Assembly: GCF_025628885.1 (NCBI RefSeq)
Contig: NZ_JAOTIF010000005.1
Location: 124,001 to 188,000, forward strand
DNA: 64,000 bases
Direction: 5' to 3'
Origin: Paraflavisolibacter caeni
Lineage (GTDB): Bacteria; Bacteroidota; Bacteroidia; Chitinophagales; Chitinophagaceae
Shown here: one piece after another, positions 1 to 64,000 of the stretch
Layout of the letters: each line of letters begins with the position of its first letter
How positions within the stretch are numbered: the stretch's first letter is position 1
Made by a program: the position numbers and the translations under genes
The notes under the pieces: model-generated
Databases searched by the model: none
What the model saw: only the letters and a program-made list of their open reading frames with translations
Told to the model about the DNA's origin: nothing

Positions 1-1
1 T

Positions 2-481
2 GGTGTTGCCGACGACAAGGCAGTTTATGCTTACGTGCCGGATATGATCCGGTATTACCTCAACGAAGAGCCTATCCTCCCCAATGTTCCCACCTACCAA
101 TTAAGTGATGCTGATGCGAGGGAGTATGTCTTTGACAATATCCAACAAATGGTGATCAAACGCACTGATCAATCGGGAGGTTATGGAATGATCATGGGCA
201 ATAAAATAAGTGAAGAAGACTGGCTGAAGGCTAGAAAAGAAATTGAAAAAAGCCCTCGTAGCTTTATTGCACAACCAATTATTAAGCTATCAACTGTCCC
301 CTGCTTTATAGATGGGAAATTTCAACCCCGCCATGTTGATCTAAGGCCCTACGCCTTATGTGGACCCAATGGCGTCCAGATTGTGCCCGGCGGTCTCACC
401 CGAGTGGCATTGAAAGAAGGCTCCCTGGTGGTCAATTCTTCGCAGGGCGGTGGCAGTAAGGACACCTGGATCATTGATTAA
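2..481 (+). CDS. Circularly permuted ATP-grasp protein (DUF404/DUF407 type), C-terminal part
   Basis: The reading frame is already open at base 2, so the gene starts before the window and only about the last 159 residues are present. The visible part contains a run close to GVADDKAVYAYVPDMIRYY and then NEEPILPNVPTY, which I recognise from the circularly permuted ATP-grasp type 2 family; the end carries the D-L-R-P-Y and G-G-G-S-K-D-T-W segments of that family. Members are thought to act as peptide or amide ligases, but the substrate is unknown. It is followed after 39 bases by an alpha-E protein and then a transglutaminase, the usual partners, so a three-gene operon is likely. The family call is firm; the reaction is inference. 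Confidence 0.9.
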   Translation, partial: GVADDKAVYAYVPDMIRYYLNEEPILPNVPTYQLSDADAREYVFDNIQQMVIKRTDQSGGYGMIMGNKISEEDWLKARKEIEKSPRSFIAQPIIKLSTVPCFIDGKFQPRHVDLRPYALCGPNGVQIVPGGLTRVALKEGSLVVNSSQGGGSKDTWIID

Positions 482-520
482 TCACCAAATCTATTTCACC
501 TTAAAAATCGATCCCTCAAT

Positions 521-1459
521 ATGCTAAGTAGGATTGCTGATTCTTTATTTTGGCTGAGCAGGTATATGGAACGTGCTGATAGTTTGTTGCGCTTAACATC
601 CACTCACTATATTTCATCGCTCGACAAGGATTTAACCACCTATAGAAACTGGAAACCGGTACTGGAAACCTTTTCAGCCGCCAGCCCTAAAGAAATTGAA
701 ACTTTGGAAAATGATACGGAAGGAGCCCTTGTCAAACTGCTTATGGATGTATCTAACCATAATTCATTGAAATTAATAGTGAACCGTGCCCGCGAAAATG
801 CCCGTGGCGTACAGGACAATATCACAAAGGAGGTATGGGGCGAGGTAAACAAAATGTATCATCTCATCAACCAACCCATTCTGCTATCCCGCCTGAATGC
901 AAATGATGCCATGGAAGTAATGGATTGGTTCACCCAACATTGCGTAACATATACCGGCCTCACCCAAATAACCATGCCCAGGGGTACAGGCTGGGATTTC
1001 ATGAACCTTGGGATATACCTCGAGCGCACTTTGCAAACCATTACCTTTCTGCAAAAGCAGTTACAGTTGTTGAACCAAATGGAGACCGAGCCAAACGATA
1101 TTTTGTATTGGCGCTACCTCCTGCTCTCCCTTTCAGGCTACGAGCTTCATTTAAAGACTTATCAAAACACACATCACACCTACAATGTTTTGCACCAGGT
1201 GGTATTGAACGAAAGTTTCTCACATTCAATACTATATTCGCTTACCCATGTATCAAGCTTTTTAAACCGCGTAACAGATAAAGATGATGCGGAAGGAGCC
1301 AACCTACTGCGCCTGTTTGGAAGAACACATAGCAAAGTATGTTACATGGACCTGGAATTATTAAATGGCGAATGCCTGGAGCAGTTCTTAGAAGAATTAA
1401 CCGGCGAACTGCAACATTTTAATATTTTAATGGGTCAACATTTTTTCTCCTACTCTTAA
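521..1459 (+). CDS. Alpha-E domain protein (DUF403 family)
   Basis: The 312-residue protein opens with LSRIADSLFWLSRYMERAD, the hallmark start of the alpha-E (DUF403) family, and is predicted to be almost wholly helical with no signal peptide. Family members are nearly always encoded between a circularly permuted ATP-grasp protein and a transglutaminase-like protein, exactly as here, and are sometimes fused to the ATP-grasp protein. The molecular role is unknown; a part in making or modifying a peptide together with its neighbours is the usual guess. Length is normal for the family. The downstream gene begins 9 bases after the stop, supporting co-transcription. Confidence 0.92.
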   Translation: MLSRIADSLFWLSRYMERADSLLRLTSTHYISSLDKDLTTYRNWKPVLETFSAASPKEIETLENDTEGALVKLLMDVSNHNSLKLIVNRARENARGVQDNITKEVWGEVNKMYHLINQPILLSRLNANDAMEVMDWFTQHCVTYTGLTQITMPRGTGWDFMNLGIYLERTLQTITFLQKQLQLLNQMETEPNDILYWRYLLLSLSGYELHLKTYQNTHHTYNVLHQVVLNESFSHSILYSLTHVSSFLNRVTDKDDAEGANLLRLFGRTHSKVCYMDLELLNGECLEQFLEELTGELQHFNILMGQHFFSYS

Positions 1460-1468
1460 GAAACAGGC

Positions 1469-2413
1469 ATGGCAATATTTAAACTACATCACATCACTAA
1501 ATACGAATACGACAGGCTGGTAAAAGAAAGCATTAATGAAATAAAAATATTTCCATACCAATGCGCGCAGCAGGAAATCGTACAGCAGGAAGTCATGATT
1601 ACAGGAAATCCCGCCATTCAAACGTTTATCGATTATTGGGGCAATAAAAGCGGTTCTTTCAACCTACTGCAACCCCATAGTGAATTGGTTATTGAAAGCA
1701 GGTTGGTAATACGCACAACATCTTCAACACAATTATCTATCGATTTTCACTCAGGTTTTGATGATCTGCTTAGAGATGTTGACGGCCAGATCAACTTACT
1801 GGAACTATCCTCACCTGAAAGGATTGTTGCACAGGATGAAATTGAAAAGATCATTCAGAGCATCTATGCGCCTAACAAAAGCGTAGCAGCCGTTGTAGAA
1901 GGATGTTGCGAGTATATCTATAAATATTTCAAATACAAGAAAGGCATTACAACCACAGAAACAACTATTGACGAGATCCTGGACCATCAGTCAGGCGTAT
2001 GCCAGGATTTCGCCCACTTGATGCTACAGATCCTGCGTACAATGAAAATTCCCAGCCGCTACGTAAGCGGATATATCTGCCCGATCAAAAATGGCATGCG
2101 GGGGGAAGGCGCAACCCACGCCTGGGTAGATGTCTGGATACCCAATTATGGCTGGGCCGGTATTGACCCGACGAATAACATCTGGGTCACCAATCGTCAT
2201 ATAAAGCTGGCAGTGGGCCGCAATTTTGTTGACTGCACTCCTATAAAAGGCACATTTAAAGGACCGGCACTGCAAAAGCTTTCTGTTTATGTATCGATTG
2301 GTTACGAAGACGGGCAAATTTTTGAAGACATGAACGACGTAGATATGGAAACGCAGCAACCTACAACAGATCAGATACCAGACTATTTAGCCGGACAGCA
2401 GCAGCAACAGTAG
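1469..2413 (+). CDS. Transglutaminase-like cysteine protease family protein
   Basis: The 314-residue protein has an N-terminal beta domain typical of bacterial transglutaminase-like proteins (about residues 3-85), then a transglutaminase core. The likely catalytic triad is Cys178 (in SGVCQDFAH), His217 (in GATHAWVDV) and Asp233 (in GIDPTNN). Proteins of this class are usually proteases or amidases rather than true cross-linking enzymes. No signal peptide is seen, so it should act in the cytoplasm with the ATP-grasp and alpha-E proteins encoded just upstream. The C-terminus ends in a short glutamine run, which is probably disordered. The substrate cannot be told from sequence. Confidence 0.92.
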   Translation: MAIFKLHHITKYEYDRLVKESINEIKIFPYQCAQQEIVQQEVMITGNPAIQTFIDYWGNKSGSFNLLQPHSELVIESRLVIRTTSSTQLSIDFHSGFDDLLRDVDGQINLLELSSPERIVAQDEIEKIIQSIYAPNKSVAAVVEGCCEYIYKYFKYKKGITTTETTIDEILDHQSGVCQDFAHLMLQILRTMKIPSRYVSGYICPIKNGMRGEGATHAWVDVWIPNYGWAGIDPTNNIWVTNRHIKLAVGRNFVDCTPIKGTFKGPALQKLSVYVSIGYEDGQIFEDMNDVDMETQQPTTDQIPDYLAGQQQQQ

Positions 2414-2454
2414 TATGACAACTACGAACCACAAACTTTTCTTACTTTGCCAAA

Positions 2455-3735
2455 GTGAATGCAACAACACCTTTAGCAGAACGCATGCGCCCGGCAGCCC
2501 TGGACGAACTGGTCGGACAGGAACACCTCACTGGTGATAATAGTATTTTACGCACAGCGATCAATAGTGGCAAAATACCTTCTATGATCCTATGGGGACC
2601 GCCGGGAACGGGAAAGACTACCATTGCTAATGTGATAGCCAATACGTTGCACGCCCCCTTTTTCACATTGAGTGCTATAAGCGCAGGTGTGAAGGAAGTA
2701 CGTGAGGTGATCCAGCATGCACAAAAGCTTACAGGCGCTATTCTGTTCATAGACGAAATCCATCGCTTTAACAAAGGCCAGCAGGACGCCTTGTTGAGCG
2801 CTGTAGAAAAGGGCATTATCAGGCTCATTGGTGCCACCACAGAAAACCCCTCATTCGAAGTAAACAGCGCCTTACTCAGCCGCTGCCAGGTGTATGTGCT
2901 CAAGCCGTTGACCACTGACGACATGAATCATTTGTTGCAACAGGCCATTCAAAAAGATGACTGGCTAAAGCAGAAAAACATTCAATTACAGGAAACTGAA
3001 GCCCTGATTAATCTTTCAGGTGGAGATGCCAGGAAGTTGCTCAACTTGCTGGAACTGGTAGTTCAAAATGCTACCCCAACCACCGGCACTCCTACTGCCA
3101 TTATCATTACCAATGATCTTGTATTCGATATTGCCCAGCAGCGCATTGCCCTTTACGATAAAAGCGGTGAACAGCATTACGACATCATATCCGCTTTTAT
3201 CAAATCAATGCGGGGCAGCGATCCCAATGGAGCCATTTACTGGTTGGCGCGCATGATCGAGGGGGGTGAAGATGTTAAATTCATTGCCAGGCGTATGGTA
3301 ATTTTTGCATCCGAAGATATTGGCAATGCCAATCCTACAGCTTTAGTCCTTGCGAATGCCACCTTTGATGCGGTAAATAAAATAGGTTACCCCGAGTCGA
3401 GGATCATACTGGCGCAATGTGCCACCTATCTTGCTTCTTCCCACAAAAGCAATGCTTCTTACATGGCTATTGAAGAAGCGCTGGATAAGGTACGCAGAGA
3501 AGGCGATTTACCTGTGCCCTTGCACATCCGGAATGCACCAACAGGACTGATGAAAAACTTGGGATATGGCAAAAACTATAAGTATGCGCATGACTATGTC
3601 GGCAACTTTGCAGAGCAGGAATTCCTGCCCTCAGAAATTGCAGGCACAGTCTTTTACGATCCAGGCAAAAACCCAAGGGAAGAAGAATTGAGAAAGTTCC
3701 TGAGAAGCTTATGGAAGGATAAATACGGGTATTGA
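2455..3735 (+). CDS. rarA: Replication-associated recombination protein A (AAA+ ATPase)
   Basis: This 426-residue protein matches RarA/MgsA over its whole length. Walker A is GPPGTGKT at 48-55, Walker B is LFID-E at 97-101 followed by IHRFN, and the sensor-1 segment GATTENPSFE follows. The second half has the RarA C-terminal domains, including SDPNGAIYWLARM and the late P-L-H-I-R-N-A-P-T segment. RarA acts at stalled replication forks and is related to clamp-loader subunits. Translation appears to start at a GTG codon; no earlier in-frame start fits the family. A weak TAnnTTTG-like hexamer region ends only a few bases before that GTG, so the leader could be very short. It is on the same strand as the preceding trio but functionally unrelated. 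Confidence 0.95.
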   Translation: MNATTPLAERMRPAALDELVGQEHLTGDNSILRTAINSGKIPSMILWGPPGTGKTTIANVIANTLHAPFFTLSAISAGVKEVREVIQHAQKLTGAILFIDEIHRFNKGQQDALLSAVEKGIIRLIGATTENPSFEVNSALLSRCQVYVLKPLTTDDMNHLLQQAIQKDDWLKQKNIQLQETEALINLSGGDARKLLNLLELVVQNATPTTGTPTAIIITNDLVFDIAQQRIALYDKSGEQHYDIISAFIKSMRGSDPNGAIYWLARMIEGGEDVKFIARRMVIFASEDIGNANPTALVLANATFDAVNKIGYPESRIILAQCATYLASSHKSNASYMAIEEALDKVRREGDLPVPLHIRNAPTGLMKNLGYGKNYKYAHDYVGNFAEQEFLPSEIAGTVFYDPGKNPREEELRKFLRSLWKDKYGY

Positions 3736-3806
3736 AGAAATAATTTTCTTTCGTATCCTCCCTTCCCCCCGGCTTTATATTCTTCATTTTACATTTCCAC
3801 CCCACC

Positions 3807-4019
3807 TTATAGAGATGTTATAGAGACCTTATAGAGACCTTATAGAGACCCTACTGCAGTGTAACTACATAGGAACTCCCTGCCTACTCAGTATCAACTC
3901 CGTACTTAAGCCGTACCATAGGCGTACTTTAGGTATACTTTAAGCATACCTAAGCCGATGCTACTTCGACCATCCTTCGATCATCCTTCGACTATCCTTC
4001 GACTATGCTTCGATCTGAA
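3807..4019. repeat. Degenerate 11-bp tandem repeat array
   Basis: The non-coding stretch after rarA is built from 11-base units that change in sequence but keep the period. Four TTATAGAGACC-like units fill 3807-3850. Looser ACT-centred units follow at 3851-3900. Five units of the type CGTACTTTAGG / TATACTTTAAG lie at 3901-3955. Five TTCGACTATCC-like units lie at 3965-4019, the last degenerate. A second array of the same style is at 21091-21155. The period was read directly from the sequence; function is unknown. Confidence 0.85.
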
Positions 4020-4142
4020 TTGAGCAAATGCTCATAAATAAGAGGAAAACAACCTGCAGGCAGAACGCCTTCAAGGCCCTGAATGGAGGCAACAGGGCTG
4101 AGCCTAAAGGTACTAAACCTACCCCCACTTTCCAAGTTCTGC

Positions 4143-4205
4143 CCACCCAACTCCCAACTCCAAACCTCAAACTGCAAACCTCAATACCCCATTCGTCATT
4201 CAAAC
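4143..4205. repeat. Heptamer repeat array
   Basis: Nine consecutive 7-base units run through this non-coding stretch: CCACCCA, ACTCCCA, ACTCCAA, ACCTCAA, ACTGCAA, ACCTCAA, TACCCCA, TTCGTCA, TTCAAAC. The period is 7 throughout while bases drift. The strand is strongly C/A rich. Related heptamer-based repeats occur at 20984, 32498 and 36470. Open frames on the other strand here are low-complexity and not credible genes. Confidence 0.75.
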
Positions 4206-4281
4206 TTGTCCACCCCTGGCGGATTCGAATCATTCGTCATCCCCTAGATACTCCCAGGATAAAGCGTGAAAATGGTAAATT

Positions 4282-5697
4282 TCAATTTCCTTCCAATCTG
4301 ATAAACCTATTTACGCATGCAGGTATTTCTTCCTCCAGGTGGGTCACATAAATCAGCGTCTTATTGGTAAGCGTACAGATCTGGTCCACGATTGCTTTGA
4401 ACATTCTTGCCTGCTCTACATCCAGACCCTGAGCAGGCTCGTCCAGGATCAAAAGGGAGGGATTTTTAACCAATGCCCTGGCCAATAAGGTTAATCGCTG
4501 TTCACTGGCAGAAAGATGACTCAATAAGCGGTTACTGATATGTTGCAGTCCAAACAACCGGATCCACTCTGATACCCTGCTTATTTGCGCCTCATTCAAT
4601 TGTCTGAATAAACCAATCGTATCAAAAAGGCCTGATGCAATAGCTTTAAACACAGAAATTGAAGGAGGAAAATATAAATGCAGTTCCGTAGAAACATACC
4701 CTATCCTTTTCTTAATGTCCCATATACTTTCACCACTACCCCTTTTTCTATCAAACAAATAAATTTCGTTGGCATAGGCCTGTGGGTTATCCCCTGTAAT
4801 TAAACTTAGCAAAGTTGACTTTCCTGCACCATTAGGACCAGACAAGGCCCAGCGCTCCCCCTCTTTTACCTGCCATGAAACGTTCTTCAATATCTCTTTT
4901 GCCCCATACTGCACCCGGACGTTTTTCATATAAACTGCATTTTCAAACTCATGCACCTTATCCATCCCAGCCAGCTTTTGCAACAACACTATATCGATCT
5001 GAACCGGCTGCTTTTCCTGTTGTGGTAAGGAATTATACTCTTGTGCAGTATACAACTTTGCATTTCCCTGTTCGTTTAGCACTAATATATTGGTAATAAA
5101 AGAAGGCACAGCGTTTTGAGCAGTAACGATTATAATATGAATGCCATGTTGTGCCACCTTATGTAATATGTGCTCCAAACTGCTCCTTGCTGTTACATCA
5201 AGTCCGGTAAACGGGTTATCCAATAATAGTATACCAGGCTGCTGCAACAATGCCTTAGCCAGTTGTAAACGCTTATTTTCTCCATTAGAAAGCTGTATCA
5301 ACCTGCGATTCCACAGATTATTGATTCCAAGCAGGTCCAGAAGACTGGTTAATTCCTCTCTGAAAGGTACATATGGCTGTAAGTATTCCTTGACAGTGAT
5401 CGTATCTTCCGCATCAAAAGAGTTAAACCTTTGCTGGTAATAGAAGTTTGAAGTATTGGACAGATTCTTAAACTTGTGTTGTTGCTCTACCATTACTACC
5501 CTTATACCCTTCTCCATCTCTATTCGGCCACTATGGAACTGCAGTCCGGCCAAGGCATGCAAAAGCGTAGTTTTCCCACTGCCGGAAGGGCCTACTACAG
5601 CCCACTGTTCATGTTCGTTTACTTCAAAAGAAACAGGATTGATAACACACCTTGAGCCCAGTTTCACCGATAACTCAACCGCTTTGATCATTGTCAT
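4282..5697 (-). CDS. Double ATP-binding-cassette protein (ModF/PhrA-like)
   Basis: The protein of about 471 residues carries two ABC ATPase domains in tandem and no membrane segment. The first has Walker A GPSGSGKTT and signature LSNGEN; the second has Walker A GPNGAGKST, signature HLSASEQ and Walker B ILDEPAQGLD. The Walker B of the first domain reads LLLDNPFTGLD, with Asn where the catalytic Glu normally sits, so that site may bind but not hydrolyse ATP. Arrangement and length match ModF and the photorepair protein PhrA, whose roles are poorly defined. I chose the ATG at 5697 because residues before it, down from 5769, are not family-like and would run through the divergent promoter. A second ATG lies two codons later at 5691. 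Confidence 0.85.
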   Translation of the reverse strand: MTMIKAVELSVKLGSRCVINPVSFEVNEHEQWAVVGPSGSGKTTLLHALAGLQFHSGRIEMEKGIRVVMVEQQHKFKNLSNTSNFYYQQRFNSFDAEDTITVKEYLQPYVPFREELTSLLDLLGINNLWNRRLIQLSNGENKRLQLAKALLQQPGILLLDNPFTGLDVTARSSLEHILHKVAQHGIHIIIVTAQNAVPSFITNILVLNEQGNAKLYTAQEYNSLPQQEKQPVQIDIVLLQKLAGMDKVHEFENAVYMKNVRVQYGAKEILKNVSWQVKEGERWALSGPNGAGKSTLLSLITGDNPQAYANEIYLFDRKRGSGESIWDIKKRIGYVSTELHLYFPPSISVFKAIASGLFDTIGLFRQLNEAQISRVSEWIRLFGLQHISNRLLSHLSASEQRLTLLARALVKNPSLLILDEPAQGLDVEQARMFKAIVDQICTLTNKTLIYVTHLEEEIPACVNRFIRLEGN

Positions 5698-5731
5698 AAT
5701 GCAAACTAAGAAACTAAAGATAAGTTGTATG

Positions 5732-5745
5732 CAAAAGTAGCTTTG
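5732..5745. promoter_or_regulatory. Overlapping divergent -7 promoter elements
   Basis: The 14 bases CAAAAGTAGCTTTG read as TAGCTTTG on the plus strand (5738-5745) and TACTTTTG on the minus strand (5739-5732). Both fit the Bacteroidota -7 consensus TAnnTTTG exactly and share two bases. They face the acetyltransferase gene at 5774 and the ABC gene starting at 5697. The -33 elements are not clear on either side. Confidence 0.5.
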
Positions 5746-5773
5746 CCTATGAATTGTACTTTTACTCAAATAA

Positions 5774-6229
5774 ATGATGATGAACCAGAACTGGGTAATA
5801 AAAGCCTTTAATGAACTCGCTCCAAATGAACTTTATGCTATTCTTCGCTTAAGAAGTGAAGTATTTGTAGTGGAACAGAATTGTGTTTTCCTGGATATGG
5901 ACAACAAAGATCAACAGTGCCATCACCTCATGGGGATACAGGATGGAAAACTCGTCGCGTATACACGCCTTGCCCCACCAGGTCACATATACGAACAACC
6001 TTCAATCGGAAGGGTAGTAACGGCTCCGGAAGTACGCAATTCAGGTATAGGTAAGATATTAATGAAGCAATCTATTAATGGCATCATTCAGTTATATGGA
6101 AGTCAACCGATTAAAATCGGAGCACAGTTATACTTAAAAAAATTCTATGAGTCATTCGGATTTCAGCAAATCAGTGATGTTTATCTAGAAGATGGTATTG
6201 AACACATTTACATGCTCAAAACAAATTAA
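5774..6229 (+). CDS. GNAT family N-acetyltransferase, ElaA type
   Basis: The 151-residue protein follows the ElaA pattern: near the start it has R-L-R-S-E-V-F-V-V-E-Q-N, then D-M-D-N-K-D and HHLMG, then the acetyl-CoA binding strand and loop GRVVTAPEVRNSGIGKILM with the R-x-x-G-x-G motif. It is a cytosolic acetyl-CoA dependent transferase; the acceptor of ElaA proteins is not established. ATG at 5774 and the next ATG three bases later are both possible starts. It is divergent from the double-ABC gene, with overlapping promoters. Confidence 0.9.
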   Translation: MMMNQNWVIKAFNELAPNELYAILRLRSEVFVVEQNCVFLDMDNKDQQCHHLMGIQDGKLVAYTRLAPPGHIYEQPSIGRVVTAPEVRNSGIGKILMKQSINGIIQLYGSQPIKIGAQLYLKKFYESFGFQQISDVYLEDGIEHIYMLKTN

Positions 6230-6356
6230 ACTAAAATTATATAAGGCCATACCCTTAGTTATAAAAAATTTTAAAGTCACTTGTTGCGACTTACAAGTAT
6301 TCATTTTAATTTAGAATTTTTAATCCCAAGCCTTTCGAAAACGTAATCCGACTGCT

Positions 6357-7355
6357 ATGAAGAAGACTTTACCAGGTTGTGTAGGTGTAATTATTTTTTT
6401 TGCGACTTTACTTATTTCCTCAAAGCAATCATTTTCTCAATCCATTACTACCGGAAACGGCAAACTCGAGATTGGCCTTGGCATTGGACCTATGATCTTT
6501 CTTGGAGACCTGGGTGGCAACCAGGGAAAAGGAAAGACCTTTCTTAAGGATGTCAACTTCTCTATAACGAACCTTTCAAAAGGTGCTTATATCAATTTAT
6601 ATCCTACAGAATGGCTAGGCTTCAGGTTTGCAGCTAATCACGGCGTTCTTGAAGGATATGATAGCCTGATCAGAGATAAAGGAGGTAACGAACTATTCAG
6701 GAAAAAGCGTAACCTGATGTTTCGTTCATCCATGTTGGAAGCTTTTTTTGCTGCCGAATTTTACCCCACTGTATTTTTAGAAAGATTTGACGAACTGAAA
6801 GGCAAATTCCGTCCTTACGGGCTGGTTGGATTTGGGATGTTCAAGTTCAACCCCAAAGGCCAATACATTAATTCGAATGGTACCAGGCGCTGGGTTGACC
6901 TGAAACCTCTCCAACTTGAAGGACAGGGAATGGATGAATATCCTAACCGTAAACCTTATAATCTGACAGCGTTTGAAGTTCCAATGGGTTTTGGATTTAA
7001 ATATTATTTCAGTAATAACAAATTCATAGGGCTTGAGATTTTGCATCGTGTTACATCAACAGATTACATTGATGATGTAAGTAAAACTTATATCGACGCA
7101 AACCTATTTGATAAATACCTGACACCGGAAAATGCAACGATGGCAAAGCAATTATATTTCAGGGAAAATATTGCCAATCCATCTACAAGGCCATCAGGCC
7201 CCGCTATCAACGAACAGCGTGGAGATCCTACGGAAAATGATTCCTATTTCTCTTCCATTCTGCGTTTTGGCTGGCGCCTGGGAGGTAATAACACGCCGGA
7301 AGGCAGAGCAGCTCGTCGAGCAGCCAATCAATTACGTTGTCCTGTTTTTTATTAA
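6357..7355 (+). CDS. Outer membrane beta-barrel protein
   Basis: The 332-residue protein begins with a signal peptide of about 27 residues ending near S-F-S-Q. The mature part has alternating amphipathic strands such as LEIGLGIGPMIFLGD, WLGFRFAANHG and YGLVGFGMFKFNP, and a penultimate barrel strand SSILRFGWRLG, which fits an 8-10 strand OmpA/OmpX-like barrel in the outer membrane. I do not recognise a specific function. The next gene, 48 bases downstream, is also exported and could share its transcript. Confidence 0.8.
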   Translation: MKKTLPGCVGVIIFFATLLISSKQSFSQSITTGNGKLEIGLGIGPMIFLGDLGGNQGKGKTFLKDVNFSITNLSKGAYINLYPTEWLGFRFAANHGVLEGYDSLIRDKGGNELFRKKRNLMFRSSMLEAFFAAEFYPTVFLERFDELKGKFRPYGLVGFGMFKFNPKGQYINSNGTRRWVDLKPLQLEGQGMDEYPNRKPYNLTAFEVPMGFGFKYYFSNNKFIGLEILHRVTSTDYIDDVSKTYIDANLFDKYLTPENATMAKQLYFRENIANPSTRPSGPAINEQRGDPTENDSYFSSILRFGWRLGGNNTPEGRAARRAANQLRCPVFY

Positions 7356-7403
7356 GCAATGGTTAACCCTATAAAACATACAAACCAAAAACTGACATAA
7401 TAA

Positions 7404-7796
7404 ATGAACTTGAATAAATATATACGGCTTTCTGCCTTTTTCCTTTTGCTCACAGTTATTACTATAACTGGTGAAGCAAACAAAGGCATTAACCAATCCA
7501 TCTTTAATATTGTACCAATCCCTGTTGACTCAGTGAGGTGTGAGCTTTTGCATGAAAAAAAGCCCTCTGCCCATTTATTTTCAAGTGCTGGCCGCGAGGG
7601 GATTACATTTATGAATTCAAAGGGTGATCAGCCTTTGGAATTCTTCATTTTCGACCTTGAGGGAGCCCTGATTCACCAAACCATATTGCAACCTAAAGAA
7701 AAGAAAACAGTAAAATATCTCAAAAAAGGTGTTTATTTATATGACCTGTTCTATAAAGATGAAGGTGTAGAACGTGGAAAGATCACTATTCAATAA
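7404..7796 (+). CDS. Small exported protein resembling a lone T9SS-type sorting domain
   Basis: The 130-residue protein starts with a hydrophobic signal segment of about 22 residues. The remaining part looks like a single beta-sandwich: it contains F-F-I-F-D-L-E-G-A-L-I and ends K-K-G-V-Y-L-Y-D-L-F followed by G-K-I-T-I-Q. That layout (a fold of about 70-80 residues with a late GVY strand and a terminal K-x-T-I-x strand) is like the type A C-terminal domain used by type IX secretion, but here there is almost no cargo in front of it. Function is unknown; the similarity is my reading of the pattern and needs a profile search. Confidence 0.6.
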   Translation: MNLNKYIRLSAFFLLLTVITITGEANKGINQSIFNIVPIPVDSVRCELLHEKKPSAHLFSSAGREGITFMNSKGDQPLEFFIFDLEGALIHQTILQPKEKKTVKYLKKGVYLYDLFYKDEGVERGKITIQ

Positions 7797-8261
7797 AATA
7801 TAACCAATAAGCGGCAGAGTATACTGGATAAAGTTGATTTGAAAGGTTGAGTAACCTAATCCGTTCCCTATATTTTTGTCCGACAAAACTTTATTTAAGT
7901 TCCTCTGCCTCCCCTTATTGGTATCTGAAAAACATAAACAAACCTTCATAGCCCAAGCCTAAATTCTTTCCCTCCAAAACTTCCTTTTTTTCTGATCTGG
8001 CTTAAATTCTTTAGCAAAAGGAATTAAATTTGACACAGCAATAAAGACAATGACTGAGCTTTAAGTTGAATCCTACACCTATTCATTAAGACACCGATTT
8101 TAATTAAGAACTTAAGAGAAGCTGTTCCTTATTACTCTCTATTTTTAGTTCGAATAAATCCACCTTTGAAAAGCCCTCCAGGATCTACCGTCCAATGAAT
8201 CTACCCCATCAAATTGTATATGCTTCAGGCATGTATACCTTTAACTATTAAACCCAACCGT
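7797..8261. other. Non-coding stretch, nothing recognised
   Basis: About 465 bases between two plus-strand genes. I see no convincing frame, RNA gene, terminator hairpin or repeat. It should hold the promoter of the Yip1-family gene. Confidence 0.5.
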
Positions 8262-8819
8262 ATGAACCTGATAGACAGAGTTAAAAATCTTTTGATGAAT
8301 CCTAAAACAGAATGGCTGGCTATTAAAACAGAAAATGCAACTGTTCAGGAAATGCTTACTTCTTATGTGATTCCTTTATCCATTGTTCCAGCCGTTTTTG
8401 CCCTGCTTTCAGGATTAATCTGGCACTCCATAGGTCTTGGGCTAGCCAATGCCCTGGCAGCTATAGCCATGGCTATTATAGGATTTTATGCCGGCACCTA
8501 CATTGCAGATGCTTTGGCACCTACATTTTCCTCAGAGAAAGACCTGGACAGATCAGCACAACTAGTTGGGTATTCTTACACACCCAATGCAGTTGCCAGT
8601 ATTTTAGGTATTATTCCTTTTCTTAGTTTCATTGTTGTGATAGCAGGATTTGGCTATATGGTTTATTTGATGTACCTGGGGATAACACCATTAAAAAAAA
8701 CACCTGATGAAAAAAGGGTAGCCTATATCGTTGTTATCCTGTTGGTACAACTCATCCTGTTTTTTGTACTGTCTGCCATCTTCACTTCCATCATATTCCG
8801 CAACTATTTCATCTACTGA
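8262..8819 (+). CDS. Yip1 family integral membrane protein
   Basis: About 185 residues with a short cytosolic start (N-L-I-D-R-V-K-N-L-L-M-N-P-K-T-E-W) followed by about five hydrophobic segments, the layout of bacterial Yip1-domain proteins. The start at 8262 gives this family-typical N-terminus; an earlier in-frame ATG at 8214 would add 16 residues of poor quality. The protein sits in the cytoplasmic membrane, and the role of bacterial Yip1 proteins is unknown. It converges on uvrA with a hairpin terminator between them. Confidence 0.82.
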   Translation: MNLIDRVKNLLMNPKTEWLAIKTENATVQEMLTSYVIPLSIVPAVFALLSGLIWHSIGLGLANALAAIAMAIIGFYAGTYIADALAPTFSSEKDLDRSAQLVGYSYTPNAVASILGIIPFLSFIVVIAGFGYMVYLMYLGITPLKKTPDEKRVAYIVVILLVQLILFFVLSAIFTSIIFRNYFIY

Positions 8820-8852
8820 TGTAACGAATTGAGACAAGTTGCCATAAAGGCC

Positions 8853-8903
8853 ATAAAAAAAGTCACCTGAAACAACCATTGATCAATAGTTGTTTCAGGT
8901 GAC
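8853..8903 (-). terminator. Rho-independent terminator of uvrA, possibly bidirectional
   Basis: The arms GTCACCTGAAACAAC (8862-8876) and GTTGTTTCAGGTGAC (8889-8903) are perfect 15-base complements, and the 12 bases between them pair further. Read on the minus strand the hairpin is followed by seven T. It lies 18 bases past the uvrA stop and 42 past the stop of the convergent gene. Confidence 0.85.
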
Positions 8904-8920
8904 TAATTAAAAAGATCAAT

Positions 8921-11803
8921 CTATTTCTTCAACTCGTCTTTCAGGTATTTCGCAGTATGGCTTTGCTTTACTTTCAGTAAAGCTTCAGGAGTTCCCTCAA
9001 ACAGGATCTTTCCACCACCGCTGCCGCCTTCTGGTCCCAGGTCAATAATATGGTCAGCAACCTTGATGACATCCATATTATGCTCGATCACAAGTACTGT
9101 ATTCCCCCTGTCAACCAACTTGTTCAATACTTCAAGCAAGTGATGAATATCTTCAAAGTGTAAACCTGTTGTGGGCTCGTCCAGTATATAGAATGTTTTA
9201 CCAGTGTCCTTCTTGGCCAATTCTGTAGACAGTTTAACCCGCTGTGCTTCACCACCGCTCAGTGTAACGGCAGACTGTCCCAATGTGATGTAGCCAAGGC
9301 CAACATCCTGCAATACTTTTATTTTACGGTACAAGTAAGGTATGCTCTGGAAAAATTCAACTGCGTCCTCAACGGTTAGATCTAAAACATCTGCTATCGA
9401 CTTACCCTTATAACGTATTTCCAGAGTTTCACGGCTGTAGCGTTTACCATTGCATTTTTCACAGTGCACATAAACATCCGGAAGGAAGTTCATTTCAATG
9501 GTGCGCATGCCACTGCCTTCACAAACATCACAGCGTCCGCTCTTTACATTGAAAGAAAAACGACCTGCATTATAACCTCGAATCTTAGCTTCAGGTACTG
9601 AGGCAAACAACTGCCTTATTTCAGTAAAGAAGCCGCAATAAGTAGCCGGGTTGCTACGGGGTGTACGGCCAATGGGCGATTGGTCTATCTCAATTACTTT
9701 ATCAACATTATCAAGACCGGATACAGACTTGTAAGGCATTGGCGATACTCTTGAACCGTAAGCATGCTGAGAAAGCAGGGGATATAATGTATCAGTAATC
9801 AACGTTGATTTACCACTGCCACTGACACCGGTAACCACAATGAATTTTCCTAATGGTAAGGAAACAGAAACATCCTTAAGGTTATGCCCTGAAACGCCTT
9901 TCAAGGCAATACTTTTTCCATTGCCCTTTCTTCTTTCTTTAGGCACAGCAATTCCCTTCTCGCCATTTAAATAAGATGCTGTAATGGTATTACTCCGCAG
10001 TACCGCATCCGGTGTTCCCTGTGCCATGATCTTGCCACCATGCCAACCTGCTTTAGGACCTACATCAACTAAGTGATCGGCTGCCAGCATAATGTCTTTG
10101 TCATGTTCTACTACCAGGACGGTATTTCCTATATCTCTCAAGTTCTGCAGCGCCCCTATCAACCGGTGGTTATCACGCTGGTGTAAACCAATAGAAGGTT
10201 CATCCAGGATATAGGTAATCCCTTGCAGTTGGGAACCTATTTGTGTAGCCAGGCGTATCCGTTGCGATTCGCCCCCACTCAAGGTCCGTGTTGGACGGTA
10301 CAGCGTCAGGTAAGTAAGGCCAACGTCCAGCAAAAATTGTAAGCGTTCCCTTATTTCTTTTATAATCTCACGACCAATTACCTTTTGCTTTTCACTCAAC
10401 CTCTTTTCAATGCCACCAAACCATTTCAATAACTCCACCAAATCCATCTCACTGAGTTCGGCTATATTCTTCTCATCAACTTTAAACCAAAGGCTTTCCT
10501 TTTTCAGGCGGGTACCACAGCAGGTGCCGCAGGTAGTCAATTGCATAAAGCCTTCGGCCCAGCGCTGTATTGCCTCACTTGTGCTGGTTGCAAACCAACG
10601 TTTCACCTGGTTAATGACACCTTCAAAGTCATTACTATAGCTGGAAAGATCTTGTTCATCATCAAACTTTAGTTCGTCCCCTGTTAAGCCATTCTCCTTG
10701 CCATAAAGAACAAGGTTTAAAGCCTTTTGTGGTAATTCGTTGATAGGTTTATCAAGGCTGAATTTATTCTTGCGGGCCAGTGATTGTACCTGCTTGAAGA
10801 AATAAGCATCACGTTCACCGCCTAAAGGAGCAATACCACCCTCATTTATGCTTAAGTTGTCATCAGGAATTACAGCACTCATATCCACTGAATACACCTG
10901 GCCCAGCCCTTTACATGTGGGACAAGCGCCATAAGGGGAGTTAAAGGAAAAGGAATTTGGTGAAGGCTCTTCATATGAAATGCCGGTATCTTCACACATC
11001 AATTGACGGCTATAAGCAGCCTCACCAGATTTGGAGGGTGTAGCACCTTCATAGGCCACAAACATCAGATCCTTCCCCAATTTAAGTGCCTGCTGCACGC
11101 TTTGACTAATGCGCGTGCGTAGGTCCTTAGTAACCTTCAAGCGGTCCACTACCAATTCTATATCGTGGATCTTGTAGCGGTCCACCTGCATTTTAGGGGC
11201 CAGGTCTTTGATTTCACCATCCACTCTCACTTTCAGGAAACCCTTTTTTCTTACCTCTTCAAATAACTCACGATAGTGTCCTTTCCGACCCCTTACCAGA
11301 GGAGAAAGGATTGTGATCTTTGTACCTTCAAACCTTTTGAATATATTATTAACAATCTCATCTTCACTCCACTTCACCATTTTCTTCCCGGTGTTGTATG
11401 AGTAGGCTTCGCTTGCACGCGCAAAAAGCAGGCGGAGAAAATCATAGATTTCTGTTACAGTGCCAACGGTAGAACGAGGGTTTTTATTAGTGGTCTTTTG
11501 TTCAATAGAGATTACCGGCGAAAGTCCAGTGATCTGATCAACATCAGGACGCTCCATCTCTCCCATAAACTGCCTTGCATAAGCCCCGAATGTTTCCATG
11601 TAACGGCGCTGCCCTTCGGCATAAATGGTATCAAATGCCAGAGAGGATTTACCGCTACCGCTGATACCTGTGATCACCACCAGCTTATTTTTAGGTATGC
11701 TAATGTCAATGTTTTTGAGATTATGCTCACGGGCTCCAAGAACCTCTATATATTCTTCCGCAGTAACGGTCCCATTACCGTTTTTCAGATCTTTATTTTT
11801 CAT
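8921..11803 (-). CDS. uvrA: Excinuclease ABC subunit UvrA
   Basis: This is a full-length UvrA of 960 residues. It begins the nucleotide-excision repair of bulky DNA lesions together with UvrB and UvrC in the cytoplasm. Visible features in order: first Walker A GISGSGKSS near residue 46, a first zinc-binding region (CPTCKGLG), a CGTCCGTRL motif, first ABC signature TLSGGESQRIRLA, second Walker A GVSGSGKST, second zinc finger (CDVCEGSG ... CEKCNGKRY) and second signature TLSGGEAQRVKLS. All expected motifs are intact. It is a single-gene unit: a strong terminator follows it and its upstream region is divergent from an exported protein gene. On the minus strand a TACCTTCG element (one mismatch to TAnnTTTG) lies about 40 bases before the ATG. 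Confidence 0.97.
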   Translation of the reverse strand: MKNKDLKNGNGTVTAEEYIEVLGAREHNLKNIDISIPKNKLVVITGISGSGKSSLAFDTIYAEGQRRYMETFGAYARQFMGEMERPDVDQITGLSPVISIEQKTTNKNPRSTVGTVTEIYDFLRLLFARASEAYSYNTGKKMVKWSEDEIVNNIFKRFEGTKITILSPLVRGRKGHYRELFEEVRKKGFLKVRVDGEIKDLAPKMQVDRYKIHDIELVVDRLKVTKDLRTRISQSVQQALKLGKDLMFVAYEGATPSKSGEAAYSRQLMCEDTGISYEEPSPNSFSFNSPYGACPTCKGLGQVYSVDMSAVIPDDNLSINEGGIAPLGGERDAYFFKQVQSLARKNKFSLDKPINELPQKALNLVLYGKENGLTGDELKFDDEQDLSSYSNDFEGVINQVKRWFATSTSEAIQRWAEGFMQLTTCGTCCGTRLKKESLWFKVDEKNIAELSEMDLVELLKWFGGIEKRLSEKQKVIGREIIKEIRERLQFLLDVGLTYLTLYRPTRTLSGGESQRIRLATQIGSQLQGITYILDEPSIGLHQRDNHRLIGALQNLRDIGNTVLVVEHDKDIMLAADHLVDVGPKAGWHGGKIMAQGTPDAVLRSNTITASYLNGEKGIAVPKERRKGNGKSIALKGVSGHNLKDVSVSLPLGKFIVVTGVSGSGKSTLITDTLYPLLSQHAYGSRVSPMPYKSVSGLDNVDKVIEIDQSPIGRTPRSNPATYCGFFTEIRQLFASVPEAKIRGYNAGRFSFNVKSGRCDVCEGSGMRTIEMNFLPDVYVHCEKCNGKRYSRETLEIRYKGKSIADVLDLTVEDAVEFFQSIPYLYRKIKVLQDVGLGYITLGQSAVTLSGGEAQRVKLSTELAKKDTGKTFYILDEPTTGLHFEDIHHLLEVLNKLVDRGNTVLVIEHNMDVIKVADHIIDLGPEGGSGGGKILFEGTPEALLKVKQSHTAKYLKDELKK

Positions 11804-12242
11804 GTATTTACCCCAAAATCATGGAGCAGCGAAGGTACAGGAAGTTTAGAGTCTGAGGTTTAAACTTTCGACAAAAAACTAAATATTTTGGCAAAGTTTT
11901 AGTGTTACTCAGGAGTATAAGGCTACCATGCATTTCTTTTTAAGGCCGGATGTGCCTCTTATAAACATTTCTTTAACGTTATCCCTTCAACTTGATTTTT
12001 AGAACAAGCTACTTTCAAAAAAATAGTTCACGCACTTTTTTATCATTCACCAACTTTTCCTCCATGAACTTTGAAGTCCAATCACTTATTTATATATAAA
12101 AAGCCTATAGCAGAAAAGAATAGTTTTATAAAACCTGTATTCTGCATCAAATTTTAAACTTCTTTCTCCAAACTTCATTTTTGGCACAATATTGTGTATA
12201 AAGGGCAAAACCTAATTAGAAAACACTCAATAACGCGAACGT
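11804..12242. other. Divergent intergenic region between uvrA and an exported protein gene
   Basis: About 439 AT-rich bases without a credible gene. It must hold the uvrA promoter on one side and the promoter of the gene at 12243 on the other. At 12185-12196 there is a perfect 12-base palindrome, CACAATATTGTG, 47 bases before the downstream ATG, a possible operator. No other structure is recognised. Confidence 0.5.
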
Positions 12243-12941
12243 ATGAAGAACACCATTTTTATGGCTATTACAGCCTTATTTGTCACAGCATCTGCACAAG
12301 CACAGCAACCAACTACCAATATCGACTCTACTCGTCGAGGCACTACAGTTGATTCTATCCGTGCAAAGTACAAAATGCAACCTATGCCTGAAGCCATGTC
12401 TACGGAAAGAGTTTTTCCAGCTTTGGGTACTTATCAATTAAATAACGCCACAGATCCTGCTGCATCTACGGTAACAGTTACCATGGACTCTGCAAGCAGA
12501 GGAATTGTATGGGTTGAAGGTTTACCACAAGGAAGAATTAAAGCTTATTTAAAGAAATCTCCTTCAACATACAGAATTCTTTCTCAAAAAACAGCTAGCG
12601 GCACCCAGGTTCCAGAAGGAACATTGTTCTATGATTCTACAGCTCACCAATTGAACGTAGCATTAGGCGTACCGTACAATGAAGCTGATCCGACTTCTGT
12701 TTTTACAGCATTAAATACTACAACTCAACCAGCAGGTGAACCAACAGATGTAAAGATCAAAACAAAAGACACAAAGGTTAAGACTAAGGCAAAGTACTAT
12801 ACAGCAACTAAACAAATGCCTATGACTCAGCCTGGTTTGAATGCTACAGATAGTTTACAAAATCAAGGTGTTCAAACACAGGACACGTTGAATCAGTCTG
12901 GACAACAACCGCAGCAGCCTCAAAAGCCGCAGCAACCATAA
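12243..12941 (+). CDS. Exported protein of unknown function with Q/P-rich tail
   Basis: The 232-residue protein has a clear signal peptide ending A-S-A-Q-A-Q at about residue 21. The middle (about 45-160) looks like a small soluble beta-rich domain with segments such as V-T-V-T-M-D-S-A and G-I-V-W-V-E-G-L-P-Q-G. After that come a lysine/threonine-rich stretch and a low-complexity tail rich in Gln and Pro (last 20 residues). I do not recognise the family. It should be periplasmic. The gene stands alone and ends in a strong terminator. Codon use in this gene is richer in A-ending codons than its neighbours, as is common for well-expressed envelope proteins. Confidence 0.65.
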   Translation: MKNTIFMAITALFVTASAQAQQPTTNIDSTRRGTTVDSIRAKYKMQPMPEAMSTERVFPALGTYQLNNATDPAASTVTVTMDSASRGIVWVEGLPQGRIKAYLKKSPSTYRILSQKTASGTQVPEGTLFYDSTAHQLNVALGVPYNEADPTSVFTALNTTTQPAGEPTDVKIKTKDTKVKTKAKYYTATKQMPMTQPGLNATDSLQNQGVQTQDTLNQSGQQPQQPQKPQQP

Positions 12942-12979
12942 ATTAGTTTTTCATTTTCATTTGCATAAACAAGGGGAGA

Positions 12980-13010
12980 GGGGCCGTAGTCTTGCGGCCC
13001 CCATTTTTTT
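12980..13010 (+). terminator. Rho-independent terminator
   Basis: Stem GGGGCCG (12980-12986) pairs with CGGCCCC (12995-13001) across an 8-base loop, followed by seven T at 13004-13010. It ends the gene at 12243-12941. Confidence 0.9.
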
Positions 13011-13165
13011 ATATAGATGTATCTGCTTAGGATCATGATATAAACATTACTAATGGTAATTAGTTATATTAAAGTAATTGTTGTAAAATAAGTTTTAAAC
13101 CAAAACATCGAAGTAAATTAGTTTTATGAAACACTCATGATTCATCATCTTTAAACCTCAATCAT

Positions 13166-13672
13166 ATGGGAGTAATTGAAACTGTTTGGTTAAATGAAAA
13201 AGCAAAGTGGAATAATTGCATTGAGCGATTGAAGCAAAATTCAAATACTGTAATTATCACCTGGTTTGAGGACACATTGCACCAATTAGAAAACCTGATC
13301 ACTCAAGCAAACCTACCCACTTCTACCCTATTTCCTTCCCGCCAGGTTACACATGATCATATTAAAAACGTGCCTGTAATATTTGCCGAGCACTACCCTT
13401 TACATCATAAAGAAAAAGAGCTCTATAAAAAACTACACCTCACTCAAGCAGAAGTTTATTCATCTTTGGACGAACCTTTATTTAAACATTTTGGAAGTAA
13501 CCGCCTGGTGGAAATAACAAATAGAATCAACTGCCAGGAAAACGAACCCGTGCATCATCGTCTTGTAAACGCTGCTATAAAAAAAGCCCAGGAAGAAATT
13601 GCCAGTATGGTAGCTCTTGAACAAGGTGCTACATCACAAGCAGGATGGCTAATGAGAAATCTAACCGCATAA
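13166..13672 (+). CDS. Small protein resembling a cut-down SecA motor/scaffold segment
   Basis: The 168-residue protein has no signal peptide or membrane segment. Its second half lines up without gaps against the SecA segment that joins nucleotide-binding domain 2 to the helical scaffold: here S-S-L-D-E-P-L-F-K-H-F-G-S-N-R-L and later E-N-E-P-V-H-H-R-L-V-N-A-A-I-K-K-A-Q, in SecA typically L-S-L-E-D-D-L-M-R-I-F-G-S-D-R-I and E-D-E-P-I-E-H-x-x-V-x-K-A-I-E-x-A-Q. The first half (T-V-I-I-T-W-F-E-D-T-L-H-Q-L-E) could be a remnant of domain 2. No Walker motifs are present, so it cannot be a working motor by itself. The similarity is seen by eye; the role is unknown. Confidence 0.6.
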   Translation: MGVIETVWLNEKAKWNNCIERLKQNSNTVIITWFEDTLHQLENLITQANLPTSTLFPSRQVTHDHIKNVPVIFAEHYPLHHKEKELYKKLHLTQAEVYSSLDEPLFKHFGSNRLVEITNRINCQENEPVHHRLVNAAIKKAQEEIASMVALEQGATSQAGWLMRNLTA

Positions 13673-13992
13673 ACAAATATTGGCTTCAACATCTCCACTT
13701 ATTGGTTCAATAAAGATTGAAATGTCTTTACATTGATCATACTGTAAATATTTTTTTTCAACATCCAGATAATTACAATTGAACTCTCCCTACTTTTGCG
13801 CTGCAAAAAATAAGAGAGATTGTTCCCTCTTGTTTTAAACTTTTCAAATACTACTTACTCTAATATACCCGGAATCTATAAACGCACTTTAGTTCGAGCC
13901 AGAAGTGCAATTTCATATACGAGCTTGCCTATAAAATAATTGTACCAAAAGACAGGTACGGTGTTTGAAAACTTTATTTAAAATCGATACAT
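13673..13992. other. Non-coding stretch upstream of OmpA-family gene
   Basis: About 320 AT-rich bases. A short inverted pair GTACC / GGTAC with an 8-base spacer lies near 13942-13959, too short to call. No gene, terminator or clear promoter is recognised. Confidence 0.4.
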
Positions 13993-14664
13993 ATGAACAC
14001 AGTTAGACAGTTTGCATTAATGCTAGTGTTAGTTGGATTAATGGCAGGCGGATGTAAAACAATGAATCGTTCCCAAAAGGGAGCAGTTATCGGTGCCGCA
14101 GGTGGCGGTGTTATCGGTGGTGTTATCGGCCGCTCACTAGGCAATACCGCAATGGGTGCCATCATAGGTGCAGCAGCGGGCGGAGCCGCAGGAGCAGTAA
14201 TCGGCAAAAAAATGGATAAACAAGCCGAAGAAATGGAAGAAGTGTTGGGTGATGCAGAAGTAAAACGCGTAGGTGAAGGTATCGTTGTAGAGTTTAAAGA
14301 TAAAGTACTCTTTGGATTTAACCGCTCCGACCTGGGTACTTCTGCACAGCAAAATCTGGACAAGCTGGTAAATGTTTTGAACAAATACCCAGATACCAAC
14401 ATTGAAATACTTGGCCATACCGATAGTGTTGGTTCTGATTCATATAACAAGACTCTTTCTGAGCGCAGAGCCAATGCCGCAGCTACCTACCTTAAAAGCA
14501 AAGGCGTTGCCAGTACGCGTGTAACCACTAAAGGCATGGGAGAAACAGATCCTAAATCTTCCAATGAAACAGAAGCAGGCCGTGCAGAAAACCGCCGCGT
14601 TGAGTTCGTCATTACTGCAAACCAGAAAATGATCAACGACGCGAAAAAAGAAGCAGGCCAATAA
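13993..14664 (+). CDS. OmpA family lipoprotein with glycine-zipper domain (YiaD-like)
   Basis: The 223-residue protein starts with a lipoprotein signal (L-M-A-G-G-C, lipid-modified Cys at about residue 21). Then comes a glycine-zipper segment (about 32-75, repeated G-A-x-x-G-G patterns) and a C-terminal OmpA/MotB domain (about 98-215). The peptidoglycan-binding residues are present: HTDSVGSDSYN with LSERRA, and a final NRRVEFVI. It should be anchored in the outer membrane and bind the cell wall. It is followed 33 bases later by a beta-barrel gene, likely the same transcript. Confidence 0.9.
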   Translation: MNTVRQFALMLVLVGLMAGGCKTMNRSQKGAVIGAAGGGVIGGVIGRSLGNTAMGAIIGAAAGGAAGAVIGKKMDKQAEEMEEVLGDAEVKRVGEGIVVEFKDKVLFGFNRSDLGTSAQQNLDKLVNVLNKYPDTNIEILGHTDSVGSDSYNKTLSERRANAAATYLKSKGVASTRVTTKGMGETDPKSSNETEAGRAENRRVEFVITANQKMINDAKKEAGQ

Positions 14665-14697
14665 ACTTTCAATTTTTTAAACCCATAATCGAGTAGT

Positions 14698-15351
14698 ATG
14701 AAAACAAAATTTTTCTTGCTGACAGCAGCAACTATTTTCAGTGTATCAATCTTTGCCCAGAAAACGACCGTTACCGCAAACAAGACAACCTTTGGAATAC
14801 GGGCAGGTGTTAATTTCCAAAATATTAATGGGAAAGATGGTGAAGACAATAAGTTGCAAAATGATCTAAAAACAGGTTTTAATGCAGGCGTGAATGCAGA
14901 AATACCAGTAGGCACAGACACTTATATCCAACCAGGTGTTTTATTTACGCAGAAAGGCACTAAATGGGAAAATAGTGATACCAAAATAAAGCTATCTTAC
15001 ATTGATATTCCTGTGAACTTACTCTATAAACCTGTTTTAGGTACAGGCAAAATGGTAGTAGGATTTGGTCCTTATGTAGGATTTGGAATTGGAGGCAAGA
15101 TAGAAAATGACCAGGATGAAGTAGATATAGAATTTTCTAACGAACATTCCGCTACGGAAGGTGCCACGTTTAAACGGATGGATGCAGGAGCTAATTTCCT
15201 GGCAGGATATGAATTCTCGAATAAGCTTTCTTTCCAGTTGAATGCGCAATTAGGACTTGTAGATATCAATCCAAAGGTATCAGGTGTCTCAAATGATAAA
15301 ACCAACTGGCGGAATACCGGCTGGGGATTCTCTTTAGGTTACCGTTTCTAA
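14698..15351 (+). CDS. Porin-family outer membrane beta-barrel protein
   Basis: The 217-residue protein has a signal peptide ending near F-A-Q (residue 21) and a compact barrel: FGIRAGVNFQNI, then GFNAGVNAEIPVGT, YIQPGVLFTQKG, LSYIDIPVNLLYKP and a final strand WGFSLGYRF that ends in Phe, the usual outer membrane insertion signal. This is the common Bacteroidota outer-membrane beta-barrel fold of about 8-10 strands. Function beyond that is unknown. A strong terminator follows. Confidence 0.87.
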   Translation: MKTKFFLLTAATIFSVSIFAQKTTVTANKTTFGIRAGVNFQNINGKDGEDNKLQNDLKTGFNAGVNAEIPVGTDTYIQPGVLFTQKGTKWENSDTKIKLSYIDIPVNLLYKPVLGTGKMVVGFGPYVGFGIGGKIENDQDEVDIEFSNEHSATEGATFKRMDAGANFLAGYEFSNKLSFQLNAQLGLVDINPKVSGVSNDKTNWRNTGWGFSLGYRF

Positions 15352-15385
15352 AACAAATTGATAATCACTTAATTAAGGATCTTAC

Positions 15386-15417
15386 AAAGGGGCGCCGTAC
15401 CGGCGCCCCTTTCTCTT
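15386..15417 (+). terminator. Rho-independent terminator
   Basis: Arms AAAGGGGCGCCG (15386-15397) and CGGCGCCCCTTT (15401-15412) are perfect 12-base complements around a 3-base loop, followed by a T/C-rich run. It ends the OmpA / beta-barrel pair. Confidence 0.9.
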
Positions 15418-15466
15418 GTTTTCTTAGCAATCCCTTAAATCCAAAGACTAAATCCCCGGTTCATCC

Positions 15467-15474
15467 TACCTTTG
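15467..15474 (+). promoter_or_regulatory. Bacteroidota -7 promoter element of the glycosyltransferase gene
   Basis: TACCTTTG fits TAnnTTTG exactly and ends 14 bases before the ATG at 15489, so the leader would be very short. No clear -33 element is seen. Confidence 0.5.
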
Positions 15475-15488
15475 GGCTTTTAATAATT

Positions 15489-16460
15489 ATGATAGAGTTA
15501 TCTCTGGTTATTCCGGTAATGAACGAGGAAGACAACGTGAGGCCATTACTGTATGCTGTCCGTTCTGCATTAAAAGATTTTAATTACGAAATTATCCTGG
15601 TAGACGACGGCTCTACAGACAATACAAGAAAGCGTATCCTGGAGTACGCTGACGAACGCACCGTTTTAGTGGAATTGAGGAAAAACTATGGTCAGAGTAC
15701 GGCCATGACGGCAGGTATTGATTATGCCCGTGGTGAATTCATTGCCATGATTGATGGCGACCTTCAAAATGACCCTACCGATATTCCTTTCATGCTCGAC
15801 CTGCTGAAAAGAGAAGACTGGGATGTTGTGGCTGGTAACCGTAAAAACCGAAAAGACGGGATGGTACTGCGTAAGATCCCAAGCAAGATTGCCAATGCCC
15901 TGATTCGCCGGTTGACAGGTGTTTATATCAGGGATTACGGCTGCACACTGAAAGTTTTCCGCAGGGAAATAGCTGAAGATCTGGGCCTGTATGGCGAATT
16001 ACACCGCTTTATCCCGGTGCTGGCTAAACTGCAAGGAGCAAGAATCACACAAGTGGACGTGAAGCACCACCCCAGGAAATTCGGTTCCAGCAAGTATGGA
16101 ATTAACCGGACATTCAAAGTGATGTCAGACCTTGTATTAATGGTCTTTTTCCGCCGTTATATGCAAAAGCCCATGCACCTGTTTGGCACAATCGGCTTTG
16201 CCTCTTTGGGCCTGGGTGTACTGATCAATCTCTACCTATTGGTCTTAAAGATCATGGGACATGATATTTGGGGTAAGCCAATACTTATCCTAGGATTAAT
16301 TTTTCTACTGGGCGGTATTCAAATGATCACAATAGGTATTATTTCAGAAATTGCCATGAGAACCTATTATGAATCGCAGAACAAGAAAACGTATAAAGTA
16401 AGGAAGTTGCACACCAAGAAAGAGTTCGAAAAGGAGAGGCAAGTAGTGCAACCTACTTAA
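15489..16460 (+). CDS. Family 2 glycosyltransferase, polyprenyl-phosphate sugar transferase type
   Basis: The 323-residue protein has an N-terminal GT-A domain and two C-terminal membrane segments (about residues 225-250 and 260-285). Motifs: VIPVMNEEDN at the start, VDDGSTDNT with Asp39-Asp40, and the metal-binding MIDGDLQNDP around residues 88-96. This is the layout of dolichyl/undecaprenyl-phosphate mannose or glucose synthases and of ArnC-like enzymes, which load a sugar onto the lipid carrier at the inner face of the membrane. The sugar cannot be told. The gene stands alone between two terminators. Confidence 0.9.
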   Translation: MIELSLVIPVMNEEDNVRPLLYAVRSALKDFNYEIILVDDGSTDNTRKRILEYADERTVLVELRKNYGQSTAMTAGIDYARGEFIAMIDGDLQNDPTDIPFMLDLLKREDWDVVAGNRKNRKDGMVLRKIPSKIANALIRRLTGVYIRDYGCTLKVFRREIAEDLGLYGELHRFIPVLAKLQGARITQVDVKHHPRKFGSSKYGINRTFKVMSDLVLMVFFRRYMQKPMHLFGTIGFASLGLGVLINLYLLVLKIMGHDIWGKPILILGLIFLLGGIQMITIGIISEIAMRTYYESQNKKTYKVRKLHTKKEFEKERQVVQPT

Positions 16461-16485
16461 TCAAATAGTATAAAACTTACTAAAA

Positions 16486-16516
16486 GAAAAGCCCGGGCAC
16501 CCGGGCTTTTCTTTTT
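16486..16516 (+). terminator. Rho-independent terminator
   Basis: Stem GAAAAGCCCGG (16486-16496) pairs with CCGGGCTTTTC (16501-16511) around a 4-base loop, then five T. It follows the glycosyltransferase stop by 25 bases. Confidence 0.9.
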
Positions 16517-16814
16517 ACATGCATTGATTTTCACTAGCGATTACCACTTCTTACTTTATTAGTTTACTTCTTTGCAGGCACCCTCCTTTCTTTTCATCAT
16601 AATTATGCTGGGCAGCACACTCTTACCAAGTTGGATTCAGTGCAAGCCAAATTCATTGCCATTTTTGTATGCCCTTCACAAGCTTTAAACATACCACCCG
16701 TATGTATTAAAATAAAAAATATTGATACTTTTTTACCAATTATTTGTAATTTAAGCATACAAAAGTCAAGATTTTACATCTCTCATATCTTATAACCGCC
16801 AAAAATTTACTCAA
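16517..16814. other. Upstream region of the ammonium transporter gene, nothing specific recognised
   Basis: About 300 AT-rich bases. No sigma-54 type -24/-12 element and no exact TAnnTTTG close to the start is seen, so how this transporter is regulated is not visible here. Confidence 0.4.
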
Positions 16815-18122
16815 ATGAAAAGAAAAGCACCTTTTATCCTAGCGGTCGTCGCGGTAATCTTAGGCCTGATGTTCCCCTCCTTTCACTCAGTTAATATTGC
16901 AGAAAACAAGATCGATACCGGTGATACAGCATGGCTGCTGGTGGCCACAGCTCTTGTATTATTGATGACCCCCGGGTTGGCTTATTTCTATGGCGGGATG
17001 GTAAGAAGGAAAAATGTACTCTCGACTATGTTGCAGAGCCTTGTCTGTATGGGCGTCATTACGGTATTGTGGGCCATTTTTGGATTTAGTCTTGCGTTTG
17101 GAGATGATATAGGTGGTATTGTTGGCAATCCCACTACGTTCTTTATGATGAAGGGTATGGTAGGGAATGCGGTTTGGCCCCTTGCACCGACTATTCCATT
17201 GGTGCTCTTTGCTATGTTCCAGTTAAAATTTGCTGTAATAACCCCTGCACTCATCACCGGAGCCTTTGCAGAGCGCATCCGTTTTAACTCCTATCTCATT
17301 TTTATTTGTTTATTCATGATGTTCATCTATGCCCCACTAGCTCATGCTACGTGGCATCCAGATGGGATATTGTTTAAACAAGGCGTGCTTGATTTTGCAG
17401 GAGGAACCGTGGTGCACATGTCAGCCGGTTGGGCAGCCCTTGCCTCAGCCTTATATCTCAAAGGCAGAAATGAGCCGGATCACACACCTGCGAGAATCAG
17501 TTATGTCATATTAGGAACAGGTTTGCTGTGGTTTGGCTGGTTTGGATTTAACGCCGGGTCAGCTGCAGGAGCAGGAACTTTAGCATCAACAGCCCTGGCA
17601 AACACCACCACAGCATCTGCCGCTGCAGCCATGGCCTGGATATTTTTTGACATGTTCAGGGGAAGGAAACCATCTGCGATGGGAGCCTGTATCGGAGCTG
17701 TTGTAGGTTTGGTAGCTATTACGCCGGCAGCGGGCTATGTAACAGTACCTCATTCTATTGTTATCGGTGTTGTTGCTGCAGTTGTCAGCAGTCTTGTCGT
17801 TATCTGGAGGTCACGGACAAAGATCGATGACACATTGGATGTATTCCCCTGCCATGGTGTTGGCGGTATGACGGGTATGCTTTTGACCGGCATATTTGCC
17901 ACCCAGCAAGTCAACTCAGCAAACACCACAGGTAATGGATTATATTATGGGGAAACAAAATTATTCCTCACACACCTGATGGCATTAGTTGTCGTATCCA
18001 TATTTGCCTTTGTGGGTTCTTATATACTGCTTGTTGTTACTAATGCCATTAGCCCACTGCGTGTATCATCTGCTGAAGAAGAGATTGGCCTGGATCTTAC
18101 TCAGCATGGTGAAGAATTATAA
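16815..18122 (+). CDS. amt: Ammonium transporter, Amt family
   Basis: The 435-residue protein has about 11-12 hydrophobic segments and the Amt signature DFAGGTVVHMSAG, whose His201 corresponds to the first pore histidine of AmtB; the second pore histidine lies in CHGVGGMTG. The early segment TPGLAYFYGGMVRRKN is also diagnostic. It carries ammonium/ammonia across the cytoplasmic membrane. The hydrophobic N-terminus (residues 8-20) may be a cleaved signal or first helix. No P-II (glnK) gene is adjacent, which is unusual for Amt loci but not rare in this phylum. A terminator follows. Confidence 0.95.
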   Translation: MKRKAPFILAVVAVILGLMFPSFHSVNIAENKIDTGDTAWLLVATALVLLMTPGLAYFYGGMVRRKNVLSTMLQSLVCMGVITVLWAIFGFSLAFGDDIGGIVGNPTTFFMMKGMVGNAVWPLAPTIPLVLFAMFQLKFAVITPALITGAFAERIRFNSYLIFICLFMMFIYAPLAHATWHPDGILFKQGVLDFAGGTVVHMSAGWAALASALYLKGRNEPDHTPARISYVILGTGLLWFGWFGFNAGSAAGAGTLASTALANTTTASAAAAMAWIFFDMFRGRKPSAMGACIGAVVGLVAITPAAGYVTVPHSIVIGVVAAVVSSLVVIWRSRTKIDDTLDVFPCHGVGGMTGMLLTGIFATQQVNSANTTGNGLYYGETKLFLTHLMALVVVSIFAFVGSYILLVVTNAISPLRVSSAEEEIGLDLTQHGEEL

Positions 18123-18145
18123 AATAAGCTTATTCCTATGTAAGA

Positions 18146-18180
18146 AAGGCTGTCTCTATCGTTAGAGGCAGCCTTTTCAT
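18146..18180 (+). terminator. Rho-independent terminator
   Basis: AAGGCTGTCTCTA (18146-18158) pairs with TAGAGGCAGCCTT (18163-18175) with one G-T pair and a 4-base loop; a short T-rich run follows. It separates amt from the convergent TonB receptor gene. Confidence 0.85.
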
Positions 18181-18201
18181 TGTTATGTTCTGATTACTAT
18201 T

Positions 18202-20700
18202 TTATTGGCCGTTACCGCCTCCTACTCTATTTTGCTCTTCCTGAGCACTGCTGGACCTCCTGTTTTGGGCCTGGGTATTCTGACCTTTGCTAAAGCGGTA
18301 AATAAAGTTTAATCCGACGCGGCGGTTGTCCCACTTGTTTGTTACGTAAACATCAATATTATCATGGTCTATGACCACTCTAGCCTTCTGAAGATAAAAC
18401 GGGTCGTATATATTCAGCTTTAAGGATGCCTTATTCTTCATGATCTGTTTGCCAAAGCCGAAAGAAACAACTCCCATTGGGCGAATCAGGAACATGCCGG
18501 TTTCCTGGGCAGCTGTGCGATAGAAGCCGTTGACTTCAGCACTCCATGTTTTTGCAAATTTGAACTGCTGGCTAGTATTACCCATGAAAGATACCAGGCT
18601 AACATCCAATGGACTGTTATTCACAATGCCTTCGTAATGGCTATTATTGACATTCATATAGACACTTGTCGCCCACCATTTGGTAACCGGGGCATTGTAG
18701 CTTACTGAAAGACCTATTGTCTGGCGTTTCGCAACATTCTCTTTCGTTTGGTAAGTCACCTTGGTTTCATCATTTTGCTTCAGGATATCGTTCAGGATGT
18801 CGGTTGTAGATGTAAAGCTCAGTGTGGTATTCAAGGCTTTACGATAATTATGGCTTAGCTCTATGTTATGTGTGAACTGCGGCGCAAGATTTGGATTTCC
18901 CTGACGATAGGTGTATTGATCCAGTAAATACTGAAACGGGTTCATATCCTGGTAGTTAGGCCTTTCAATGCGGCGGCCATAGGATAAACCAAACTGGTTT
19001 TTATCGTTCATCGCATAACTTATATAAGCTGTAGGAAACAGTTGCGTATAATTCTTTTTGAATGAAGAATCCTTTTGGACTGCATTTCCAAACTGATTAC
19101 CCTTTGAAATGGTATTTTCTATACGTAAGCCGGTTTGCACACCCCATTTCTTCATTTGCCTGTTGTAATTAACATAAGCAGCATTTATATTCTCCTCATA
19201 TTTGAAGCGATTACTTCTATTGTTATCAACCACCCATTCAGCTTCTCCATGGTCATAGAGTGTATATTGAGCATCATTATCAGTGGACACATAACTGCTT
19301 TTAACACCTGCCTCAAACTTTGATTCCTTCGTTAAAGGATGAACATAATCTGCTTTTCCACTGTATATAGTGATTTCAGACGGCAGGTTGCCCCTCAGAA
19401 GGAAGGGATCCACTGAATAGGTATTATCCGGGAAATAATTATAGTTATCAGAAGTCTGACGGCTCCTAGTTTTGTATGCAATGCGATCCAGATCTACTGT
19501 AAACTCCCTTCCATTGGCATTCAATACCCGCCTGAAGTTGAGGTTGGCACCGAGGTTCTGCCATGTATCCCTGTTGATGGTTTGAACAACATTAAAGGAA
19601 TCTAATTCACCTTTTCCATTGTAAATATCTGCCCGACCATTGTTTTCCCACCTACGGGGATTATGGGTACCGTTCACTAAAAAGCCTATTGTTGTGTTTT
19701 TATCAATACTATAATCCAAACCTATTCTGGCATTGTAGTTATGGCCATAATGCTTTTGGTCGGCCTGTTGTTCAAAAACAGATTCCAACTCACCATCTTT
19801 ATGGAATTTTCTTGTCAGATGCTGATCGTTGAAACCAGACCAATAGGAATAGCTGAGGTTGGTAAACAGGTTTATCTTTCCTGATCTGTAATTAAAGTTG
19901 AAACTATTAGGAGATTTCGGATAACGTCCCTGGACATACGACAAATTGATGGTACCGTTGAACCCCTTTGCGAGGTTCTTCTTGGTTCTCAAATTGAGGA
20001 TGCCGGAGTTGCCAGAAGCATCATATTTTGCGGAGGGTTGTGTCATGATTTCCACCTGATCGAGCTGGCTTGCCGGCATGTTGCGTAAAAGGTTTGCCAG
20101 GTCCTGGCCGCTCAAATAGGTTTGCTTGCCATCGATCAATACAATAACACCCTGCTTGCCTTTGATGCTGATGTTTCCATCACGATCCACACTGACACCA
20201 GGCGACTTTTCCAGCACTTCAAGAGCATTGGCGCCAGCATTGGTTGGTGAGGCGTCTACATTTACGACCATTTTATCAATCTTATTTTCAACTAAAGGCC
20301 TTTTGGCTTGAACGGTTACTTCAGAGAGACCTTTTGCGACCTGTTGCAGTATTACTGCAGGTATCTGCATCGCATTACCAGAGGTAAGACTGATGACTTG
20401 AGTCGTTTTCTTTTCAAAACCAACAGAGGTAAAGGAAATGAGGTACTGTCCTTCTTTTATATTTTCAAATTCGTACAGGCCATTTTTATCTGTAACAGAC
20501 GCTTTCGCTAAAGACGAGTCTTTTGCTTTCAATAATGAGGCAGTGACGCCATTCAGGCCTTTGCCGCCAGTTTCCTGAACCGAGCCCGAAATCTTGCTGA
20601 ACGTTTGAGCCATTGTTGCAGTGGCTGACAATAATAACAAGAAAATGAGCATTGCAGTCATCCTAACATATAAGTTGGTAAAGGAGTTTAAATGTTTCAT
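18202..20700 (-). CDS. TonB-dependent receptor with carboxypeptidase-regulatory domain
   Basis: The protein of about 832 residues has a signal peptide (ending T-A-T-M-A-Q), a carboxypeptidase regulatory-like beta-sandwich (about 40-125), a plug region with LEKSPGVSVDRDGNISIKG and LIDGKQTYLSGQ, and a large C-terminal outer membrane barrel of the Bacteroidota OMP_b-brl_3 kind. Such proteins import large ligands across the outer membrane with TonB energy; the substrate is unknown and there is no SusD partner. I take the ATG at 20700 as start because the only earlier in-frame start is TTG at 20724. The last 30 residues are Q/N/S rich. An inverted repeat lies upstream at 20827-20853. Confidence 0.9.
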   Translation of the reverse strand: MKHLNSFTNLYVRMTAMLIFLLLLSATATMAQTFSKISGSVQETGGKGLNGVTASLLKAKDSSLAKASVTDKNGLYEFENIKEGQYLISFTSVGFEKKTTQVISLTSGNAMQIPAVILQQVAKGLSEVTVQAKRPLVENKIDKMVVNVDASPTNAGANALEVLEKSPGVSVDRDGNISIKGKQGVIVLIDGKQTYLSGQDLANLLRNMPASQLDQVEIMTQPSAKYDASGNSGILNLRTKKNLAKGFNGTINLSYVQGRYPKSPNSFNFNYRSGKINLFTNLSYSYWSGFNDQHLTRKFHKDGELESVFEQQADQKHYGHNYNARIGLDYSIDKNTTIGFLVNGTHNPRRWENNGRADIYNGKGELDSFNVVQTINRDTWQNLGANLNFRRVLNANGREFTVDLDRIAYKTRSRQTSDNYNYFPDNTYSVDPFLLRGNLPSEITIYSGKADYVHPLTKESKFEAGVKSSYVSTDNDAQYTLYDHGEAEWVVDNNRSNRFKYEENINAAYVNYNRQMKKWGVQTGLRIENTISKGNQFGNAVQKDSSFKKNYTQLFPTAYISYAMNDKNQFGLSYGRRIERPNYQDMNPFQYLLDQYTYRQGNPNLAPQFTHNIELSHNYRKALNTTLSFTSTTDILNDILKQNDETKVTYQTKENVAKRQTIGLSVSYNAPVTKWWATSVYMNVNNSHYEGIVNNSPLDVSLVSFMGNTSQQFKFAKTWSAEVNGFYRTAAQETGMFLIRPMGVVSFGFGKQIMKNKASLKLNIYDPFYLQKARVVIDHDNIDVYVTNKWDNRRVGLNFIYRFSKGQNTQAQNRRSSSAQEEQNRVGGGNGQ

Positions 20701-20826
20701 TGCAGATGAGTTAACAGGTTTCAATTTTGATTATGATCTATTTTTCAATATCTCCAAAGTGTTAACACACAATTGGACGCAAAAAGCAATCATTGGTTAC
20801 AGGATATTTTTCTTTTCACAATTGTG

Positions 20827-20853
20827 CTACAAAAGTTTGTTATGCTTTTGTAG
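20827..20853. promoter_or_regulatory. Inverted repeat upstream of the TonB receptor gene
   Basis: CTACAAAAG (20827-20835) and CTTTTGTAG (20845-20853) are perfect 9-base complements with a 9-base spacer, 127-153 bases before the receptor start. It could be an operator. No T run follows, so it is not an obvious terminator. Confidence 0.4.
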
Positions 20854-20983
20854 TTGATGAAATGAAAAAATGGATGGTCATCCTTGTGAATTTTAGGCAA
20901 ACCTAGAATGAAATGTACTTACGACATTTACCGTTCATGTAATTTATGATTAGAGATTGACGAATCGAGGGAATGATGGTGGG

Positions 20984-21003
20984 GTGAATGGTCAATGGTG
21001 AAT
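20984..21003. repeat. Dispersed 20-bp heptamer-based repeat, copy 1
   Basis: GTGAATGGTCAATGGTGAAT occurs here and identically at 32498-32517 and 36470-36489. Internally it has a 7-base period. This copy lies between a TonB receptor gene and the orphan gene at 21283, close to an 11-bp array. Confidence 0.85.
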
Positions 21004-21090
21004 AAAGAGATGGAGGAGTCTGGGTTTTATTGGGGGAAGAGGAAGGAGTGGAAGAAAAGATTCTTTTGAGAGGATTAGGAACGAAGAAGG

Positions 21091-21155
21091 ATACTGTTGC
21101 CCTACTGTAGGTATACTGATGGTATGCTTCAGGTATACTTGAGGTACGAAGGATC
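21091..21155. repeat. Degenerate 11-bp tandem repeat array, second locus
   Basis: Units read ATACTGTTGCC-like, then CCTACTGTAGG (21101-21111), TATACTGATGG, TATGCTTCAGG, TATACTTGAGG (21134-21144) and a decayed TACGAAGGATC. The period is 11 and the consensus is close to TATACTTNAGG, which matches the middle block of the array at 3901-3955. Confidence 0.8.
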
Positions 21156-21282
21156 CCTGCTTGAAACCTGAAGGGGAAGCGGACAAAAGCGGTCATTTCC
21201 TGCCATTTTATGCCAAATCGGCCAGGAGGTTTTTGCTTGTGGGTGGGGCGGAGTAGCTTTAGGGTATAAATGGAGGAGCTAT

Positions 21283-21924
21283 ATGGAACAGGTCTATATC
21301 AATAGTAAAGAAAGGGTGGTGATCAAGGATGGCAAGCAGGTACCTAGACTCTTGTTGGGCATGATCCGGGGCTCGATTGGGAAGTGTTTTGTGGTGAAGC
21401 ATTATAGGGGGAACAAGAAAAAGAAGTGGAAGAAAAGGATCGTGATCACCAAGTACCCAGACATGAGCAGAATAGTAGCCTCTGAAAAGCAAAGGGTAAG
21501 GAGGGATCTGTTTAAGGAGGCAGTGGTGTATGCCCAGTGGATCCTCTCGGATCCGGAACAAAAGAAGGCCTTCCGAAAGACCCTGCCCCGAAAGAAGCGG
21601 AAGCATGTCTACCAGGCGGCCATCCGGTTGTATATGGGGATGCAGGGGGACAAGCAGTGGCTGAGGAAGCAGCTGGCGGTGAGGGGCATGATGAGCACGG
21701 GCAGAAGGGAAATAGCTGATGTGAGGGTGGTGAAGGGGGAATTGTTCATGGGGCATGCTGGTGGAGTGTATGGAGCGATGAAAGGTGTGCATGCTGGTGG
21801 GGTGAATGGTTGGGAGCAGGTGGGAGCCTGGGAGGTGGTGTGGCAGAAAAGGATGGATAGAACTTTGGAACTTATAGAAGATTTCGGAAAGAAAGAAGAC
21901 TACCTGGTGTCATTACAGATTTAG
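21283..21924 (+). CDS. Orphan basic protein of unknown function, purine-rich gene
   Basis: The 213-residue protein has no signal peptide or membrane segment. It is strongly basic near the start (G-N-K-K-K-K-W-K-K-R) and contains V-I-T-K-Y-P-D-M-S-R-I-V-A-S, A-V-V-Y-A-Q-W-I-L-S-D-P-E-Q-K-K-A-F and V-Y-Q-A-A-I-R-L-Y, patterns I have a loose memory of from short unknown proteins in Bacteroidota. The last third has two G-H-A-G-G-V / V-H-A-G-G-V repeats. The coding strand is very rich in A and G, unlike its neighbours. It is isolated, flanked by 582 bases of repeat-rich DNA upstream, which suggests a recently arrived or mobile-associated gene. No function can be assigned. Confidence 0.6.
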   Translation: MEQVYINSKERVVIKDGKQVPRLLLGMIRGSIGKCFVVKHYRGNKKKKWKKRIVITKYPDMSRIVASEKQRVRRDLFKEAVVYAQWILSDPEQKKAFRKTLPRKKRKHVYQAAIRLYMGMQGDKQWLRKQLAVRGMMSTGRREIADVRVVKGELFMGHAGGVYGAMKGVHAGGVNGWEQVGAWEVVWQKRMDRTLELIEDFGKKEDYLVSLQI

Positions 21925-22188
21925 AGTGAACAACAATTTGTAAACAGTATTTTTTTAAGTGTCCAGAAACTCGGACCAGGAAACACAACCTGTACGTTGC
22001 CAACCGGTATATCAAAACCGCACAGCTATTGTACGAATCCGTACACCCTGTAAAATCATCAAACTCATAGATGGCTGATAAACATTAACCTGTAAAGAGG
22101 CATGGTTATTAATGAAACACAAAAAGGCAGTACTTCAACCTGCAAACGAATCATAATTGCTTGAAAGAAGAAAACCCAACCAACGTTT

Positions 22189-24567
22189 ATGTTTCGAAAC
22201 TATCTAAAAACAGCTCTTCGCAATTTAATAAGGAACAAACTATTCACTACTGTGAATGTTTTTGGACTTGCTACCGGAATGGCTTGCAGCCTGCTCATTT
22301 TTCTTTGGGTACAGGATGAACTAAGCTTTGACCGGTTTAATGCAAAAGCAGATAAGATCTACCGAATAACAGCCAAACTAGCAGATGTAGAAGCAGCTGT
22401 TGTTCCACCACCACTGGCTGCAGCTATCAAAGCCGAGATCCCAGGTGTAGAGAATGCCACCCGCCTTTCGGCTCTTCATAAAATCATTACCGTTGGAACA
22501 AAGAAGTTTGACGAAAAGAGAATCTATTATGCTGACTCTAACTTCTTGAAAATTTTCAGTTATCCCTTATTGAAAGGAAATCTAACCAGCGTTTTAACAT
22601 CTCCGGACGCGGTGGTGCTGACGGAGGCAACCGCCATCAAATACTTTGGCAGTGCGGAATCTGCGGTTGGTAAGATCATTTATATTGATGATGATATCAA
22701 GGGCAGAAACTTGATGGTTACGGGTGTATTAAAAAATATTCCGCATAACTCACACCTGCAGTTTGATCTACTCTTACCCATGGAGCAGTATGATCGAATA
22801 AACAATCCAGAGGGATCGTGGAATAACTTCGACGCGTTTGTTTATTTTCAGCTTGCGGACAATTTCAGCGCTACTGCAACGTCAATTAAGAAAATAGAAG
22901 AACAAATAAATGAGCTTCCTGCAAAGAATAATAAAGAAGTTCAGGCGAACCTATCTATTCAACCCCTCACCGATATTCATTTGCACTCCCATTATATGCT
23001 GGATGTAGAGGGCCAGGGCAATAATGAGCATGTCACCATATTTTCGCTTATAGCCATCTTTATTTTGTTGATTGCCTGTATCAACTTCATAAATTTATCG
23101 ACTGCTCTATCTGCCCAAAGGGCAAAAGAAGTAGGGTTGCGTAAAACAATAGGGGCACTTCGCTCCCAGCTTATACTGCAGTTCCTGGGAGAGTCGCTAT
23201 TATTATCGCTCATTTCACTGATTGTCGCTACCGGCCTGGTGCTGCTCCTGCTTCCTTTATTTAATGATTTGTCATCAAAATCACTTTCAATAAACCTGTT
23301 AGATGGAAAAATCGTTGGTTCTTTTCTAGGGACAGCTATAGTTGTAGGAATCATTTCTGGTAGCTATCCAGCTTTATTTCTCTCTTCTTTTCATCCCATT
23401 AATGTTTTAAAAGGCTTGAAGATTTTTGAAGGTAAAAAATCTTTTTTACGAAGCGGTTTGGTCATACTTCAATTTTCTATATCGGTCATCTTAATGATCA
23501 GTACCATTGTCGTTTATCGTCAGCTTCAGTTTATCAAGAACCGAGATATTGGTTTTACCAAAGAAAACTTACTCTATTTAAAAATGCCCGAGGTGGGCGA
23601 CCTGCACAACAACAAGGAGGCCTTGAAAGCAATCCTTGATCAGCAACCTGGCATTAGTGATTATACCATTACAGACGAGTTGCCTACCTATCTTACATCA
23701 GGAAGCCTTCTTTCATGGCCAACTAAAGCAACCAGTGATCAAGTCATTGCCTACCGGTTGCGCACTGATGAAAACTTCATTAAAACTTTCAGAATGCAAC
23801 TGGTGGCCGGGCGGTTCTTTTCCAAAGACTTAAAAACAGATGACAGTACATATGTGGTCAACGAAGCTACGGTAAGGGCCATGGGGCTTCAGCCTTCGAC
23901 AGCAATTGGTAAAAAACTATCTATTAGCCTGGAAGATAAGCAAGGAACAATTATTGGTGTGGTTAAAGATTTCAATTTTAAGCCGGTGCAACAGCCTGTT
24001 GAGCCACTTGTTATCAAAAACAATTTTGCCGGCGGTCATGTGGTGCTGCGAACCACGCCCAAAAACATGCACACTATTGTTGCTGCTATTAAGAATGTAT
24101 TCGGAAAGATATACGGTGACTATCCATTTTTTTATGGGTTTGTGGACGAGGATCTATCAAAGCTATACAGGGCAGAGCAGCGAATGGGTAAGTTATTCAA
24201 TGCCTTTTCCCTTTTATCCATCATTATCTCCTGTCTTGGTCTCTTTGGTTTAGCTGCTTTTGCTACTCAGAAACGCACTAAAGAAATCGGTGTTCGCAAA
24301 GTGCTCGGTGCCAGTGAGGCCGGTATAGTAGCTCTTCTGTCAAAAGATTTTATCAGACTAGTGGCTTTAGCCTTGATTATTGCGTTTCCAATAGCCGGCT
24401 GGCTAATGAATAAATGGTTGCAAGGCTTTACCTATCGTGTCAGCCTCACCTGGTGGATGTATGCATTGGCGGGGCTCATAGCACTTTTTGTTGCCTTAAT
24501 CACAGTAAGTTATCAATCCATCAAGGCGGCAATAGCAAACCCAGTAAAAAGTCTGCGGACGGAGTAA
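22189..24567 (+). CDS. ABC transporter permease with two FtsX domains (MacB-like)
   Basis: The 792-residue protein starts with M-F-R-N-Y-L-K-T-A-L-R-N-L-I-R-N-K, typical of the Bacteroidota family of large FtsX permeases. Order: TM1, periplasmic MacB core domain, FtsX domain with three helices (about 285-420), TM5, second periplasmic domain, second FtsX domain (about 670-790) containing AFATQKRTKEIGVRKVLGAS. These proteins take part in MacB-like mechanotransmission or export, yet no ATPase gene is adjacent, so it must borrow one encoded elsewhere. The substrate is unknown. All expected segments are intact. Confidence 0.92.
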   Translation: MFRNYLKTALRNLIRNKLFTTVNVFGLATGMACSLLIFLWVQDELSFDRFNAKADKIYRITAKLADVEAAVVPPPLAAAIKAEIPGVENATRLSALHKIITVGTKKFDEKRIYYADSNFLKIFSYPLLKGNLTSVLTSPDAVVLTEATAIKYFGSAESAVGKIIYIDDDIKGRNLMVTGVLKNIPHNSHLQFDLLLPMEQYDRINNPEGSWNNFDAFVYFQLADNFSATATSIKKIEEQINELPAKNNKEVQANLSIQPLTDIHLHSHYMLDVEGQGNNEHVTIFSLIAIFILLIACINFINLSTALSAQRAKEVGLRKTIGALRSQLILQFLGESLLLSLISLIVATGLVLLLLPLFNDLSSKSLSINLLDGKIVGSFLGTAIVVGIISGSYPALFLSSFHPINVLKGLKIFEGKKSFLRSGLVILQFSISVILMISTIVVYRQLQFIKNRDIGFTKENLLYLKMPEVGDLHNNKEALKAILDQQPGISDYTITDELPTYLTSGSLLSWPTKATSDQVIAYRLRTDENFIKTFRMQLVAGRFFSKDLKTDDSTYVVNEATVRAMGLQPSTAIGKKLSISLEDKQGTIIGVVKDFNFKPVQQPVEPLVIKNNFAGGHVVLRTTPKNMHTIVAAIKNVFGKIYGDYPFFYGFVDEDLSKLYRAEQRMGKLFNAFSLLSIIISCLGLFGLAAFATQKRTKEIGVRKVLGASEAGIVALLSKDFIRLVALALIIAFPIAGWLMNKWLQGFTYRVSLTWWMYALAGLIALFVALITVSYQSIKAAIANPVKSLRTE

Positions 24568-24859
24568 GCGCAATTAGTAGTAGTCAAGGTTGTAAAGTGA
24601 TCTCTCATAACTCCAACAAATACATGTAGCTGGTTCAAACGTTAGTGCATCTTTTTAACATAGAAACGATTGTTGCAACGGAAAAGAAAACAGTTGCAAA
24701 TATGCGCTTCGCCACTATTCAGGGCACAGACATCGAATTGGCAAAGGCGGCGATACGTCAGAGCAGAAAGATGAGTAAATTAGTGTTGCCTTAGTGAATT
24801 CAAAGGAACTGTCAAGTATTGAAGCTGGCAAAATGCATTGCTAATAACAAAATGAGCGT

Positions 24860-25606
24860 TTGAAAAAGGCAATATATATCGTCATCATTCTGCTGTATGC
24901 GTTTCCGTTAATGGCCCAGGATAGTACCGGGGCTCGAAAGGAAGGCTGGCCTGAGCTCAATGTCTATTACAGTTTCAATAATAAATGGAGGCTCTTTGCC
25001 ATGGTTTCTGTCACCAGGTTAAGGACCTCTGATTATACGGATGGAAGCACAGGAATATATGTCGATTATTTTGCCAATTCATCATTGCGTCAAAAATTCA
25101 TGCCCCAACTCAAGGACAGTTCAAGAGGATATTATTTGTGGTTAAGGATGGGATATTATTACTCATCAACGCCACCTAAATCTGTAAATCCTGTGAAGGA
25201 ACACACGATTGCCACCGAAGCGAATCTACGTTTTCATTTACCGATGGATATATTACTGACCAATAAAAATCGTTTCGACTGGCGTTTTGTAAACAGCGAT
25301 TTCAAAGCCCGCTACAGACCACGTCTCACCTTTGAAAAGGATATGCAAACCCAGTACTTGTATTTTACCCCTTACCTGTATGGAGAGTATTTTGTGAATT
25401 TCACGGAGAGCGGCTCTAACCGTTTCAGGTTGTGTATCGGCCTTGAAATTAAAGTGGCCTTGTATGTAAATTTCGAATCCTATTACCTGTATCAGTACCG
25501 AAACGGAGACAACGTTGATGCCGTAAGTGCTGTCGGCCTGGCGCTTAAGTTTTATTTAAATCGCCAGGCGCTGCAAAAAACATTTTCCCAAAAGAAAAAG
25601 AAGTAA
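24860..25606 (+). CDS. Exported DUF2490-like outer membrane protein
   Basis: The 248-residue protein has a signal peptide ending P-L-M-A-Q and a mature part of alternating aromatic beta strands, for example LNVYYSFNNKWRLFAMVSVTR, YLWLRMGYYYSS, FDWRFVNSDFKARYRPRLTFE and FESYYLYQYRNGD. This resembles DUF2490 barrels, which are predicted outer membrane proteins of unknown role. The start appears to be TTG at 24860, giving M-K-K-A-I-Y; no in-frame ATG sits before the signal sequence. It is monocistronic as far as can be seen. Confidence 0.72.
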   Translation: MKKAIYIVIILLYAFPLMAQDSTGARKEGWPELNVYYSFNNKWRLFAMVSVTRLRTSDYTDGSTGIYVDYFANSSLRQKFMPQLKDSSRGYYLWLRMGYYYSSTPPKSVNPVKEHTIATEANLRFHLPMDILLTNKNRFDWRFVNSDFKARYRPRLTFEKDMQTQYLYFTPYLYGEYFVNFTESGSNRFRLCIGLEIKVALYVNFESYYLYQYRNGDNVDAVSAVGLALKFYLNRQALQKTFSQKKKK

Positions 25607-25887
25607 GTCGCCTCAGGCCTCTAGCCTTGTTTGGGCAATAAAGACTATTTGTGTGAACAAAGCATAAAGGAACAATGTCGCTGTACATGCGTATCCTCAG
25701 AAACTATAACCAAGCGCCCTATACTACATATTTGTCTCTTCCCTGGCTCAGAAATATGATCTCATCTAATTATCTTTAATCGCCATTGGAAATACAGAGA
25801 GGTTGTTGCATTTCAATTGCACATACTGACAGCAACAGTTAAAACCTCTGGCAGTTATTTTATAATAAAGCTGGCACCTTCTAACAG

Positions 25888-26652
25888 ATGAGAAAGTTGA
25901 AGATAATACTTATTGCATTGGCCATTTTACTACTGGGGCTGTTGATTGTTTTTTTACTTCCGGAAAGAAGGAAAGAGATGAAGACGCAACACTTTACTTT
26001 CCTTTTCAGCAGCAGTATTGATAGCACAAAGATTTCTGAACTTGCCAAAGTATTGGAAAGCAATTATTCAAGGATTGGCAATGATTTCAAGACAAAGCCT
26101 TCAGATCATATTGAAGTAAATATCTACGCTCAAAGATGGCGATATATAAAAGCTACTAAGAACTGGGGTGGTTCAGGAAACATAGAGGGCATTTCCAAGC
26201 TCCACTTCGTAGAACAGGCCTGGGGAGAAAGTGATAGCAGGAAAGTAGCTGTTCATGAATTTGCCCATACTGTAACGTTGAAGTTACTTTTAGACAATGA
26301 ACCACTACCATTCAATTCACAAAGGTTTGATCATCAATTTGCAACGTTTCCTACCTGGCTTTGGGAAGCAGTCAGCGTTTATGAAGCAGGTCAGTTTGTT
26401 GATCCAAAAACGCTGCCTTACCTAACAAATGGAAAATACCCCAGTATATCAGAATTAAACAATCGTATAAAAGGCGGGAAAATTTATGACTGCGGTTATA
26501 CCATTGCTGAATTCATTAAAACCAAGTTCGGACAGGATAACTTTATTCGTCTTATTCAAAACTATGGAGACTTGAAGGGAACGTTGCAACTAACAGAGGA
26601 GCAATTTTGCAGAGAATGGTATGGGTATATAAAAGACAAGTATTTAAAATAA
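25888..26652 (+). CDS. Membrane-anchored zinc metalloprotease, MA-like
   Basis: The 254-residue protein has one N-terminal membrane anchor (about residues 5-25) and an outward-facing domain. It carries the zinc motif HEFAH (His123, Glu124, His127) and, about 33 residues later, W-L-W-E with Glu160 as the probable third ligand, the layout of gluzincin peptidases of the MA-like group. It should act as a protease at the outer face of the cytoplasmic membrane; the substrate is unknown. The gene stands alone. Confidence 0.8.
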   Translation: MRKLKIILIALAILLLGLLIVFLLPERRKEMKTQHFTFLFSSSIDSTKISELAKVLESNYSRIGNDFKTKPSDHIEVNIYAQRWRYIKATKNWGGSGNIEGISKLHFVEQAWGESDSRKVAVHEFAHTVTLKLLLDNEPLPFNSQRFDHQFATFPTWLWEAVSVYEAGQFVDPKTLPYLTNGKYPSISELNNRIKGGKIYDCGYTIAEFIKTKFGQDNFIRLIQNYGDLKGTLQLTEEQFCREWYGYIKDKYLK

Positions 26653-26757
26653 GGACAACTGCTCATAGCATGTTTATCGAAATAGCAGTTATGTATTACA
26701 TTTATAAGCAGTAATTAAAACAGGTAATACAATAACAATAAAAAAGTCATACAGAAT

Positions 26758-27252
26758 ATGAGTCAAACACCAACAGTAGAAACGCAAATGCTGATCAGAA
26801 AGCCTGTGGCAGAGGTATTTCAAGCTTTTATTGACCCCAGCATCACTACAAAGTTCTGGTTTACAAAGTCAAGCGGGCGGTTGGAAGTTGGTGAAACAGT
26901 AAAATGGGAGTGGGAAATGTATGGTGTATCCACTAATGTATTTACAAAAGAGATTATTCCTAATCAACTTATTTCAACGGAATGGGGCGATCCTGCAACT
27001 ACTGTTGACTACGTGTTTACACCATTTACAGATGATACAACTTATGTAGTGATCAAAAACTATGGTTTCAATTTAACCGGAGATGACTTGATTAGAGCCA
27101 TTAAGGATAATACCGGAGGTTTCACATCTGTATTGGACGGACTGAAAGCCTATTTAGAGCATAACATTCAATTGAATTTAGTTCTTGATAAATTTCCAAA
27201 CAAACTAAATACAGATCCGAAGACATTGAACGAATGGCAAAAAGAGATGTAA
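26758..27252 (+). CDS. SRPBCC (AHSA1-like) domain protein
   Basis: The 164-residue protein fits the START-like AHSA1 fold: T-V-E-T-Q-M-L-I-R-K-P-V-A-E-V-F-Q-A-F at the start, K-F-W-F-T-K-S-S-G-R, then V-K-W-E-W-E-M-Y and a final helix V-L-D-G-L-K-A-Y-L-E-H. These proteins bind hydrophobic ligands or act as co-chaperone-like factors; the ligand here is unknown. It is cytosolic. The stop codon abuts the ATG of the next gene, so the two are surely co-translated. Confidence 0.88.
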   Translation: MSQTPTVETQMLIRKPVAEVFQAFIDPSITTKFWFTKSSGRLEVGETVKWEWEMYGVSTNVFTKEIIPNQLISTEWGDPATTVDYVFTPFTDDTTYVVIKNYGFNLTGDDLIRAIKDNTGGFTSVLDGLKAYLEHNIQLNLVLDKFPNKLNTDPKTLNEWQKEM

Positions 27253-27801
27253 ATGGAAAGAATGGATCGTGTGGACGAGTATATCAAAAGCTTTCCACCA
27301 AATGTGCAACAAGCTTTATCGCAAATTCGTGCGACCATAAAGAAAAAAGCGCCACAAGCAATTGAAAGTATCAGTTATGGCATGCCTGTTTATAAAACTA
27401 ATGGGAAGCCACTGGTTTATTTTGCAGGTTTCAAACAACATATTGGCTTTTATGCTACACCAACAGGGCATGAAGCGTTTGCTGGTGAGCTTTCAAAATA
27501 CAAACAAGGAAAGGGTTCGGTCCAGTTTCCGCTAGATCAGCCCATGCCTTTAGAGCTAATCGAAAGGATTGTGGCATTCAGAGTAGAGGAAAATGAAAAA
27601 GAACGAATGGCTAAAGAAGGTTCTTTTCCGGGATTAAGTGCGCCAGCCAAACGAGCCTTAGAGAACAATGGCATCACTACTTTAGAACAACTTTCCCGAC
27701 TGACAGAAAAAGAAGTTCTGAGCTTCCATGGTATGGGGAAAAGCAGTATACCCAAGTTAAATGCATTATTAAAACAAGCAGGACTTGCTTTCAATAAATG
27801 A
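27253..27801 (+). CDS. DUF1801 (YdhG-like) protein with helix-hairpin-helix tail
   Basis: The first about 115 residues form a DUF1801/YdhG domain, recognised from E-S-I-S-Y-G-M-P-V-Y-K, L-V-Y-F-A-G-F-K-Q-H-I-G-F-Y-A-T-P and the acidic end. The last about 60 residues (F-P-G-L-S-A-P-A-K-R-A-L-E-N-N-G-I-T-T and on to H-G-M-G-K-S-S-I-P-K-L) resemble the helix-hairpin-helix domain of the RNA polymerase alpha C-terminus. The DUF1801 part may bind iron or a small ligand; the tail may contact nucleic acid. It directly follows the SRPBCC gene with no gap. Confidence 0.88.
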   Translation: MERMDRVDEYIKSFPPNVQQALSQIRATIKKKAPQAIESISYGMPVYKTNGKPLVYFAGFKQHIGFYATPTGHEAFAGELSKYKQGKGSVQFPLDQPMPLELIERIVAFRVEENEKERMAKEGSFPGLSAPAKRALENNGITTLEQLSRLTEKEVLSFHGMGKSSIPKLNALLKQAGLAFNK

Positions 27802-27885
27802 ATAGTATATTTTCAGGAATGAAGGTGAAGGGAACAGCAACTTTTTTACATATACTTAGGCTACTAGTTATAAAAAATCTATTTT

Positions 27886-28371
27886 ATGCTTCGTCGAAAA
27901 AATTTATTGGCGAATTATTTAATTAGTTTACTGCTTGTTGGTGGAAGTTTAAAGGCAAGGGCGCAAGATAACATTGAACAAACAACTGCATCCCCTAACA
28001 ATATTAACATCTATGTTGGCTTCGTTGATCTTAATGTTAACTACGAACGAAGGATACTCAATAAACAGAAATCCAGTAGTAAGATCAGGCTAGGTTTTGG
28101 CTCTGGCAGCTTTCTTACTGCTGGAGAAGGTAAATATATCAATCCAGCCTTTGTTCATCTTATTGGAAAGAAGATCAACTCTCATTTGGAAATTGATTTG
28201 GGTTTCAAATACATGTTAACCAATACTATTTCCGACCCTAAATTCTCTGAAACCTTTATACCGGATCTCTTTCTCGGGTATAGGTTTGAAAAATCGACTA
28301 CGGGATTTGTTTTTCGACTTGGAATCAATTACCCTACTCTAGTCAATGCCGGCATTGGTTATAAGTTCTAA
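27886..28371 (+). CDS. Small outer membrane beta-barrel-like protein
   Basis: The 161-residue protein has a signal peptide ending near K-A-R-A-Q (about residue 27). The mature part has barrel-type strands: INIYVGFVDLNVNYERRI, SKIRLGFGSGSFL, LEIDLGFKYMLT, PDLFLGYRFEKS and a terminal strand NAGIGYKF ending in Phe. It should be an outer membrane protein. I do not recognise a named family. Confidence 0.7.
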   Translation: MLRRKNLLANYLISLLLVGGSLKARAQDNIEQTTASPNNINIYVGFVDLNVNYERRILNKQKSSSKIRLGFGSGSFLTAGEGKYINPAFVHLIGKKINSHLEIDLGFKYMLTNTISDPKFSETFIPDLFLGYRFEKSTTGFVFRLGINYPTLVNAGIGYKF

Positions 28372-28474
28372 GCATGCAATGCATTGGTGATACCAATCAC
28401 AGAAAATACTGCCTACTATCATTTTATAATCCACCTGTTTATTTGAACTTAATATCCGAAATGACAGGATAGTT

Positions 28475-28591
28475 ATGAACCCTTCTATTGCATCACAAGA
28501 AGCGTCCCGAAGTGAGCTGCGTTCAGGATTAAAGGTCAACAAGTCTGATTATCAATTGCTAAGGAAGAGCTTGCTTCTCTGCTGTATGTAG
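28475..28591 (+). pseudogene. N-terminal fragment of the DUF998 gene, out of frame with the rest
   Basis: An ATG at 28475 opens a 38-codon frame that ends K-S-L-L-L-C-C-M and stops at 28589-28591. K-S-L-L-L-C is the normal start of the first membrane helix in DUF998 proteins. The next part of that helix, L-L-Y-V-A-M-N-I, appears at 28579 onward in another frame. So this is very likely the true N-terminus, separated from the rest by a short frame-changing deletion. Confidence 0.6.
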
Positions 28592-28593
28592 CC

Positions 28594-29181
28594 ATGAATA
28601 TCGTTTCGGCGATGCTGTATGACGGCTACAGTTCCGCCTCTCAAACCATCAGCGAGTTGTCTGCAATAGGGGCTCCCACAAGGTCACTTTGGGTTCCTAT
28701 GGGTTTTGTGTACACCATACTTGTGACTGCATTCGGATGGGGTATTTGGCGATCGGCGGTCAATCATCGCTTCCTGCGCATTACAGGAGGCCTGCTGATC
28801 TTATTTGGGGTGATTGGCCTGGGATGGCCATTTGCACCGATGCACCAACGTGATGCGCTGGCAGCGGGCGGTGGAACGCTGACCGATACCATTCACATTG
28901 CTTTCTCAATAGTGACTGTTCTGTTGATGCTTCTCGCCATAGGGTTCTCGGCAGCGGCCTTTGGTAAGCGGTTTCGCATTTATGCAATTGTGACTTTGGT
29001 GGTACTGCTTGTGTTTGGTACTTTGACAGGATTGGACGCGCCTAAAATTGATGCGAATCTGCCCACGCCATGGATTGGGGTGTGGGAGCGCATTAACGTT
29101 GGTGTTTTCATGCTTTGGGTTGTGGTGATGGCAATTGTTCTTTTGCAGGCAAAAGAGTACGAAGTTCCTAAAGCCTTATGA
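28594..29181 (+). CDS. DUF998 family membrane protein, N-terminus disrupted
   Basis: From the ATG at 28594, 195 residues with about five membrane segments can be made. The sequence M-L-Y-D-G-Y-S-S-A-S-Q-T-I-S-E-L-S-A-I-G-A-P-T-R and W-P-F-A-P-M-H-Q-R is diagnostic of DUF998, a family of integral membrane proteins without known function. The frame remains open upstream to 28549 and encodes L-L-Y-V-A before the ATG, but no start codon is available there, and the expected first helix start lies in another frame at 28475. The protein as drawn therefore lacks most of its first helix. It may be a decayed gene. Confidence 0.7.
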   Translation: MNIVSAMLYDGYSSASQTISELSAIGAPTRSLWVPMGFVYTILVTAFGWGIWRSAVNHRFLRITGGLLILFGVIGLGWPFAPMHQRDALAAGGGTLTDTIHIAFSIVTVLLMLLAIGFSAAAFGKRFRIYAIVTLVVLLVFGTLTGLDAPKIDANLPTPWIGVWERINVGVFMLWVVVMAIVLLQAKEYEVPKAL

Positions 29182-29184
29182 AAA

Positions 29185-29898
29185 TCATTTTTGATTGACA
29201 GGTGTTTCAATTACCAGGAAGTGAGCGCCAGCCTCACATTGAATTGGTACAGAATCGGTTTCCCAAACACCAATGGCATCTCTCCCGGAAAGGTCTGTTC
29301 CATTAACACTTATCTTGCCTTCAATTACAAAAATGAACAGGCATTTGTTTACTTGTTGAAAGTTATAGGTAATCTCCTGGGGCGTATTGAAATAACCCAG
29401 TGACAATTTTGCATTTTGGTTGATCCAGCAATGCTCCAGTCCTTCTTCACCAGAAACGATCGTTTGCAGCTTGTTGATCCTTTTTGCAACGGGGAAGTTC
29501 CGATGCTGGTATCTTGGATTGATATTTTGCAATTTTGGTTGAATCCAAACCTGCAGAAAGTTTACATTCACCTCTCCGATGTTGTACTCTTCATGCCGGA
29601 GTCCGCTACCCGCACTCATGATCTGCACACCCCCTTCTTCAATTGTTGTACTATATCCCATTGAATCTTTATGGTTCATCTTTCCCTGAAGCAGGATGGA
29701 GATAATTTCCATATTGTTGTGGGGGTGCGTACCAAAGCCCTTTCCAGGCTCCACAAAGTCATCGTTGACAGCTAACAGTGTTCCGAATGCGCTTTTCAGG
29801 GGATTATAATAATCACTGAAGCTGAAATAAAAATTACTCTTCAGCCATCCCATGTCTTTTGTGCCCCTTTCAGACTTTTTAAAGAGTTGTGATTTCAT
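29185..29898 (-). CDS. Pirin family protein
   Basis: The 237-residue protein is a bicupin of the pirin/YhhW type. The metal-site residues of the N-terminal cupin are present in F-G-T-H-P-H-N-N-M-E-I and G-S-G-L-R-H-E-E-Y-N. Bacterial pirins often have quercetinase activity or act in redox sensing; here the job is inferred only. It is the last of a minus-strand run (YceI, ring-cleaving dioxygenase, acetyltransferase, TMEM175-type, pirin) with small gaps, pointing to a shared transcript that handles phenolic or quinone-like compounds. Confidence 0.92.
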   Translation of the reverse strand: MKSQLFKKSERGTKDMGWLKSNFYFSFSDYYNPLKSAFGTLLAVNDDFVEPGKGFGTHPHNNMEIISILLQGKMNHKDSMGYSTTIEEGGVQIMSAGSGLRHEEYNIGEVNVNFLQVWIQPKLQNINPRYQHRNFPVAKRINKLQTIVSGEEGLEHCWINQNAKLSLGYFNTPQEITYNFQQVNKCLFIFVIEGKISVNGTDLSGRDAIGVWETDSVPIQCEAGAHFLVIETPVNQK

Positions 29899-29907
29899 AG
29901 ACTAGGT

Positions 29908-30525
29908 TTAATGATTGTACTTTCTGATCACCACGGCCCAATAAATCCATAACAATGTGCAAATCGCCAATGAAAGGCCTGCACTAAAAAAAGCAACTAC
30001 AAACGATAATACATATGGGGGAAAGCCCAGCAAGTAGATTTTCCTTATAGTATGAATCGTACCCGGTGTGACATCAGGTTTCAAATATTGCTTTTTCCGG
30101 CTTGCAGTATACCACAGCCAATTATAGGCCACATTTATCAGAATGAACAAACCTGCATAAACGGCAACGGCACTGTTTTCAGCAGGTGTATTGAAATACT
30201 CTGCTATTAAAGATGTAGGGTAAGGTACTGCAGCTACCAACAATAACATAAAGCCATTCGCAAACATGATCCCACTACTGGTTTTATGAATATGGTTAAA
30301 TAGTGCATGGTGATTAATCCACATGATCAGGATACTTAAGAAGGAAAGAACAAATGCCAGGTAAGCGGGCCAATTGTCAAAGAAGGCCTTGGTCAGGACT
30401 GCATTACCCTTTATGTGTTCAATATGGGGAAATGGGAGTTCCAATGCGAGCAGGGTAATGGCTATTGCGAAAACTCCATCGCTGAATGCTTCAATGCGGG
30501 CTGTTTCTTTCTGTGAATTTTCCAT
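29908..30525 (-). CDS. TMEM175 family potassium channel-like protein (DUF1211)
   Basis: The 205-residue protein begins with R-I-E-A-F-S-D-G-V-F-A-I-A-I-T-L-L, the F-S-D motif of the first helix that forms the selectivity constriction in bacterial TMEM175 channels. About six membrane segments follow, a single six-helix unit as in other bacterial members, which assemble as tetramers in the cytoplasmic membrane and pass potassium with low selectivity. It lies 9 bases before the pirin gene. Confidence 0.9.
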   Translation of the reverse strand: MENSQKETARIEAFSDGVFAIAITLLALELPFPHIEHIKGNAVLTKAFFDNWPAYLAFVLSFLSILIMWINHHALFNHIHKTSSGIMFANGFMLLLVAAVPYPTSLIAEYFNTPAENSAVAVYAGLFILINVAYNWLWYTASRKKQYLKPDVTPGTIHTIRKIYLLGFPPYVLSFVVAFFSAGLSLAICTLLWIYWAVVIRKYNH

Positions 30526-30558
30526 ATTTGTGGTAAAGTAATACTTGCGGAAACCTTA

Positions 30559-30867
30559 TTATTGATTCGAAGATACTTTTTTCCAAATGTCCGCATATTC
30601 ATCGGGGTGACGTATAAATTGAGCATAGACGTAAGGGCAAAGTGCGATCACTTTCAGATTGTTATTACGGGCATGATCTACCATTGCTGCCAGAAGCTTT
30701 TTTGCAAAGCCTTTGCCTTCTGCTTTTGCAGACACTTCAGTATGGTAAACGGTCAGGTCACTGCCCGTAATATTCACCACCATCTCTCCCAATAACTCGG
30801 CCCCATCCATGATAAAGAAAGCGCCATTACCCAATTTATTCAAACTTAACTTGACTTCGTTCATCAT
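30559..30867 (-). CDS. Short GNAT-fold acetyltransferase (NATD1/YidJ-like)
   Basis: The 102-residue protein is the small, single-domain kind of GNAT fold. The acetyl-CoA site is E-G-K-G-F-A-K-K-L-L-A-A-M-V-D-H-A-R, then V-I-A-L-C-P-Y-V and Y-A-Q-F-I-R-H-P-D-E-Y near the end, which is typical of the NATD1-like group. The acceptor is unknown. It sits between the dioxygenase gene (20 bases) and the TMEM175-type gene (33 bases) on the same strand. Confidence 0.9.
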   Translation of the reverse strand: MMNEVKLSLNKLGNGAFFIMDGAELLGEMVVNITGSDLTVYHTEVSAKAEGKGFAKKLLAAMVDHARNNNLKVIALCPYVYAQFIRHPDEYADIWKKVSSNQ

Positions 30868-30887
30868 TTGAGTTTTATATACTATAG

Positions 30888-31826
30888 TTAAGGGTGGAGT
30901 ACCGGAAGTACTTCTTCAATCTTTTTACGGCTTCTTTCGTATTGAGCAGGCAGCATGAGGTGCGTACCTAATTCGCCTACAGTTTCATCTGTTGTAAAAC
31001 CCGGATTATCGGAAGCCAATTCAAACAACACACCACCGGGCTCGCGAAAATAAAGAGAATAGAAGTAGTTGCGGTCTATTTTTTCTGTAATGTTCAGACC
31101 GGCACTTCTCACCTTTTCGCGAAACTCCATCAGAATGTTGTCGTCTTTTACCCTGAAGGCTACGTGGTGATTGGTTCCGCCAGCGTTGATGCCGTGCTGC
31201 CCTTCAGGCTCTTCTACCATGTCGACAATGTTCGCGGTGTCAATGGCATCGGTAATGAAACGGGAGCGATTACCTTCCTGGCTTAAGAGTTTGTAGCCAA
31301 AGACTTCGGTAAGGATCTTTGCTGTAGGAGCCACATCCCTAACGGTCAACACTATACTATGAAAGCCTTTTGTTGCCGTGTTTTCGGCCACTCCGGCTGT
31401 TGTCCAAGGTTTCCTGTTGTCGTCTATTGCCGGAACGACCAGATTTAACAGCAGGCCATCCGGATCTTCGAATTGGAGGAACTGTTCGCCAAATCGCTCA
31501 TTGACTGGCTGATGCGCCACTTTGAGTCCTTTGAAACGGTCTTCCCAAAATTCCAGGCTACCTTTTGGCACGGAGTAGCCAATTTCAGTAGCCATACCCG
31601 TGCCGATGCTACCTTTTTGAATTCCCTCCCAAGGAAAGAAGGTGAGAATTGAACCAGGTGTACCCACCTCGTCGCCAAAGTAGAAGTGGTAGGTACCCGG
31701 ATCGTCGAAGTTGACGGTTTTCTTTACCAACCTGACACCTAAGACTTTTGTATAGAAATCATAATTACGTTGCGCATTGCCTGCGATAGCTGTAATATGA
31801 TGTAAACCTAATATCCTATTTTCCAT
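30888..31826 (-). CDS. Ring-cleaving dioxygenase, VOC superfamily (MhqO-like)
   Basis: The 312-residue protein has two vicinal-oxygen-chelate modules. The first opens with L-G-L-H-H-I-T-A-I-A-G and contains D-D-P-G-T-Y-H-F-Y-F-G-D; the second contains N-H-H-V-A-F-R-V and ends with G-V-L-F-E-L-A-S-D-N-P-G-F, supplying the His/His/Glu metal ligands. It matches MhqO-type enzymes that open hydroquinone or catechol rings and protect against quinones. The neighbours (YceI upstream by 10 bases, pirin downstream) fit such a stress role. The substrate is not provable from sequence. Confidence 0.92.
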   Translation of the reverse strand: MENRILGLHHITAIAGNAQRNYDFYTKVLGVRLVKKTVNFDDPGTYHFYFGDEVGTPGSILTFFPWEGIQKGSIGTGMATEIGYSVPKGSLEFWEDRFKGLKVAHQPVNERFGEQFLQFEDPDGLLLNLVVPAIDDNRKPWTTAGVAENTATKGFHSIVLTVRDVAPTAKILTEVFGYKLLSQEGNRSRFITDAIDTANIVDMVEEPEGQHGINAGGTNHHVAFRVKDDNILMEFREKVRSAGLNITEKIDRNYFYSLYFREPGGVLFELASDNPGFTTDETVGELGTHLMLPAQYERSRKKIEEVLPVLHP

Positions 31827-31836
31827 AATTGAAAGA

Positions 31837-32385
31837 TTAAGCTGCAGCTACTATTACTGCCTGTTTTACCAATTGAACTTCAGCATGTATTTTGATCTCA
31901 TCGCTTACCACTACACTACCAGCTTCCGTAACAGCATTCCAAGTTAAGCCAAATTCTTTGCGGCTGATCTTACCACTTACTGTAAAGCCGGCTTTGGTCT
32001 GTCCATAAGGGTCAACAACGATACCACCATACTCAACATTAACTGTTACCGGCCTAGTTATGCCTTTGATTGTCAATTCGCCATGGAGCTTTGCATCGTC
32101 GCCATCTGCTACATATTTATTACCAACGAAGCGTAATTGACTATGCTCTTCTGCATTAAAGAAATCGGCTGATTTCAGGTGCGCATCCCTCTGGGCATTG
32201 TTGGTATCGATAGAATCTACCTCAGCAGTAAACTTTAATTTTTTTATTGTTGAGAAGTCCTCATTTTCTGTTTCAACATTCAAGTCAAAGTTTTTAAAGT
32301 AGCCTGTTACAGTAGTAATCATCAGGTGCTTTACTTTAAATTGAATTTCAGAGTGTGCGGGATCAATGTTCCAATTAATTGCCAT
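31837..32385 (-). CDS. YceI family polyisoprenoid-binding-like protein
   Basis: The 182-residue protein fits YceI over its full length: W-N-I-D-P-A-H-S-E-I-Q-F-K-V-K-H-L at the start, D-F-F-N-A-E-E-H in the middle and I-S-R-K-E-F-G-L-T-W near the end. YceI proteins form a lipocalin-like barrel that binds isoprenoid chains such as those of quinones. No signal peptide is present, so this one is cytosolic. It is first in the minus-strand run and has a TAGTTTTG -7 element upstream. Confidence 0.95.
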   Translation of the reverse strand: MAINWNIDPAHSEIQFKVKHLMITTVTGYFKNFDLNVETENEDFSTIKKLKFTAEVDSIDTNNAQRDAHLKSADFFNAEEHSQLRFVGNKYVADGDDAKLHGELTIKGITRPVTVNVEYGGIVVDPYGQTKAGFTVSGKISRKEFGLTWNAVTEAGSVVVSDEIKIHAEVQLVKQAVIVAAA

Positions 32386-32420
32386 AGTTGTAATTTTTAT
32401 TTGTTTTTGAATTTGTAGGA

Positions 32421-32428
32421 CAAAACTA
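32421..32428 (-). promoter_or_regulatory. -7 promoter element of the yceI-pirin operon
   Basis: On the minus strand TAGTTTTG fits TAnnTTTG exactly, about 36 bases before the YceI start. A matching -33 element is not clear. Confidence 0.5.
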
Positions 32429-32497
32429 CTATGGCGGAGAGGGCTGATCCATTGAGTTCAGGCAAGAAAAAACGTTGATCTAAGTCAATGGGATATG

Positions 32498-32517
32498 GTG
32501 AATGGTCAATGGTGAAT
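32498..32517. repeat. Dispersed 20-bp heptamer-based repeat, copy 2
   Basis: Identical to the copies at 20984 and 36470. Two further heptamers (GGGGAGTG-like, then GTGTATA) extend the period to the right. It sits between the histidine kinase stop and the YceI promoter. Confidence 0.85.
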
Positions 32518-32599
32518 GGGGAGTGGTGTATATGCAGTTAGGGGTAATTGTTAGGTTCAGGGCATTACTTTTTTGAAAAGCAACCAAGGATTTAAGTAC

Positions 32600-33898
32600 T
32601 TAAGCGAATTTGATGGTGAAGACTGTCTGGTGAGGGGCTATAGTTTTTAATGAGAACTCGAAGCCATGATTGCGGAGGATATCGCGGACAAGGGTTAGAC
32701 CTATACCCTGGCCGTCTTTTTTGGTGCTGAAGAAAGGAGCAAACAAGTGTTCAGCCTCGGATTCAGTAATGCCTTTACCAGTATCCGCTATCCTTAACAA
32801 AGAGCTGGCTGCATCCGTTTGGAAAGTAATGCTTCCTTTTGTTTCCATCGCTTCCAAGGCATTTTTTACTATGTTGATCAGCGCCTGCTCTAATTGCTGC
32901 TCGTCGGCTGCAATGAAAAAGGGTTGTTCATCCAATTCAAAAATGAAGCTGACTTCTTTTTCTTCTGCCTTGATGCTCATTAAATCACATACATTGTGTA
33001 CCAGTTGATGAACATTAACTTTATTGCGAACCGGCTGGGGCAATTTTACCAGATCGGCAAAGTTGCGCATGAACTGATTCAGGTTGCTGTTCCTATTGAT
33101 CGCAACCTGCAGGGCATTCTGAAGGGTGCTATTGCGCTCATTTTCGAATACATCTGTTTTCAGGGCTGATTGCAGGATAGAATTCACCGGTCCTACTGTA
33201 TTGGTCACTTCGTGGGCCATCATCCTGATCACTTTTCCATACACATTCTTTTCGGCGGCCAGTATCTCGGCTGTCAGTTCTTCAATAGTGATAAAATGTC
33301 GAGGGAACCCGCGGTCTACAAAGTGAGACAATTGCAGTTTATAAGTATTCATCCCATTGATGCTTATGGTCCTTGCTTCGCCTGAAGTCAGGTTTGCAAA
33401 ATGCTGCAGCAGCGGATGCTGTATTTCAGCGACTACACGTCCTTTCAACATCTTTTCTTCCAGATGCAACAATTCTTCGGCTTTGGGATTCACCTGCTCA
33501 ATGCGGTAGTCATAATCCAGTATGATGATCCCTGTCGGTGCCGTGGCAATCAGTTTTTCCAGAAAAAAATGCTGCTGTTGCTGCCGGGTCCGTTCTTCGC
33601 GTAGTTGGTCAATCATGTTGTTGTATACGCCAATCAGCTGATCCATTTCGTATTTGCCTGTGGGTAGGAATTTTATATTGAAGTCGCGGTCCTGTATTGC
33701 CTCTACACCTGTCATTAGAGTTTTCAGTGGCTGAATCAACTCTTTATACAGTCCCCATGACAACCAGAGTGAAATGATGATCAGGGCTTCGGAAGCAATG
33801 AACAGCAGTTTATTTTCACGAAAGATCATGAAAGAGAGCACCAGGGTAACGAGGTGCAGAAAGGCCATAAACAGCAGGAACTTAGTCCGAAGTTTCAT
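32600..33898 (-). CDS. NtrY-like sensor histidine kinase
   Basis: About 432 residues: two close membrane segments (about residues 5-45), a HAMP-like linker, a PAS domain (I-A-T-A-P-T-G-I-I-I-L-D-Y-D), a phosphoacceptor region M-M-A-H-E-V-T-N-T-V-G-P-V and an ATPase domain with N-box I-N-I-V-K-N-A-L-E-A-M, D-T-G-K-G-I and F-S-T-K-K-D-G-Q-G-I-G-L. All catalytic boxes are present. I chose the ATG at 33898, which overlaps the regulator gene by 17 bases; 33940 is an alternative with a non-typical extension. It should phosphorylate the sigma-54 activator encoded just before it, and is last in the efflux operon. Confidence 0.92.
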   Translation of the reverse strand: MKLRTKFLLFMAFLHLVTLVLSFMIFRENKLLFIASEALIIISLWLSWGLYKELIQPLKTLMTGVEAIQDRDFNIKFLPTGKYEMDQLIGVYNNMIDQLREERTRQQQQHFFLEKLIATAPTGIIILDYDYRIEQVNPKAEELLHLEEKMLKGRVVAEIQHPLLQHFANLTSGEARTISINGMNTYKLQLSHFVDRGFPRHFITIEELTAEILAAEKNVYGKVIRMMAHEVTNTVGPVNSILQSALKTDVFENERNSTLQNALQVAINRNSNLNQFMRNFADLVKLPQPVRNKVNVHQLVHNVCDLMSIKAEEKEVSFIFELDEQPFFIAADEQQLEQALINIVKNALEAMETKGSITFQTDAASSLLRIADTGKGITESEAEHLFAPFFSTKKDGQGIGLTLVRDILRNHGFEFSLKTIAPHQTVFTIKFA

Positions 33899-35255
33899 CG
33901 TAGGGAAGGTTATATTTTTCGAGTCGCCTGTATAGTGCACTGCGTGTCAGGCCAAGGGCGACTGCCGCCTTTGCGATCTTGTTTTTGTGATAGGCCATTG
34001 CCCGTTTGATCATCTCCACTTCCACTTCTTCCAGTGTCAATAGCCCAACTCCGGGCAATTGCATTGTTTCCTTTTTCATCGGCATCTGGTCGTATTGCGT
34101 GCGGAAATCGTCCACGTCCAATTCATCTCCCCTGCTTACCAAGACGGTACGTTCTACCAGGTTCTTCAGTTGGCGGATGTTTCCGGGTAGCGGCAATTGC
34201 TGCAGCCATTTTGCGGCATCCTTTGTTACGGAAAGAGCTGGCCGGTTGTAGATCTCTTTCATATTTTTCAAAAAGAAATCTACCAGGTGCGGAATATCTT
34301 TTGGCCGTTCTCTTAAAGCAGGTAACTTCACTGTGATCAGGTTGATCCGGTATAACAGATCCTCACGGAAAGTGCCCCTAGCTACCATTTCTTCCAGGTT
34401 GCGATTGGTAGCACAAACCACGCGCACATCCACGGTTTTGGTACGGCTACTTCCCAACACTTCATAGGTGCGGTCCTGCAAAACACGAAGCAGTTTTACC
34501 TGACTGCTAGCGTCGAGGTCCCCTATTTCGTCTAAAAATATGGTTCCTTTATTCGCCATTTCAAAACGACCGATGCGGTCGAAACGGGCGTCGGTAAAAG
34601 AACCCCGTACGTGGCCGAACATTTCACTTTCAAATAAAGAAGTAGAAATGCCACCAAGGTTCACTTTTACGAATGGCTTGTTCCGGCGTTTACTGTTCTG
34701 GTGTATCGCTTCAGCAATCAACTCTTTTCCCGTACCGCTTTCCCCCATGATCAAAACAGAGGCATCCGTATCCGCCACACGGCCAATGGCTTCCAGGAGG
34801 GCCAGCATTTTGGGATCTTCACCAATTATGTGCTGGAAATTATACAGGTTATCCAGTTGCTTGCGGCTATGCTGTTCTTTTTTCTTTTCCTTCAGATCGA
34901 GAAGGGTTTCCACAGACTGCAAGAGGTGACTGTTCTCCCAAGGTTTGTTGATAAAGTCGCTTGCCCCCAATTTCATCCCACGCACGGCCAGGTCAATGGT
35001 CCCCCAGCCGGTAATCAGGATCACAGGAATGGATGGAGCTATTTTTTTGATGCGCTGCAACAGCTCCATTCCTTCTTTACCTGAAGTTTCAATGGAAAAG
35101 TTCAGGTCCAGGATAATCAAGGATAAATCGTGCTGCTGCACCCTATTGATCGCGCTTTCCGGTGTATCAGCCTCGATGGTTTCATATCCTTCATTTTCCA
35201 ACAGCAAATGAAGCGAGGTACGCACAGCTATATCATCATCAATAATCAGGATCAT
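33882..35255 (-). CDS. Sigma-54 dependent response regulator, NtrC type
   Basis: The 457-residue protein has a receiver domain with acidic D-D-D at 6-8 and phosphoacceptor Asp50, an AAA+ domain with Walker A G-E-S-G-T-G-K-E and D-E-I-G-D-L, and a C-terminal Fis-type helix-turn-helix (K-I-A-K-A-A-V-A-L-G-L-T-R-S-A-L-Y-R-R-L). The sigma-54 contact loop reads GSFTDA rather than the classic GAFTGA; the F-T pair that matters most is kept. It is encoded in the efflux operon whose promoter has -24/-12 elements, so it probably activates its own transcript. Confidence 0.95.
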   Translation of the reverse strand: MILIIDDDIAVRTSLHLLLENEGYETIEADTPESAINRVQQHDLSLIILDLNFSIETSGKEGMELLQRIKKIAPSIPVILITGWGTIDLAVRGMKLGASDFINKPWENSHLLQSVETLLDLKEKKKEQHSRKQLDNLYNFQHIIGEDPKMLALLEAIGRVADTDASVLIMGESGTGKELIAEAIHQNSKRRNKPFVKVNLGGISTSLFESEMFGHVRGSFTDARFDRIGRFEMANKGTIFLDEIGDLDASSQVKLLRVLQDRTYEVLGSSRTKTVDVRVVCATNRNLEEMVARGTFREDLLYRINLITVKLPALRERPKDIPHLVDFFLKNMKEIYNRPALSVTKDAAKWLQQLPLPGNIRQLKNLVERTVLVSRGDELDVDDFRTQYDQMPMKKETMQLPGVGLLTLEEVEVEMIKRAMAYHKNKIAKAAVALGLTRSALYRRLEKYNLPYDETSD

Positions 35256-35275
35256 GGAAAAGCAAAATTAAAGTA

Positions 35276-36451
35276 TTACTCTTCGTGCAGGGCTACTGCC
35301 GGATATATGGCGGCAGCCTGTCTGCCCGGATAAAGCGCACACAAGAATACTAAAATATAAATGAAAGCGACAGATAAAGCTATAGCCACCAGGTAAACTG
35401 AAGCCGGCAGGTCAAAAACTTTCAGTAGAGGGAACTGAATGGCGAAGAACAGGCCGATCAACAATGCCAATGTAGACAGCACGAGCGATTCACCTACGAG
35501 TTGCTTTGACACGGAATTTCCTGAGGCACCTACTGCGCGACGCAAACCAATTTCGCTACGGCGTTTATTGATGTTGTACCACAGTACGCCGAACAAACCC
35601 AGGGCAACGTTGATAATCAGGAAGCCACCCACTACCAGCATGATGATCATCGGGATCAAAGAGAGTTTATTTTGCCTTGTGAGTTTTTTATCCATGTGTT
35701 CAATTTCAACGCTGGTTCCAATTGTATTGGAAAGGGCTTTGAATAATTTACCTTCAAAAACAGCATCAGCACCTGGTTTCACTTTTATAAGTATGTTGCT
35801 CGTCCATTTTGCGGCACCAGCGTCAATCCTTTTGAATAATCCATTTTCTACAGGCGTATAAGTCCCCTTGTCCTTCATATTTTCCATGACGCCAATCACC
35901 TTTAAACGATCACCGCCGTATTCGATATATTTCCCAATTGCATTTTTTCCTTCAAACAATTCCTCCTGAAGTTTACGATTGATGACCACCACAGGCGATT
36001 TTGAAACGTCATCAGCCTTTGAAAACCAACGGCCGCTGAGCATTTTAGCATTCAAGACCTTGAGGTAATTATCGTCAGCATTGTAAAAATTTGTCATCAC
36101 ACCCTCGTTCTGATCACTACTTACCATTGAATTGGACATAGTCATTGCAAATGGAAAATTATGACCAGAGAAACCGGCCTCTACTACCTGGGGAAAAGAT
36201 TGTAACTGTTTCCTCAATACATCCTGAAAAAGTGCAGCAGAATCATCGCTTTGGATGTTTTCGGGCGTCATATAGCTAGCTACCCAAACATCGTCATATT
36301 CAAATCCTAAAGGATGCCTGTAATTGTTGTATGCGCGGACAATCATTGTAAATACCGCAAACATGACCAAAAATGAAACGAACATTTCGGTGATCAATAA
36401 GAAGTTCTGTTTCTTTTTATTCCAGATTAGTTTGAATAGATGGGAGATCAT
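35276..36451 (-). CDS. ABC transporter permease, FtsX/MacB type (second permease)
   Basis: The 391-residue protein has TM1 near residues 20-40, a periplasmic core domain of about 220 residues and three C-terminal helices with N-K-R-R-S-E-I-G-L-R-R-A-V-G-A-S, the conserved cytosolic loop of FtsX/MacB permeases. It presumably pairs with the permease encoded just upstream to make a heterodimer driven by the ATPase at 37737. It acts in the cytoplasmic membrane as part of a tripartite MacB-like exporter. Confidence 0.92.
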   Translation of the reverse strand: MISHLFKLIWNKKKQNFLLITEMFVSFLVMFAVFTMIVRAYNNYRHPLGFEYDDVWVASYMTPENIQSDDSAALFQDVLRKQLQSFPQVVEAGFSGHNFPFAMTMSNSMVSSDQNEGVMTNFYNADDNYLKVLNAKMLSGRWFSKADDVSKSPVVVINRKLQEELFEGKNAIGKYIEYGGDRLKVIGVMENMKDKGTYTPVENGLFKRIDAGAAKWTSNILIKVKPGADAVFEGKLFKALSNTIGTSVEIEHMDKKLTRQNKLSLIPMIIMLVVGGFLIINVALGLFGVLWYNINKRRSEIGLRRAVGASGNSVSKQLVGESLVLSTLALLIGLFFAIQFPLLKVFDLPASVYLVAIALSVAFIYILVFLCALYPGRQAAAIYPAVALHEE

Positions 36452-36469
36452 ATAATTAGTTTGTTAATT

Positions 36470-36489
36470 GTGAATGGTCAATGGTGAAT
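36470..36489. repeat. Dispersed 20-bp heptamer-based repeat, copy 3, inside an operon
   Basis: Identical to the copies at 20984 and 32498. It fills much of the 51-base gap between two permease genes of one operon, so it is transcribed within the message. Confidence 0.85.
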
Positions 36490-36502
36490 AGGCAATTGCC
36501 AA

Positions 36503-37744
36503 TTATTGAGATTTTAATGCGGTGACGACTTGAAGGCGGGACATGCGCCATGCAGGGTAGACACCAGATATGAGGCCGAATATTATACATGCGGCCATAC
36601 TATACAACAATACTGTTCCATTGATGGTCAGGTGCATGTTAGCAATCATATTGGTATTGTTCATTAACTGTAGAATGATAAAAGAAATGATGATGCCTAT
36701 AATACATCCTAAAAATGTGAGGATCAGATTTTCAACTATGAATTGGCCGACCAGCGTTGAACTCGAAGCGCCAAATGCTTTACGTACGCCTATTTCAGAA
36801 GACCTTTCCATGATCCTGCTGATGTTGATATTGACCAGGTTCAGTGTAGGTAATAACATAAAAAACAAGAGAAAAATGGATGCTGCCATAACCAGTTTAC
36901 TAATGCCACTCTCATCTGAACTACCTAAAGGTGAATTCCTGATAAAACTTGCTACATAAGTGTCGGCTATGCTAATGAATTCATCATATTCCTTGTCATC
37001 AGGCTTTATTTTAGCCACTATGGCGGCATATTCCTCTTTCATTTTTGGTACATCAGCCTTCGTGGCTGCCATCATTACAGCCGTATAGTTTCCCATCAGG
37101 GTCTTTTGCCTGTAGTCTGTTTTGGATACCGTATAAGGCACATATAAATCGGCATAAGAAAGTGGCATTGTCACGGGAACGCTCTTCACTACACCAGCAA
37201 CCCTGTATTGAACGTTATCAGCTTCGATGTATTTACCGACAACAGTGGGCAGATCTCCGAAATAATCTCTTTTGGTATCTTCAGAAATCACAGCTACATG
37301 TTCTCCGTTGTTTATTTGTTGCAAAGTGTATGGTTTGCCCTCTATAAACTTGTATTGGAATACATCCCAGAATTCATCGTTGGTATATTTCAAATTGATC
37401 GCCAGCCTTTTATTGTTGATATAGGCATTTGTAACCGCATAAAAAGAAGAAATGGCAACCTTGACAGGAGTCTTTAAAGTACTCACATAGCGATCCAGAT
37501 AATAAAAACTGGCGGGGCTGTTCATCTGACTATGGTTCTTCAAACCTTTTTCCTGAACAGAGGTTATATACAAGGAGCGGTCCCTATTCACCTCAGGATA
37601 GTTATCACTGGTGGCATTATCAATAAAAGCAGTAGCTACAATAAGTATTGTCAACGTGAAACTGATGCCAAAGAGGCTTATAAACGTAAAGAATTTACGG
37701 CGCTTGAGTACAGCAATGGCTATTTTGAAATAGTTCTTAAGCAT
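36503..37744 (-). CDS. ABC transporter permease, FtsX/MacB type (first permease)
   Basis: The 413-residue protein begins L-K-N-Y-F-K-I-A-I-A-V-L-K-R-R-K, has one N-terminal membrane helix, a large periplasmic MacB-like domain and three C-terminal helices with M-E-R-S-S-E-I-G-V-R-K-A-F-G-A-S. Its start overlaps the end of the ATPase gene by 8 bases, so the two are translationally coupled. It forms the membrane part of the exporter with the next permease. Confidence 0.92.
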   Translation of the reverse strand: MLKNYFKIAIAVLKRRKFFTFISLFGISFTLTILIVATAFIDNATSDNYPEVNRDRSLYITSVQEKGLKNHSQMNSPASFYYLDRYVSTLKTPVKVAISSFYAVTNAYINNKRLAINLKYTNDEFWDVFQYKFIEGKPYTLQQINNGEHVAVISEDTKRDYFGDLPTVVGKYIEADNVQYRVAGVVKSVPVTMPLSYADLYVPYTVSKTDYRQKTLMGNYTAVMMAATKADVPKMKEEYAAIVAKIKPDDKEYDEFISIADTYVASFIRNSPLGSSDESGISKLVMAASIFLLFFMLLPTLNLVNINISRIMERSSEIGVRKAFGASSSTLVGQFIVENLILTFLGCIIGIIISFIILQLMNNTNMIANMHLTINGTVLLYSMAACIIFGLISGVYPAWRMSRLQVVTALKSQ

Positions 37745-38429
37745 ATACCTGTTTTAAAGTGTGATCGTTTACCTGTGCACCATCAAAGAGCCTTACAAGG
37801 CGGTGTGTTTTTTTTGCCATGGTTTCGTCGTGGGTAACCATAACAATGGTCGTTCCTTCTGTTGCATTCAAGTGGAGCAACAGATCCATAATTTCATTAC
37901 CCATGGCGCTGTCCAGGTTACCGGTAGGTTCATCGGCCAGGATGATCTGAGGCCTGCCCACTATGGCCCGGGCAATGGCCACCCGCTGTTTTTGCCCACC
38001 AGAAAGTTGGGAAGGGAAATGTTTCATCCGGTTGCTCAGCCCCACTTTTGTCAGTGCTTCCTTTGCCAATTGCACCCGTTCGCTGGCAGACACTTTGCGG
38101 TACAGCAAAGGCAGCTCTACGTTGTCTAAAACCCTAAGGTCATTAATGAGGTGGAAGCTTTGAAATATAAAGCCTATTGTCTGGTTGCGGAAGTGAGCCA
38201 ATTGCTTATCAGAAAGATGCGTTGTTAGCCGACCATCGATCAGCACCTCTCCTTTTGTCGGCGCATCCAGTAAGCCCATTATGTTGAGCAAAGTACTTTT
38301 GCCACAACCGGAAGGTCCCATAATGGACAGGAATTCACCTTGGAATACGCTTAAATTGATCCTGTTGAGTGCCAAAGTTTCAATGGTATCCGTTCTGTAA
38401 GATTTTTCAATTTGCTTTAATTGTATCAT
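37737..38429 (-). CDS. ABC transporter ATP-binding protein, LolD/MacB type
   Basis: The 230-residue protein has all ABC motifs: Walker A G-P-S-G-C-G-K-S-T, Q-loop F-Q-S-F-H-L-I-N-D-L, signature L-S-G-G-Q-K-Q-R, Walker B I-I-L-A-D-E-P-T-G-N-L-D and the H-loop T-H-D. The D-E-P-T-G-N-L-D form is characteristic of the LolD/MacB group. It energises the two FtsX permeases encoded directly downstream. Confidence 0.95.
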   Translation of the reverse strand: MIQLKQIEKSYRTDTIETLALNRINLSVFQGEFLSIMGPSGCGKSTLLNIMGLLDAPTKGEVLIDGRLTTHLSDKQLAHFRNQTIGFIFQSFHLINDLRVLDNVELPLLYRKVSASERVQLAKEALTKVGLSNRMKHFPSQLSGGQKQRVAIARAIVGRPQIILADEPTGNLDSAMGNEIMDLLLHLNATEGTTIVMVTHDETMAKKTHRLVRLFDGAQVNDHTLKQVYA

Positions 38430-38455
38430 ACTATTGATTTTTGGGGTGATCTGTT

Positions 38456-39910
38456 TTATTTGTAAGTAATCTTTTGTTCTTTTTCAAAATCGTAAAGGGA
38501 TAAATAACGCAGGCGGTAAAAAGCTTTCCAATAGTCGCGCAGCGCAAAAACATAATCCCTCTTGGCCTGGTCCTTTTCCTGGAAAGCTATGCTCAGGTCT
38601 GTGATGCTCAAATTGCCCAGCATATAACGTTCCTTTGCAATCTCGTATTTTTCACTGGCAATACTGTCTGCACGGCGCGTCAGTACCAACTGGTTTTTCA
38701 TCATATCGAACAAGGTGACTTCCGTGACAATTTCCTGTACAAAGTTTTGTTTGTCCTGTTCGACTGCATATTCGATAAACTTGCGATTTGCTTCCGCAGT
38801 TTTGGTACGCGATTTCGAGCGGCCCCAGTCCAGAATAGGAATATCAAATTCCAACTGCAGCATTTGCTGGTCTTTAGGTGCCTGGTACATTTTTGAAAAT
38901 GTAGTCGCACTTTTTGAGAAACCCAGCCTGGCAGTTAGTGTAGCATTGATGCCGTTGTCAGCTTTTGCCTTGGCCACATCACGGTTTGCTTCCAGTTCAC
39001 GCCTGAAAAAAGCAATGGCATCAGAGCGGTTGGCATAAGCCTCAGATAAAACTTTCTCTTGCCCGATGCGGATGTTTGTTATGGCATCAGGGATCACGAG
39101 TTCAATTTTTACATCTCCCTGCAACCCGGTAAAGGCTTTCAGATTCAGGTTTGCTATTTCAATATCACGCCTTGCAGTACCTTCAGCTTTTTGGGCTTTT
39201 AGTTCTTCCAATTGCAATTGCAGCACTTCATTTCGTGATATTTTTCCAATTTCGAATTTTTCATTGGCAATGCGCAGGATGTTTTTGGTATTGGCATAAT
39301 TGGTTTCGGCAATCTGCAGGTTTACCTGTGCCAATAACTGATCGAAAAAATAAGCGCTGGCATCAATTGCTATTTCTTCCATTGATTCTATATATTCCTG
39401 TTTGCTCTCATCATACTTTAAGGGTTCAATGCGCTGATCCCATTTTAAGCTGTTGTATTTGAATAAGGGCTGACTATAACCAAGGCCATAGGGTGTTCCA
39501 TTGTACAAAGTAGTTTTCCTATCGAAATCATCAAAACGTTGTAATTGCGTGGTACCGAAGACCGTCCCACCAGTTGAAGCGATGCTTTGACTAAACGCCA
39601 GATTCAATGAGGCGTTGTTGTTATGCACCGGGTGAAAGTCGATGGTGCCATTGGGCTGCAATACTGGTATGAATGATTTGGTATAGCCGGGAAGTATTCC
39701 CTGTAAAGAAAGCTGCGGCTGGTAATTAGAGCGGAAGGTGCGGTATTGCCAGTACTTTGTTTCCTTCACCGTTTGTGCCTGGCGGGATGCAATTGATCGT
39801 TCTTTAGCCATAACCACAACTTCTTTCAGGGATAGCGTTACCGTATCCTGTTTTTGCGCGAAGCAAGACAGGGCGATGCAAAGAAGTAATCCAGTTATCG
39901 TTGGTTTCAT
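38456..39910 (-). CDS. TolC family outer membrane efflux protein
   Basis: About 484 residues from the ATG at 39910, which gives a clean signal peptide ending L-S-C-F-A-Q; an earlier in-frame start at 39937 would only add polar residues. The mature protein is largely long helices in heptad-like repeats (for example Q-L-E-E-L-K-A-Q-K-A-E-G-T-A-R-R-D-I) with two short barrel segments, the TolC architecture. It forms the outer membrane channel of the exporter. The adaptor gene ends 4 bases before it. Confidence 0.93.
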   Translation of the reverse strand: MKPTITGLLLCIALSCFAQKQDTVTLSLKEVVVMAKERSIASRQAQTVKETKYWQYRTFRSNYQPQLSLQGILPGYTKSFIPVLQPNGTIDFHPVHNNNASLNLAFSQSIASTGGTVFGTTQLQRFDDFDRKTTLYNGTPYGLGYSQPLFKYNSLKWDQRIEPLKYDESKQEYIESMEEIAIDASAYFFDQLLAQVNLQIAETNYANTKNILRIANEKFEIGKISRNEVLQLQLEELKAQKAEGTARRDIEIANLNLKAFTGLQGDVKIELVIPDAITNIRIGQEKVLSEAYANRSDAIAFFRRELEANRDVAKAKADNGINATLTARLGFSKSATTFSKMYQAPKDQQMLQLEFDIPILDWGRSKSRTKTAEANRKFIEYAVEQDKQNFVQEIVTEVTLFDMMKNQLVLTRRADSIASEKYEIAKERYMLGNLSITDLSIAFQEKDQAKRDYVFALRDYWKAFYRLRYLSLYDFEKEQKITYK

Positions 39911-39914
39911 TTTT

Positions 39915-41162
39915 TTACTTGTTGATGGTGATCTCATTGACGTTTTTGTAGTCGCTCATGTCGGAAGTGATCATCACTTCTCCAGCCTGCACGTTATCTT
40001 TCAGTTCCACATAGTCAAAGTTTGTCATGCCAATGTGGACAGTCCGGCGTGTAGCCTTTTCATTTTTCAGCACAAATACATCCTGCACACTAGATCCTTT
40101 GAAGGCAGGGCCATTTGCCACCCTGAGCACGTTTGTATGCCTGTCGGTTACCAAGTACACATCCACCTTCATTTTGGGCCTGAACAGTGGGTCTTTGCGT
40201 TCATTCAGTTGCACATCGAAAGTTATGATGCCGTTTTGTACTGATGGATTGATGTTGGAAACTGTTCCGCGAAATTGTTTTTCATTGATGACAACAATCG
40301 CCGACATGCCATTGTGTAACTGGCTTATGTAGTTATCAGAGATGCTTCCGATTACTTTAAAGCTTTCCAGGTCGGCTATGCGAACCAGCGGCTCACCTTC
40401 CTGAATGCTGGCACCGATGTTTTTATTTACCCAAGTAATCACGCCTGGTCTTGTAGCCACTACATTGGCCAGTTGGAGCTTGCGTCCCAATTCATTTAAA
40501 TCCTGTTCCTCCGCAGCGGCCACCAGATCCAATTCTCTAATCTCCACCTGCATTGTTTTTTGTTTGCTGCGTACTTCGTTTTCCAATTGTTTTTTTTCCA
40601 GCTGAGCCACTTTTAAATTCAATTCGGCTTGTTCAATGTCTTCTTTGGTACCACCACCTGCTTTGTATAAGCGTTTGGCATCTTCCAGCGTACTTTGGAG
40701 GCTGTTGATTTTTAATTGCTTGATGTCATTGTTGGAACGGATATCGTAAAAGCTTTTTTCCAGTTCGAGTTTGAGCTTTTGTACGCTGTTGCGTTTGGAT
40801 TCGAGGGACAATCTTAATTTTTCATATTCTGCCTGGGCTGCGGCTTTATCCAGCAACATTATGGATTGTCCTTTGGTTACATTGGTACCGGCGTCCAATA
40901 ACACATCCTGGATAGAAGCGTTCATGACACTGGTCAATACTTGTTCGAATTCGGGCGACATTTCACCGGAAGCAGTAATCGTGTTTTCTATGTCGCCCAC
41001 TTCCACAACGGCCGTTGTGAATTGTGATTTTTTTAAGGAGGCAGAAAATGCAAAGCGAAGTAAGCAAATGGCTGTAATCAAAATACCTACAACGAGGAAT
41101 GTAAAGAGTAGTGTCTTCTTTCTCTTTTCGGCAATTACTTCTTTGGCAATGACCTTGTCCAT
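39915..41162 (-). CDS. HlyD/MacA-type periplasmic adaptor protein
   Basis: The 415-residue protein has one N-terminal membrane anchor (about residues 18-40), a first lipoyl half with V-V-E-V-G-D-I-E-N-T-I-T-A-S-G, a long coiled-coil hairpin (about 110-210), the second lipoyl half with V-I-T-W-V-N-K-N-I-G-A-S-I-Q-E-G-E-P-L and beta-barrel and membrane-proximal domains. It bridges the MacB-like permeases and TolC. It is first in the seven-gene operon; its start is about 25 bases from a sigma-54 type promoter. Confidence 0.94.
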   Translation of the reverse strand: MDKVIAKEVIAEKRKKTLLFTFLVVGILITAICLLRFAFSASLKKSQFTTAVVEVGDIENTITASGEMSPEFEQVLTSVMNASIQDVLLDAGTNVTKGQSIMLLDKAAAQAEYEKLRLSLESKRNSVQKLKLELEKSFYDIRSNNDIKQLKINSLQSTLEDAKRLYKAGGGTKEDIEQAELNLKVAQLEKKQLENEVRSKQKTMQVEIRELDLVAAAEEQDLNELGRKLQLANVVATRPGVITWVNKNIGASIQEGEPLVRIADLESFKVIGSISDNYISQLHNGMSAIVVINEKQFRGTVSNINPSVQNGIITFDVQLNERKDPLFRPKMKVDVYLVTDRHTNVLRVANGPAFKGSSVQDVFVLKNEKATRRTVHIGMTNFDYVELKDNVQAGEVMITSDMSDYKNVNEITINK

Positions 41163-41186
41163 GTAATCAAATTTGATTCAAGGTTT

Positions 41187-41203
41187 TCCAAGACGGATGC
41201 CAG
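41187..41203 (-). promoter_or_regulatory. Sigma-54 (-24/-12) promoter of the efflux operon
   Basis: Read on the minus strand the 17 bases are CTGGCATCCGTCTTGGA. The GG of the -24 element and the TTG of the -12 element have exactly the spacing of the consensus TTGGCACGnnnnTTGCW. The one weak point is TTGG in place of TTGC at -12. Transcription would begin about 15 bases before the adaptor ATG. The presence of a sigma-54 activator gene in the same operon supports the call. Confidence 0.7.
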
Positions 41204-41212
41204 AGTTAAATC

Positions 41213-41229
41213 ATTGATTAATAATCAAT
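41213..41229. promoter_or_regulatory. AT-rich palindrome between enhancer site and promoter
   Basis: ATTGATTAATAATCAAT is an inverted repeat with 8-base arms around one base. It lies between the presumed enhancer site and the -24 element, where a DNA-bending protein often binds. Function is a guess. Confidence 0.35.
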
Positions 41230-41253
41230 TATAAAATTTGAGGTTTAAAAAAG

Positions 41254-41269
41254 TGTGCGATATCGGACA
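41254..41269. promoter_or_regulatory. Probable upstream activator (enhancer) site for the NtrC-type regulator
   Basis: TGTGCGATATCGGACA is a 16-base palindrome with only the fourth position pair mismatched. Its centre is about 60 bases upstream of the -24 element on the minus strand, a usual place for a bacterial enhancer binding protein dimer. Confidence 0.55.
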
Positions 41270-41287
41270 AAACGATCGAATTTTCAT

Positions 41288-42772
41288 TTAGAATAATAAA
41301 GTGAAGCTAGCTCTTGCAAAGAAGGGTGTGCCTGGAGTAAAATGTATCCCTGATACCGATGCAGGTTCATTTTGAAGCCTGCTCTCTGTGTTGAATTGAG
41401 TTTCCTTCCATTTCGTGTTTAACAGGTTTTGAATGGCCAGTCCTGCTTCCCATTTCTTCTTTGTATAGTTGATGGCAGCATCAACGACAAAGTATCCCTT
41501 AGCATTAACGGAATTATTTTCATTGGCTGGTCTATCATCCATAAAGCGATAACGCAGACTGCCATTCCATCCGTTTTCCTTCCTGTAGATCAATCCTCCT
41601 ACACTGGTGAAGCGTGGCGCCAAGGGCAAGTAATTTTCTCCTTTAGGAATATTCAATGCCCTGGCGTTAGCCAGGCTAACATCCATGTCTGCAAACAGAT
41701 TTTTTATCACTTCATATCTGGCTGATATGTCAAGACCGAACCTTCTTGTTTGCCCTCCGGCTTCCACTACACCTTCATCACCTACATATACAAATTCCTG
41801 GTCCAGCCACAAATACCAAAGTGCTGATTGAAATACCAATTTCTTTCCCAGTTTGAATATACCTCCCAAATCAGTACCATAGGCAGGTGGCACTACATTC
41901 TTTCCATCCTGTTGTACGGCCACTCTCGTATCATTGCGGTGAAAGCCTTTGCCGTTGTATAGATATAATTGTATATTATCGTTCACCCTATAGTTGATAT
42001 TTAGCTTCGGACTAATGATTGTGGAATGAGAGGTAAGCACAGCTGACGCTAAATGATCGTTGTAGCAGTTGGTAAAATAATCGGCACGCAGGGCGCCTGT
42101 AATGTCTAATCTTTTGGATATTGAAAATCTTTGAGCCCAATAGGCTGCTGTATTTAATTCATTAACATCACCCATCATCAATTCATTGGTATTGATGGTC
42201 CTGTTTTTTGTACGGGTGAGTTCTATGTTATTGACAGCATCATACCTTACCAGAACACCTGCATTGGTTTCTGTGCTGATGTTTCCTAAGAAATATTCTT
42301 TTTGATAAGAACCATTGTAACCAACAATATCTCTAGTTTCTTTTTGACGGACCTGGTCACCGTTTACCGGGTCTTCTTTGAAGAATGTAAAGTTGGAATA
42401 AAGTTCGAATCTGTACTTGCTATAATAAAGCTGATTACGCCAAACAGCACCATTATCCAGGTTGCTTTGTAATTCTATATTGGCGTTATGCCTGGATGTT
42501 TTGCCTCCTTCTGTATTATCGATAGCTCCATAAAAGCCGATCATTCCACTTTCCACTGCCCTGTCAGGGATTTGTCCGGTAGCATTCCACCTACTGGTAA
42601 AGGCAGTTAGGGTTGCAGACAAAGTACTGGTGTTATTGATACTGCCATGATATTTCAGCGTACCATTGAAGCGGCTAAAATCCTGAGGGCTGTCAAAATA
42701 ACCTTTTGTGAAAGAGCCTTCTCCAGCAAAATACAAACTTTGATTTCTTCTATCCCTTTTCGGCTTTATCAA
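41288..42772 (-). pseudogene. TonB-dependent receptor, C-terminal barrel part (frameshifted)
   Basis: This frame gives the barrel half of a TonB-dependent receptor, starting at L-I-K-P-K-R-D-R-R-N-Q and ending with F-F-A-R-A-S-F-T-L-L-F, a proper outer membrane terminal strand. There is no ATG or signal peptide at its start; the first possible codon is TTG. Reading upstream in this frame gives F-S-T-F-R-G-I-T-G-I-N before that point, which continues the plug/barrel junction of the neighbouring frame (42769-43560). The two frames are therefore one gene of about 757 residues split by one missing base in a run of five C at 42809-42813. The substrate is unknown. Confidence 0.85.
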
Positions 42773-43560
42773 ATTAATACCTGTAATGCCCCGGAATGTA
42801 CTGAACTGCCCCCTTCTACCTTGATAAAATTGTTCTCCAGGTAATCTTTTGTTTTGAACTCAACAAAACCGGCGGTTGTGAAATTTCCCTTGTCAGCAAA
42901 GTAAGGACCTTTATTAAAGTTCACTTTATCTATGAGTTCAGGAATTACAAAATGGAGGTCAGCATATCCCTGCCCGTGTGCATGGCTGACCATGTTTACA
43001 GGCATGCCATCAACTGTTAAATTGATATCTGTTCCGTGGTCTACATCAAAGCCTCTTAAAAAGATCTGCTCGGCTTTTCCGCCTCCTGCATGCTGGCCAA
43101 TAAACAGGCCGGGAACCATTCGTAATACCTCCTGCGAATTATTGATCGGGCGGAGGTGGATATCCAGGTCACTAATTGTTTTGAATACGCCATTAGAGGC
43201 TGTTGCCCTCACCTTTACTTCTTCCAGGCTGGATACCTTTGGAACCAGATCAATAACAGGTAAGTGATTAGAAAATGAAAGAGATGTTACATTGATCAAC
43301 TTAGGTTCAAAACCAATGCATGATATAAAAAGCTTGGTGACGGTATCGGATAGATTTCTGAAGCTTATCAACCCATTTTCATCGGCAGTAGCAGTAAAGC
43401 TCAAATCAGCAGTCTGCGCAAAAGCATCCTGAACAGGTATTTTTGATAAAGTGTTTACCAAGTATATACCCTTTTTATTTGTTTGTGCAAAAGCAAGATC
43501 AGTCAATAAAAGGGAGCATAAAAACAATAAAAAATATAAACCCCTTTTAAAATGCAGCAT
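42769..43560 (-). pseudogene. TonB-dependent receptor, N-terminal plug part (frameshifted)
   Basis: The frame encodes a signal peptide (ending D-L-A-F-A-Q), a carboxypeptidase-regulatory-like domain (about 30-115) and a plug domain with V-P-G-L-F-I-G-Q-H-A-G-G-G-K-A-E-Q-I-F-L-R-G-F-D and G-M-P-V-N-M-V-S-H-A-H-G-Q-G-Y-A-D-L-H-F. It ends abnormally after F-I-K-V-E-G-G with twelve unrelated residues. Adding one G to the G5 run on the coding strand at 42809-42813 restores the expected G-G-Q-F-S-T-F-R-G and joins it to the barrel half. Either the gene is broken, the run is a slippage switch, or the base was lost in sequencing. Confidence 0.85.
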
Positions 43561-43697
43561 ATAGATTTTTTAAAGGTTGAGGAGGTCAATAGAACTACGA
43601 AAATTTTTCCTCAACAGATTTACATAGATCAGCTTCTTTAAATGTATTGCTGCCAGGATGATGCATTAATCAGAGGTGAATGGCTGAAATACTTATA

Positions 43698-45035
43698 TCA
43701 CTTTTTTAGTTCGAATGGCCATTCTCTTTTTAACCTTGCCATAATGAAGTAGACCAGTGTTCCAATGGAAAGTGTTACCAACCCGGTGATCATTATTTTC
43801 TTACTAGTTGAAACGAAAATGCCTGCCCACATCATGATTGCTAAATAAACGGGGACCGGGAATAGTGGCATTTTATATGGGAATTTGGCTCTAACCTTGT
43901 TTTTGCTGAGCAAAAGCAAGCCAACTGCCTGGCCGATAAACTGAACCAAGATACGCATTGAAAGGATGGCGCTGATCACATCACCAAGTTTGAATAACAA
44001 GCTGAATAGGAATGCCACTCCACCTAAATACAGTAAAGAGATATAAGGGAAATGCTTGGTTGGATGCAGCCGTGCGAATATCTTAAAGAAAGCTCCATCT
44101 ACGGCTGCGGCATAGGGAATACGACTATAACCAAGTGTAGCAGAAAACACAGACGCAAAAGCCACCCATAAAATCAGGCAAGTCAATATTTGTGCTGCCG
44201 TATGGCCGGCCAATGTTTCCATAAATGCACTTAATACAAATTGACTTTCTTTTGCGTGTTGCCATGGAATCACACTGACGACACTTACATTCATGAGCAG
44301 GTATAAGGTTGCAATACCTGCTATGGAAAGAAACATACTGCGAGGAATATTCTTTGCAGGATGGGTAATTTCTCCTCCCAGGTGGCAGACGTTATAATAG
44401 CCCAGATAACTATAGATACTTTTTACGTTGGCAGCTCCCAAAAGTGCAATGAAAGCATAATCAACATTTAATCCGTCATTCATATGCCTTACAGGTTGCA
44501 GAAAATTGCCATGCGCCATACCGGCTCCAATGATCCAAAGCAAGGTCAAAAGCACTCCTATCCATAACAACACACTTATTTTCCCGATCTTGTCAATTTT
44601 ACGGTACAGCAAGATGACGATCAACGCCACGACACTACCACTTACCAGTTTGGTTGTCAGCGGGGTCAGCGGCACGAGGAAATTGAAGTAGGAAGCAAAA
44701 CCAATGGCAGCAGATGCGATGACCAAAGGCGCCTGAATCATGGTTTGCCAGATGAACAAGAAGCTCATTAGCTTGCCTGCGCTGGCCTTCCCATATGCCT
44801 CTTTCAGAAAGTTGTAAGAGCCTCCAGCTCTTGGAAATGCGGCACCCAGTTCGCTCCACACCATAGCATCTATAAATGACAAAGCGGCGCCGGTTATCCA
44901 TGCATACAAGAAAAAGGGGCCATTGATCATGCTGATTACCATAGGCAGGGTGATAAATGGGCCTATGCCAACCATATCAATCATGTTGATAGCCGTAGCC
45001 TGTCTCAAGCCCAGGCGTCTTTCCAAATGCACCAT
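43698..45035 (-). CDS. APC superfamily amino acid permease
   Basis: The 445-residue protein has about 12 membrane segments and the APC start G-L-R-Q-A-T-A-I-N-M-I-D-M-V-G-I-G-P-F-I-T-L-P, followed by S-E-L-G-A-A-F-P-R-A-G-G-S-Y-N-F-L-K-E-A-Y-G in helix 2-3. It should take up or exchange amino acids across the cytoplasmic membrane. The exact substrate is not predictable. It lies 137 bases upstream of the TonB receptor gene on the same strand; a functional link is possible but not shown. Confidence 0.92.
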   Translation of the reverse strand: MVHLERRLGLRQATAINMIDMVGIGPFITLPMVISMINGPFFLYAWITGAALSFIDAMVWSELGAAFPRAGGSYNFLKEAYGKASAGKLMSFLFIWQTMIQAPLVIASAAIGFASYFNFLVPLTPLTTKLVSGSVVALIVILLYRKIDKIGKISVLLWIGVLLTLLWIIGAGMAHGNFLQPVRHMNDGLNVDYAFIALLGAANVKSIYSYLGYYNVCHLGGEITHPAKNIPRSMFLSIAGIATLYLLMNVSVVSVIPWQHAKESQFVLSAFMETLAGHTAAQILTCLILWVAFASVFSATLGYSRIPYAAAVDGAFFKIFARLHPTKHFPYISLLYLGGVAFLFSLLFKLGDVISAILSMRILVQFIGQAVGLLLLSKNKVRAKFPYKMPLFPVPVYLAIMMWAGIFVSTSKKIMITGLVTLSIGTLVYFIMARLKREWPFELKK

Positions 45036-45065
45036 AATAAACTCTTAATACCGTCGTCTTTTTTG

Positions 45066-45073
45066 TAACTTTG
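45066..45073 (+). promoter_or_regulatory. Candidate -7 promoter element of the TerB-like gene
   Basis: TAACTTTG fits TAnnTTTG exactly, 80 bases before the ATG, in the divergent region shared with the amino acid permease gene. Confidence 0.4.
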
Positions 45074-45153
45074 TTTAGCAATTGAAGGTATGATAAAGTG
45101 GTATTAGTAAAAGTTGATTTTTCAATTATTCATAAACTAAAAACAACTTGTCT

Positions 45154-45621
45154 ATGAAACATTTTTACAATCAAATGTCCACTTATTCAACACTAACAGG
45201 ATCTTACGGTTATTCGCCTTCTAATGAACAAGCGGCCTGGTTTGCCATTGTTTTTACAGCAGCCAATATCCATGGTGAAATCTCACAGGAAGCCAAAGAG
45301 ACATTTAGTAAGCTCATCACCTCAAAAGTGCTCTTCAGGGGGCACGAAATCCTTGATTATTACTCCGAATTGATGGAAATACAGGATGAGTTGGCACCCA
45401 AAGAAATCATCAAGAAAGCAGCTAAACTGGTCAGTCCAGAACATGCACCTACCTTATTTTGCATGGTTACAGAAACTTTATTAGGCAAGGGGTATTTAAC
45501 CGAGAAGGAAGAAGACATATTGAATTTTATTGGCATCAAGCTTTTGTTAGACAGAGCAACTACCGATAAAATTATGGATGTTATCTTGCTTAAGAATAAG
45601 TGGAACAGTGTTTACAATTAA
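45154..45621 (+). CDS. TerB-like tellurite-resistance-fold protein
   Basis: The protein of about 155 residues is all helical with the TerB-like pattern A-W-F-A-I-V-F-T-A-A-N-I-H-G-E-I-S-Q-E-A and a second half L-L-G-K-G-Y-L-T-E-K-E-E-D-I-L-N-F-I-G, each with acidic residues at loop positions that bind metal in TerB. No signal peptide. Function outside tellurite loci is unknown. I use the ATG at 45154 rather than a TTG two codons earlier. A TAACTTTG element at 45066-45073 may be its promoter. Confidence 0.75.
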   Translation: MKHFYNQMSTYSTLTGSYGYSPSNEQAAWFAIVFTAANIHGEISQEAKETFSKLITSKVLFRGHEILDYYSELMEIQDELAPKEIIKKAAKLVSPEHAPTLFCMVTETLLGKGYLTEKEEDILNFIGIKLLLDRATTDKIMDVILLKNKWNSVYN

Positions 45622-45630
45622 GACAGTATC

Positions 45631-45684
45631 AAGAGCCGTATTGGTTCAAAGGGATCGCTTAAGAGCTATACGGCTCTTTTTATT
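45631..45684 (+). terminator. Rho-independent terminator with long loop
   Basis: AAGAGCCGTAT (45631-45641) pairs perfectly with ATACGGCTCTT (45668-45678), followed by further T bases. The loop is 26 bases. It ends the TerB-like gene. Confidence 0.8.
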
Positions 45685-45822
45685 GAATGGAAAAGGTGTG
45701 TTTTTGCTAGCGGGATCGGAAGTATACAAGATGAAGTGGAAATAACAAGAGAAAATAAAGAGTCTTTTAGATGATTGGTGTAACTTCCATAGTGAAATGC
45801 AATAATTGCAGCATCTGGCAAT

Positions 45823-46314
45823 ATGGACACTACCATTTTATTTGAAGAAGTGCAAGGCCCTGTTCCCAAAAGTGTCCGTGATTTTTTTAGGGTAACTACA
45901 GGAATTTTTTTTGTTTGTGCCATCATCAATTTTTTTTGGCAAAAGGGCTCGATCAATGAACTCACCATTGGCCTTTTCGCGGGCCTGCTTCTATTTGCAT
46001 TAGCAAGTATATTTTTGGAAAGAAAACTCGTCACACAGATCAGAAGTGATGGTATTTATGTGCGCTATCCACCTTTTCTGCCTTTGACAAAATATAAATG
46101 GGACAGTGTACAGCATTTGCATATCAGAAAATACGACGTAATATCCGAATATGGAAGTTATGGTATCCGCTACAGTACAATAGGCTCAGGCACAGCTTAT
46201 ACAGTTTCAGGGGATATCGGAATTCAGATTGTTTTTAAAAATGGGGCCAAATTACTTATAGGTACTCAGCGACCCGATGAAGTCACCAATGTGCTTAAGG
46301 AACTAGAAAAGTAG
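45823..46314 (+). CDS. Membrane protein with two helices and a PH-like domain (DUF6141-like)
   Basis: The 163-residue protein has two membrane helices in its first third (about 22-42 and 47-66) and then a beta-rich domain containing R-S-D-G-I-Y-V-R-Y-P-P-F, K-Y-K-W-D-S-V-Q-H-L-H-I-R-K-Y and V-F-K-N-G-A-K-L-L-I-G-T-Q-R-P-D-E, a layout typical of bacterial PH-like domains. It should sit in the cytoplasmic membrane. Function is unknown. Its stop codon directly abuts the stop codon of the convergent histidine kinase gene with no spacer. Confidence 0.72.
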   Translation: MDTTILFEEVQGPVPKSVRDFFRVTTGIFFVCAIINFFWQKGSINELTIGLFAGLLLFALASIFLERKLVTQIRSDGIYVRYPPFLPLTKYKWDSVQHLHIRKYDVISEYGSYGIRYSTIGSGTAYTVSGDIGIQIVFKNGAKLLIGTQRPDEVTNVLKELEK

Positions 46315-48411
46315 TTATATCGATTCCAAGGGGATATTTACCATTAGTTGACAACCTGCGCCGGGAGTGCTTGCAAGGGAGAGTGTGCCTCCTAAATTTT
46401 CGGCACGGGAGCGCATGTTGGTGAGACCGATCCCTTCGCGCTTTTGCTTAGTGTCGAATCCTCTTCCATCATCAATTACCTGTAAACAGAGTACGTCCTC
46501 TATAAGGTCTATCACAATTTGAACATTATTCGCTTGGGCATGCCTGAGGATGTTGGTCAATTGCTCTTGTAATATGCGGTAGAGTGCAAGGTGTACTTCC
46601 TGATTTACTTCCAGGCCTTCAATGCCTATTGTTTCCAAACAGACTCTGATCTTGTTGGTGGCGGCAACTGTATCAACAAGGTCTTTGATTGACTCTTTTA
46701 ATTTTATACTCCCTAGCGAAGGGGCAGAAAGGCGCTTGGATAAACTGCGGATAGCGTCAATACATCCCTGAAGAAGATCGCTGGTTTTATCGAGCATCCC
46801 TTTTGTATCGCCAATCCCATCCCTGCACAATTCGGCATAGAGTTTTACCGTGGTGAGTACCTGATTGACGTTGTCGTGCAGCTCCCTGCTTACATGGGCC
46901 TGCTCTCTTTCCTGCGCCTCAATCACTGCTGCGGCGATCTTGCGCTGGCGCATCTCACGCTCTCGATCCAATTTTTCCTCGAGCAGTTTTCTTTCAGTGA
47001 CATCCGTCATGATAGAAAATATCTCCAGTTCTCCTTTTGCATCTACCACTGCCTGCCCGGTATTTTCCACCCAGAATTTTTCTTTGTTCTTTGTATAAGA
47101 AAGCAGTTCGACATGAAAAGGTTCGCCATTTCTTTTCATTTCCCGCAGGTGTTCAATTGACCGGGCGTCTGTTTCGGGGCCACTCAACAGTTCAGCAGGA
47201 TTTTTACCAAGAGCTTCCTGCAATGAAAAACCCGTTTTCTGGATGAAGGCATCATTCACCCACTTTATTCTTGCATCCTTGTCGCACAACATCACCAGGT
47301 TATCTGTTTGCCTGATGATCAGAGCGAGCCGTTTCATCTCCTCTTCCGCCCTTTTCCGCTTTGTGATATCAGTAGCAATCGAAAAGAATTGTTTCAAAGC
47401 TCCATTTTCATCAAAAACAGGATGGCAAGAAACGTCTGCCCAGTAGGTTTCTCCATTCTTTTTATAGTTGATCACTTCAATTTGGAATGACTCACGATTG
47501 GCCACCTTTTCCTGGACATATTGTATTAATGCCGGATCAGTTTCAGGGCCATCGAAAACATTTCCGATATATTGTCCCACCGCTTCATCGAAACTATATC
47601 CCGTTTTGCGGGTAAATGCATCATTCACCCATATAATCTTACGTTCAGGAGAAGAAATAGCCACGATGTTGTCGGTATGTTCTGCCACAAGAGAAAGTTT
47701 GCGCAATTCTTCCTCTTCTTTTTTCCGTGCAGATATATCACGAAAGAAAACAGATAGACCAGTATGGGAAGGATATGCATCTACTTCAAGCCAAACCTGG
47801 AAAGGTGGAAAGTAGCCATTGAAATGAACTGGCATCCTTGTCTGAACGGCCTTTTTGAATTGCTCTTCGTACACTGAACCGATCAACTCAGGAAAGCACT
47901 CCCAGTAATTTTTGTTCAGGTAGTGTTCTCGTTTGACGGAAACTATTTTTTCCACCCGGGGTGTTATGTGTGTAATATGCCAGTTTCTATCCAAAGCCAG
48001 GAACCCATCAGTGATGAGTTCAAGCATTTCATTCATTTCGAGATTGGGGCGAATGTACCTGCCAATACAAAATACCAATTGTTCCTGCGGATCCCACTGA
48101 GCTGACCATGAAACCGGCACTATGCATCCATTTTTGTGATAGTAGCGGTTCTCAAAGTTTGTTTCAAAAGCTCCCTGCATAATTTTCCGGGCAGTTTGTT
48201 TGGTCTTTTGATAATCATCCTCAACCAGGAATTCTGTGTAGCATTTACCAATGAGTTCTTCAGGATGATAGCCCCACAACTTTAAAGAAGCCCTGCTTAC
48301 TTCCACAAACCTGCCGCCCTGGTCCAAAACGCATAACACATCGGGTGACAGATCATACATCTTTTTCAGATGCGCAATTGAAGGATAGTGGATTCTCAGC
48401 AAACCGGCCAT
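46315..48411 (-). CDS. Multi-PAS sensor histidine kinase, HisKA_3 (NarL-partner) type
   Basis: The 698-residue protein has no membrane segment. Four PAS domains follow in order (about 10-130, 130-235, 245-365 and 370-490; two contain near-identical W-V-N-D-A-F segments). Then comes a HisKA_3 region with phosphoacceptor H-V-S-R-E-L-H-D-N-V-N-Q and a HATPase domain with D-D-G-R-G-F-D and G-I-G-L-T-N-M-R-S-R-A-E-N-L-G-G. Such kinases pass phosphate to NarL/LuxR-type regulators; none is encoded nearby, so it is an orphan kinase. The PAS domains probably sense a cytosolic ligand or redox state. Confidence 0.93.
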   Translation of the reverse strand: MAGLLRIHYPSIAHLKKMYDLSPDVLCVLDQGGRFVEVSRASLKLWGYHPEELIGKCYTEFLVEDDYQKTKQTARKIMQGAFETNFENRYYHKNGCIVPVSWSAQWDPQEQLVFCIGRYIRPNLEMNEMLELITDGFLALDRNWHITHITPRVEKIVSVKREHYLNKNYWECFPELIGSVYEEQFKKAVQTRMPVHFNGYFPPFQVWLEVDAYPSHTGLSVFFRDISARKKEEEELRKLSLVAEHTDNIVAISSPERKIIWVNDAFTRKTGYSFDEAVGQYIGNVFDGPETDPALIQYVQEKVANRESFQIEVINYKKNGETYWADVSCHPVFDENGALKQFFSIATDITKRKRAEEEMKRLALIIRQTDNLVMLCDKDARIKWVNDAFIQKTGFSLQEALGKNPAELLSGPETDARSIEHLREMKRNGEPFHVELLSYTKNKEKFWVENTGQAVVDAKGELEIFSIMTDVTERKLLEEKLDREREMRQRKIAAAVIEAQEREQAHVSRELHDNVNQVLTTVKLYAELCRDGIGDTKGMLDKTSDLLQGCIDAIRSLSKRLSAPSLGSIKLKESIKDLVDTVAATNKIRVCLETIGIEGLEVNQEVHLALYRILQEQLTNILRHAQANNVQIVIDLIEDVLCLQVIDDGRGFDTKQKREGIGLTNMRSRAENLGGTLSLASTPGAGCQLMVNIPLESI

Positions 48412-48948
48412 ATTAATCCCAAGAAATTACATGAGGATTCAAAATATAAATATAGGCCAGCAAGAACGTTGAAGGATACGGTTTTGAAGAAATTAGCATA
48501 AAAACAAGTATTTACACTTACTACAAACGAGGTAGATACCCGAAATCATCATTCGTCATGAATAAAGAATTGAAATAAATAACCATATGACTTATTTGAA
48601 AATAACTAGTCCCAGAGCCGGACAACAAGACGCTAATTATTGCAATTTTTTGCAGCACCACACAAGCTTGCCAAATATTATAAATTTTGGCAAGGCTATA
48701 ATAATCTATTATTCAGGTTAGTTTATTGGGGTTAATTTTACAAAGTAACAGGCAGTATTGTTTCAATCTTAGTATGCTACTTACTATTTTACTCTTCATT
48801 TCATTAACTGCCGCTGTCATTAATGCCTGAATCAAGCGCTTTTTCATTCCTGTACCTCTTGAAAATATAATCTAGTTCCAACTTCCCATTAAGGCTCTGA
48901 AAAACTGCAGTGAAAACTACATCTGGTATTGATTAAAACAACAGCATC
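48412..48948. other. Long regulatory region between histidine kinase and exported aspartase genes
   Basis: About 537 AT-rich bases without a credible gene. It contains one copy of the 24-bp palindrome (48669-48692), 257 bases before the aspartase ATG, so the transcript probably has a long leader. No terminator or RNA element is recognised. Confidence 0.6.
48669..48692. promoter_or_regulatory. 24-bp palindromic operator, copy A (before aspA-ansB)
   Basis: Arms TGCCAAA (48669-48675) and TTTTGGCA (48685-48692) around a TATTATAAA-like centre. An extra C-T / A-G pair extends the match on both flanks. It differs from the perfect copy at 60532 only at positions 8 and 16. Three such copies occur within 12 kb, each in a promoter region. 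Confidence 0.8.
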
Positions 48949-50442
48949 ATGAATTTAAAGCTAAAAACTACCGCGCTCAATATAGCAATAGCCCTGCTAT
49001 TTGGGAATTTCCTTCATGCACAGACCCGGACGGAAAAAGATCTATTAGGTGAAAAACAGATTCCCATCGATGCTTACTATGGTGTGCAAACAGCACGGGC
49101 GCTCGAAAACTTCCAGGTAAGCGGGGTAACCACCAAATTTTATCCAGATTATGTAAGGGCTTATGCTATGGTGAAACTGGCAGCAGCGCGTGCTAATACG
49201 GATGTTGGCAGGATGAGTAAAGAGAAACTTGCAGCTATTGAAAAAGCCTGCCAAGCTGTTATTGATGGTAAGTACCATGAACATTTTCTTGTTGACTTAT
49301 ACCAAGGTGGTGCGGGAACCTCAGCTAATATGAATGCGAATGAAGTACTGGCCAACATTGCCCTGGAAATGAGCGGTCATAAAAAAGGTGAATATCACGT
49401 TATTGAACCACATGACGACCTGAATATGGGGCAATCGACCAATGATGTGTATCCTACCACTATCCACGTAGCCTTACTGCTCCATAATGACAAGGTGGTA
49501 AAAGAAGCAAAGGCGCTGTCGGCTTCCTTCCATAAAAAAGGCGAAGAGTTCAGCAAGCTTCTTAAAATGGGACGTACCGAAGGCCAGGATGCTGTGCCCA
49601 TGACCCTGGGACAGGAATTCCATGCGTTTGGATATCAACTAGATGCAGCCATCGAAGGGCTAGTGAAATCGGAGGCATACTTGTATGAAGAGAACATGGG
49701 GGCCACAGCCATTGGTACTGGTATTACGGCTTCTCCTGGCTATGCTGAGAAATGTGCTGCACACCTGGCCAAAATCACCGGTAAGCCGATGATGCTCAGC
49801 AAAGACCTGGTAGCCGCCACCTCCAGTATGCAAGGCTTTGTCATGTATTCTTCAGCCCTAAAAAACCTTGCAGTAACCCTGTCTAAAATCTCGAGTGACC
49901 TAATATTCCTTGCTACCGGACCACGTACAGGTATTTTCGAAATCAACCTCCCTGCACTTCAGCCTGGTTCTTCCATCATGCCCGGAAAGGTGAATCCAGT
50001 GATGCCAGAGTTGATGAATGAAATTTGCTATAAGGCCATTGGTAACGATGCCACGGTTACGATTGCCTCACAAGACGGGCTCCTTCAACTGAATGCCTAT
50101 GAGCCAGTAGTTGCCGTTGCCATTATGGAATCGCAGGGGTTGTTTTTTAAAAGTATGCCATTGTTCCGAAAACAATGTATAGATGGGATTACTGCCAATG
50201 AGCAGGTGTTGAAGCATTACATGGAACGCAGTGTAGGCATTGTTACAGCATTGAACCCAATATTAGGCTATGATAAAACAACTGAACTGGCTAAAGAGGC
50301 TCTGGAAAAAGATAAAGGCATCCTGGAATTGATCCGGGAGAAAAAACTGCTGACTGAGCAGCAAATCAAAGAACTGATGGATCCAGTAAAAATGACAGCT
50401 CCAACAGGTCCAACAGGCCCGGCAAAAGCTAAACCATATTGA
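48949..50442 (+). CDS. aspA: Aspartate ammonia-lyase with export signal
   Basis: The 497-residue protein is a full aspartase: D-A-Y-Y-G-V-Q-T-A-R-A near the start, Q-S-T-N-D-V-Y-P-T in the middle and the superfamily signature G-S-S-I-M-P-G-K-V-N-P that carries the catalytic serine loop. It splits aspartate into fumarate and ammonia. Unlike usual aspartases (about 468 residues, cytosolic), it has an N-terminal signal peptide ending L-H-A-Q at about residue 24-25. The C-terminus ends in a short Pro/Gly/Thr-rich tail. It lies 21 bases before an exported asparaginase gene, so the pair would turn asparagine into fumarate outside the cytoplasm. A palindromic operator lies upstream. Confidence 0.93.
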   Translation: MNLKLKTTALNIAIALLFGNFLHAQTRTEKDLLGEKQIPIDAYYGVQTARALENFQVSGVTTKFYPDYVRAYAMVKLAAARANTDVGRMSKEKLAAIEKACQAVIDGKYHEHFLVDLYQGGAGTSANMNANEVLANIALEMSGHKKGEYHVIEPHDDLNMGQSTNDVYPTTIHVALLLHNDKVVKEAKALSASFHKKGEEFSKLLKMGRTEGQDAVPMTLGQEFHAFGYQLDAAIEGLVKSEAYLYEENMGATAIGTGITASPGYAEKCAAHLAKITGKPMMLSKDLVAATSSMQGFVMYSSALKNLAVTLSKISSDLIFLATGPRTGIFEINLPALQPGSSIMPGKVNPVMPELMNEICYKAIGNDATVTIASQDGLLQLNAYEPVVAVAIMESQGLFFKSMPLFRKQCIDGITANEQVLKHYMERSVGIVTALNPILGYDKTTELAKEALEKDKGILELIREKKLLTEQQIKELMDPVKMTAPTGPTGPAKAKPY

Positions 50443-50463
50443 TCTACCTTAAACTGAAATAAA

Positions 50464-51600
50464 ATGAAAAAGTTCAGTATTTCTTTGAGCACTTTCTGCA
50501 CCAGTGTATTGCTGTTCACCAACATTATGGCGCAGACACAATACAGAGAACTACCTGATGCAACACGAGTAGCACCTCCCATTGAAAAAACAGTAGCACC
50601 AGGTGATAAATACCTACCTAATATTGTTATACTCGCTACGGGGGGTACAATTGCTGGTTCTGCCGCCAGTTCCACCCAAGCTGGATACACATCAGGGCAG
50701 GTAACCATTGATGCCATGATTGCAGCAGTACCCGATGCCAAAAAGCTGGCTAACATCAAGGGTGAACAAATCTCCAATGTTGGCTCACAGGACATGAGCT
50801 TCGATATCATGTTAAAACTGGCCAACCGCATCAACGAACTTACCAAATCAAATGCAGCGGACGGTATTGTGATCACGCATGGCACTGATACTATGGAAGA
50901 AACCGCATACTTCCTGAACTTAGTGGTAAAAACTGATAAGCCTGTTGTACTGGTAGGCTCCATGAGGCCGAGCACTGCTTTGAGCGCCGATGGTCCTTTA
51001 AACCTGTATGATGCTATTGCCGTAGCCGCAGATCCGGAGGCAAAAGGCCATGGTGTTATGCTGGTGATGAATGACCAGATCCACTCAGCACAAAGCCTAG
51101 TCAAGGTGAGCACAACGGCTGTTCAAACTTTTATGTCACCGCTCCGGGGCATCATAGGCTCGTCAGCATATGGCCATAATGAGTTTTATCGCATTCCCCA
51201 TAAAATATATGGTGCTAATAGTGAGTTTTCCGTTGAGGGCGTAAAAACTCTACCTCGTGTTGATATCGTATATGCATGTGTCGACATGCCAGCTGATCTT
51301 ATTGATGCATCTGTTCAACGTGGAGCAAAGGGAATTGTTATTGCCGGGGTTGGTAATGGAAACATGACCAAGGCCGCCCTTGACGCCTGCCAACGTGCCG
51401 TCCAAAAAGGCGTGGTCGTAGTCAGGAGTTCAAGAGTAGCTACCGGTGATATAGGCCGTAATGTGGAGGTGGATGATAACAAAATAGGCACCATAGCTTC
51501 TTATGAGTTGAACCCACAAAAATCGAGAATACTGCTGTCTGTTGCCCTTCTGAAGCAACGTAAGCCAGAAGAAATTCAAAAACTGTTTATGGAATATTAA
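50464..51600 (+). CDS. ansB: Type II L-asparaginase, exported
   Basis: The 378-residue protein has a signal peptide ending near I-M-A-Q (residue 24) and the complete asparaginase active site: nucleophile Thr62 in L-A-T-G-G-T-I-A-G, Tyr75 on the flexible loop, Thr141-Asp142 in H-G-T-D-T-M-E-E-T and Lys214. It hydrolyses asparagine to aspartate and ammonia, probably in the periplasm. The aspartase gene immediately before it makes the product's next step available in the same compartment. The length is somewhat greater than that of E. coli AnsB because of about 25 extra residues between the signal and the first strand. Confidence 0.95.
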   Translation: MKKFSISLSTFCTSVLLFTNIMAQTQYRELPDATRVAPPIEKTVAPGDKYLPNIVILATGGTIAGSAASSTQAGYTSGQVTIDAMIAAVPDAKKLANIKGEQISNVGSQDMSFDIMLKLANRINELTKSNAADGIVITHGTDTMEETAYFLNLVVKTDKPVVLVGSMRPSTALSADGPLNLYDAIAVAADPEAKGHGVMLVMNDQIHSAQSLVKVSTTAVQTFMSPLRGIIGSSAYGHNEFYRIPHKIYGANSEFSVEGVKTLPRVDIVYACVDMPADLIDASVQRGAKGIVIAGVGNGNMTKAALDACQRAVQKGVVVVRSSRVATGDIGRNVEVDDNKIGTIASYELNPQKSRILLSVALLKQRKPEEIQKLFMEY

Positions 51601-51858
51601 TAGCCCCCGGAAGTATTAACTATACATTCTAGCACCCGGCTGCGCGTACGATATTGATCCCACTGGGTATGGCCATTTTTACTGGTCTTGAACAACAGGC
51701 AGTAATTGTTGCAGGCCTCCCAGCTTCTACGGCATTGTTCCTTCCAGTATCCACACCACCCAATGCTATCATATACAGCACCGGATTTTTGACGCAAAAG
51801 GATTTCAGGACAGGTGGCATTCTGATCGGGCCACGAAATTGATAAGTATTAAATTCTA

Positions 51859-53148
51859 ATGAAACCTAGTTTATTTTTTATAGCTTTTTTTGTGTTACTC
51901 AGCCATTTATCACCTTGCAGATTATACAGTCAAGACACACTAAAACAAACCCCTGATGGCACAACAGGATTATTTCTCACTATTCGTGAATGGGATTCAA
52001 TCAGGTTGAAAAGCCTGCCAATAAACGAATTTGAAGGCGCTCATTCCTCCTTTAGAATTGGACTTGGCTATATTCATGATTTCACTACATATGCTCAAAG
52101 TGAGGTATTCAAAGAGCAAATGGACTCATTAAAACTATCCTTAAGCCCAACCTTCAAACTAAGAGATTTCCGGATACTTGGTAGCGGGGTGCTTAAAACC
52201 AAAAGACCGATCTCCTGGAAATTTGCTTATATGTGGGATGGCGACAAGAAAATTTGGATGGCCCGTGAAACCGGACTTACTATTGGTGTACCTGAGTTAG
52301 CAGGACATATTTTTATCGGTCGGACAAAAGAAGGATATTCTATGATCAAGGTCATGAATGGTCATTCCGGAGTGACCAATGAAAGGCAAATGGCATTGGA
52401 TCCCATTCCTATTTTGGCAGATGGAATTAAATGGTTTGGTTACCTGCCAAAATCGAGAATATTCTGGAACCTTGGAGCTTTTAGTGATTTGACCTCTAAA
52501 GGCCAGGGATTCGCCACCTATGAATGGCAATTTGTGGCGCGGGTTGGGTGGATGCCGGTATATGATAAAGCAGACAATAAACTGATCCATATAGCGACCA
52601 ATCTTAGATATGGCAAGCCCCTGAATGGGAAATTTACAGTTAAATCGCGGCCTGAATCCAATCCAACTCCCCATCTTATTAACACAGGAGAATTTCAGAC
52701 TGATCATTCCAGTAGTATAGGAGCTGAAATCTTTTATAGTAACAACAGCCTGACATTAGGTTCAGAAGTTATGGTTCATAATTTCTATTCAGAAAAATTT
52801 GAAGACCATAAATTTTATGGCGGAGATTTCATAGCCAGCTATTTCTTTACAGGCGCTAAGCGACCTTATAACACTGTAGGGAGCATATATGGATTTGTAC
52901 CTGTGAAAAAATCTGTTTTTAAAGGAGGCCTGGGCGAAATAGAAGGCGTTCTACATGCTTCTACCTTCAACTTAAATGACGGGTCTATCCAGGGAGGTCA
53001 ATTTTGGCGTATTACGCCAATGGTCAACTGGTATCTTTCGAAGGCTATCCGATTGGAATTGATTTATGGCTATGGTGTGCTTGACCGATTTCAAAAAAAG
53101 GGAGCCGTTCATTTCTTCGAAAGCAGATTCCAATTAACTGCTATGTAA
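51859..53148 (+). CDS. Outer membrane porin, OprO/OprP-like
   Basis: The 429-residue protein has a signal peptide ending R-L-Y-S-Q (about residue 25) and then many amphipathic strands. The stretch F-R-I-G-L-G-Y-I-H-D-F, then S-L-S-P-T-F-K-L-R-D-F-R-I-L-G-S-G, W-K-F-A-Y-M-W-D-G and G-H-I-F-I-G-R-T-K-E-G-Y-S resembles phosphate-selective-type porins (OprP family). It ends in V-H-F-F-E-S-R-F-Q-L-T-A-M. It probably forms a passive channel for small anionic solutes. It lies 258 bases after the asparaginase gene, with no clear terminator between, so it may be part of the same regulon. Confidence 0.78.
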   Translation: MKPSLFFIAFFVLLSHLSPCRLYSQDTLKQTPDGTTGLFLTIREWDSIRLKSLPINEFEGAHSSFRIGLGYIHDFTTYAQSEVFKEQMDSLKLSLSPTFKLRDFRILGSGVLKTKRPISWKFAYMWDGDKKIWMARETGLTIGVPELAGHIFIGRTKEGYSMIKVMNGHSGVTNERQMALDPIPILADGIKWFGYLPKSRIFWNLGAFSDLTSKGQGFATYEWQFVARVGWMPVYDKADNKLIHIATNLRYGKPLNGKFTVKSRPESNPTPHLINTGEFQTDHSSSIGAEIFYSNNSLTLGSEVMVHNFYSEKFEDHKFYGGDFIASYFFTGAKRPYNTVGSIYGFVPVKKSVFKGGLGEIEGVLHASTFNLNDGSIQGGQFWRITPMVNWYLSKAIRLELIYGYGVLDRFQKKGAVHFFESRFQLTAM

Positions 53149-53617
53149 ATTAATTACATCTTCCTGAAGGGTTATTTGACATTCTTCAAACCATAAAATC
53201 AGTCATTAACGTCAAAAGAATGGCTTTATATCTCTTGTTACATCCTTTGGCAAGTATAAACGAATGCTGCCAAAATTTATAATTTTTGGCAATTGAAGGA
53301 CCTATTTTTTTTGTATCGCAGAGAGAAAGATAAAACTTGCACTTTGATTGTATCGGATTCACTCATGGCTTGGCTATAACTAGAACTGCGACCCTGCTGA
53401 TATCATTTTCTTACACCCCTACTTATTTTATTGTGGTAAACAGATCGAATGATTTATTAAAAGTTTACCTCAACCAGGCTTTATAAAATCGCAACCTCAA
53501 AAACAAATATGTATGGATTCAAACTTCACCGATATTGTATTCTATCCAAAATGGAATACACCGGCTGCATACACAACTGCTCCTTATCTTGAAAATGCTG
53601 CTCACAAACTTATCTCA
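53149..53617. other. Regulatory region before the second porin-glutaminase group
   Basis: About 469 AT-rich bases. It contains palindrome copy B (53268-53291) and, about 20 bases upstream of it, a half-site-like TTTGGCAAG. An open frame from 53513 runs into the porin gene but reads as non-family sequence before the ATG at 53618. Confidence 0.6.
53268..53291. promoter_or_regulatory. 24-bp palindromic operator, copy B (before the porin-glutaminase group)
   Basis: Arms TGCCAAAA (53268-53275) and TTTTTGGCA (53283-53291) around a TTTATAA centre. It differs from the perfect copy at 60532 at position 9 only. A T-rich stretch ending TTTG follows about 20 bases later and could be the -7 region. Confidence 0.8.
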
Positions 53618-54838
53618 ATGTTTAAAAATTTAAAAAGAGGTCTTATTACTTTATTGGTTTGTGCACTTGCCAGCAATGCAAATGCACAAGAAAGCGACAA
53701 CCAGAAGCAGGTTAGCATGGAGCTATATGGCTTTGCCATGATGGATGCCGGCCATAATTACAGACAAATTGATCCAGACTGGTTTGATGTGATGCGTGTG
53801 ACCAAATTACCAGCATCTAAAAACCAGTTCGGGGCTGACGGGTTTACTTATTTTAGTGTAAGGCAAACCCGTTTTGGGGTAAAAGGTTATTTACCAACTG
53901 CACTAGGAGAACTTAAAACCATATTCGAATTTGAAATGTTTGGAACTGGTGTTGATGCCGGGCAAACCACTATCCGTCTTCGCCATGCATACGGGGAACT
54001 GGGGAAGGTTGGTGCGGGTCAATACTGGAGTCCATTTATGGACATTGACGTATTTCCCAATTCGCTTGAATACTGGGGCCCAACTGGGATGGCGTTTTTC
54101 CGCAATGTGCAAATACGATATATGCCCATACAAGGTGATTCCCGTCTAACCTTTGCCCTTGAGCGTCCTGGCGCCAGTTCTGACCAGGGAGTTTATGCTG
54201 GTCGTATAGAGCTACAAGGTGTAAGGCCAAAGTTAGACCTTCCGGACTTTTCTGCTGAATACCGGCATGGCAGAAACTGGGGTTATGTAGAATTAGCGGG
54301 AATATTAAGGCGTCTGAAATGGGAAGATATTGATAACGTTGCTCCAGACCTTAGCGATACAAAGTTGGGATGGGGCTTAAACCTGAGTTCAGGACTTAAA
54401 TTCTTAGAGAAAGATTTGCTGCACCTGTCAGTGGTATACGGAGAAGGTATACAGAATTACATGAACGATGCTCCAGCGGATGTGGCTATTGAGAGAAAAG
54501 ACGGAAATGTAGTTGAAGGTGTGGCGCTCCCCGTTTTCGGTGCAGTTGCCTTTTACGACCATTACTGGAACAAAAAATTCAGCAGTACAATTGGCTATTC
54601 ATGGGTAGATATCGATAATTCAAATGGGCAATCTGCCAATGCTTTTAAAAGAGGAGATTATGGTTTGGTTAACCTTGTTTATTACCCGGTCGATAATGTA
54701 ATGGTCGGTGCGGAATTCCAGTACGGTAAACGTAAAAATCACAGTGATGGTTGGGAGGTTGAAGGGTATAAATCACAGATTTCCTTTAAATATAATTTCT
54801 CGCAAAAGTTCTACCGAGATACTAAAACTGCTCCATAA
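53618..54838 (+). CDS. DcaP-like trimeric outer membrane porin
   Basis: About 406 residues from the ATG at 53618, which gives a good signal peptide ending N-A-N-A-Q; the frame upstream to 53513 is open but not family-like. The mature start V-S-M-E-L-Y-G-F-A-M-M-D-A-G-H-N-Y and the segment F-S-V-R-Q-T-R-F-G-V-K-G-Y-L-P-T fit DcaP-like porins, which in other bacteria take up dicarboxylates or related anions. The end Q-I-S-F-K-Y-N-F-S-Q-K-F is a barrel-terminal strand. Uptake of dicarboxylic amino acids or release of fumarate would suit the neighbouring exported enzymes; that link is inference. Confidence 0.82.
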   Translation: MFKNLKRGLITLLVCALASNANAQESDNQKQVSMELYGFAMMDAGHNYRQIDPDWFDVMRVTKLPASKNQFGADGFTYFSVRQTRFGVKGYLPTALGELKTIFEFEMFGTGVDAGQTTIRLRHAYGELGKVGAGQYWSPFMDIDVFPNSLEYWGPTGMAFFRNVQIRYMPIQGDSRLTFALERPGASSDQGVYAGRIELQGVRPKLDLPDFSAEYRHGRNWGYVELAGILRRLKWEDIDNVAPDLSDTKLGWGLNLSSGLKFLEKDLLHLSVVYGEGIQNYMNDAPADVAIERKDGNVVEGVALPVFGAVAFYDHYWNKKFSSTIGYSWVDIDNSNGQSANAFKRGDYGLVNLVYYPVDNVMVGAEFQYGKRKNHSDGWEVEGYKSQISFKYNFSQKFYRDTKTAP

Positions 54839-54901
54839 ACACAAAGTCACTTACAGGTAAATCACTTATTCACAAGGATCATTCAATTCAAAAGAAATAT
54901 T

Positions 54902-55981
54902 ATGAAATACCTTTCTTTAAGTCATCGCCTTGCACTTGCATTTGTTTCATTTATACTGTTCTTTTCCGGTTTCTTTTTAGATATTCAAGCCCAGGAAAAG
55001 AAAAAAACACAAGGCAAGAAAACAGAAGGTGTTATGAGTGCCGACAAAGGAATGATTGAAGCGGCGTTAACTGAAGCTTATAACAAATTCAAGGATTTAC
55101 AAGAAGGTAAAAACGCCGACTATATTAAAGAGCTGGCGAACGTAGACCCCAACATTTTTGGCATTGCCCTCGTCACTACGGATGGACAGGTTTATACTCA
55201 AGGCGATATCACCTCCATGGTTTCTATCCAAAGCGTATCGAAAGTATTTACTATGGCCAAAGTCATTGAAGAGCAAGGCCCACAGGCTGTACGGGACAAG
55301 ATAGGCGTAGATGCAACCGGTATGCGTTTCAATTCTATTGTAGCTGTTGAATTACAAAAGGGAAAAGAAATCAATCCTTTGGTAAACCCGGGAGCTATCG
55401 CTGCCAGCAGCCTTATTAACGGCAGCGATTCTGCAGCCAAATGGAAAAGTATTCTTGATATTCATAGTGATTTTGCCGGCCGGCCGCTTACTGTAAACGA
55501 ACCCGTATATATCAGCGAAGCCGGTGACAATTTGCGTAACCAAGCCATTGCGCACTTACTGAAGGCATACAACCGTATGTATTTTGACCCTGTACAGGCA
55601 ACCGATATCTACACAAAACAGTGCGCCATCAACGTGAATGCAAAAGACCTGGCAACGATGGCAGCCACATTGGCCAACGGAGGTGTGAACCCGATTACAA
55701 AAAAGAAAGTGGTTAGCCCAGAAACAGTAATGTACACCCTACCGGTTATGGCTACAGCAGGCTTGTATGATGATTCCGGGCAATGGCTATACACTTCCGG
55801 CCTGCCCGCTAAAAGCGGTGTGGGAGGAGGTTTGTTAGCTGTTTGTCCCGGCAAGTTTGGAATAGCAGTTGTATCTCCACCATTGGATGCAGCAGGTAAC
55901 AGTGTAAAAGCACAAAAAGCCATCGCTTATGTAGTAGAAAAATTGAAGGCAGATCCCTATTTGATTCAGCCTAAATTATAA
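54902..55981 (+). CDS. glsA: Glutaminase A with export signal
   Basis: The 359-residue protein is a serine-dependent glutaminase: the catalytic S-x-x-K is Ser111-Lys114 in S-I-Q-S-V-S-K-V-F, followed by F-N-S-I-V-A-V-E, N-P-G-A-I, S-E-A-G-D-N-L-R-N, Y-T-K-Q-C-A-I-N-V and S-G-V-G-G-G. It converts glutamine to glutamate and ammonia. Most bacterial GlsA proteins are cytosolic and about 310 residues; this one has an extra N-terminal signal peptide ending near D-I-Q-A-Q (residue 31) and a lysine-rich linker. It lies 63 bases after the DcaP-like porin gene. With the exported asparaginase and aspartase it completes a set of ammonia-releasing enzymes in the envelope. Confidence 0.94.
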   Translation: MKYLSLSHRLALAFVSFILFFSGFFLDIQAQEKKKTQGKKTEGVMSADKGMIEAALTEAYNKFKDLQEGKNADYIKELANVDPNIFGIALVTTDGQVYTQGDITSMVSIQSVSKVFTMAKVIEEQGPQAVRDKIGVDATGMRFNSIVAVELQKGKEINPLVNPGAIAASSLINGSDSAAKWKSILDIHSDFAGRPLTVNEPVYISEAGDNLRNQAIAHLLKAYNRMYFDPVQATDIYTKQCAINVNAKDLATMAATLANGGVNPITKKKVVSPETVMYTLPVMATAGLYDDSGQWLYTSGLPAKSGVGGGLLAVCPGKFGIAVVSPPLDAAGNSVKAQKAIAYVVEKLKADPYLIQPKL

Positions 55982-56038
55982 TAGGAAGCTTACACCAATT
56001 AAAACAGAAAGGAATTTTTATTGAACAAAAAAAGGTTT

Positions 56039-57394
56039 ATGAAGACATGTAAACGTGTGTCCGCACATTTGTTTTTCACAATTGGTCTCACCCTATCAAT
56101 TTGCAGCCTTTTCGCCCAAGATGATGCGAAGTATGATGTATATGACACTACAACACTCAGTACCGAAAAATATCCCTATGAAATTAATACAGAAAAAAGC
56201 TTACCCGCTGAGACTGCTGGTGAATATACGCCTGGTAAAGGCTTCACTATTTATCAAAACAAATTGATTAGTCTTAATTTAAGTTTTTATGGACTGATCC
56301 GGTACACCAATCAACTACCAGCCACCCAATCTTTCACCGATCACCTGGGCCGGGAAAGGGCAATTGATACCCGCCATGATATTCAATGGCACCGTACATT
56401 CATCTGGGCATCAGGATACTTCTTTACCCAACGGCTACGCTATACAATAAGTGTTTGGGGACTTGGTTCAACCGGGCAGACCCTGTTATTCGGGAACATG
56501 CAATATCAATTTAATAAGGCTTTTAGACTTGGAGCGGGTATTGGCCCTAACCTTGGTGTCCGGTCTTTACAGGGGCCCTGGCCCTATTTTGTAGGAACCG
56601 ACAGGCAAATGGCTGAAGAAGCCTTACGCCCGGGCTTCACCGGCGGAATCTGGTTGAATGGACAGATCTTGCCCAAATTTCATTACTGGCTAATGCTTGG
56701 TAATAATTTGAGCCAGTTGGGTATTAACAATACGCAAATGACCAGACACCTGACTCCAAGCGCCAGCGTCTGGTGGATGCCAACCACTGGTGAGTTTGGC
56801 CCCCGCGGTGGCTACGGGGATTTTGAGTATCATACCAAACCGGCTACTCGGTTTGGCGCTTCAATCAACCATGCCCGTGAAGACCGCTTTAATGAGGTTT
56901 CAAATCCAAACCCGGCCGAAACCCAGATCCGACTATCCGACGGTGTCCTCTTCTTTGAAACTGGCGCCCTAGGTGATGATATTACTATACAAAGAACCAA
57001 CTATGATATAATGTCTTTTGATGCCGGCGTAAAATACAAAGGACTACATGTCCAGACAGAATTTATCCGGCGAAAGCTTTCAAATTTCCTGTCCGACAAA
57101 CCTGTACCACTTTCTAAAATTGTAGACAATTCATTTTACGTGACAGCATGTTACTCTTTAATAAAGAGGAAACTGGATGTGTACGGTGTGTATGGCAAGT
57201 TGATCGATGAATTTGACCGGAAGCCGTGGGAGGTAACAGGTGGGATGAGCTTTTTTCCCTCAGGGACCCGCAGTTTGCGCATCAACCTGCACGTCATCCG
57301 GATAGAAAAATCACCAGCAGGCTCAACCTTTGGATATTATATAGGCGGCCAGAGCGGAACAACAATTTCTCTTTCAACCGATTTACTTCTATAA
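56039..57394 (+). CDS. Outer membrane porin-like protein
   Basis: About 451 residues from the ATG at 56039 (a TTG six codons earlier is possible), with a signal peptide ending I-C-S-L-F-A-Q. The mature part has barrel strands such as L-I-S-L-N-L-S-F-Y-G-L-I-R-Y-T, R-L-R-Y-T-I-S-V-W-G-L-G and R-L-G-A-G-I-G-P-N-L-G-V-R-S. I read it as an outer membrane channel related to the DcaP/phosphate-porin group, with lower certainty than the two other porins nearby. It lies between the glutaminase and amidohydrolase genes with gaps of about 40-60 bases, consistent with one transcript. Confidence 0.72.
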   Translation: MKTCKRVSAHLFFTIGLTLSICSLFAQDDAKYDVYDTTTLSTEKYPYEINTEKSLPAETAGEYTPGKGFTIYQNKLISLNLSFYGLIRYTNQLPATQSFTDHLGRERAIDTRHDIQWHRTFIWASGYFFTQRLRYTISVWGLGSTGQTLLFGNMQYQFNKAFRLGAGIGPNLGVRSLQGPWPYFVGTDRQMAEEALRPGFTGGIWLNGQILPKFHYWLMLGNNLSQLGINNTQMTRHLTPSASVWWMPTTGEFGPRGGYGDFEYHTKPATRFGASINHAREDRFNEVSNPNPAETQIRLSDGVLFFETGALGDDITIQRTNYDIMSFDAGVKYKGLHVQTEFIRRKLSNFLSDKPVPLSKIVDNSFYVTACYSLIKRKLDVYGVYGKLIDEFDRKPWEVTGGMSFFPSGTRSLRINLHVIRIEKSPAGSTFGYYIGGQSGTTISLSTDLLL

Positions 57395-57437
57395 GGACCT
57401 CATGAAAAGATTTCTCAAATACTGAAACCATTCAAGT

Positions 57438-58598
57438 GTGAAACATTCAATGATCGAACGATATATACACACCATCAATTATAAGAATGTTTATAAGACA
57501 ATCCTAAGCATCCTATTGGTCATTATATTGACCCGTGCTGCTGAAAGCCAAGAAAGCAGCAAGAAACCCCCGCCACCAGCCAATGATTTCAATGACTCCC
57601 ACTTTCACCTGACCAATTACATACAAGAAGGTGCCGATATTCACAAGTATCTAGAGATCATGGGTAACCGAGTAGGACGTTCTACCTTATTTGGTATTCC
57701 CCTACAGCAAATGTGGTCTTACCAGAATTCCGGTACTTACGGGCCAACCTATTATTTACAAAGTGATGCCCCCCTTTATTATTATTCATTCACCGATGCT
57801 TATATAGCCAGCGTATACAATTCACTTTCTCCTACAGAAAAGCAACGCTTCGATCCCATGATCACGGGTTTTAACCCGGCTGATATGTATGCAAAGGCGC
57901 ACATCAAAAGGGTGTTACTTACATTTCCAGGTGTATTTTCGGGTATTGGTGAATTCAGTATTCATAAAGAATTTGTTTCCGCTAAAGTTGCCGGAGAAGC
58001 AGCCAGCCTTACCAACCCTGCGCTCGATAGCATACTTGATTTTGCAGGGGAAGTTGGCCTGGCAGTAATCTTACATAATGACATGGATATGCCTTTTGCC
58101 AAAGCCGGGGCTGAACCTGTATACCTTGCTCAAATGAAGGACTTGTTGAAGAGACACCCTAAAACAACAATTATCTGGGCACATGTGGGCTTAGGCCGTG
58201 TAGTGCACCCGGTGCAGCAATCCGGTTCTGAGCCAATCAACAACCGCAACCCCAGGCAATTGCAGATTGTAGAAGATATACTTACGGATCCGGCCTTGAA
58301 GCATGTATATTTTGATATATCCTGGGATGAAGTAGCTAAATATGTTATCGCCTCGCAACAGTCCTTGCAAAATACCATTACTATTATCAATCGTTTCCCA
58401 GACCGCTTCCTGTTTGGAACAGATGTGGTAGCGCCAACCAGCCCGGAAATGTATTATGCGGTGTTCAACATGTACGAGCCGCTCTGGAAGGGGTTAACTC
58501 CTGAAGCAAGCGAGAAAGTACGGAAAAGAAATTATGAAAGGATCTTCAACGAAGCCCGGCAAAGAGTTAGAGAATGGGAGAAAGCCCATTTGAAATGA
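57438..58598 (+). CDS. Exported metal-dependent amidohydrolase (amidohydrolase-2 family)
   Basis: The 386-residue protein has a membrane/signal segment around residues 20-38 and then a TIM-barrel hydrolase of the amidohydrolase-2 (ACMSD-like) family. Metal-site motifs in order: D-S-H-F-H-L, a central V-I-L-H-N-D-M-D, T-I-I-W-A-H-V-G-L-G-R and F-G-T-D-V. The start is GTG at 57438; an in-frame ATG four codons later also works. Family members hydrolyse or decarboxylate small carboxylic acids. The substrate is unknown, but its place among exported glutaminase and asparaginase suggests an amide or a carboxylate derived from amino acids. It overlaps the next gene by ATGA. Confidence 0.85.
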   Translation: MKHSMIERYIHTINYKNVYKTILSILLVIILTRAAESQESSKKPPPPANDFNDSHFHLTNYIQEGADIHKYLEIMGNRVGRSTLFGIPLQQMWSYQNSGTYGPTYYLQSDAPLYYYSFTDAYIASVYNSLSPTEKQRFDPMITGFNPADMYAKAHIKRVLLTFPGVFSGIGEFSIHKEFVSAKVAGEAASLTNPALDSILDFAGEVGLAVILHNDMDMPFAKAGAEPVYLAQMKDLLKRHPKTTIIWAHVGLGRVVHPVQQSGSEPINNRNPRQLQIVEDILTDPALKHVYFDISWDEVAKYVIASQQSLQNTITIINRFPDRFLFGTDVVAPTSPEMYYAVFNMYEPLWKGLTPEASEKVRKRNYERIFNEARQRVREWEKAHLK

Positions 58599-59413
58599 TA
58601 AAAAAGATATGGCCTAACATGAATATAACATCGTTTATCAATTTTATGCCATCATGGATGTTATTCATCCTGATTATAATCGTAGGTATGCTTATTGCCG
58701 AAGCCGGTGCCTACATTGCCGGAAAAAGATTACAGAAAGGAGAAAAAGAGCCGGATACTCCTGTTAACTCCGCCTTAGGAGCCATGCTGGCCTTATTAGG
58801 ATTTATGCTGGGCTTTACTTTCTCTATTACAGCGAACAGGTTTGCCGAACGAAGGGAATTGGTTATTCGACAGGCCAACGCTATTGGTACCTGTTATCTG
58901 CGTACAAGTATGATCCCGGAAAGACAGAAATCAGAAGTCAGGAAACTTTTCCGGGAATACGTTGACAATTTACTCCAAATCCAGAAGACTGAAAATGTGA
59001 ATGTGCCAAAGAGCATATCCAGAATGAACGATATTCACTTATTGATCTGGAACCAGACAGCCTCCTTAGCAAAGGAAGATATGGACTCAGAATTACGGTC
59101 GCTTTTTACCAGTTCGGTAAATGAAGTCATAGATATAGCTTCTGAAAGAGAAACAATTGCCTTACTTGTAAGAATTCCATCTATCCTGTGGATTTCCCTT
59201 ATCGCACTTTTCATTATGAGTATGTTTCTCGTGGGTTACCAAATCGCTTCATTTGACATACGCAGGATATATAGTTTACCTTTACTGATAGGGGCTGTTG
59301 CTATGGTCCTTGTATTGATTGCCGAAATGGACTCCAGTGAAAAAAAAGGCTTCCGGATCAGTCAGAAACCGCTGGAGAATGTCCGGGAAATGTTGCAAAC
59401 AAATATTCCCTAA
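58595..59413 (+). CDS. Integral membrane protein, DUF4239/bestrophin-like
   Basis: About 272 residues. The ATG at 58595 overlaps the amidohydrolase stop by 4 bases (ATGA); another ATG at 58619 is possible. Four membrane segments are seen: about residues 18-40, 60-80 and a pair near the end (about 208-252). The segment between helices 2 and 3 contains F-A-E-R-R-E-L-V-I-R-Q-A-N-A-I-G-T-C-Y-L-R-T, typical of DUF4239 proteins, which resemble bestrophin channels. It could be an anion channel. The translational coupling suggests that its role is tied to the amidohydrolase. Confidence 0.8.
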   Translation: MIKKIWPNMNITSFINFMPSWMLFILIIIVGMLIAEAGAYIAGKRLQKGEKEPDTPVNSALGAMLALLGFMLGFTFSITANRFAERRELVIRQANAIGTCYLRTSMIPERQKSEVRKLFREYVDNLLQIQKTENVNVPKSISRMNDIHLLIWNQTASLAKEDMDSELRSLFTSSVNEVIDIASERETIALLVRIPSILWISLIALFIMSMFLVGYQIASFDIRRIYSLPLLIGAVAMVLVLIAEMDSSEKKGFRISQKPLENVREMLQTNIP

Positions 59414-59447
59414 TTAAACATTTGTTCAGAACTATCTTAGGTTATCA

Positions 59448-59699
59448 TTATTTAAATAACTTCCAGCGTTTACGGTCCTTTTGCTGTTTCGCATCCTTAT
59501 TACATCCACCAAAGCAAGCAAACTGAGGTGTAAACAACATGATGCCAAACTCAAACCCCGCACCAAGGTTACCGTTAAATTCCTGTCCATGGGTTACCTT
59601 ACCATGAGGCTTTGACAGCCAACTATCTGAATTAAACTGTTGAGCACTGGTCTGGCTAATAGCTAAGACCAGTATATAAACCAGCCAGATCCGAAACAT
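59448..59699 (-). pseudogene. Short exported protein, probably an internally deleted remnant
   Basis: The 83-residue product has a signal peptide (ending I-S-Q-T-S-A-Q), then Q-F-N-S-D-S-W-L-S-K-P-H-G-K-V-T and directly G-Q-E-F-N-G-N-L-G-A-G-F-E-F-G-I-M-L-F-T-P-Q-F-A-C-F-G-G-C. To my memory the first block is the N-terminus and the second the C-terminus of a much longer exported Bacteroidota beta-barrel protein, so this looks like an in-frame internal deletion. It ends with a lysine-rich tail. If intact and meaningful, it is a tiny exported protein of unknown role. It lies 13 bases after the OmpA lipoprotein gene on the same strand. Confidence 0.5.
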
Positions 59700-59712
59700 A
59701 AGCAGTTCATTG

Positions 59713-60447
59713 TTATTGAGCAGTTTCCCACACTCGCTTTAGATCGGGATTCAAAATAATCTCTGTCCGCCTGTTTTTGGCCTTTCCTTCTGCTGTTGCA
59801 TTATCGGCAACAGGAGCATATTTTCCTTGCCCTGCAGCAACAAGGCGTTCCGGGCTTACACTATAATCATCTCTCAGGGCACGTACAACACCATTGGCTC
59901 TTTCCGTACTTAAACTCATGTTATCTGTATTAATGCCTTTTTTAAAAGGCACATCATCAGTATGCCCAACCACAATCACCTGCAGGTTAGGATATTGGTT
60001 TAAGGCTGAAGCCAGTCCCTCCAATGCTTTTTTGCCATTTTCAGTCAACTTAGAACTACCGCTCGCATACATGAGATTATCCTGCATGTTTACATAGACA
60101 CGACCGTCTTTTCCATAAACATCAACACCCTTTTCTTTGAAATCAGCCTCGGCAGCTTCCAATGCCTTTTGGACTTCCATCATTTTGTCCCTAGCCTCCG
60201 CCAAGGCATTACGGTATTCTTCATACTTCTTTTGCTTTGCCTCACAATCTGTCTTGTAACTGCTATATTCTGAGCTCAATGACTTATTAGTGGCCGTAAG
60301 TTCGTTTACTTGTTGTTGCAGTGTACTGATTTGAGCATTTAACCCATCTACAGTGGACATTGCACTTTTGTATTTCTTACTGGACACGCAAGAAGAGATC
60401 ATAATAGTTGCTATCAATAAAACCGGCAGCAAGGATTTGTTCAACAT
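59713..60447 (-). CDS. OmpA family lipoprotein with coiled coil
   Basis: About 244 residues from the ATG at 60447, which gives a lipoprotein signal (I-M-I-S-S-C, Cys near residue 19); the open frame before it up to 60537 overlaps the operator and is not family-like. After C-V-S-S-K-K-Y-K comes a coiled coil (about 25-110) and a C-terminal OmpA/MotB domain with V-V-G-H-T-D-D-V-P-F-K-K-G, L-S-T-E-R-A-N and K-N-R-R-T-E-I-I-L, which bind peptidoglycan. It should tie the outer membrane to the wall. It is divergent from a close paralogue at 60728 and they share palindrome copy C. Confidence 0.9.
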   Translation of the reverse strand: MLNKSLLPVLLIATIMISSCVSSKKYKSAMSTVDGLNAQISTLQQQVNELTATNKSLSSEYSSYKTDCEAKQKKYEEYRNALAEARDKMMEVQKALEAAEADFKEKGVDVYGKDGRVYVNMQDNLMYASGSSKLTENGKKALEGLASALNQYPNLQVIVVGHTDDVPFKKGINTDNMSLSTERANGVVRALRDDYSVSPERLVAAGQGKYAPVADNATAEGKAKNRRTEIILNPDLKRVWETAQ

Positions 60448-60531
60448 TGTATTTGGTTTTAGTATGGAAAAATTGTGTTTACAAATTTTATTCTTTTCAC
60501 CGCTTCTATAATAAAACTCAGGCGCTTGAAT

Positions 60532-60555
60532 TGCCAAAAATTATAATTTTTGGCA
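60532..60555. promoter_or_regulatory. 24-bp palindromic operator, copy C (perfect; between divergent OmpA genes)
   Basis: Arms TGCCAAAAATTA (60532-60543) and TAATTTTTGGCA (60544-60555) are exact complements. It is 85 bases before the minus-strand start and 172 before the plus-strand start. Twenty-one of the 24 positions are shared by copies A, B and C. Confidence 0.85.
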
Positions 60556-60727
60556 TATAAAGGGCCTGGCGATTTTGAAGTATGGCCAGGTTGACAAAAC
60601 TTGCATATCCTAATATCCCATTGCAAAGTGATACACTTTGCCTTATGTGGTGATACCGTTATCAATGCTCTATTGATTGCTTTTCCAGATCCGGGTATAT
60701 TATTTCATCAATTCAATTATCACAACT

Positions 60728-61582
60728 ATGAATTTTCCAACTTTCATTTTCGTGGTTGTTCTCTCCTTTGCGGGGAGCGCTTGCGTAAGCAGTAAAAAGT
60801 ATAAAAGCCTTTCCAAGGAATATGAAACATTAAACAGCCGTCAAACCTCGTTACAGACAGAGCTAACCCAATGCAATACAGACAAAAGCAAGCTGATGGG
60901 ACAGCAGCAAGCTCTTAGTGAGCAGGTTACCTTTCTGAAAGAAAACAATACACAGGCATTATCACAATTGGAAAACATGTCTGTGATTTCAAAACAGCAG
61001 GCGGAAAGTATACAAAAGTCCATGGAAAATATTGGGGTGAAGGATGCCTACATCCAAACTCTGCAGCAACAAATGGCTAAAAAAGATTCACTCAATATGG
61101 CGTTGGTGATGAACCTGAAAGGGGCTATTGGTAATTTGGCAGATGAGGATATCAACATTAAAGTAGATAAAGGAGTGGTTATTATTGACATTTCTGATAA
61201 GATGTTGTTCAAGAGCGGCAGCTATGATATAACCGATAGAGCAAAGGAAGTATTGAGCAAGGTAGCAAAGGTGCTCAAAAACCAACCTGATATTCAGTTT
61301 ATGGTAGAAGGACATACAGACAATGTTCCTTATAAGGGCAATAAAATACTGACTGACAATTGGGACCTGAGTGTCAAAAGAGCCACCACTGTTGTCAGGT
61401 TGCTACAAAATGAATACGGCATGGATCCTAAAAAAATGCTGGCAGCCGGGCGCAGCGAGTACAACCCAGTAAGTGAAAATACATCAGCAGAGGGAAAGGC
61501 TCTTAATCGCCGGACAAGGATTGTGATCTTACCAGAACTAGACCAGTTCTTCAAATTACTGGAACCACAACAAAAAACATAA
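60728..61582 (+). CDS. OmpA family lipoprotein with coiled coil, paralogue
   Basis: About 284 residues from the ATG at 60728, giving a lipoprotein signal with F-A-G-S-A-C and then C-V-S-S-K-K-Y-K, the same eight residues that follow in the divergent paralogue. A long coiled coil (about 30-130, with Q-T-E-L-T-Q-C-N-T-D-K-S-K-L) leads to an OmpA/MotB domain with V-E-G-H-T-D-N-V-P-Y-K-G, L-S-V-K-R-A-T and L-N-R-R-T-R-I-V-I. It binds peptidoglycan from the outer membrane. The frame upstream of 60728 is open but would place residues in front of the signal sequence. Confidence 0.9.
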   Translation: MNFPTFIFVVVLSFAGSACVSSKKYKSLSKEYETLNSRQTSLQTELTQCNTDKSKLMGQQQALSEQVTFLKENNTQALSQLENMSVISKQQAESIQKSMENIGVKDAYIQTLQQQMAKKDSLNMALVMNLKGAIGNLADEDINIKVDKGVVIIDISDKMLFKSGSYDITDRAKEVLSKVAKVLKNQPDIQFMVEGHTDNVPYKGNKILTDNWDLSVKRATTVVRLLQNEYGMDPKKMLAAGRSEYNPVSENTSAEGKALNRRTRIVILPELDQFFKLLEPQQKT

Positions 61583-61647
61583 CACTTCTGCAGGGGAGAA
61601 TTATTTATTAGCAATAGAAATCACTTTCCATTCAAACTATTCAGTTT

Positions 61648-62418
61648 ATGAAAAATATTCACTGTTTATTTCTAATGACCGTTGCTTTTTGCATTGCAAC
61701 ACTTCGTCTACAGGGTCAAGCTACACAAGAAACAACAGGTAAAGCCTATAAGAATGTCATCCGGTATGATTTGTCAGGAGCCTTACTTTATGGACCAGAC
61801 CGACATATCGTTTTTGGATATGAACGCGTACTTAAGAATAATCAAAGTATTTCTATTAATGTTGGTAAAGCGTCCCTCTTCACAGCTGACAGAAATGATA
61901 TTAAAACCGATTCCTTTAGTTTTAATGATGATTTAAAAAATAACGGTTTTAAAATAAATGCTGATTACCGGTTTTACCTGAAAAAAGAAAATAAATATCA
62001 GGCGCCTCATGGCGTTTTTATAGGTCCCTATGCTGCTTTTGCCCAATTCAAAAGAGACAACCAATGGGCTTATACTGATCCTAATTCACAAGGCAAACTT
62101 GTGCAAACAAACTTAACAATGAACATATTTACAGTAGGTGGAGAAATGGGCTACCAGTTTATTTTGGGAAAGAGAGTTGCTCTTGATTTTGTTTTGATCG
62201 GACCTGGATTTGGCTACTATAAAATCAATGCAAAAATAAAAAGTGACCTTAGCCAAGCACAAAAAGAAGAATTACGTGGGGCAATTAAAGACCTTATTAC
62301 TGAGAAATTTCCCGGGCTAAATAATATACTGGCTAATAAGAATTTTGATAATGAAGGAGACATCCGTACATGGAATTTTGGCTACCGTTATATAATTCAC
62401 ATAGGCTATGTATTTTAA
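61648..62418 (+). CDS. Outer membrane beta-barrel-like protein
   Basis: The 256-residue protein has a signal peptide (ending near R-L-Q-G-Q-A) and barrel strands: V-I-R-Y-D-L-S-G-A-L-L-Y-G, H-I-V-F-G-Y-E-R-V-L, S-I-S-I-N-V-G-K-A-S-L-F, F-K-I-N-A-D-Y-R-F-Y-L and a final N-F-G-Y-R-Y-I-I-H-I-G-Y-V-F ending in Phe. This is a common Bacteroidota barrel of unknown function (DUF3575-like in general shape). It lies 65 bases after the OmpA lipoprotein gene and is probably in the same transcript. Confidence 0.72.
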   Translation: MKNIHCLFLMTVAFCIATLRLQGQATQETTGKAYKNVIRYDLSGALLYGPDRHIVFGYERVLKNNQSISINVGKASLFTADRNDIKTDSFSFNDDLKNNGFKINADYRFYLKKENKYQAPHGVFIGPYAAFAQFKRDNQWAYTDPNSQGKLVQTNLTMNIFTVGGEMGYQFILGKRVALDFVLIGPGFGYYKINAKIKSDLSQAQKEELRGAIKDLITEKFPGLNNILANKNFDNEGDIRTWNFGYRYIIHIGYVF

Positions 62419-62491
62419 TGCTTTGATCCCCTAAAGTTCTAACCGAAGATACTGGTAACATCAAGTTCTAATGCAAGAACAGATATCACTT

Positions 62492-62515
62492 TGCCAACAA
62501 TTAAAAATCATGGCA
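62492..62515. promoter_or_regulatory. Degenerate copy of the 24-bp palindrome before the AraC-type gene
   Basis: The stretch starts TGCCAA, ends TGGCA and is again 24 bases long; it matches copy C at 19 of 24 positions. It lies 110 bases before the GTG start at 62625. AT-rich background could produce some of the match. Confidence 0.4.
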
Positions 62516-62624
62516 GAAGTCTGTGCAATAGATGTATGGGGTATTCAACCAGTTGCTTATTTTGGCATCAACCAACACTTTGATATAAGCATTCTTCATA
62601 CCCAGGGCTCCTTATCAGCTAACG

Positions 62625-63065
62625 GTGGCGCATGATAAATTACCATACAGTAAGTTGCTTTCCTTTTTAAGGGAAGATGATCCGCAGGAAGAGAAGCTAT
62701 ACTTGTCACCAGTTAAAGTAAAAGAGCTTCAAAGGCGTATAGATCAGCTCATGGAGGAACAAAAGCCATTTTTGCGGCAGCATTACACCATGACCGAAAT
62801 GGCTCATGACCTAGACATACCATCCTATCAACTCTCAGCATTTGTCAACAAAGTGATGGAGCGGCGCTATACCGACCTTGTGAACCGCTACCGTATTGCG
62901 TACTGTTTGAATTTCATTAATAACAATTCATACACTACACTCAAAGTGCACCAACTTTCATTGGCCTGTGGCTTTAGCAATCGTAATACCTTTATCAGTG
63001 CTTTTAAAAAGTTCACAAACTATACACCGCATGAATATCTCTCTCAATTGAAAACAGCAAGGTAG
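62625..63065 (+). CDS. AraC family transcriptional regulator (DNA-binding domain)
   Basis: The 146-residue product is an AraC/XylS DNA-binding domain: first helix-turn-helix Y-T-M-T-E-M-A-H-D-L-D-I-P-S-Y-Q-L-S-A-F-V-N, linker R-Y-R-I-A-Y-C-L-N-F-I, second helix-turn-helix V-H-Q-L-S-L-A-C-G-F-S-N-R-N-T-F-I-S-A-F-K-K and the family end F-T-N-Y-T-P-H-E-Y-L. Relatives often have a long membrane or sensor domain in front; here only about 40 residues precede it. The start is GTG at 62625. A separate 54-codon frame (62471-62635) ends across this start and could be a shifted N-terminal part or chance. It is the only DNA-binding regulator encoded in the 48-63 kb group. Confidence 0.82.
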   Translation: MAHDKLPYSKLLSFLREDDPQEEKLYLSPVKVKELQRRIDQLMEEQKPFLRQHYTMTEMAHDLDIPSYQLSAFVNKVMERRYTDLVNRYRIAYCLNFINNNSYTTLKVHQLSLACGFSNRNTFISAFKKFTNYTPHEYLSQLKTAR

Positions 63066-63072
63066 AACAACA

Positions 63073-63495
63073 TTACTCACCCCATGCAGTAATTACCAGG
63101 TTTCTTGATCCGCCATGATTACGATGCTCACACAAATAAATACCCTGCCAGGTGCCTAAGGCCAACTTTCCATTATGAATGGGTATCACCACAGAACTAC
63201 CCAATAAAGAGGCCTTCAAGTGGGCTGGCATATCATCTGCCCCTTCATAATCATGTTCATAATCCAGATCATTTTCCCTGACGGTCTTGTTGAAAAACAT
63301 TTCAAAGTCGATACGCACTGTTGGATCGGCATTTTCATTGATAGTGAGCGCAGCAGAAGTATGTTGAATAAACACCTGGCAAAGGCCTGTTTTGATATCT
63401 GCAATCTGAGGCGATGACCTAACTACTTCCGTAGTGATCAAATGAAATCCTCTTCTTTTTTCTGGTAATGATACTGCTTGCTGGTAGACCTTCAT
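63073..63495 (-). CDS. YjbQ family protein (thiamine phosphate synthase-like)
   Basis: About 140 residues from the ATG at 63495, where the family normally starts (M-K-V-Y-Q-Q-A-V-S-L-P and R-G-F-H-L-I-T); a longer frame to 63549 touches the next gene's stop and is less likely. Motifs: F-I-Q-H-T-S-A-A-L-T-I-N-E-N-A-D-P, H-L-K-A-S-L-L-G-S-S, G-T-W-Q-G-I-Y-L-C-E-H-R. YjbQ proteins have weak thiamine phosphate synthase activity; the true role is open. It converges with the AraC gene with 7 bases between stops. Confidence 0.93.
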   Translation of the reverse strand: MKVYQQAVSLPEKRRGFHLITTEVVRSSPQIADIKTGLCQVFIQHTSAALTINENADPTVRIDFEMFFNKTVRENDLDYEHDYEGADDMPAHLKASLLGSSVVIPIHNGKLALGTWQGIYLCEHRNHGGSRNLVITAWGE

Positions 63496-63548
63496 ATGCT
63501 TCAAAGTTAAAACTAAATACCTGGCATGATGGAGAGTGACCGCATTCA

Positions 63549-64000
63549 TTATCGTTTCAAGAAAATAAACACGGCGCCTATCATTGTCAGGAGGATCACG
63601 ACTTTGCGATAACTGTCATCTTTGATTTTCGAAACAATGCGAATACCCGCAAAGAAACCAATGAAAAGTGCGGGCAATAATAAGAGGTCTATTTTCAATG
63701 TATTGAGCGTAATATTGTTCCAGTAAACAAACTGGAATGGTAATTTAAAAAAGTTAATCACTAAAAACACCCAAGCCGCAGTACCTATAAAATCATTCTT
63801 TTCCATGCGCATGGCCAGGAAGTAGATGCTGGAAAAGGCTCCTGCCAGGTTACCAAACATTGTGGTAAAGCCGGAGATCAATCCCATTAAGGCTACAAAT
63901 AACTTGTTGTGAGGAATGGTGAAACGTTTATAAAATTCCAGCAGCAACATGATGACAACAGTAAGGATGATAATAAAGGCCATGACCTTCCTGAAGATGC
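63549..64000 (-). CDS. TauE/SafE-type sulfite exporter family protein, N-terminus outside window
   Basis: The frame is open to the right edge, so only the C-terminal about 150 residues are present. At least four membrane segments are visible, with G-L-I-S-G-F-T-T-M-F-G-N-L-A-G-A, N-F-F-K-L-P-F-Q and I-G-F-F-A-G-I-R, which are characteristic of the TSUP (TauE/SafE) family of anion transporters in the cytoplasmic membrane. The substrate cannot be told. An internal ATG at 63983 is not taken as the start because the frame continues upstream and the family needs more helices. Confidence 0.88.
   Translation of the reverse strand, partial: IFRKVMAFIIILTVVIMLLLEFYKRFTIPHNKLFVALMGLISGFTTMFGNLAGAFSSIYFLAMRMEKNDFIGTAAWVFLVINFFKLPFQFVYWNNITLNTLKIDLLLLPALFIGFFAGIRIVSKIKDDSYRKVVILLTMIGAVFIFLKR

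Follow-up and report, generated by a model that had tools for sequence, protein, structure and literature searches.

A rare 24-bp palindrome in Paraflavisolibacter caeni as probable operator of a small regulon, with an AraC-type protein as candidate reader

A 24-bp palindrome that recurs in promoter regions of amidase, porin and OmpA-family genes of Paraflavisolibacter caeni is a rare regulon operator and not a repeat family. Judging by the sequence of the window (the whole stretch of 64,000 nucleotides analysed) and of related genomes, it is somewhat probable that this small-regulon operator is read by the AraC-type protein encoded at 62625-63065, which would activate from about 64 bp upstream. 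The original prediction of a regulon-specific operator gains support from the few copies, their proximity to genes, a preferred distance to promoter boxes and the link to one regulator subfamily. The operator-regulator wiring is new, of an ordinary kind.

The palindrome and its genes

The three 24-mers share 21 of 24 positions, the variable ones being 8, 9 and 16. As originally described, all are intergenic (before aspA-ansB, before the porin-glutaminase group and between two divergent OmpA genes), the third is a perfect palindrome, and a degenerate copy is found at 62492.

48669..48692: palindrome copy 1, flanked by the PAS/HisKA_3 kinase gene (-) and by aspA-ansB (+)
53268..53291: palindrome copy 2, upstream of the DcaP porin-glutaminase group
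60532..60555: palindrome copy 3, perfect, in the gap separating the two divergent OmpA genes
62492..62515: degenerate copy, two mismatches to TGCCAANNNTTATAANNNTTGGCA, preceding the AraC-type gene at 62625

Copy 1 also precedes the divergent PAS/HisKA_3 kinase gene (46315-48411). Among the genes listed below, the likely starts at 53618, 60447 and 60728 were placed by eye.

46315..48411, -: PAS-HisKA_3 histidine kinase, divergent from copy 1
48949..50442, +: aspartate ammonia-lyase, signal-peptide-like N-terminus (by eye)
50464..51600, +: type II asparaginase, signal-peptide-like N-terminus (by eye)
51859..53148, +: Porin_O_P family porin
53618..54838, +: DcaP porin; the ORF begins at 53513, a signal-peptide-like start was placed by eye at 53618
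54902..55981, +: glutaminase A, signal-peptide-like N-terminus (by eye)
56021..57394, +: 457-aa protein without Pfam match, conserved as part of the cluster
57438..58598, +: Amidohydro_2 hydrolase
58574..59413, +: bestrophin-like membrane protein
59713..60447, -: OmpA1, OmpA-family, lipoprotein-like start
60728..61582, +: OmpA2, OmpA-family, lipoprotein-like start
61648..62418, +: DUF3575 protein, likely outer-membrane beta-barrel
62625..63065, +: AraC-type DNA-binding protein, 146 aa, stand-alone, GTG start; proposed palindrome reader

The 24-mer matches three times in the window against a mean of 0.00 in 100 dinucleotide shuffles; the looser arm pattern TGCCAAA-N9-TTTGGCA with three mismatches gives 10 matches against 7.8 by chance, no excess, so that significance rests on the full 24-mer. 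The proposed whole-genome scan returned a few gene-proximal copies, not hundreds: the 7.0-Mb genome holds one extra copy within two mismatches of the strict consensus and one within three. The copy within two mismatches, C1:839432, lies 66 bp upstream of a weakly AsmA-like gene, counted from the start of its longest ORF. Sites do lie at the amidase/porin genes to which the regulon had been assigned, but its scope is wider and takes in one weakly AsmA-like and one fasciclin gene in this genome; in relatives, sites also occur at Omp85, DUF4136/OMP and FGE-like genes.

Promoter geometry

Copies 2 and 3 (+ side) share a common order of site, 17 bases, TTTTG, 18 bases and AAAACTTGCA. The Bacteroidota sigma-A consensus has TTTG near -33 and TAnnTTTG near -7 (PMC7366714, PMC9723704). 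The elements next to the sites are as follows.

53296..53303, +: AAGGACCT element of copy 2, separating the palindrome from the -33 element
53309..53313, +: TTTTG, predicted -33 element, copy 2 promoter
53332..53341, +: AAAACTTGCA, predicted weak -7 element, copy 2 promoter
60560..60567, +: AAGGGCCT element, copy 3 (+) promoter
60573..60577, +: TTTTG, predicted -33 element, OmpA2 promoter
60596..60605, +: AAAACTTGCA, predicted weak -7 element, OmpA2 promoter
60520..60527, -: AAGCGCCT element, OmpA1 side of copy 3
60482..60489, -: AAAATTTG, predicted -7 element, OmpA1 promoter, offset 43
48733..48740, +: TAATTTTA, predicted -7 element, aspA promoter, offset 41
62557..62564, +: TTATTTTG, predicted -7 element, AraC gene, offset 42

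Across 14 site-promoter pairs, picked with their directions after several had been viewed, an offset of 41-43 bases past the site ranks first of 147 for a TAnnTTTG-like box, with 6/14 pairs matching at least 5/6 bases against 0.46/14 on average. Among the sites compared, no good box was found at the C26 pair, on the kinase side of copy 1 or on the DUF502 side. The -7 boxes in the window match 4-5 of 6 bases, those of copies 2 and 3(+) being poor (4/6) and accompanied by TTTTG, and copy 3 has -7-like boxes on both sides, towards either OmpA gene. An offset of 41-43 bases places the site centre near -64 relative to the predicted transcription start, the starts at copies 2 and 3(+) being predicted near 53344 and 60608. 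This matches the position of the site at class I promoters of MarA and suggests activation.

The candidate reader and its half-site

The product of 62625-63065 matches Pfam HTH_18 (3.4e-10; 40.5 bits, over the cut-off of 33.6), and its structural model (mean pLDDT 78) matches AraC-type chains with a best E of 2.3e-4; as modelled, it has an AraC/XylS double helix-turn-helix (HTH) domain of about 100 aa. YesN/AraT-type response regulators are among the best structural matches (6swi, 3lsg), but the window protein has no receiver domain. With MarA, SoxS and Rob it shares the make-up of a small double-HTH protein without ligand domain, a TGYYAAA box and the putative control of porin expression. The marbox consensus ends in TGYYAAA, class I marboxes lie ~50-70 bp upstream, and MarA controls porin expression (PMC6900184). 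The TGCCAAA arm fits TGYYAAA. MarA is, however, a monomer on an asymmetric site, whereas the best sites here are 24-bp palindromes, and the asymmetric marbox GCAHWWWWTGYYAAA is not matched: TGYYAAA occurs, yet in a symmetric site and with no conserved GCA box before it (by eye, copies 1-3). The window protein also differs from this subgroup in its low sequence identity (12% over the MarA-DNA structure 1bl0), in an extra N-terminal helix and in its Bacteroidota promoters; no MarA, SoxS or Rob entry appears among sequence matches at E<=0.001, only distant structural matches. RhaS/RhaR and ToxT are AraC-family proteins of inverted repeats and can use inverted half-sites, but their half-sites are separate, whereas those here overlap in TTATAA, and the window protein has no ligand domain.

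The half-site TGCCAANNWTTATAA is bipartite, with boxes one helical turn apart, and is present at homologue loci. It is exact at the six closest-homologue loci, in four other Chitinophagaceae genomes, including the G017 pair, the G144 pair and the Paraflavitalea AraC2 (loci found from the protein). For the five of these six loci that were shuffled, an exact half-site arose in 6 (L044), 1 (L056) and 0 (L059, L084 and L054) of 2000 shuffles each. The two loci of this genome, that of the window AraC and that of the paralogue pair on contig C26, carry the half-site with one mismatch only; in G144 (75% complete), the single exact half-site of the assembly lies directly 3' of the AraC pair. When the best candidates, up to 19 per genome, were scored, all homologues at E<=4e-50 among the matches listed had a half-site, exact or with one mismatch, and ten listed at E>=3e-42 had neither. 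The five short lower-scoring homologues of G160, G177 (C18) and G273 (three) have no half-site even with one mismatch. When the intergenic regions beside the AraC genes of C26 and G017 were aligned, their half-sites did not fall in register. Scanning genome contigs with TGCCAANNNTTATAANNNTTGGCA matched nine stretches, two of them in Paraflavitalea species, where the palindrome directly follows the stop codon of an AraC gene and the next gene begins ~390-450 bp further on; these AraC proteins are 42-45% identical to that of the window over 107-112 aa.

With at most one mismatch, the palindrome occurs in 4/5 genomes that have the AraC gene (G144 being the one without, among the matches listed) and in 0/9 genomes that lack it and whose matches were complete (11 searched). 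The expected conservation before orthologous glutaminase genes was contradicted in part. Five such loci were found in relatives (G016, G017, G025, G042 and G043): that of G017 has only a degenerate site (by eye) with the same spacing to promoter boxes, and the other four have no such site in the 19-20 kb analysed. In these four genomes no homologue of the window AraC reaches E<=1e-25 either, so that they lack both the site and the regulator.

The half-site count per genome was dropped as evidence, the background reaching 7: in 76 relatives without the AraC, exact half-sites average 1.2, with a maximum of 7 that equals the G017 value. Half-sites inside ORFs were treated as background (1/6 in this genome, 3/7 in G017, 2/5 in G177 and 1/3 in G273), and in genomes without the AraC 3/3 half-site places are inside ORFs. 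The half-sites at L093 of G017 and L071 of G177 are intergenic; that at L083 of G017 is too, but is flanked by two 3' ends. A single two-mismatch site in G080 lies within a gene and was taken as chance, and the near-perfect G273 palindrome at C11:166725 has no fitting gene there.

Proposed mechanism and alternative readings

The reader would be the stand-alone AraC-type protein, perhaps together with the C26 paralogue pair, and would recognise TGCCAANNWTTATAA as a unit whose two boxes are spaced as an AraC-type double HTH needs. The palindrome may then represent two facing units overlapping in the self-complementary TTATAA, with the protein placed ~64 bp ahead of the predicted start, immediately before a TTTG (-33) and a poor TAnnTTTG (-7) box; from such a class I promoter position, MarA-like activation is probable. 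Several points speak against reading by AraC: asymmetric sites are usual for AraC-type monomers, the overlapping halves leave no room for two proteins to be fully bound at once, the palindrome is 3' of the AraC gene in Paraflavitalea, the half-sites at the AraC loci of this genome have a mismatch, and the five short lower-scoring homologues have none. A more elaborate model, which we regard as speculative and rather unlikely, has the symmetric operator as two overlapping inverted sites that share TTATAA and are bound either way, so that one site could activate two divergent promoters, with asymmetric half-sites serving the AraC's own gene and a regulon spanning the envelope (OmpA, porins, Omp85, AsmA-like proteins and exported amidases). 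Binding and activation, like autoregulation and the assignment of AraC copies to sites, are what we infer from this arrangement.

It is possible, if somewhat unlikely, that another, dimeric regulator reads the palindrome and that the AraC genes are mere members of its regulon. Dimeric regulators typically bind 24-bp perfect palindromes of this kind, and sites beside AraC genes would also be expected if these genes were targets. Candidates are the NtrC-type response regulator encoded at 33882-35255, a LuxR-type protein paired with the copy 1 kinase, and proteins of the TetR, LacI or Crp/Fnr families from other parts of the genome; the window does encode the NtrC-type regulator (receiver, AAA and Fis-type HTH domains) with its kinase, and the copy 1 intergenic region adjoins the PAS/HisKA_3 kinase gene. 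Yet the NtrC-type gene lies 13 kb off, beside efflux-type genes and with no palindrome copy there, and an NtrC-type reader acting with sigma-54 was rejected: taking GG-N10-GC as consensus, no such promoter with up to three mismatches lies within 250 bp either side of the four window sites. No TetR, LacI or Crp/Fnr regulator is encoded near the sites (58/61 listed window ORFs scanned with Pfam). Reading by a dimeric regulator is further opposed by the joint presence or absence of site and AraC gene within two genera, and by half-sites that occur alone at AraC loci.

The membrane-bound AraC-type regulator divergent from the C26 and G017 AraC pairs has a related HTH_18 domain and, in this genome and G017, a half-site in its intergenic region, but neither in the window nor at the Paraflavitalea AraC1 does it lie next to the AraC gene, and L062-L064, L113 and L114, five long AraC homologues of G177 and G273, lack the half-site even with one mismatch; this regulator is very improbable as reader. 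Repression by the AraC-type protein is distinctly unlikely: the spacing only puts the site upstream of the promoter, which would permit looping or upstream repression, but none of the three sites extends into the predicted -33 or -7 elements, and poor -7 boxes at copies 2 and 3(+) also argue against a repressor. We give hardly any credence to the palindromes as RNA hairpins, terminators or a dispersed repeat. Three of the nine genome-contig matches (L024, L026 and L032) resemble terminator hairpins by eye, but copy 3 lies between two divergent starts and no U-run follows at a fixed distance, and the terminator reading was rejected for the window copies; a repeat family or mobile element was rejected on account of the few copies (only four near ones in 7.0 Mb) and their dissimilar upstream flanks.

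Biological meaning

A literature search of papers available without subscription found no description of the motif or regulon in the titles or abstract openings of the papers listed. To our knowledge, little is known of the operators that AraC-type proteins use in Bacteroidota, though genes for such proteins are numerous in these genomes. Tying site, regulator and promoter geometry together from DNA sequence narrows the promoters worth testing to a few. In addition, a set of outer-membrane proteins is linked to an exported cluster degrading glutamine, asparagine and aspartate, which suggests joint switching of porin make-up and periplasmic amino-acid use.

Distribution of the palindrome

The window holds three 24-bp palindromes, exactly as the original prediction described them:

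48669-48692, copy 1, flanked by a PAS/HisKA_3 kinase gene and aspA-ansB
53268-53291, copy 2, followed by genes for a DcaP porin, a glutaminase, a 457-aa protein, an Amidohydro_2 enzyme and a bestrophin-like protein
60532-60555, copy 3, between two OmpA-family genes, with a DUF3575 gene and a 146-aa AraC-type gene beyond

At up to 3 mismatches, TGCCAAAANTTATAANTTTTGGCA matches the window three times and 100 shuffles never; the arm pattern with a loose centre is no more frequent in the window than expected by chance. Across the whole genome (G000; 7,014,184 bases) the TGCCAAAANTTATAANTTTTGGCA search added copies at C1:839432 (2 mismatches) and C56:115657 (3 mismatches). At up to 2 mismatches the palindrome was found in none of 17 further genomes from the genus and in three of 393 other family genomes, one apiece (G080, G177, G273); the genome_contigs motif matches include Paraflavitalea sp. 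CAU 1676 and P. pollutisoli, also Chitinophagaceae. At up to 1 mismatch, G000 carries four, G017 one, G273 two and G177 at least one, with none in the nine AraC-less genomes having complete match lists (11 searched); three of these nine share a genus label with Paraflavitalea. G229, likewise without the AraC gene, has a single palindrome at 2 mismatches. The palindrome is best read as a genuine operator of a small regulon, restricted to this lineage.

The putative reader

The Pfam scan, covering 58 of the 61 listed window ORFs, identified two clear DNA-binding regulators. One is the AraC-type protein, encoded about 2 kb from copy 3; the other is an NtrC-type response regulator. It and its kinase occupy 32600-35255, which is 13 kb from copy 1 and next to MacB, HlyD and OEP efflux-type genes. 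No sigma-54-type promoter was found within 250 bp of the window sites. Sigma-54 activators have GAFTGA in the AAA domain; because GSFTDA replaces it here, the NtrC-type regulator may not be sigma-54-dependent. The whole stretch 32600-41162 (-), comprising this regulator and a PAS/HAMP kinase adjoining MacB-type, ABC, OEP and HlyD genes, is likely a regulated efflux locus. At 41288-43560 (-), a TonB-dependent receptor is apparently split by a frameshift or assembly error into two ORFs in different frames with a 4-base overlap, Plug in one and beta-barrel in the other.

Each of the two Paraflavitalea motif matches (G177, G273) immediately follows the stop codon ending an AraC gene whose product is 42-45% identical to the window AraC over 107-112 aa. 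Because this link had been ascertained from the motif side, the test was reversed and the search restarted from the protein. Homologues at E<=1e-25 among 78 relatives occur in G000 (the window gene and the C26 pair, paralogous tandem short AraC genes) and G017. A3, a profile of the subfamily built partly from half-site-bearing loci themselves, matched at E<=1e-35 in four of 195 family genomes (G000, G144, G160, G177; at most 19 candidates scored per genome) and, with every candidate scored, only in G017 and G273 among 12 further genome handles.

Cut at its self-complementary centre, the palindrome gives the half-site TGCCAANNWTTATAA. Exact copies are found at six AraC loci, namely at the pairs in G017 and G144 and at both AraC1 and AraC2 in each of the two Paraflavitalea genomes. 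At the window AraC and at the C26 pair the half-sites carry 1 mismatch. All six loci but G273 AraC1 were shuffled, 2000 times each, and the exact half-site appeared in six shuffles for L044, one for L056 and none for L059, L084 or L054. Protein searches had supplied L044, L056 and L059, whereas L054 was motif-ascertained and L084 entered via the half-site search, the protein profile recovering the same gene (L112). Ten homologues at E>=3e-42 lack the half-site even at 1 mismatch (short, L057, L065, L115-L117; long, L062-L064, L113, L114). Exact half-sites number nine in G000 (6 places), seven in G017, one in G144, six in G177 (5 places) and four in G273 (3 places), and one in each of three AraC-less genomes, all within ORFs. 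Since 76 AraC-less relatives hold 92 (mean 1.2, maximum 7), the count alone proves nothing.

Judged from sequence, the AraC-type protein next door to the sites is the most likely reader of the palindrome. Its predicted structure (mean pLDDT 78; residues 1-23 below 50) resembles AraC-type DNA-binding domains (3oou, 6swi, 3mkl, 3lsg). MarA is described as monomeric, its box being asymmetric, with TGYYAAA at the end, and located some 50-70 bp upstream in class I promoters (PMC6900184). The arm TGCCAAA fits this box and the palindrome's predicted position fits class I promoters; the site, unlike a simple marbox, is symmetric.

Promoter layout

Copy 2 and copy 3(+), the OmpA2-side promoter, share the layout palindrome-N4-AAGGNCCT-N5-TTTTG-N18-AAAACTTGCA, whose post-palindrome core has no other occurrence in G000 at up to 3 mismatches. 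The glutaminase promoter of G017 carries TTTTG-N19-AAAACTTGCA at equal distance beyond a degenerate site. An AAGNNCCT element recurs at a fixed distance past the palindrome on three promoter sides (53296-53303, 60560-60567 and 60520-60527(-)) and could be a second protein's site.

Bacteroidota sigma-A promoters are described with TAnnTTTG near -7, spanning -12 to -5, and TTTG near -33 in B. fragilis, the latter not found in F. johnsoniae according to these sources (PMC7366714, PMC9723704). When TAnnTTTG was scored at each offset past 14 site-promoter pairs, chosen with their directions after several had been viewed, offsets 41-43 ranked first of 147 (mean 4.29 of 6 vs 2.68). At least 5 of 6 bases matched there in six of the 14 pairs, against an average of 0.46, and in 20000 draws of random offsets the observed mean was never reached. 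With all 21 directed pairs these offsets again came first; some sites have no box. With a TAnnTTTG-like box at offset 41-43, the palindrome centre would fall near -64 of the predicted promoter. The window AraC is probably an activator.

Candidate regulon

A gene that matches AsmA weakly (33 bits, cut-off 412) follows the C1:839432 copy, with its longest-ORF start 66 bp downstream. In G017 the palindrome (C1:142518) has a DUF481 gene on one side and, on the other, DUF4136-lipoprotein and OMP genes that are 65% and 50% identical to genes adjoining G273 AraC1. Another G017 site (2 mismatches) stands before an Omp85 gene, and Paraflavitalea AraC2 likewise has an Omp85-like neighbour. Given these neighbours, the candidate regulon would be envelope-centred.

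G000 C26 and G017 C1 share a conserved cluster in which short AraC genes in tandem are joined by an OMP gene and, in divergent orientation, a gene for a membrane-bound AraC; to this C26 adds an FGE-like gene, also found after Paraflavitalea AraC1, and a gene that by eye is sulfatase-like. A 1-mismatch palindrome in G273 (C11:166725; L118:3726) lies among genes that by eye look conjugation-related, with no evident envelope gene.

Aspartase and type II asparaginase (48949-51600) and glutaminase (54902-55981) all have signal-peptide-like N-termini and may form an exported set leading from Gln/Asn through Glu/Asp to fumarate. Close relatives of the glutaminase occur in six of 98 searched genomes, counting the window's own; in G042 and G043 it remains clustered with asparaginase, aspartase and both porins.

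Taken as a whole, a small lineage-restricted regulon operator with the window AraC as likely reader and probable activator is a moderately probable reading. Control by the palindrome and the AraC-type protein would be a new instance of a type of regulation that is already known.
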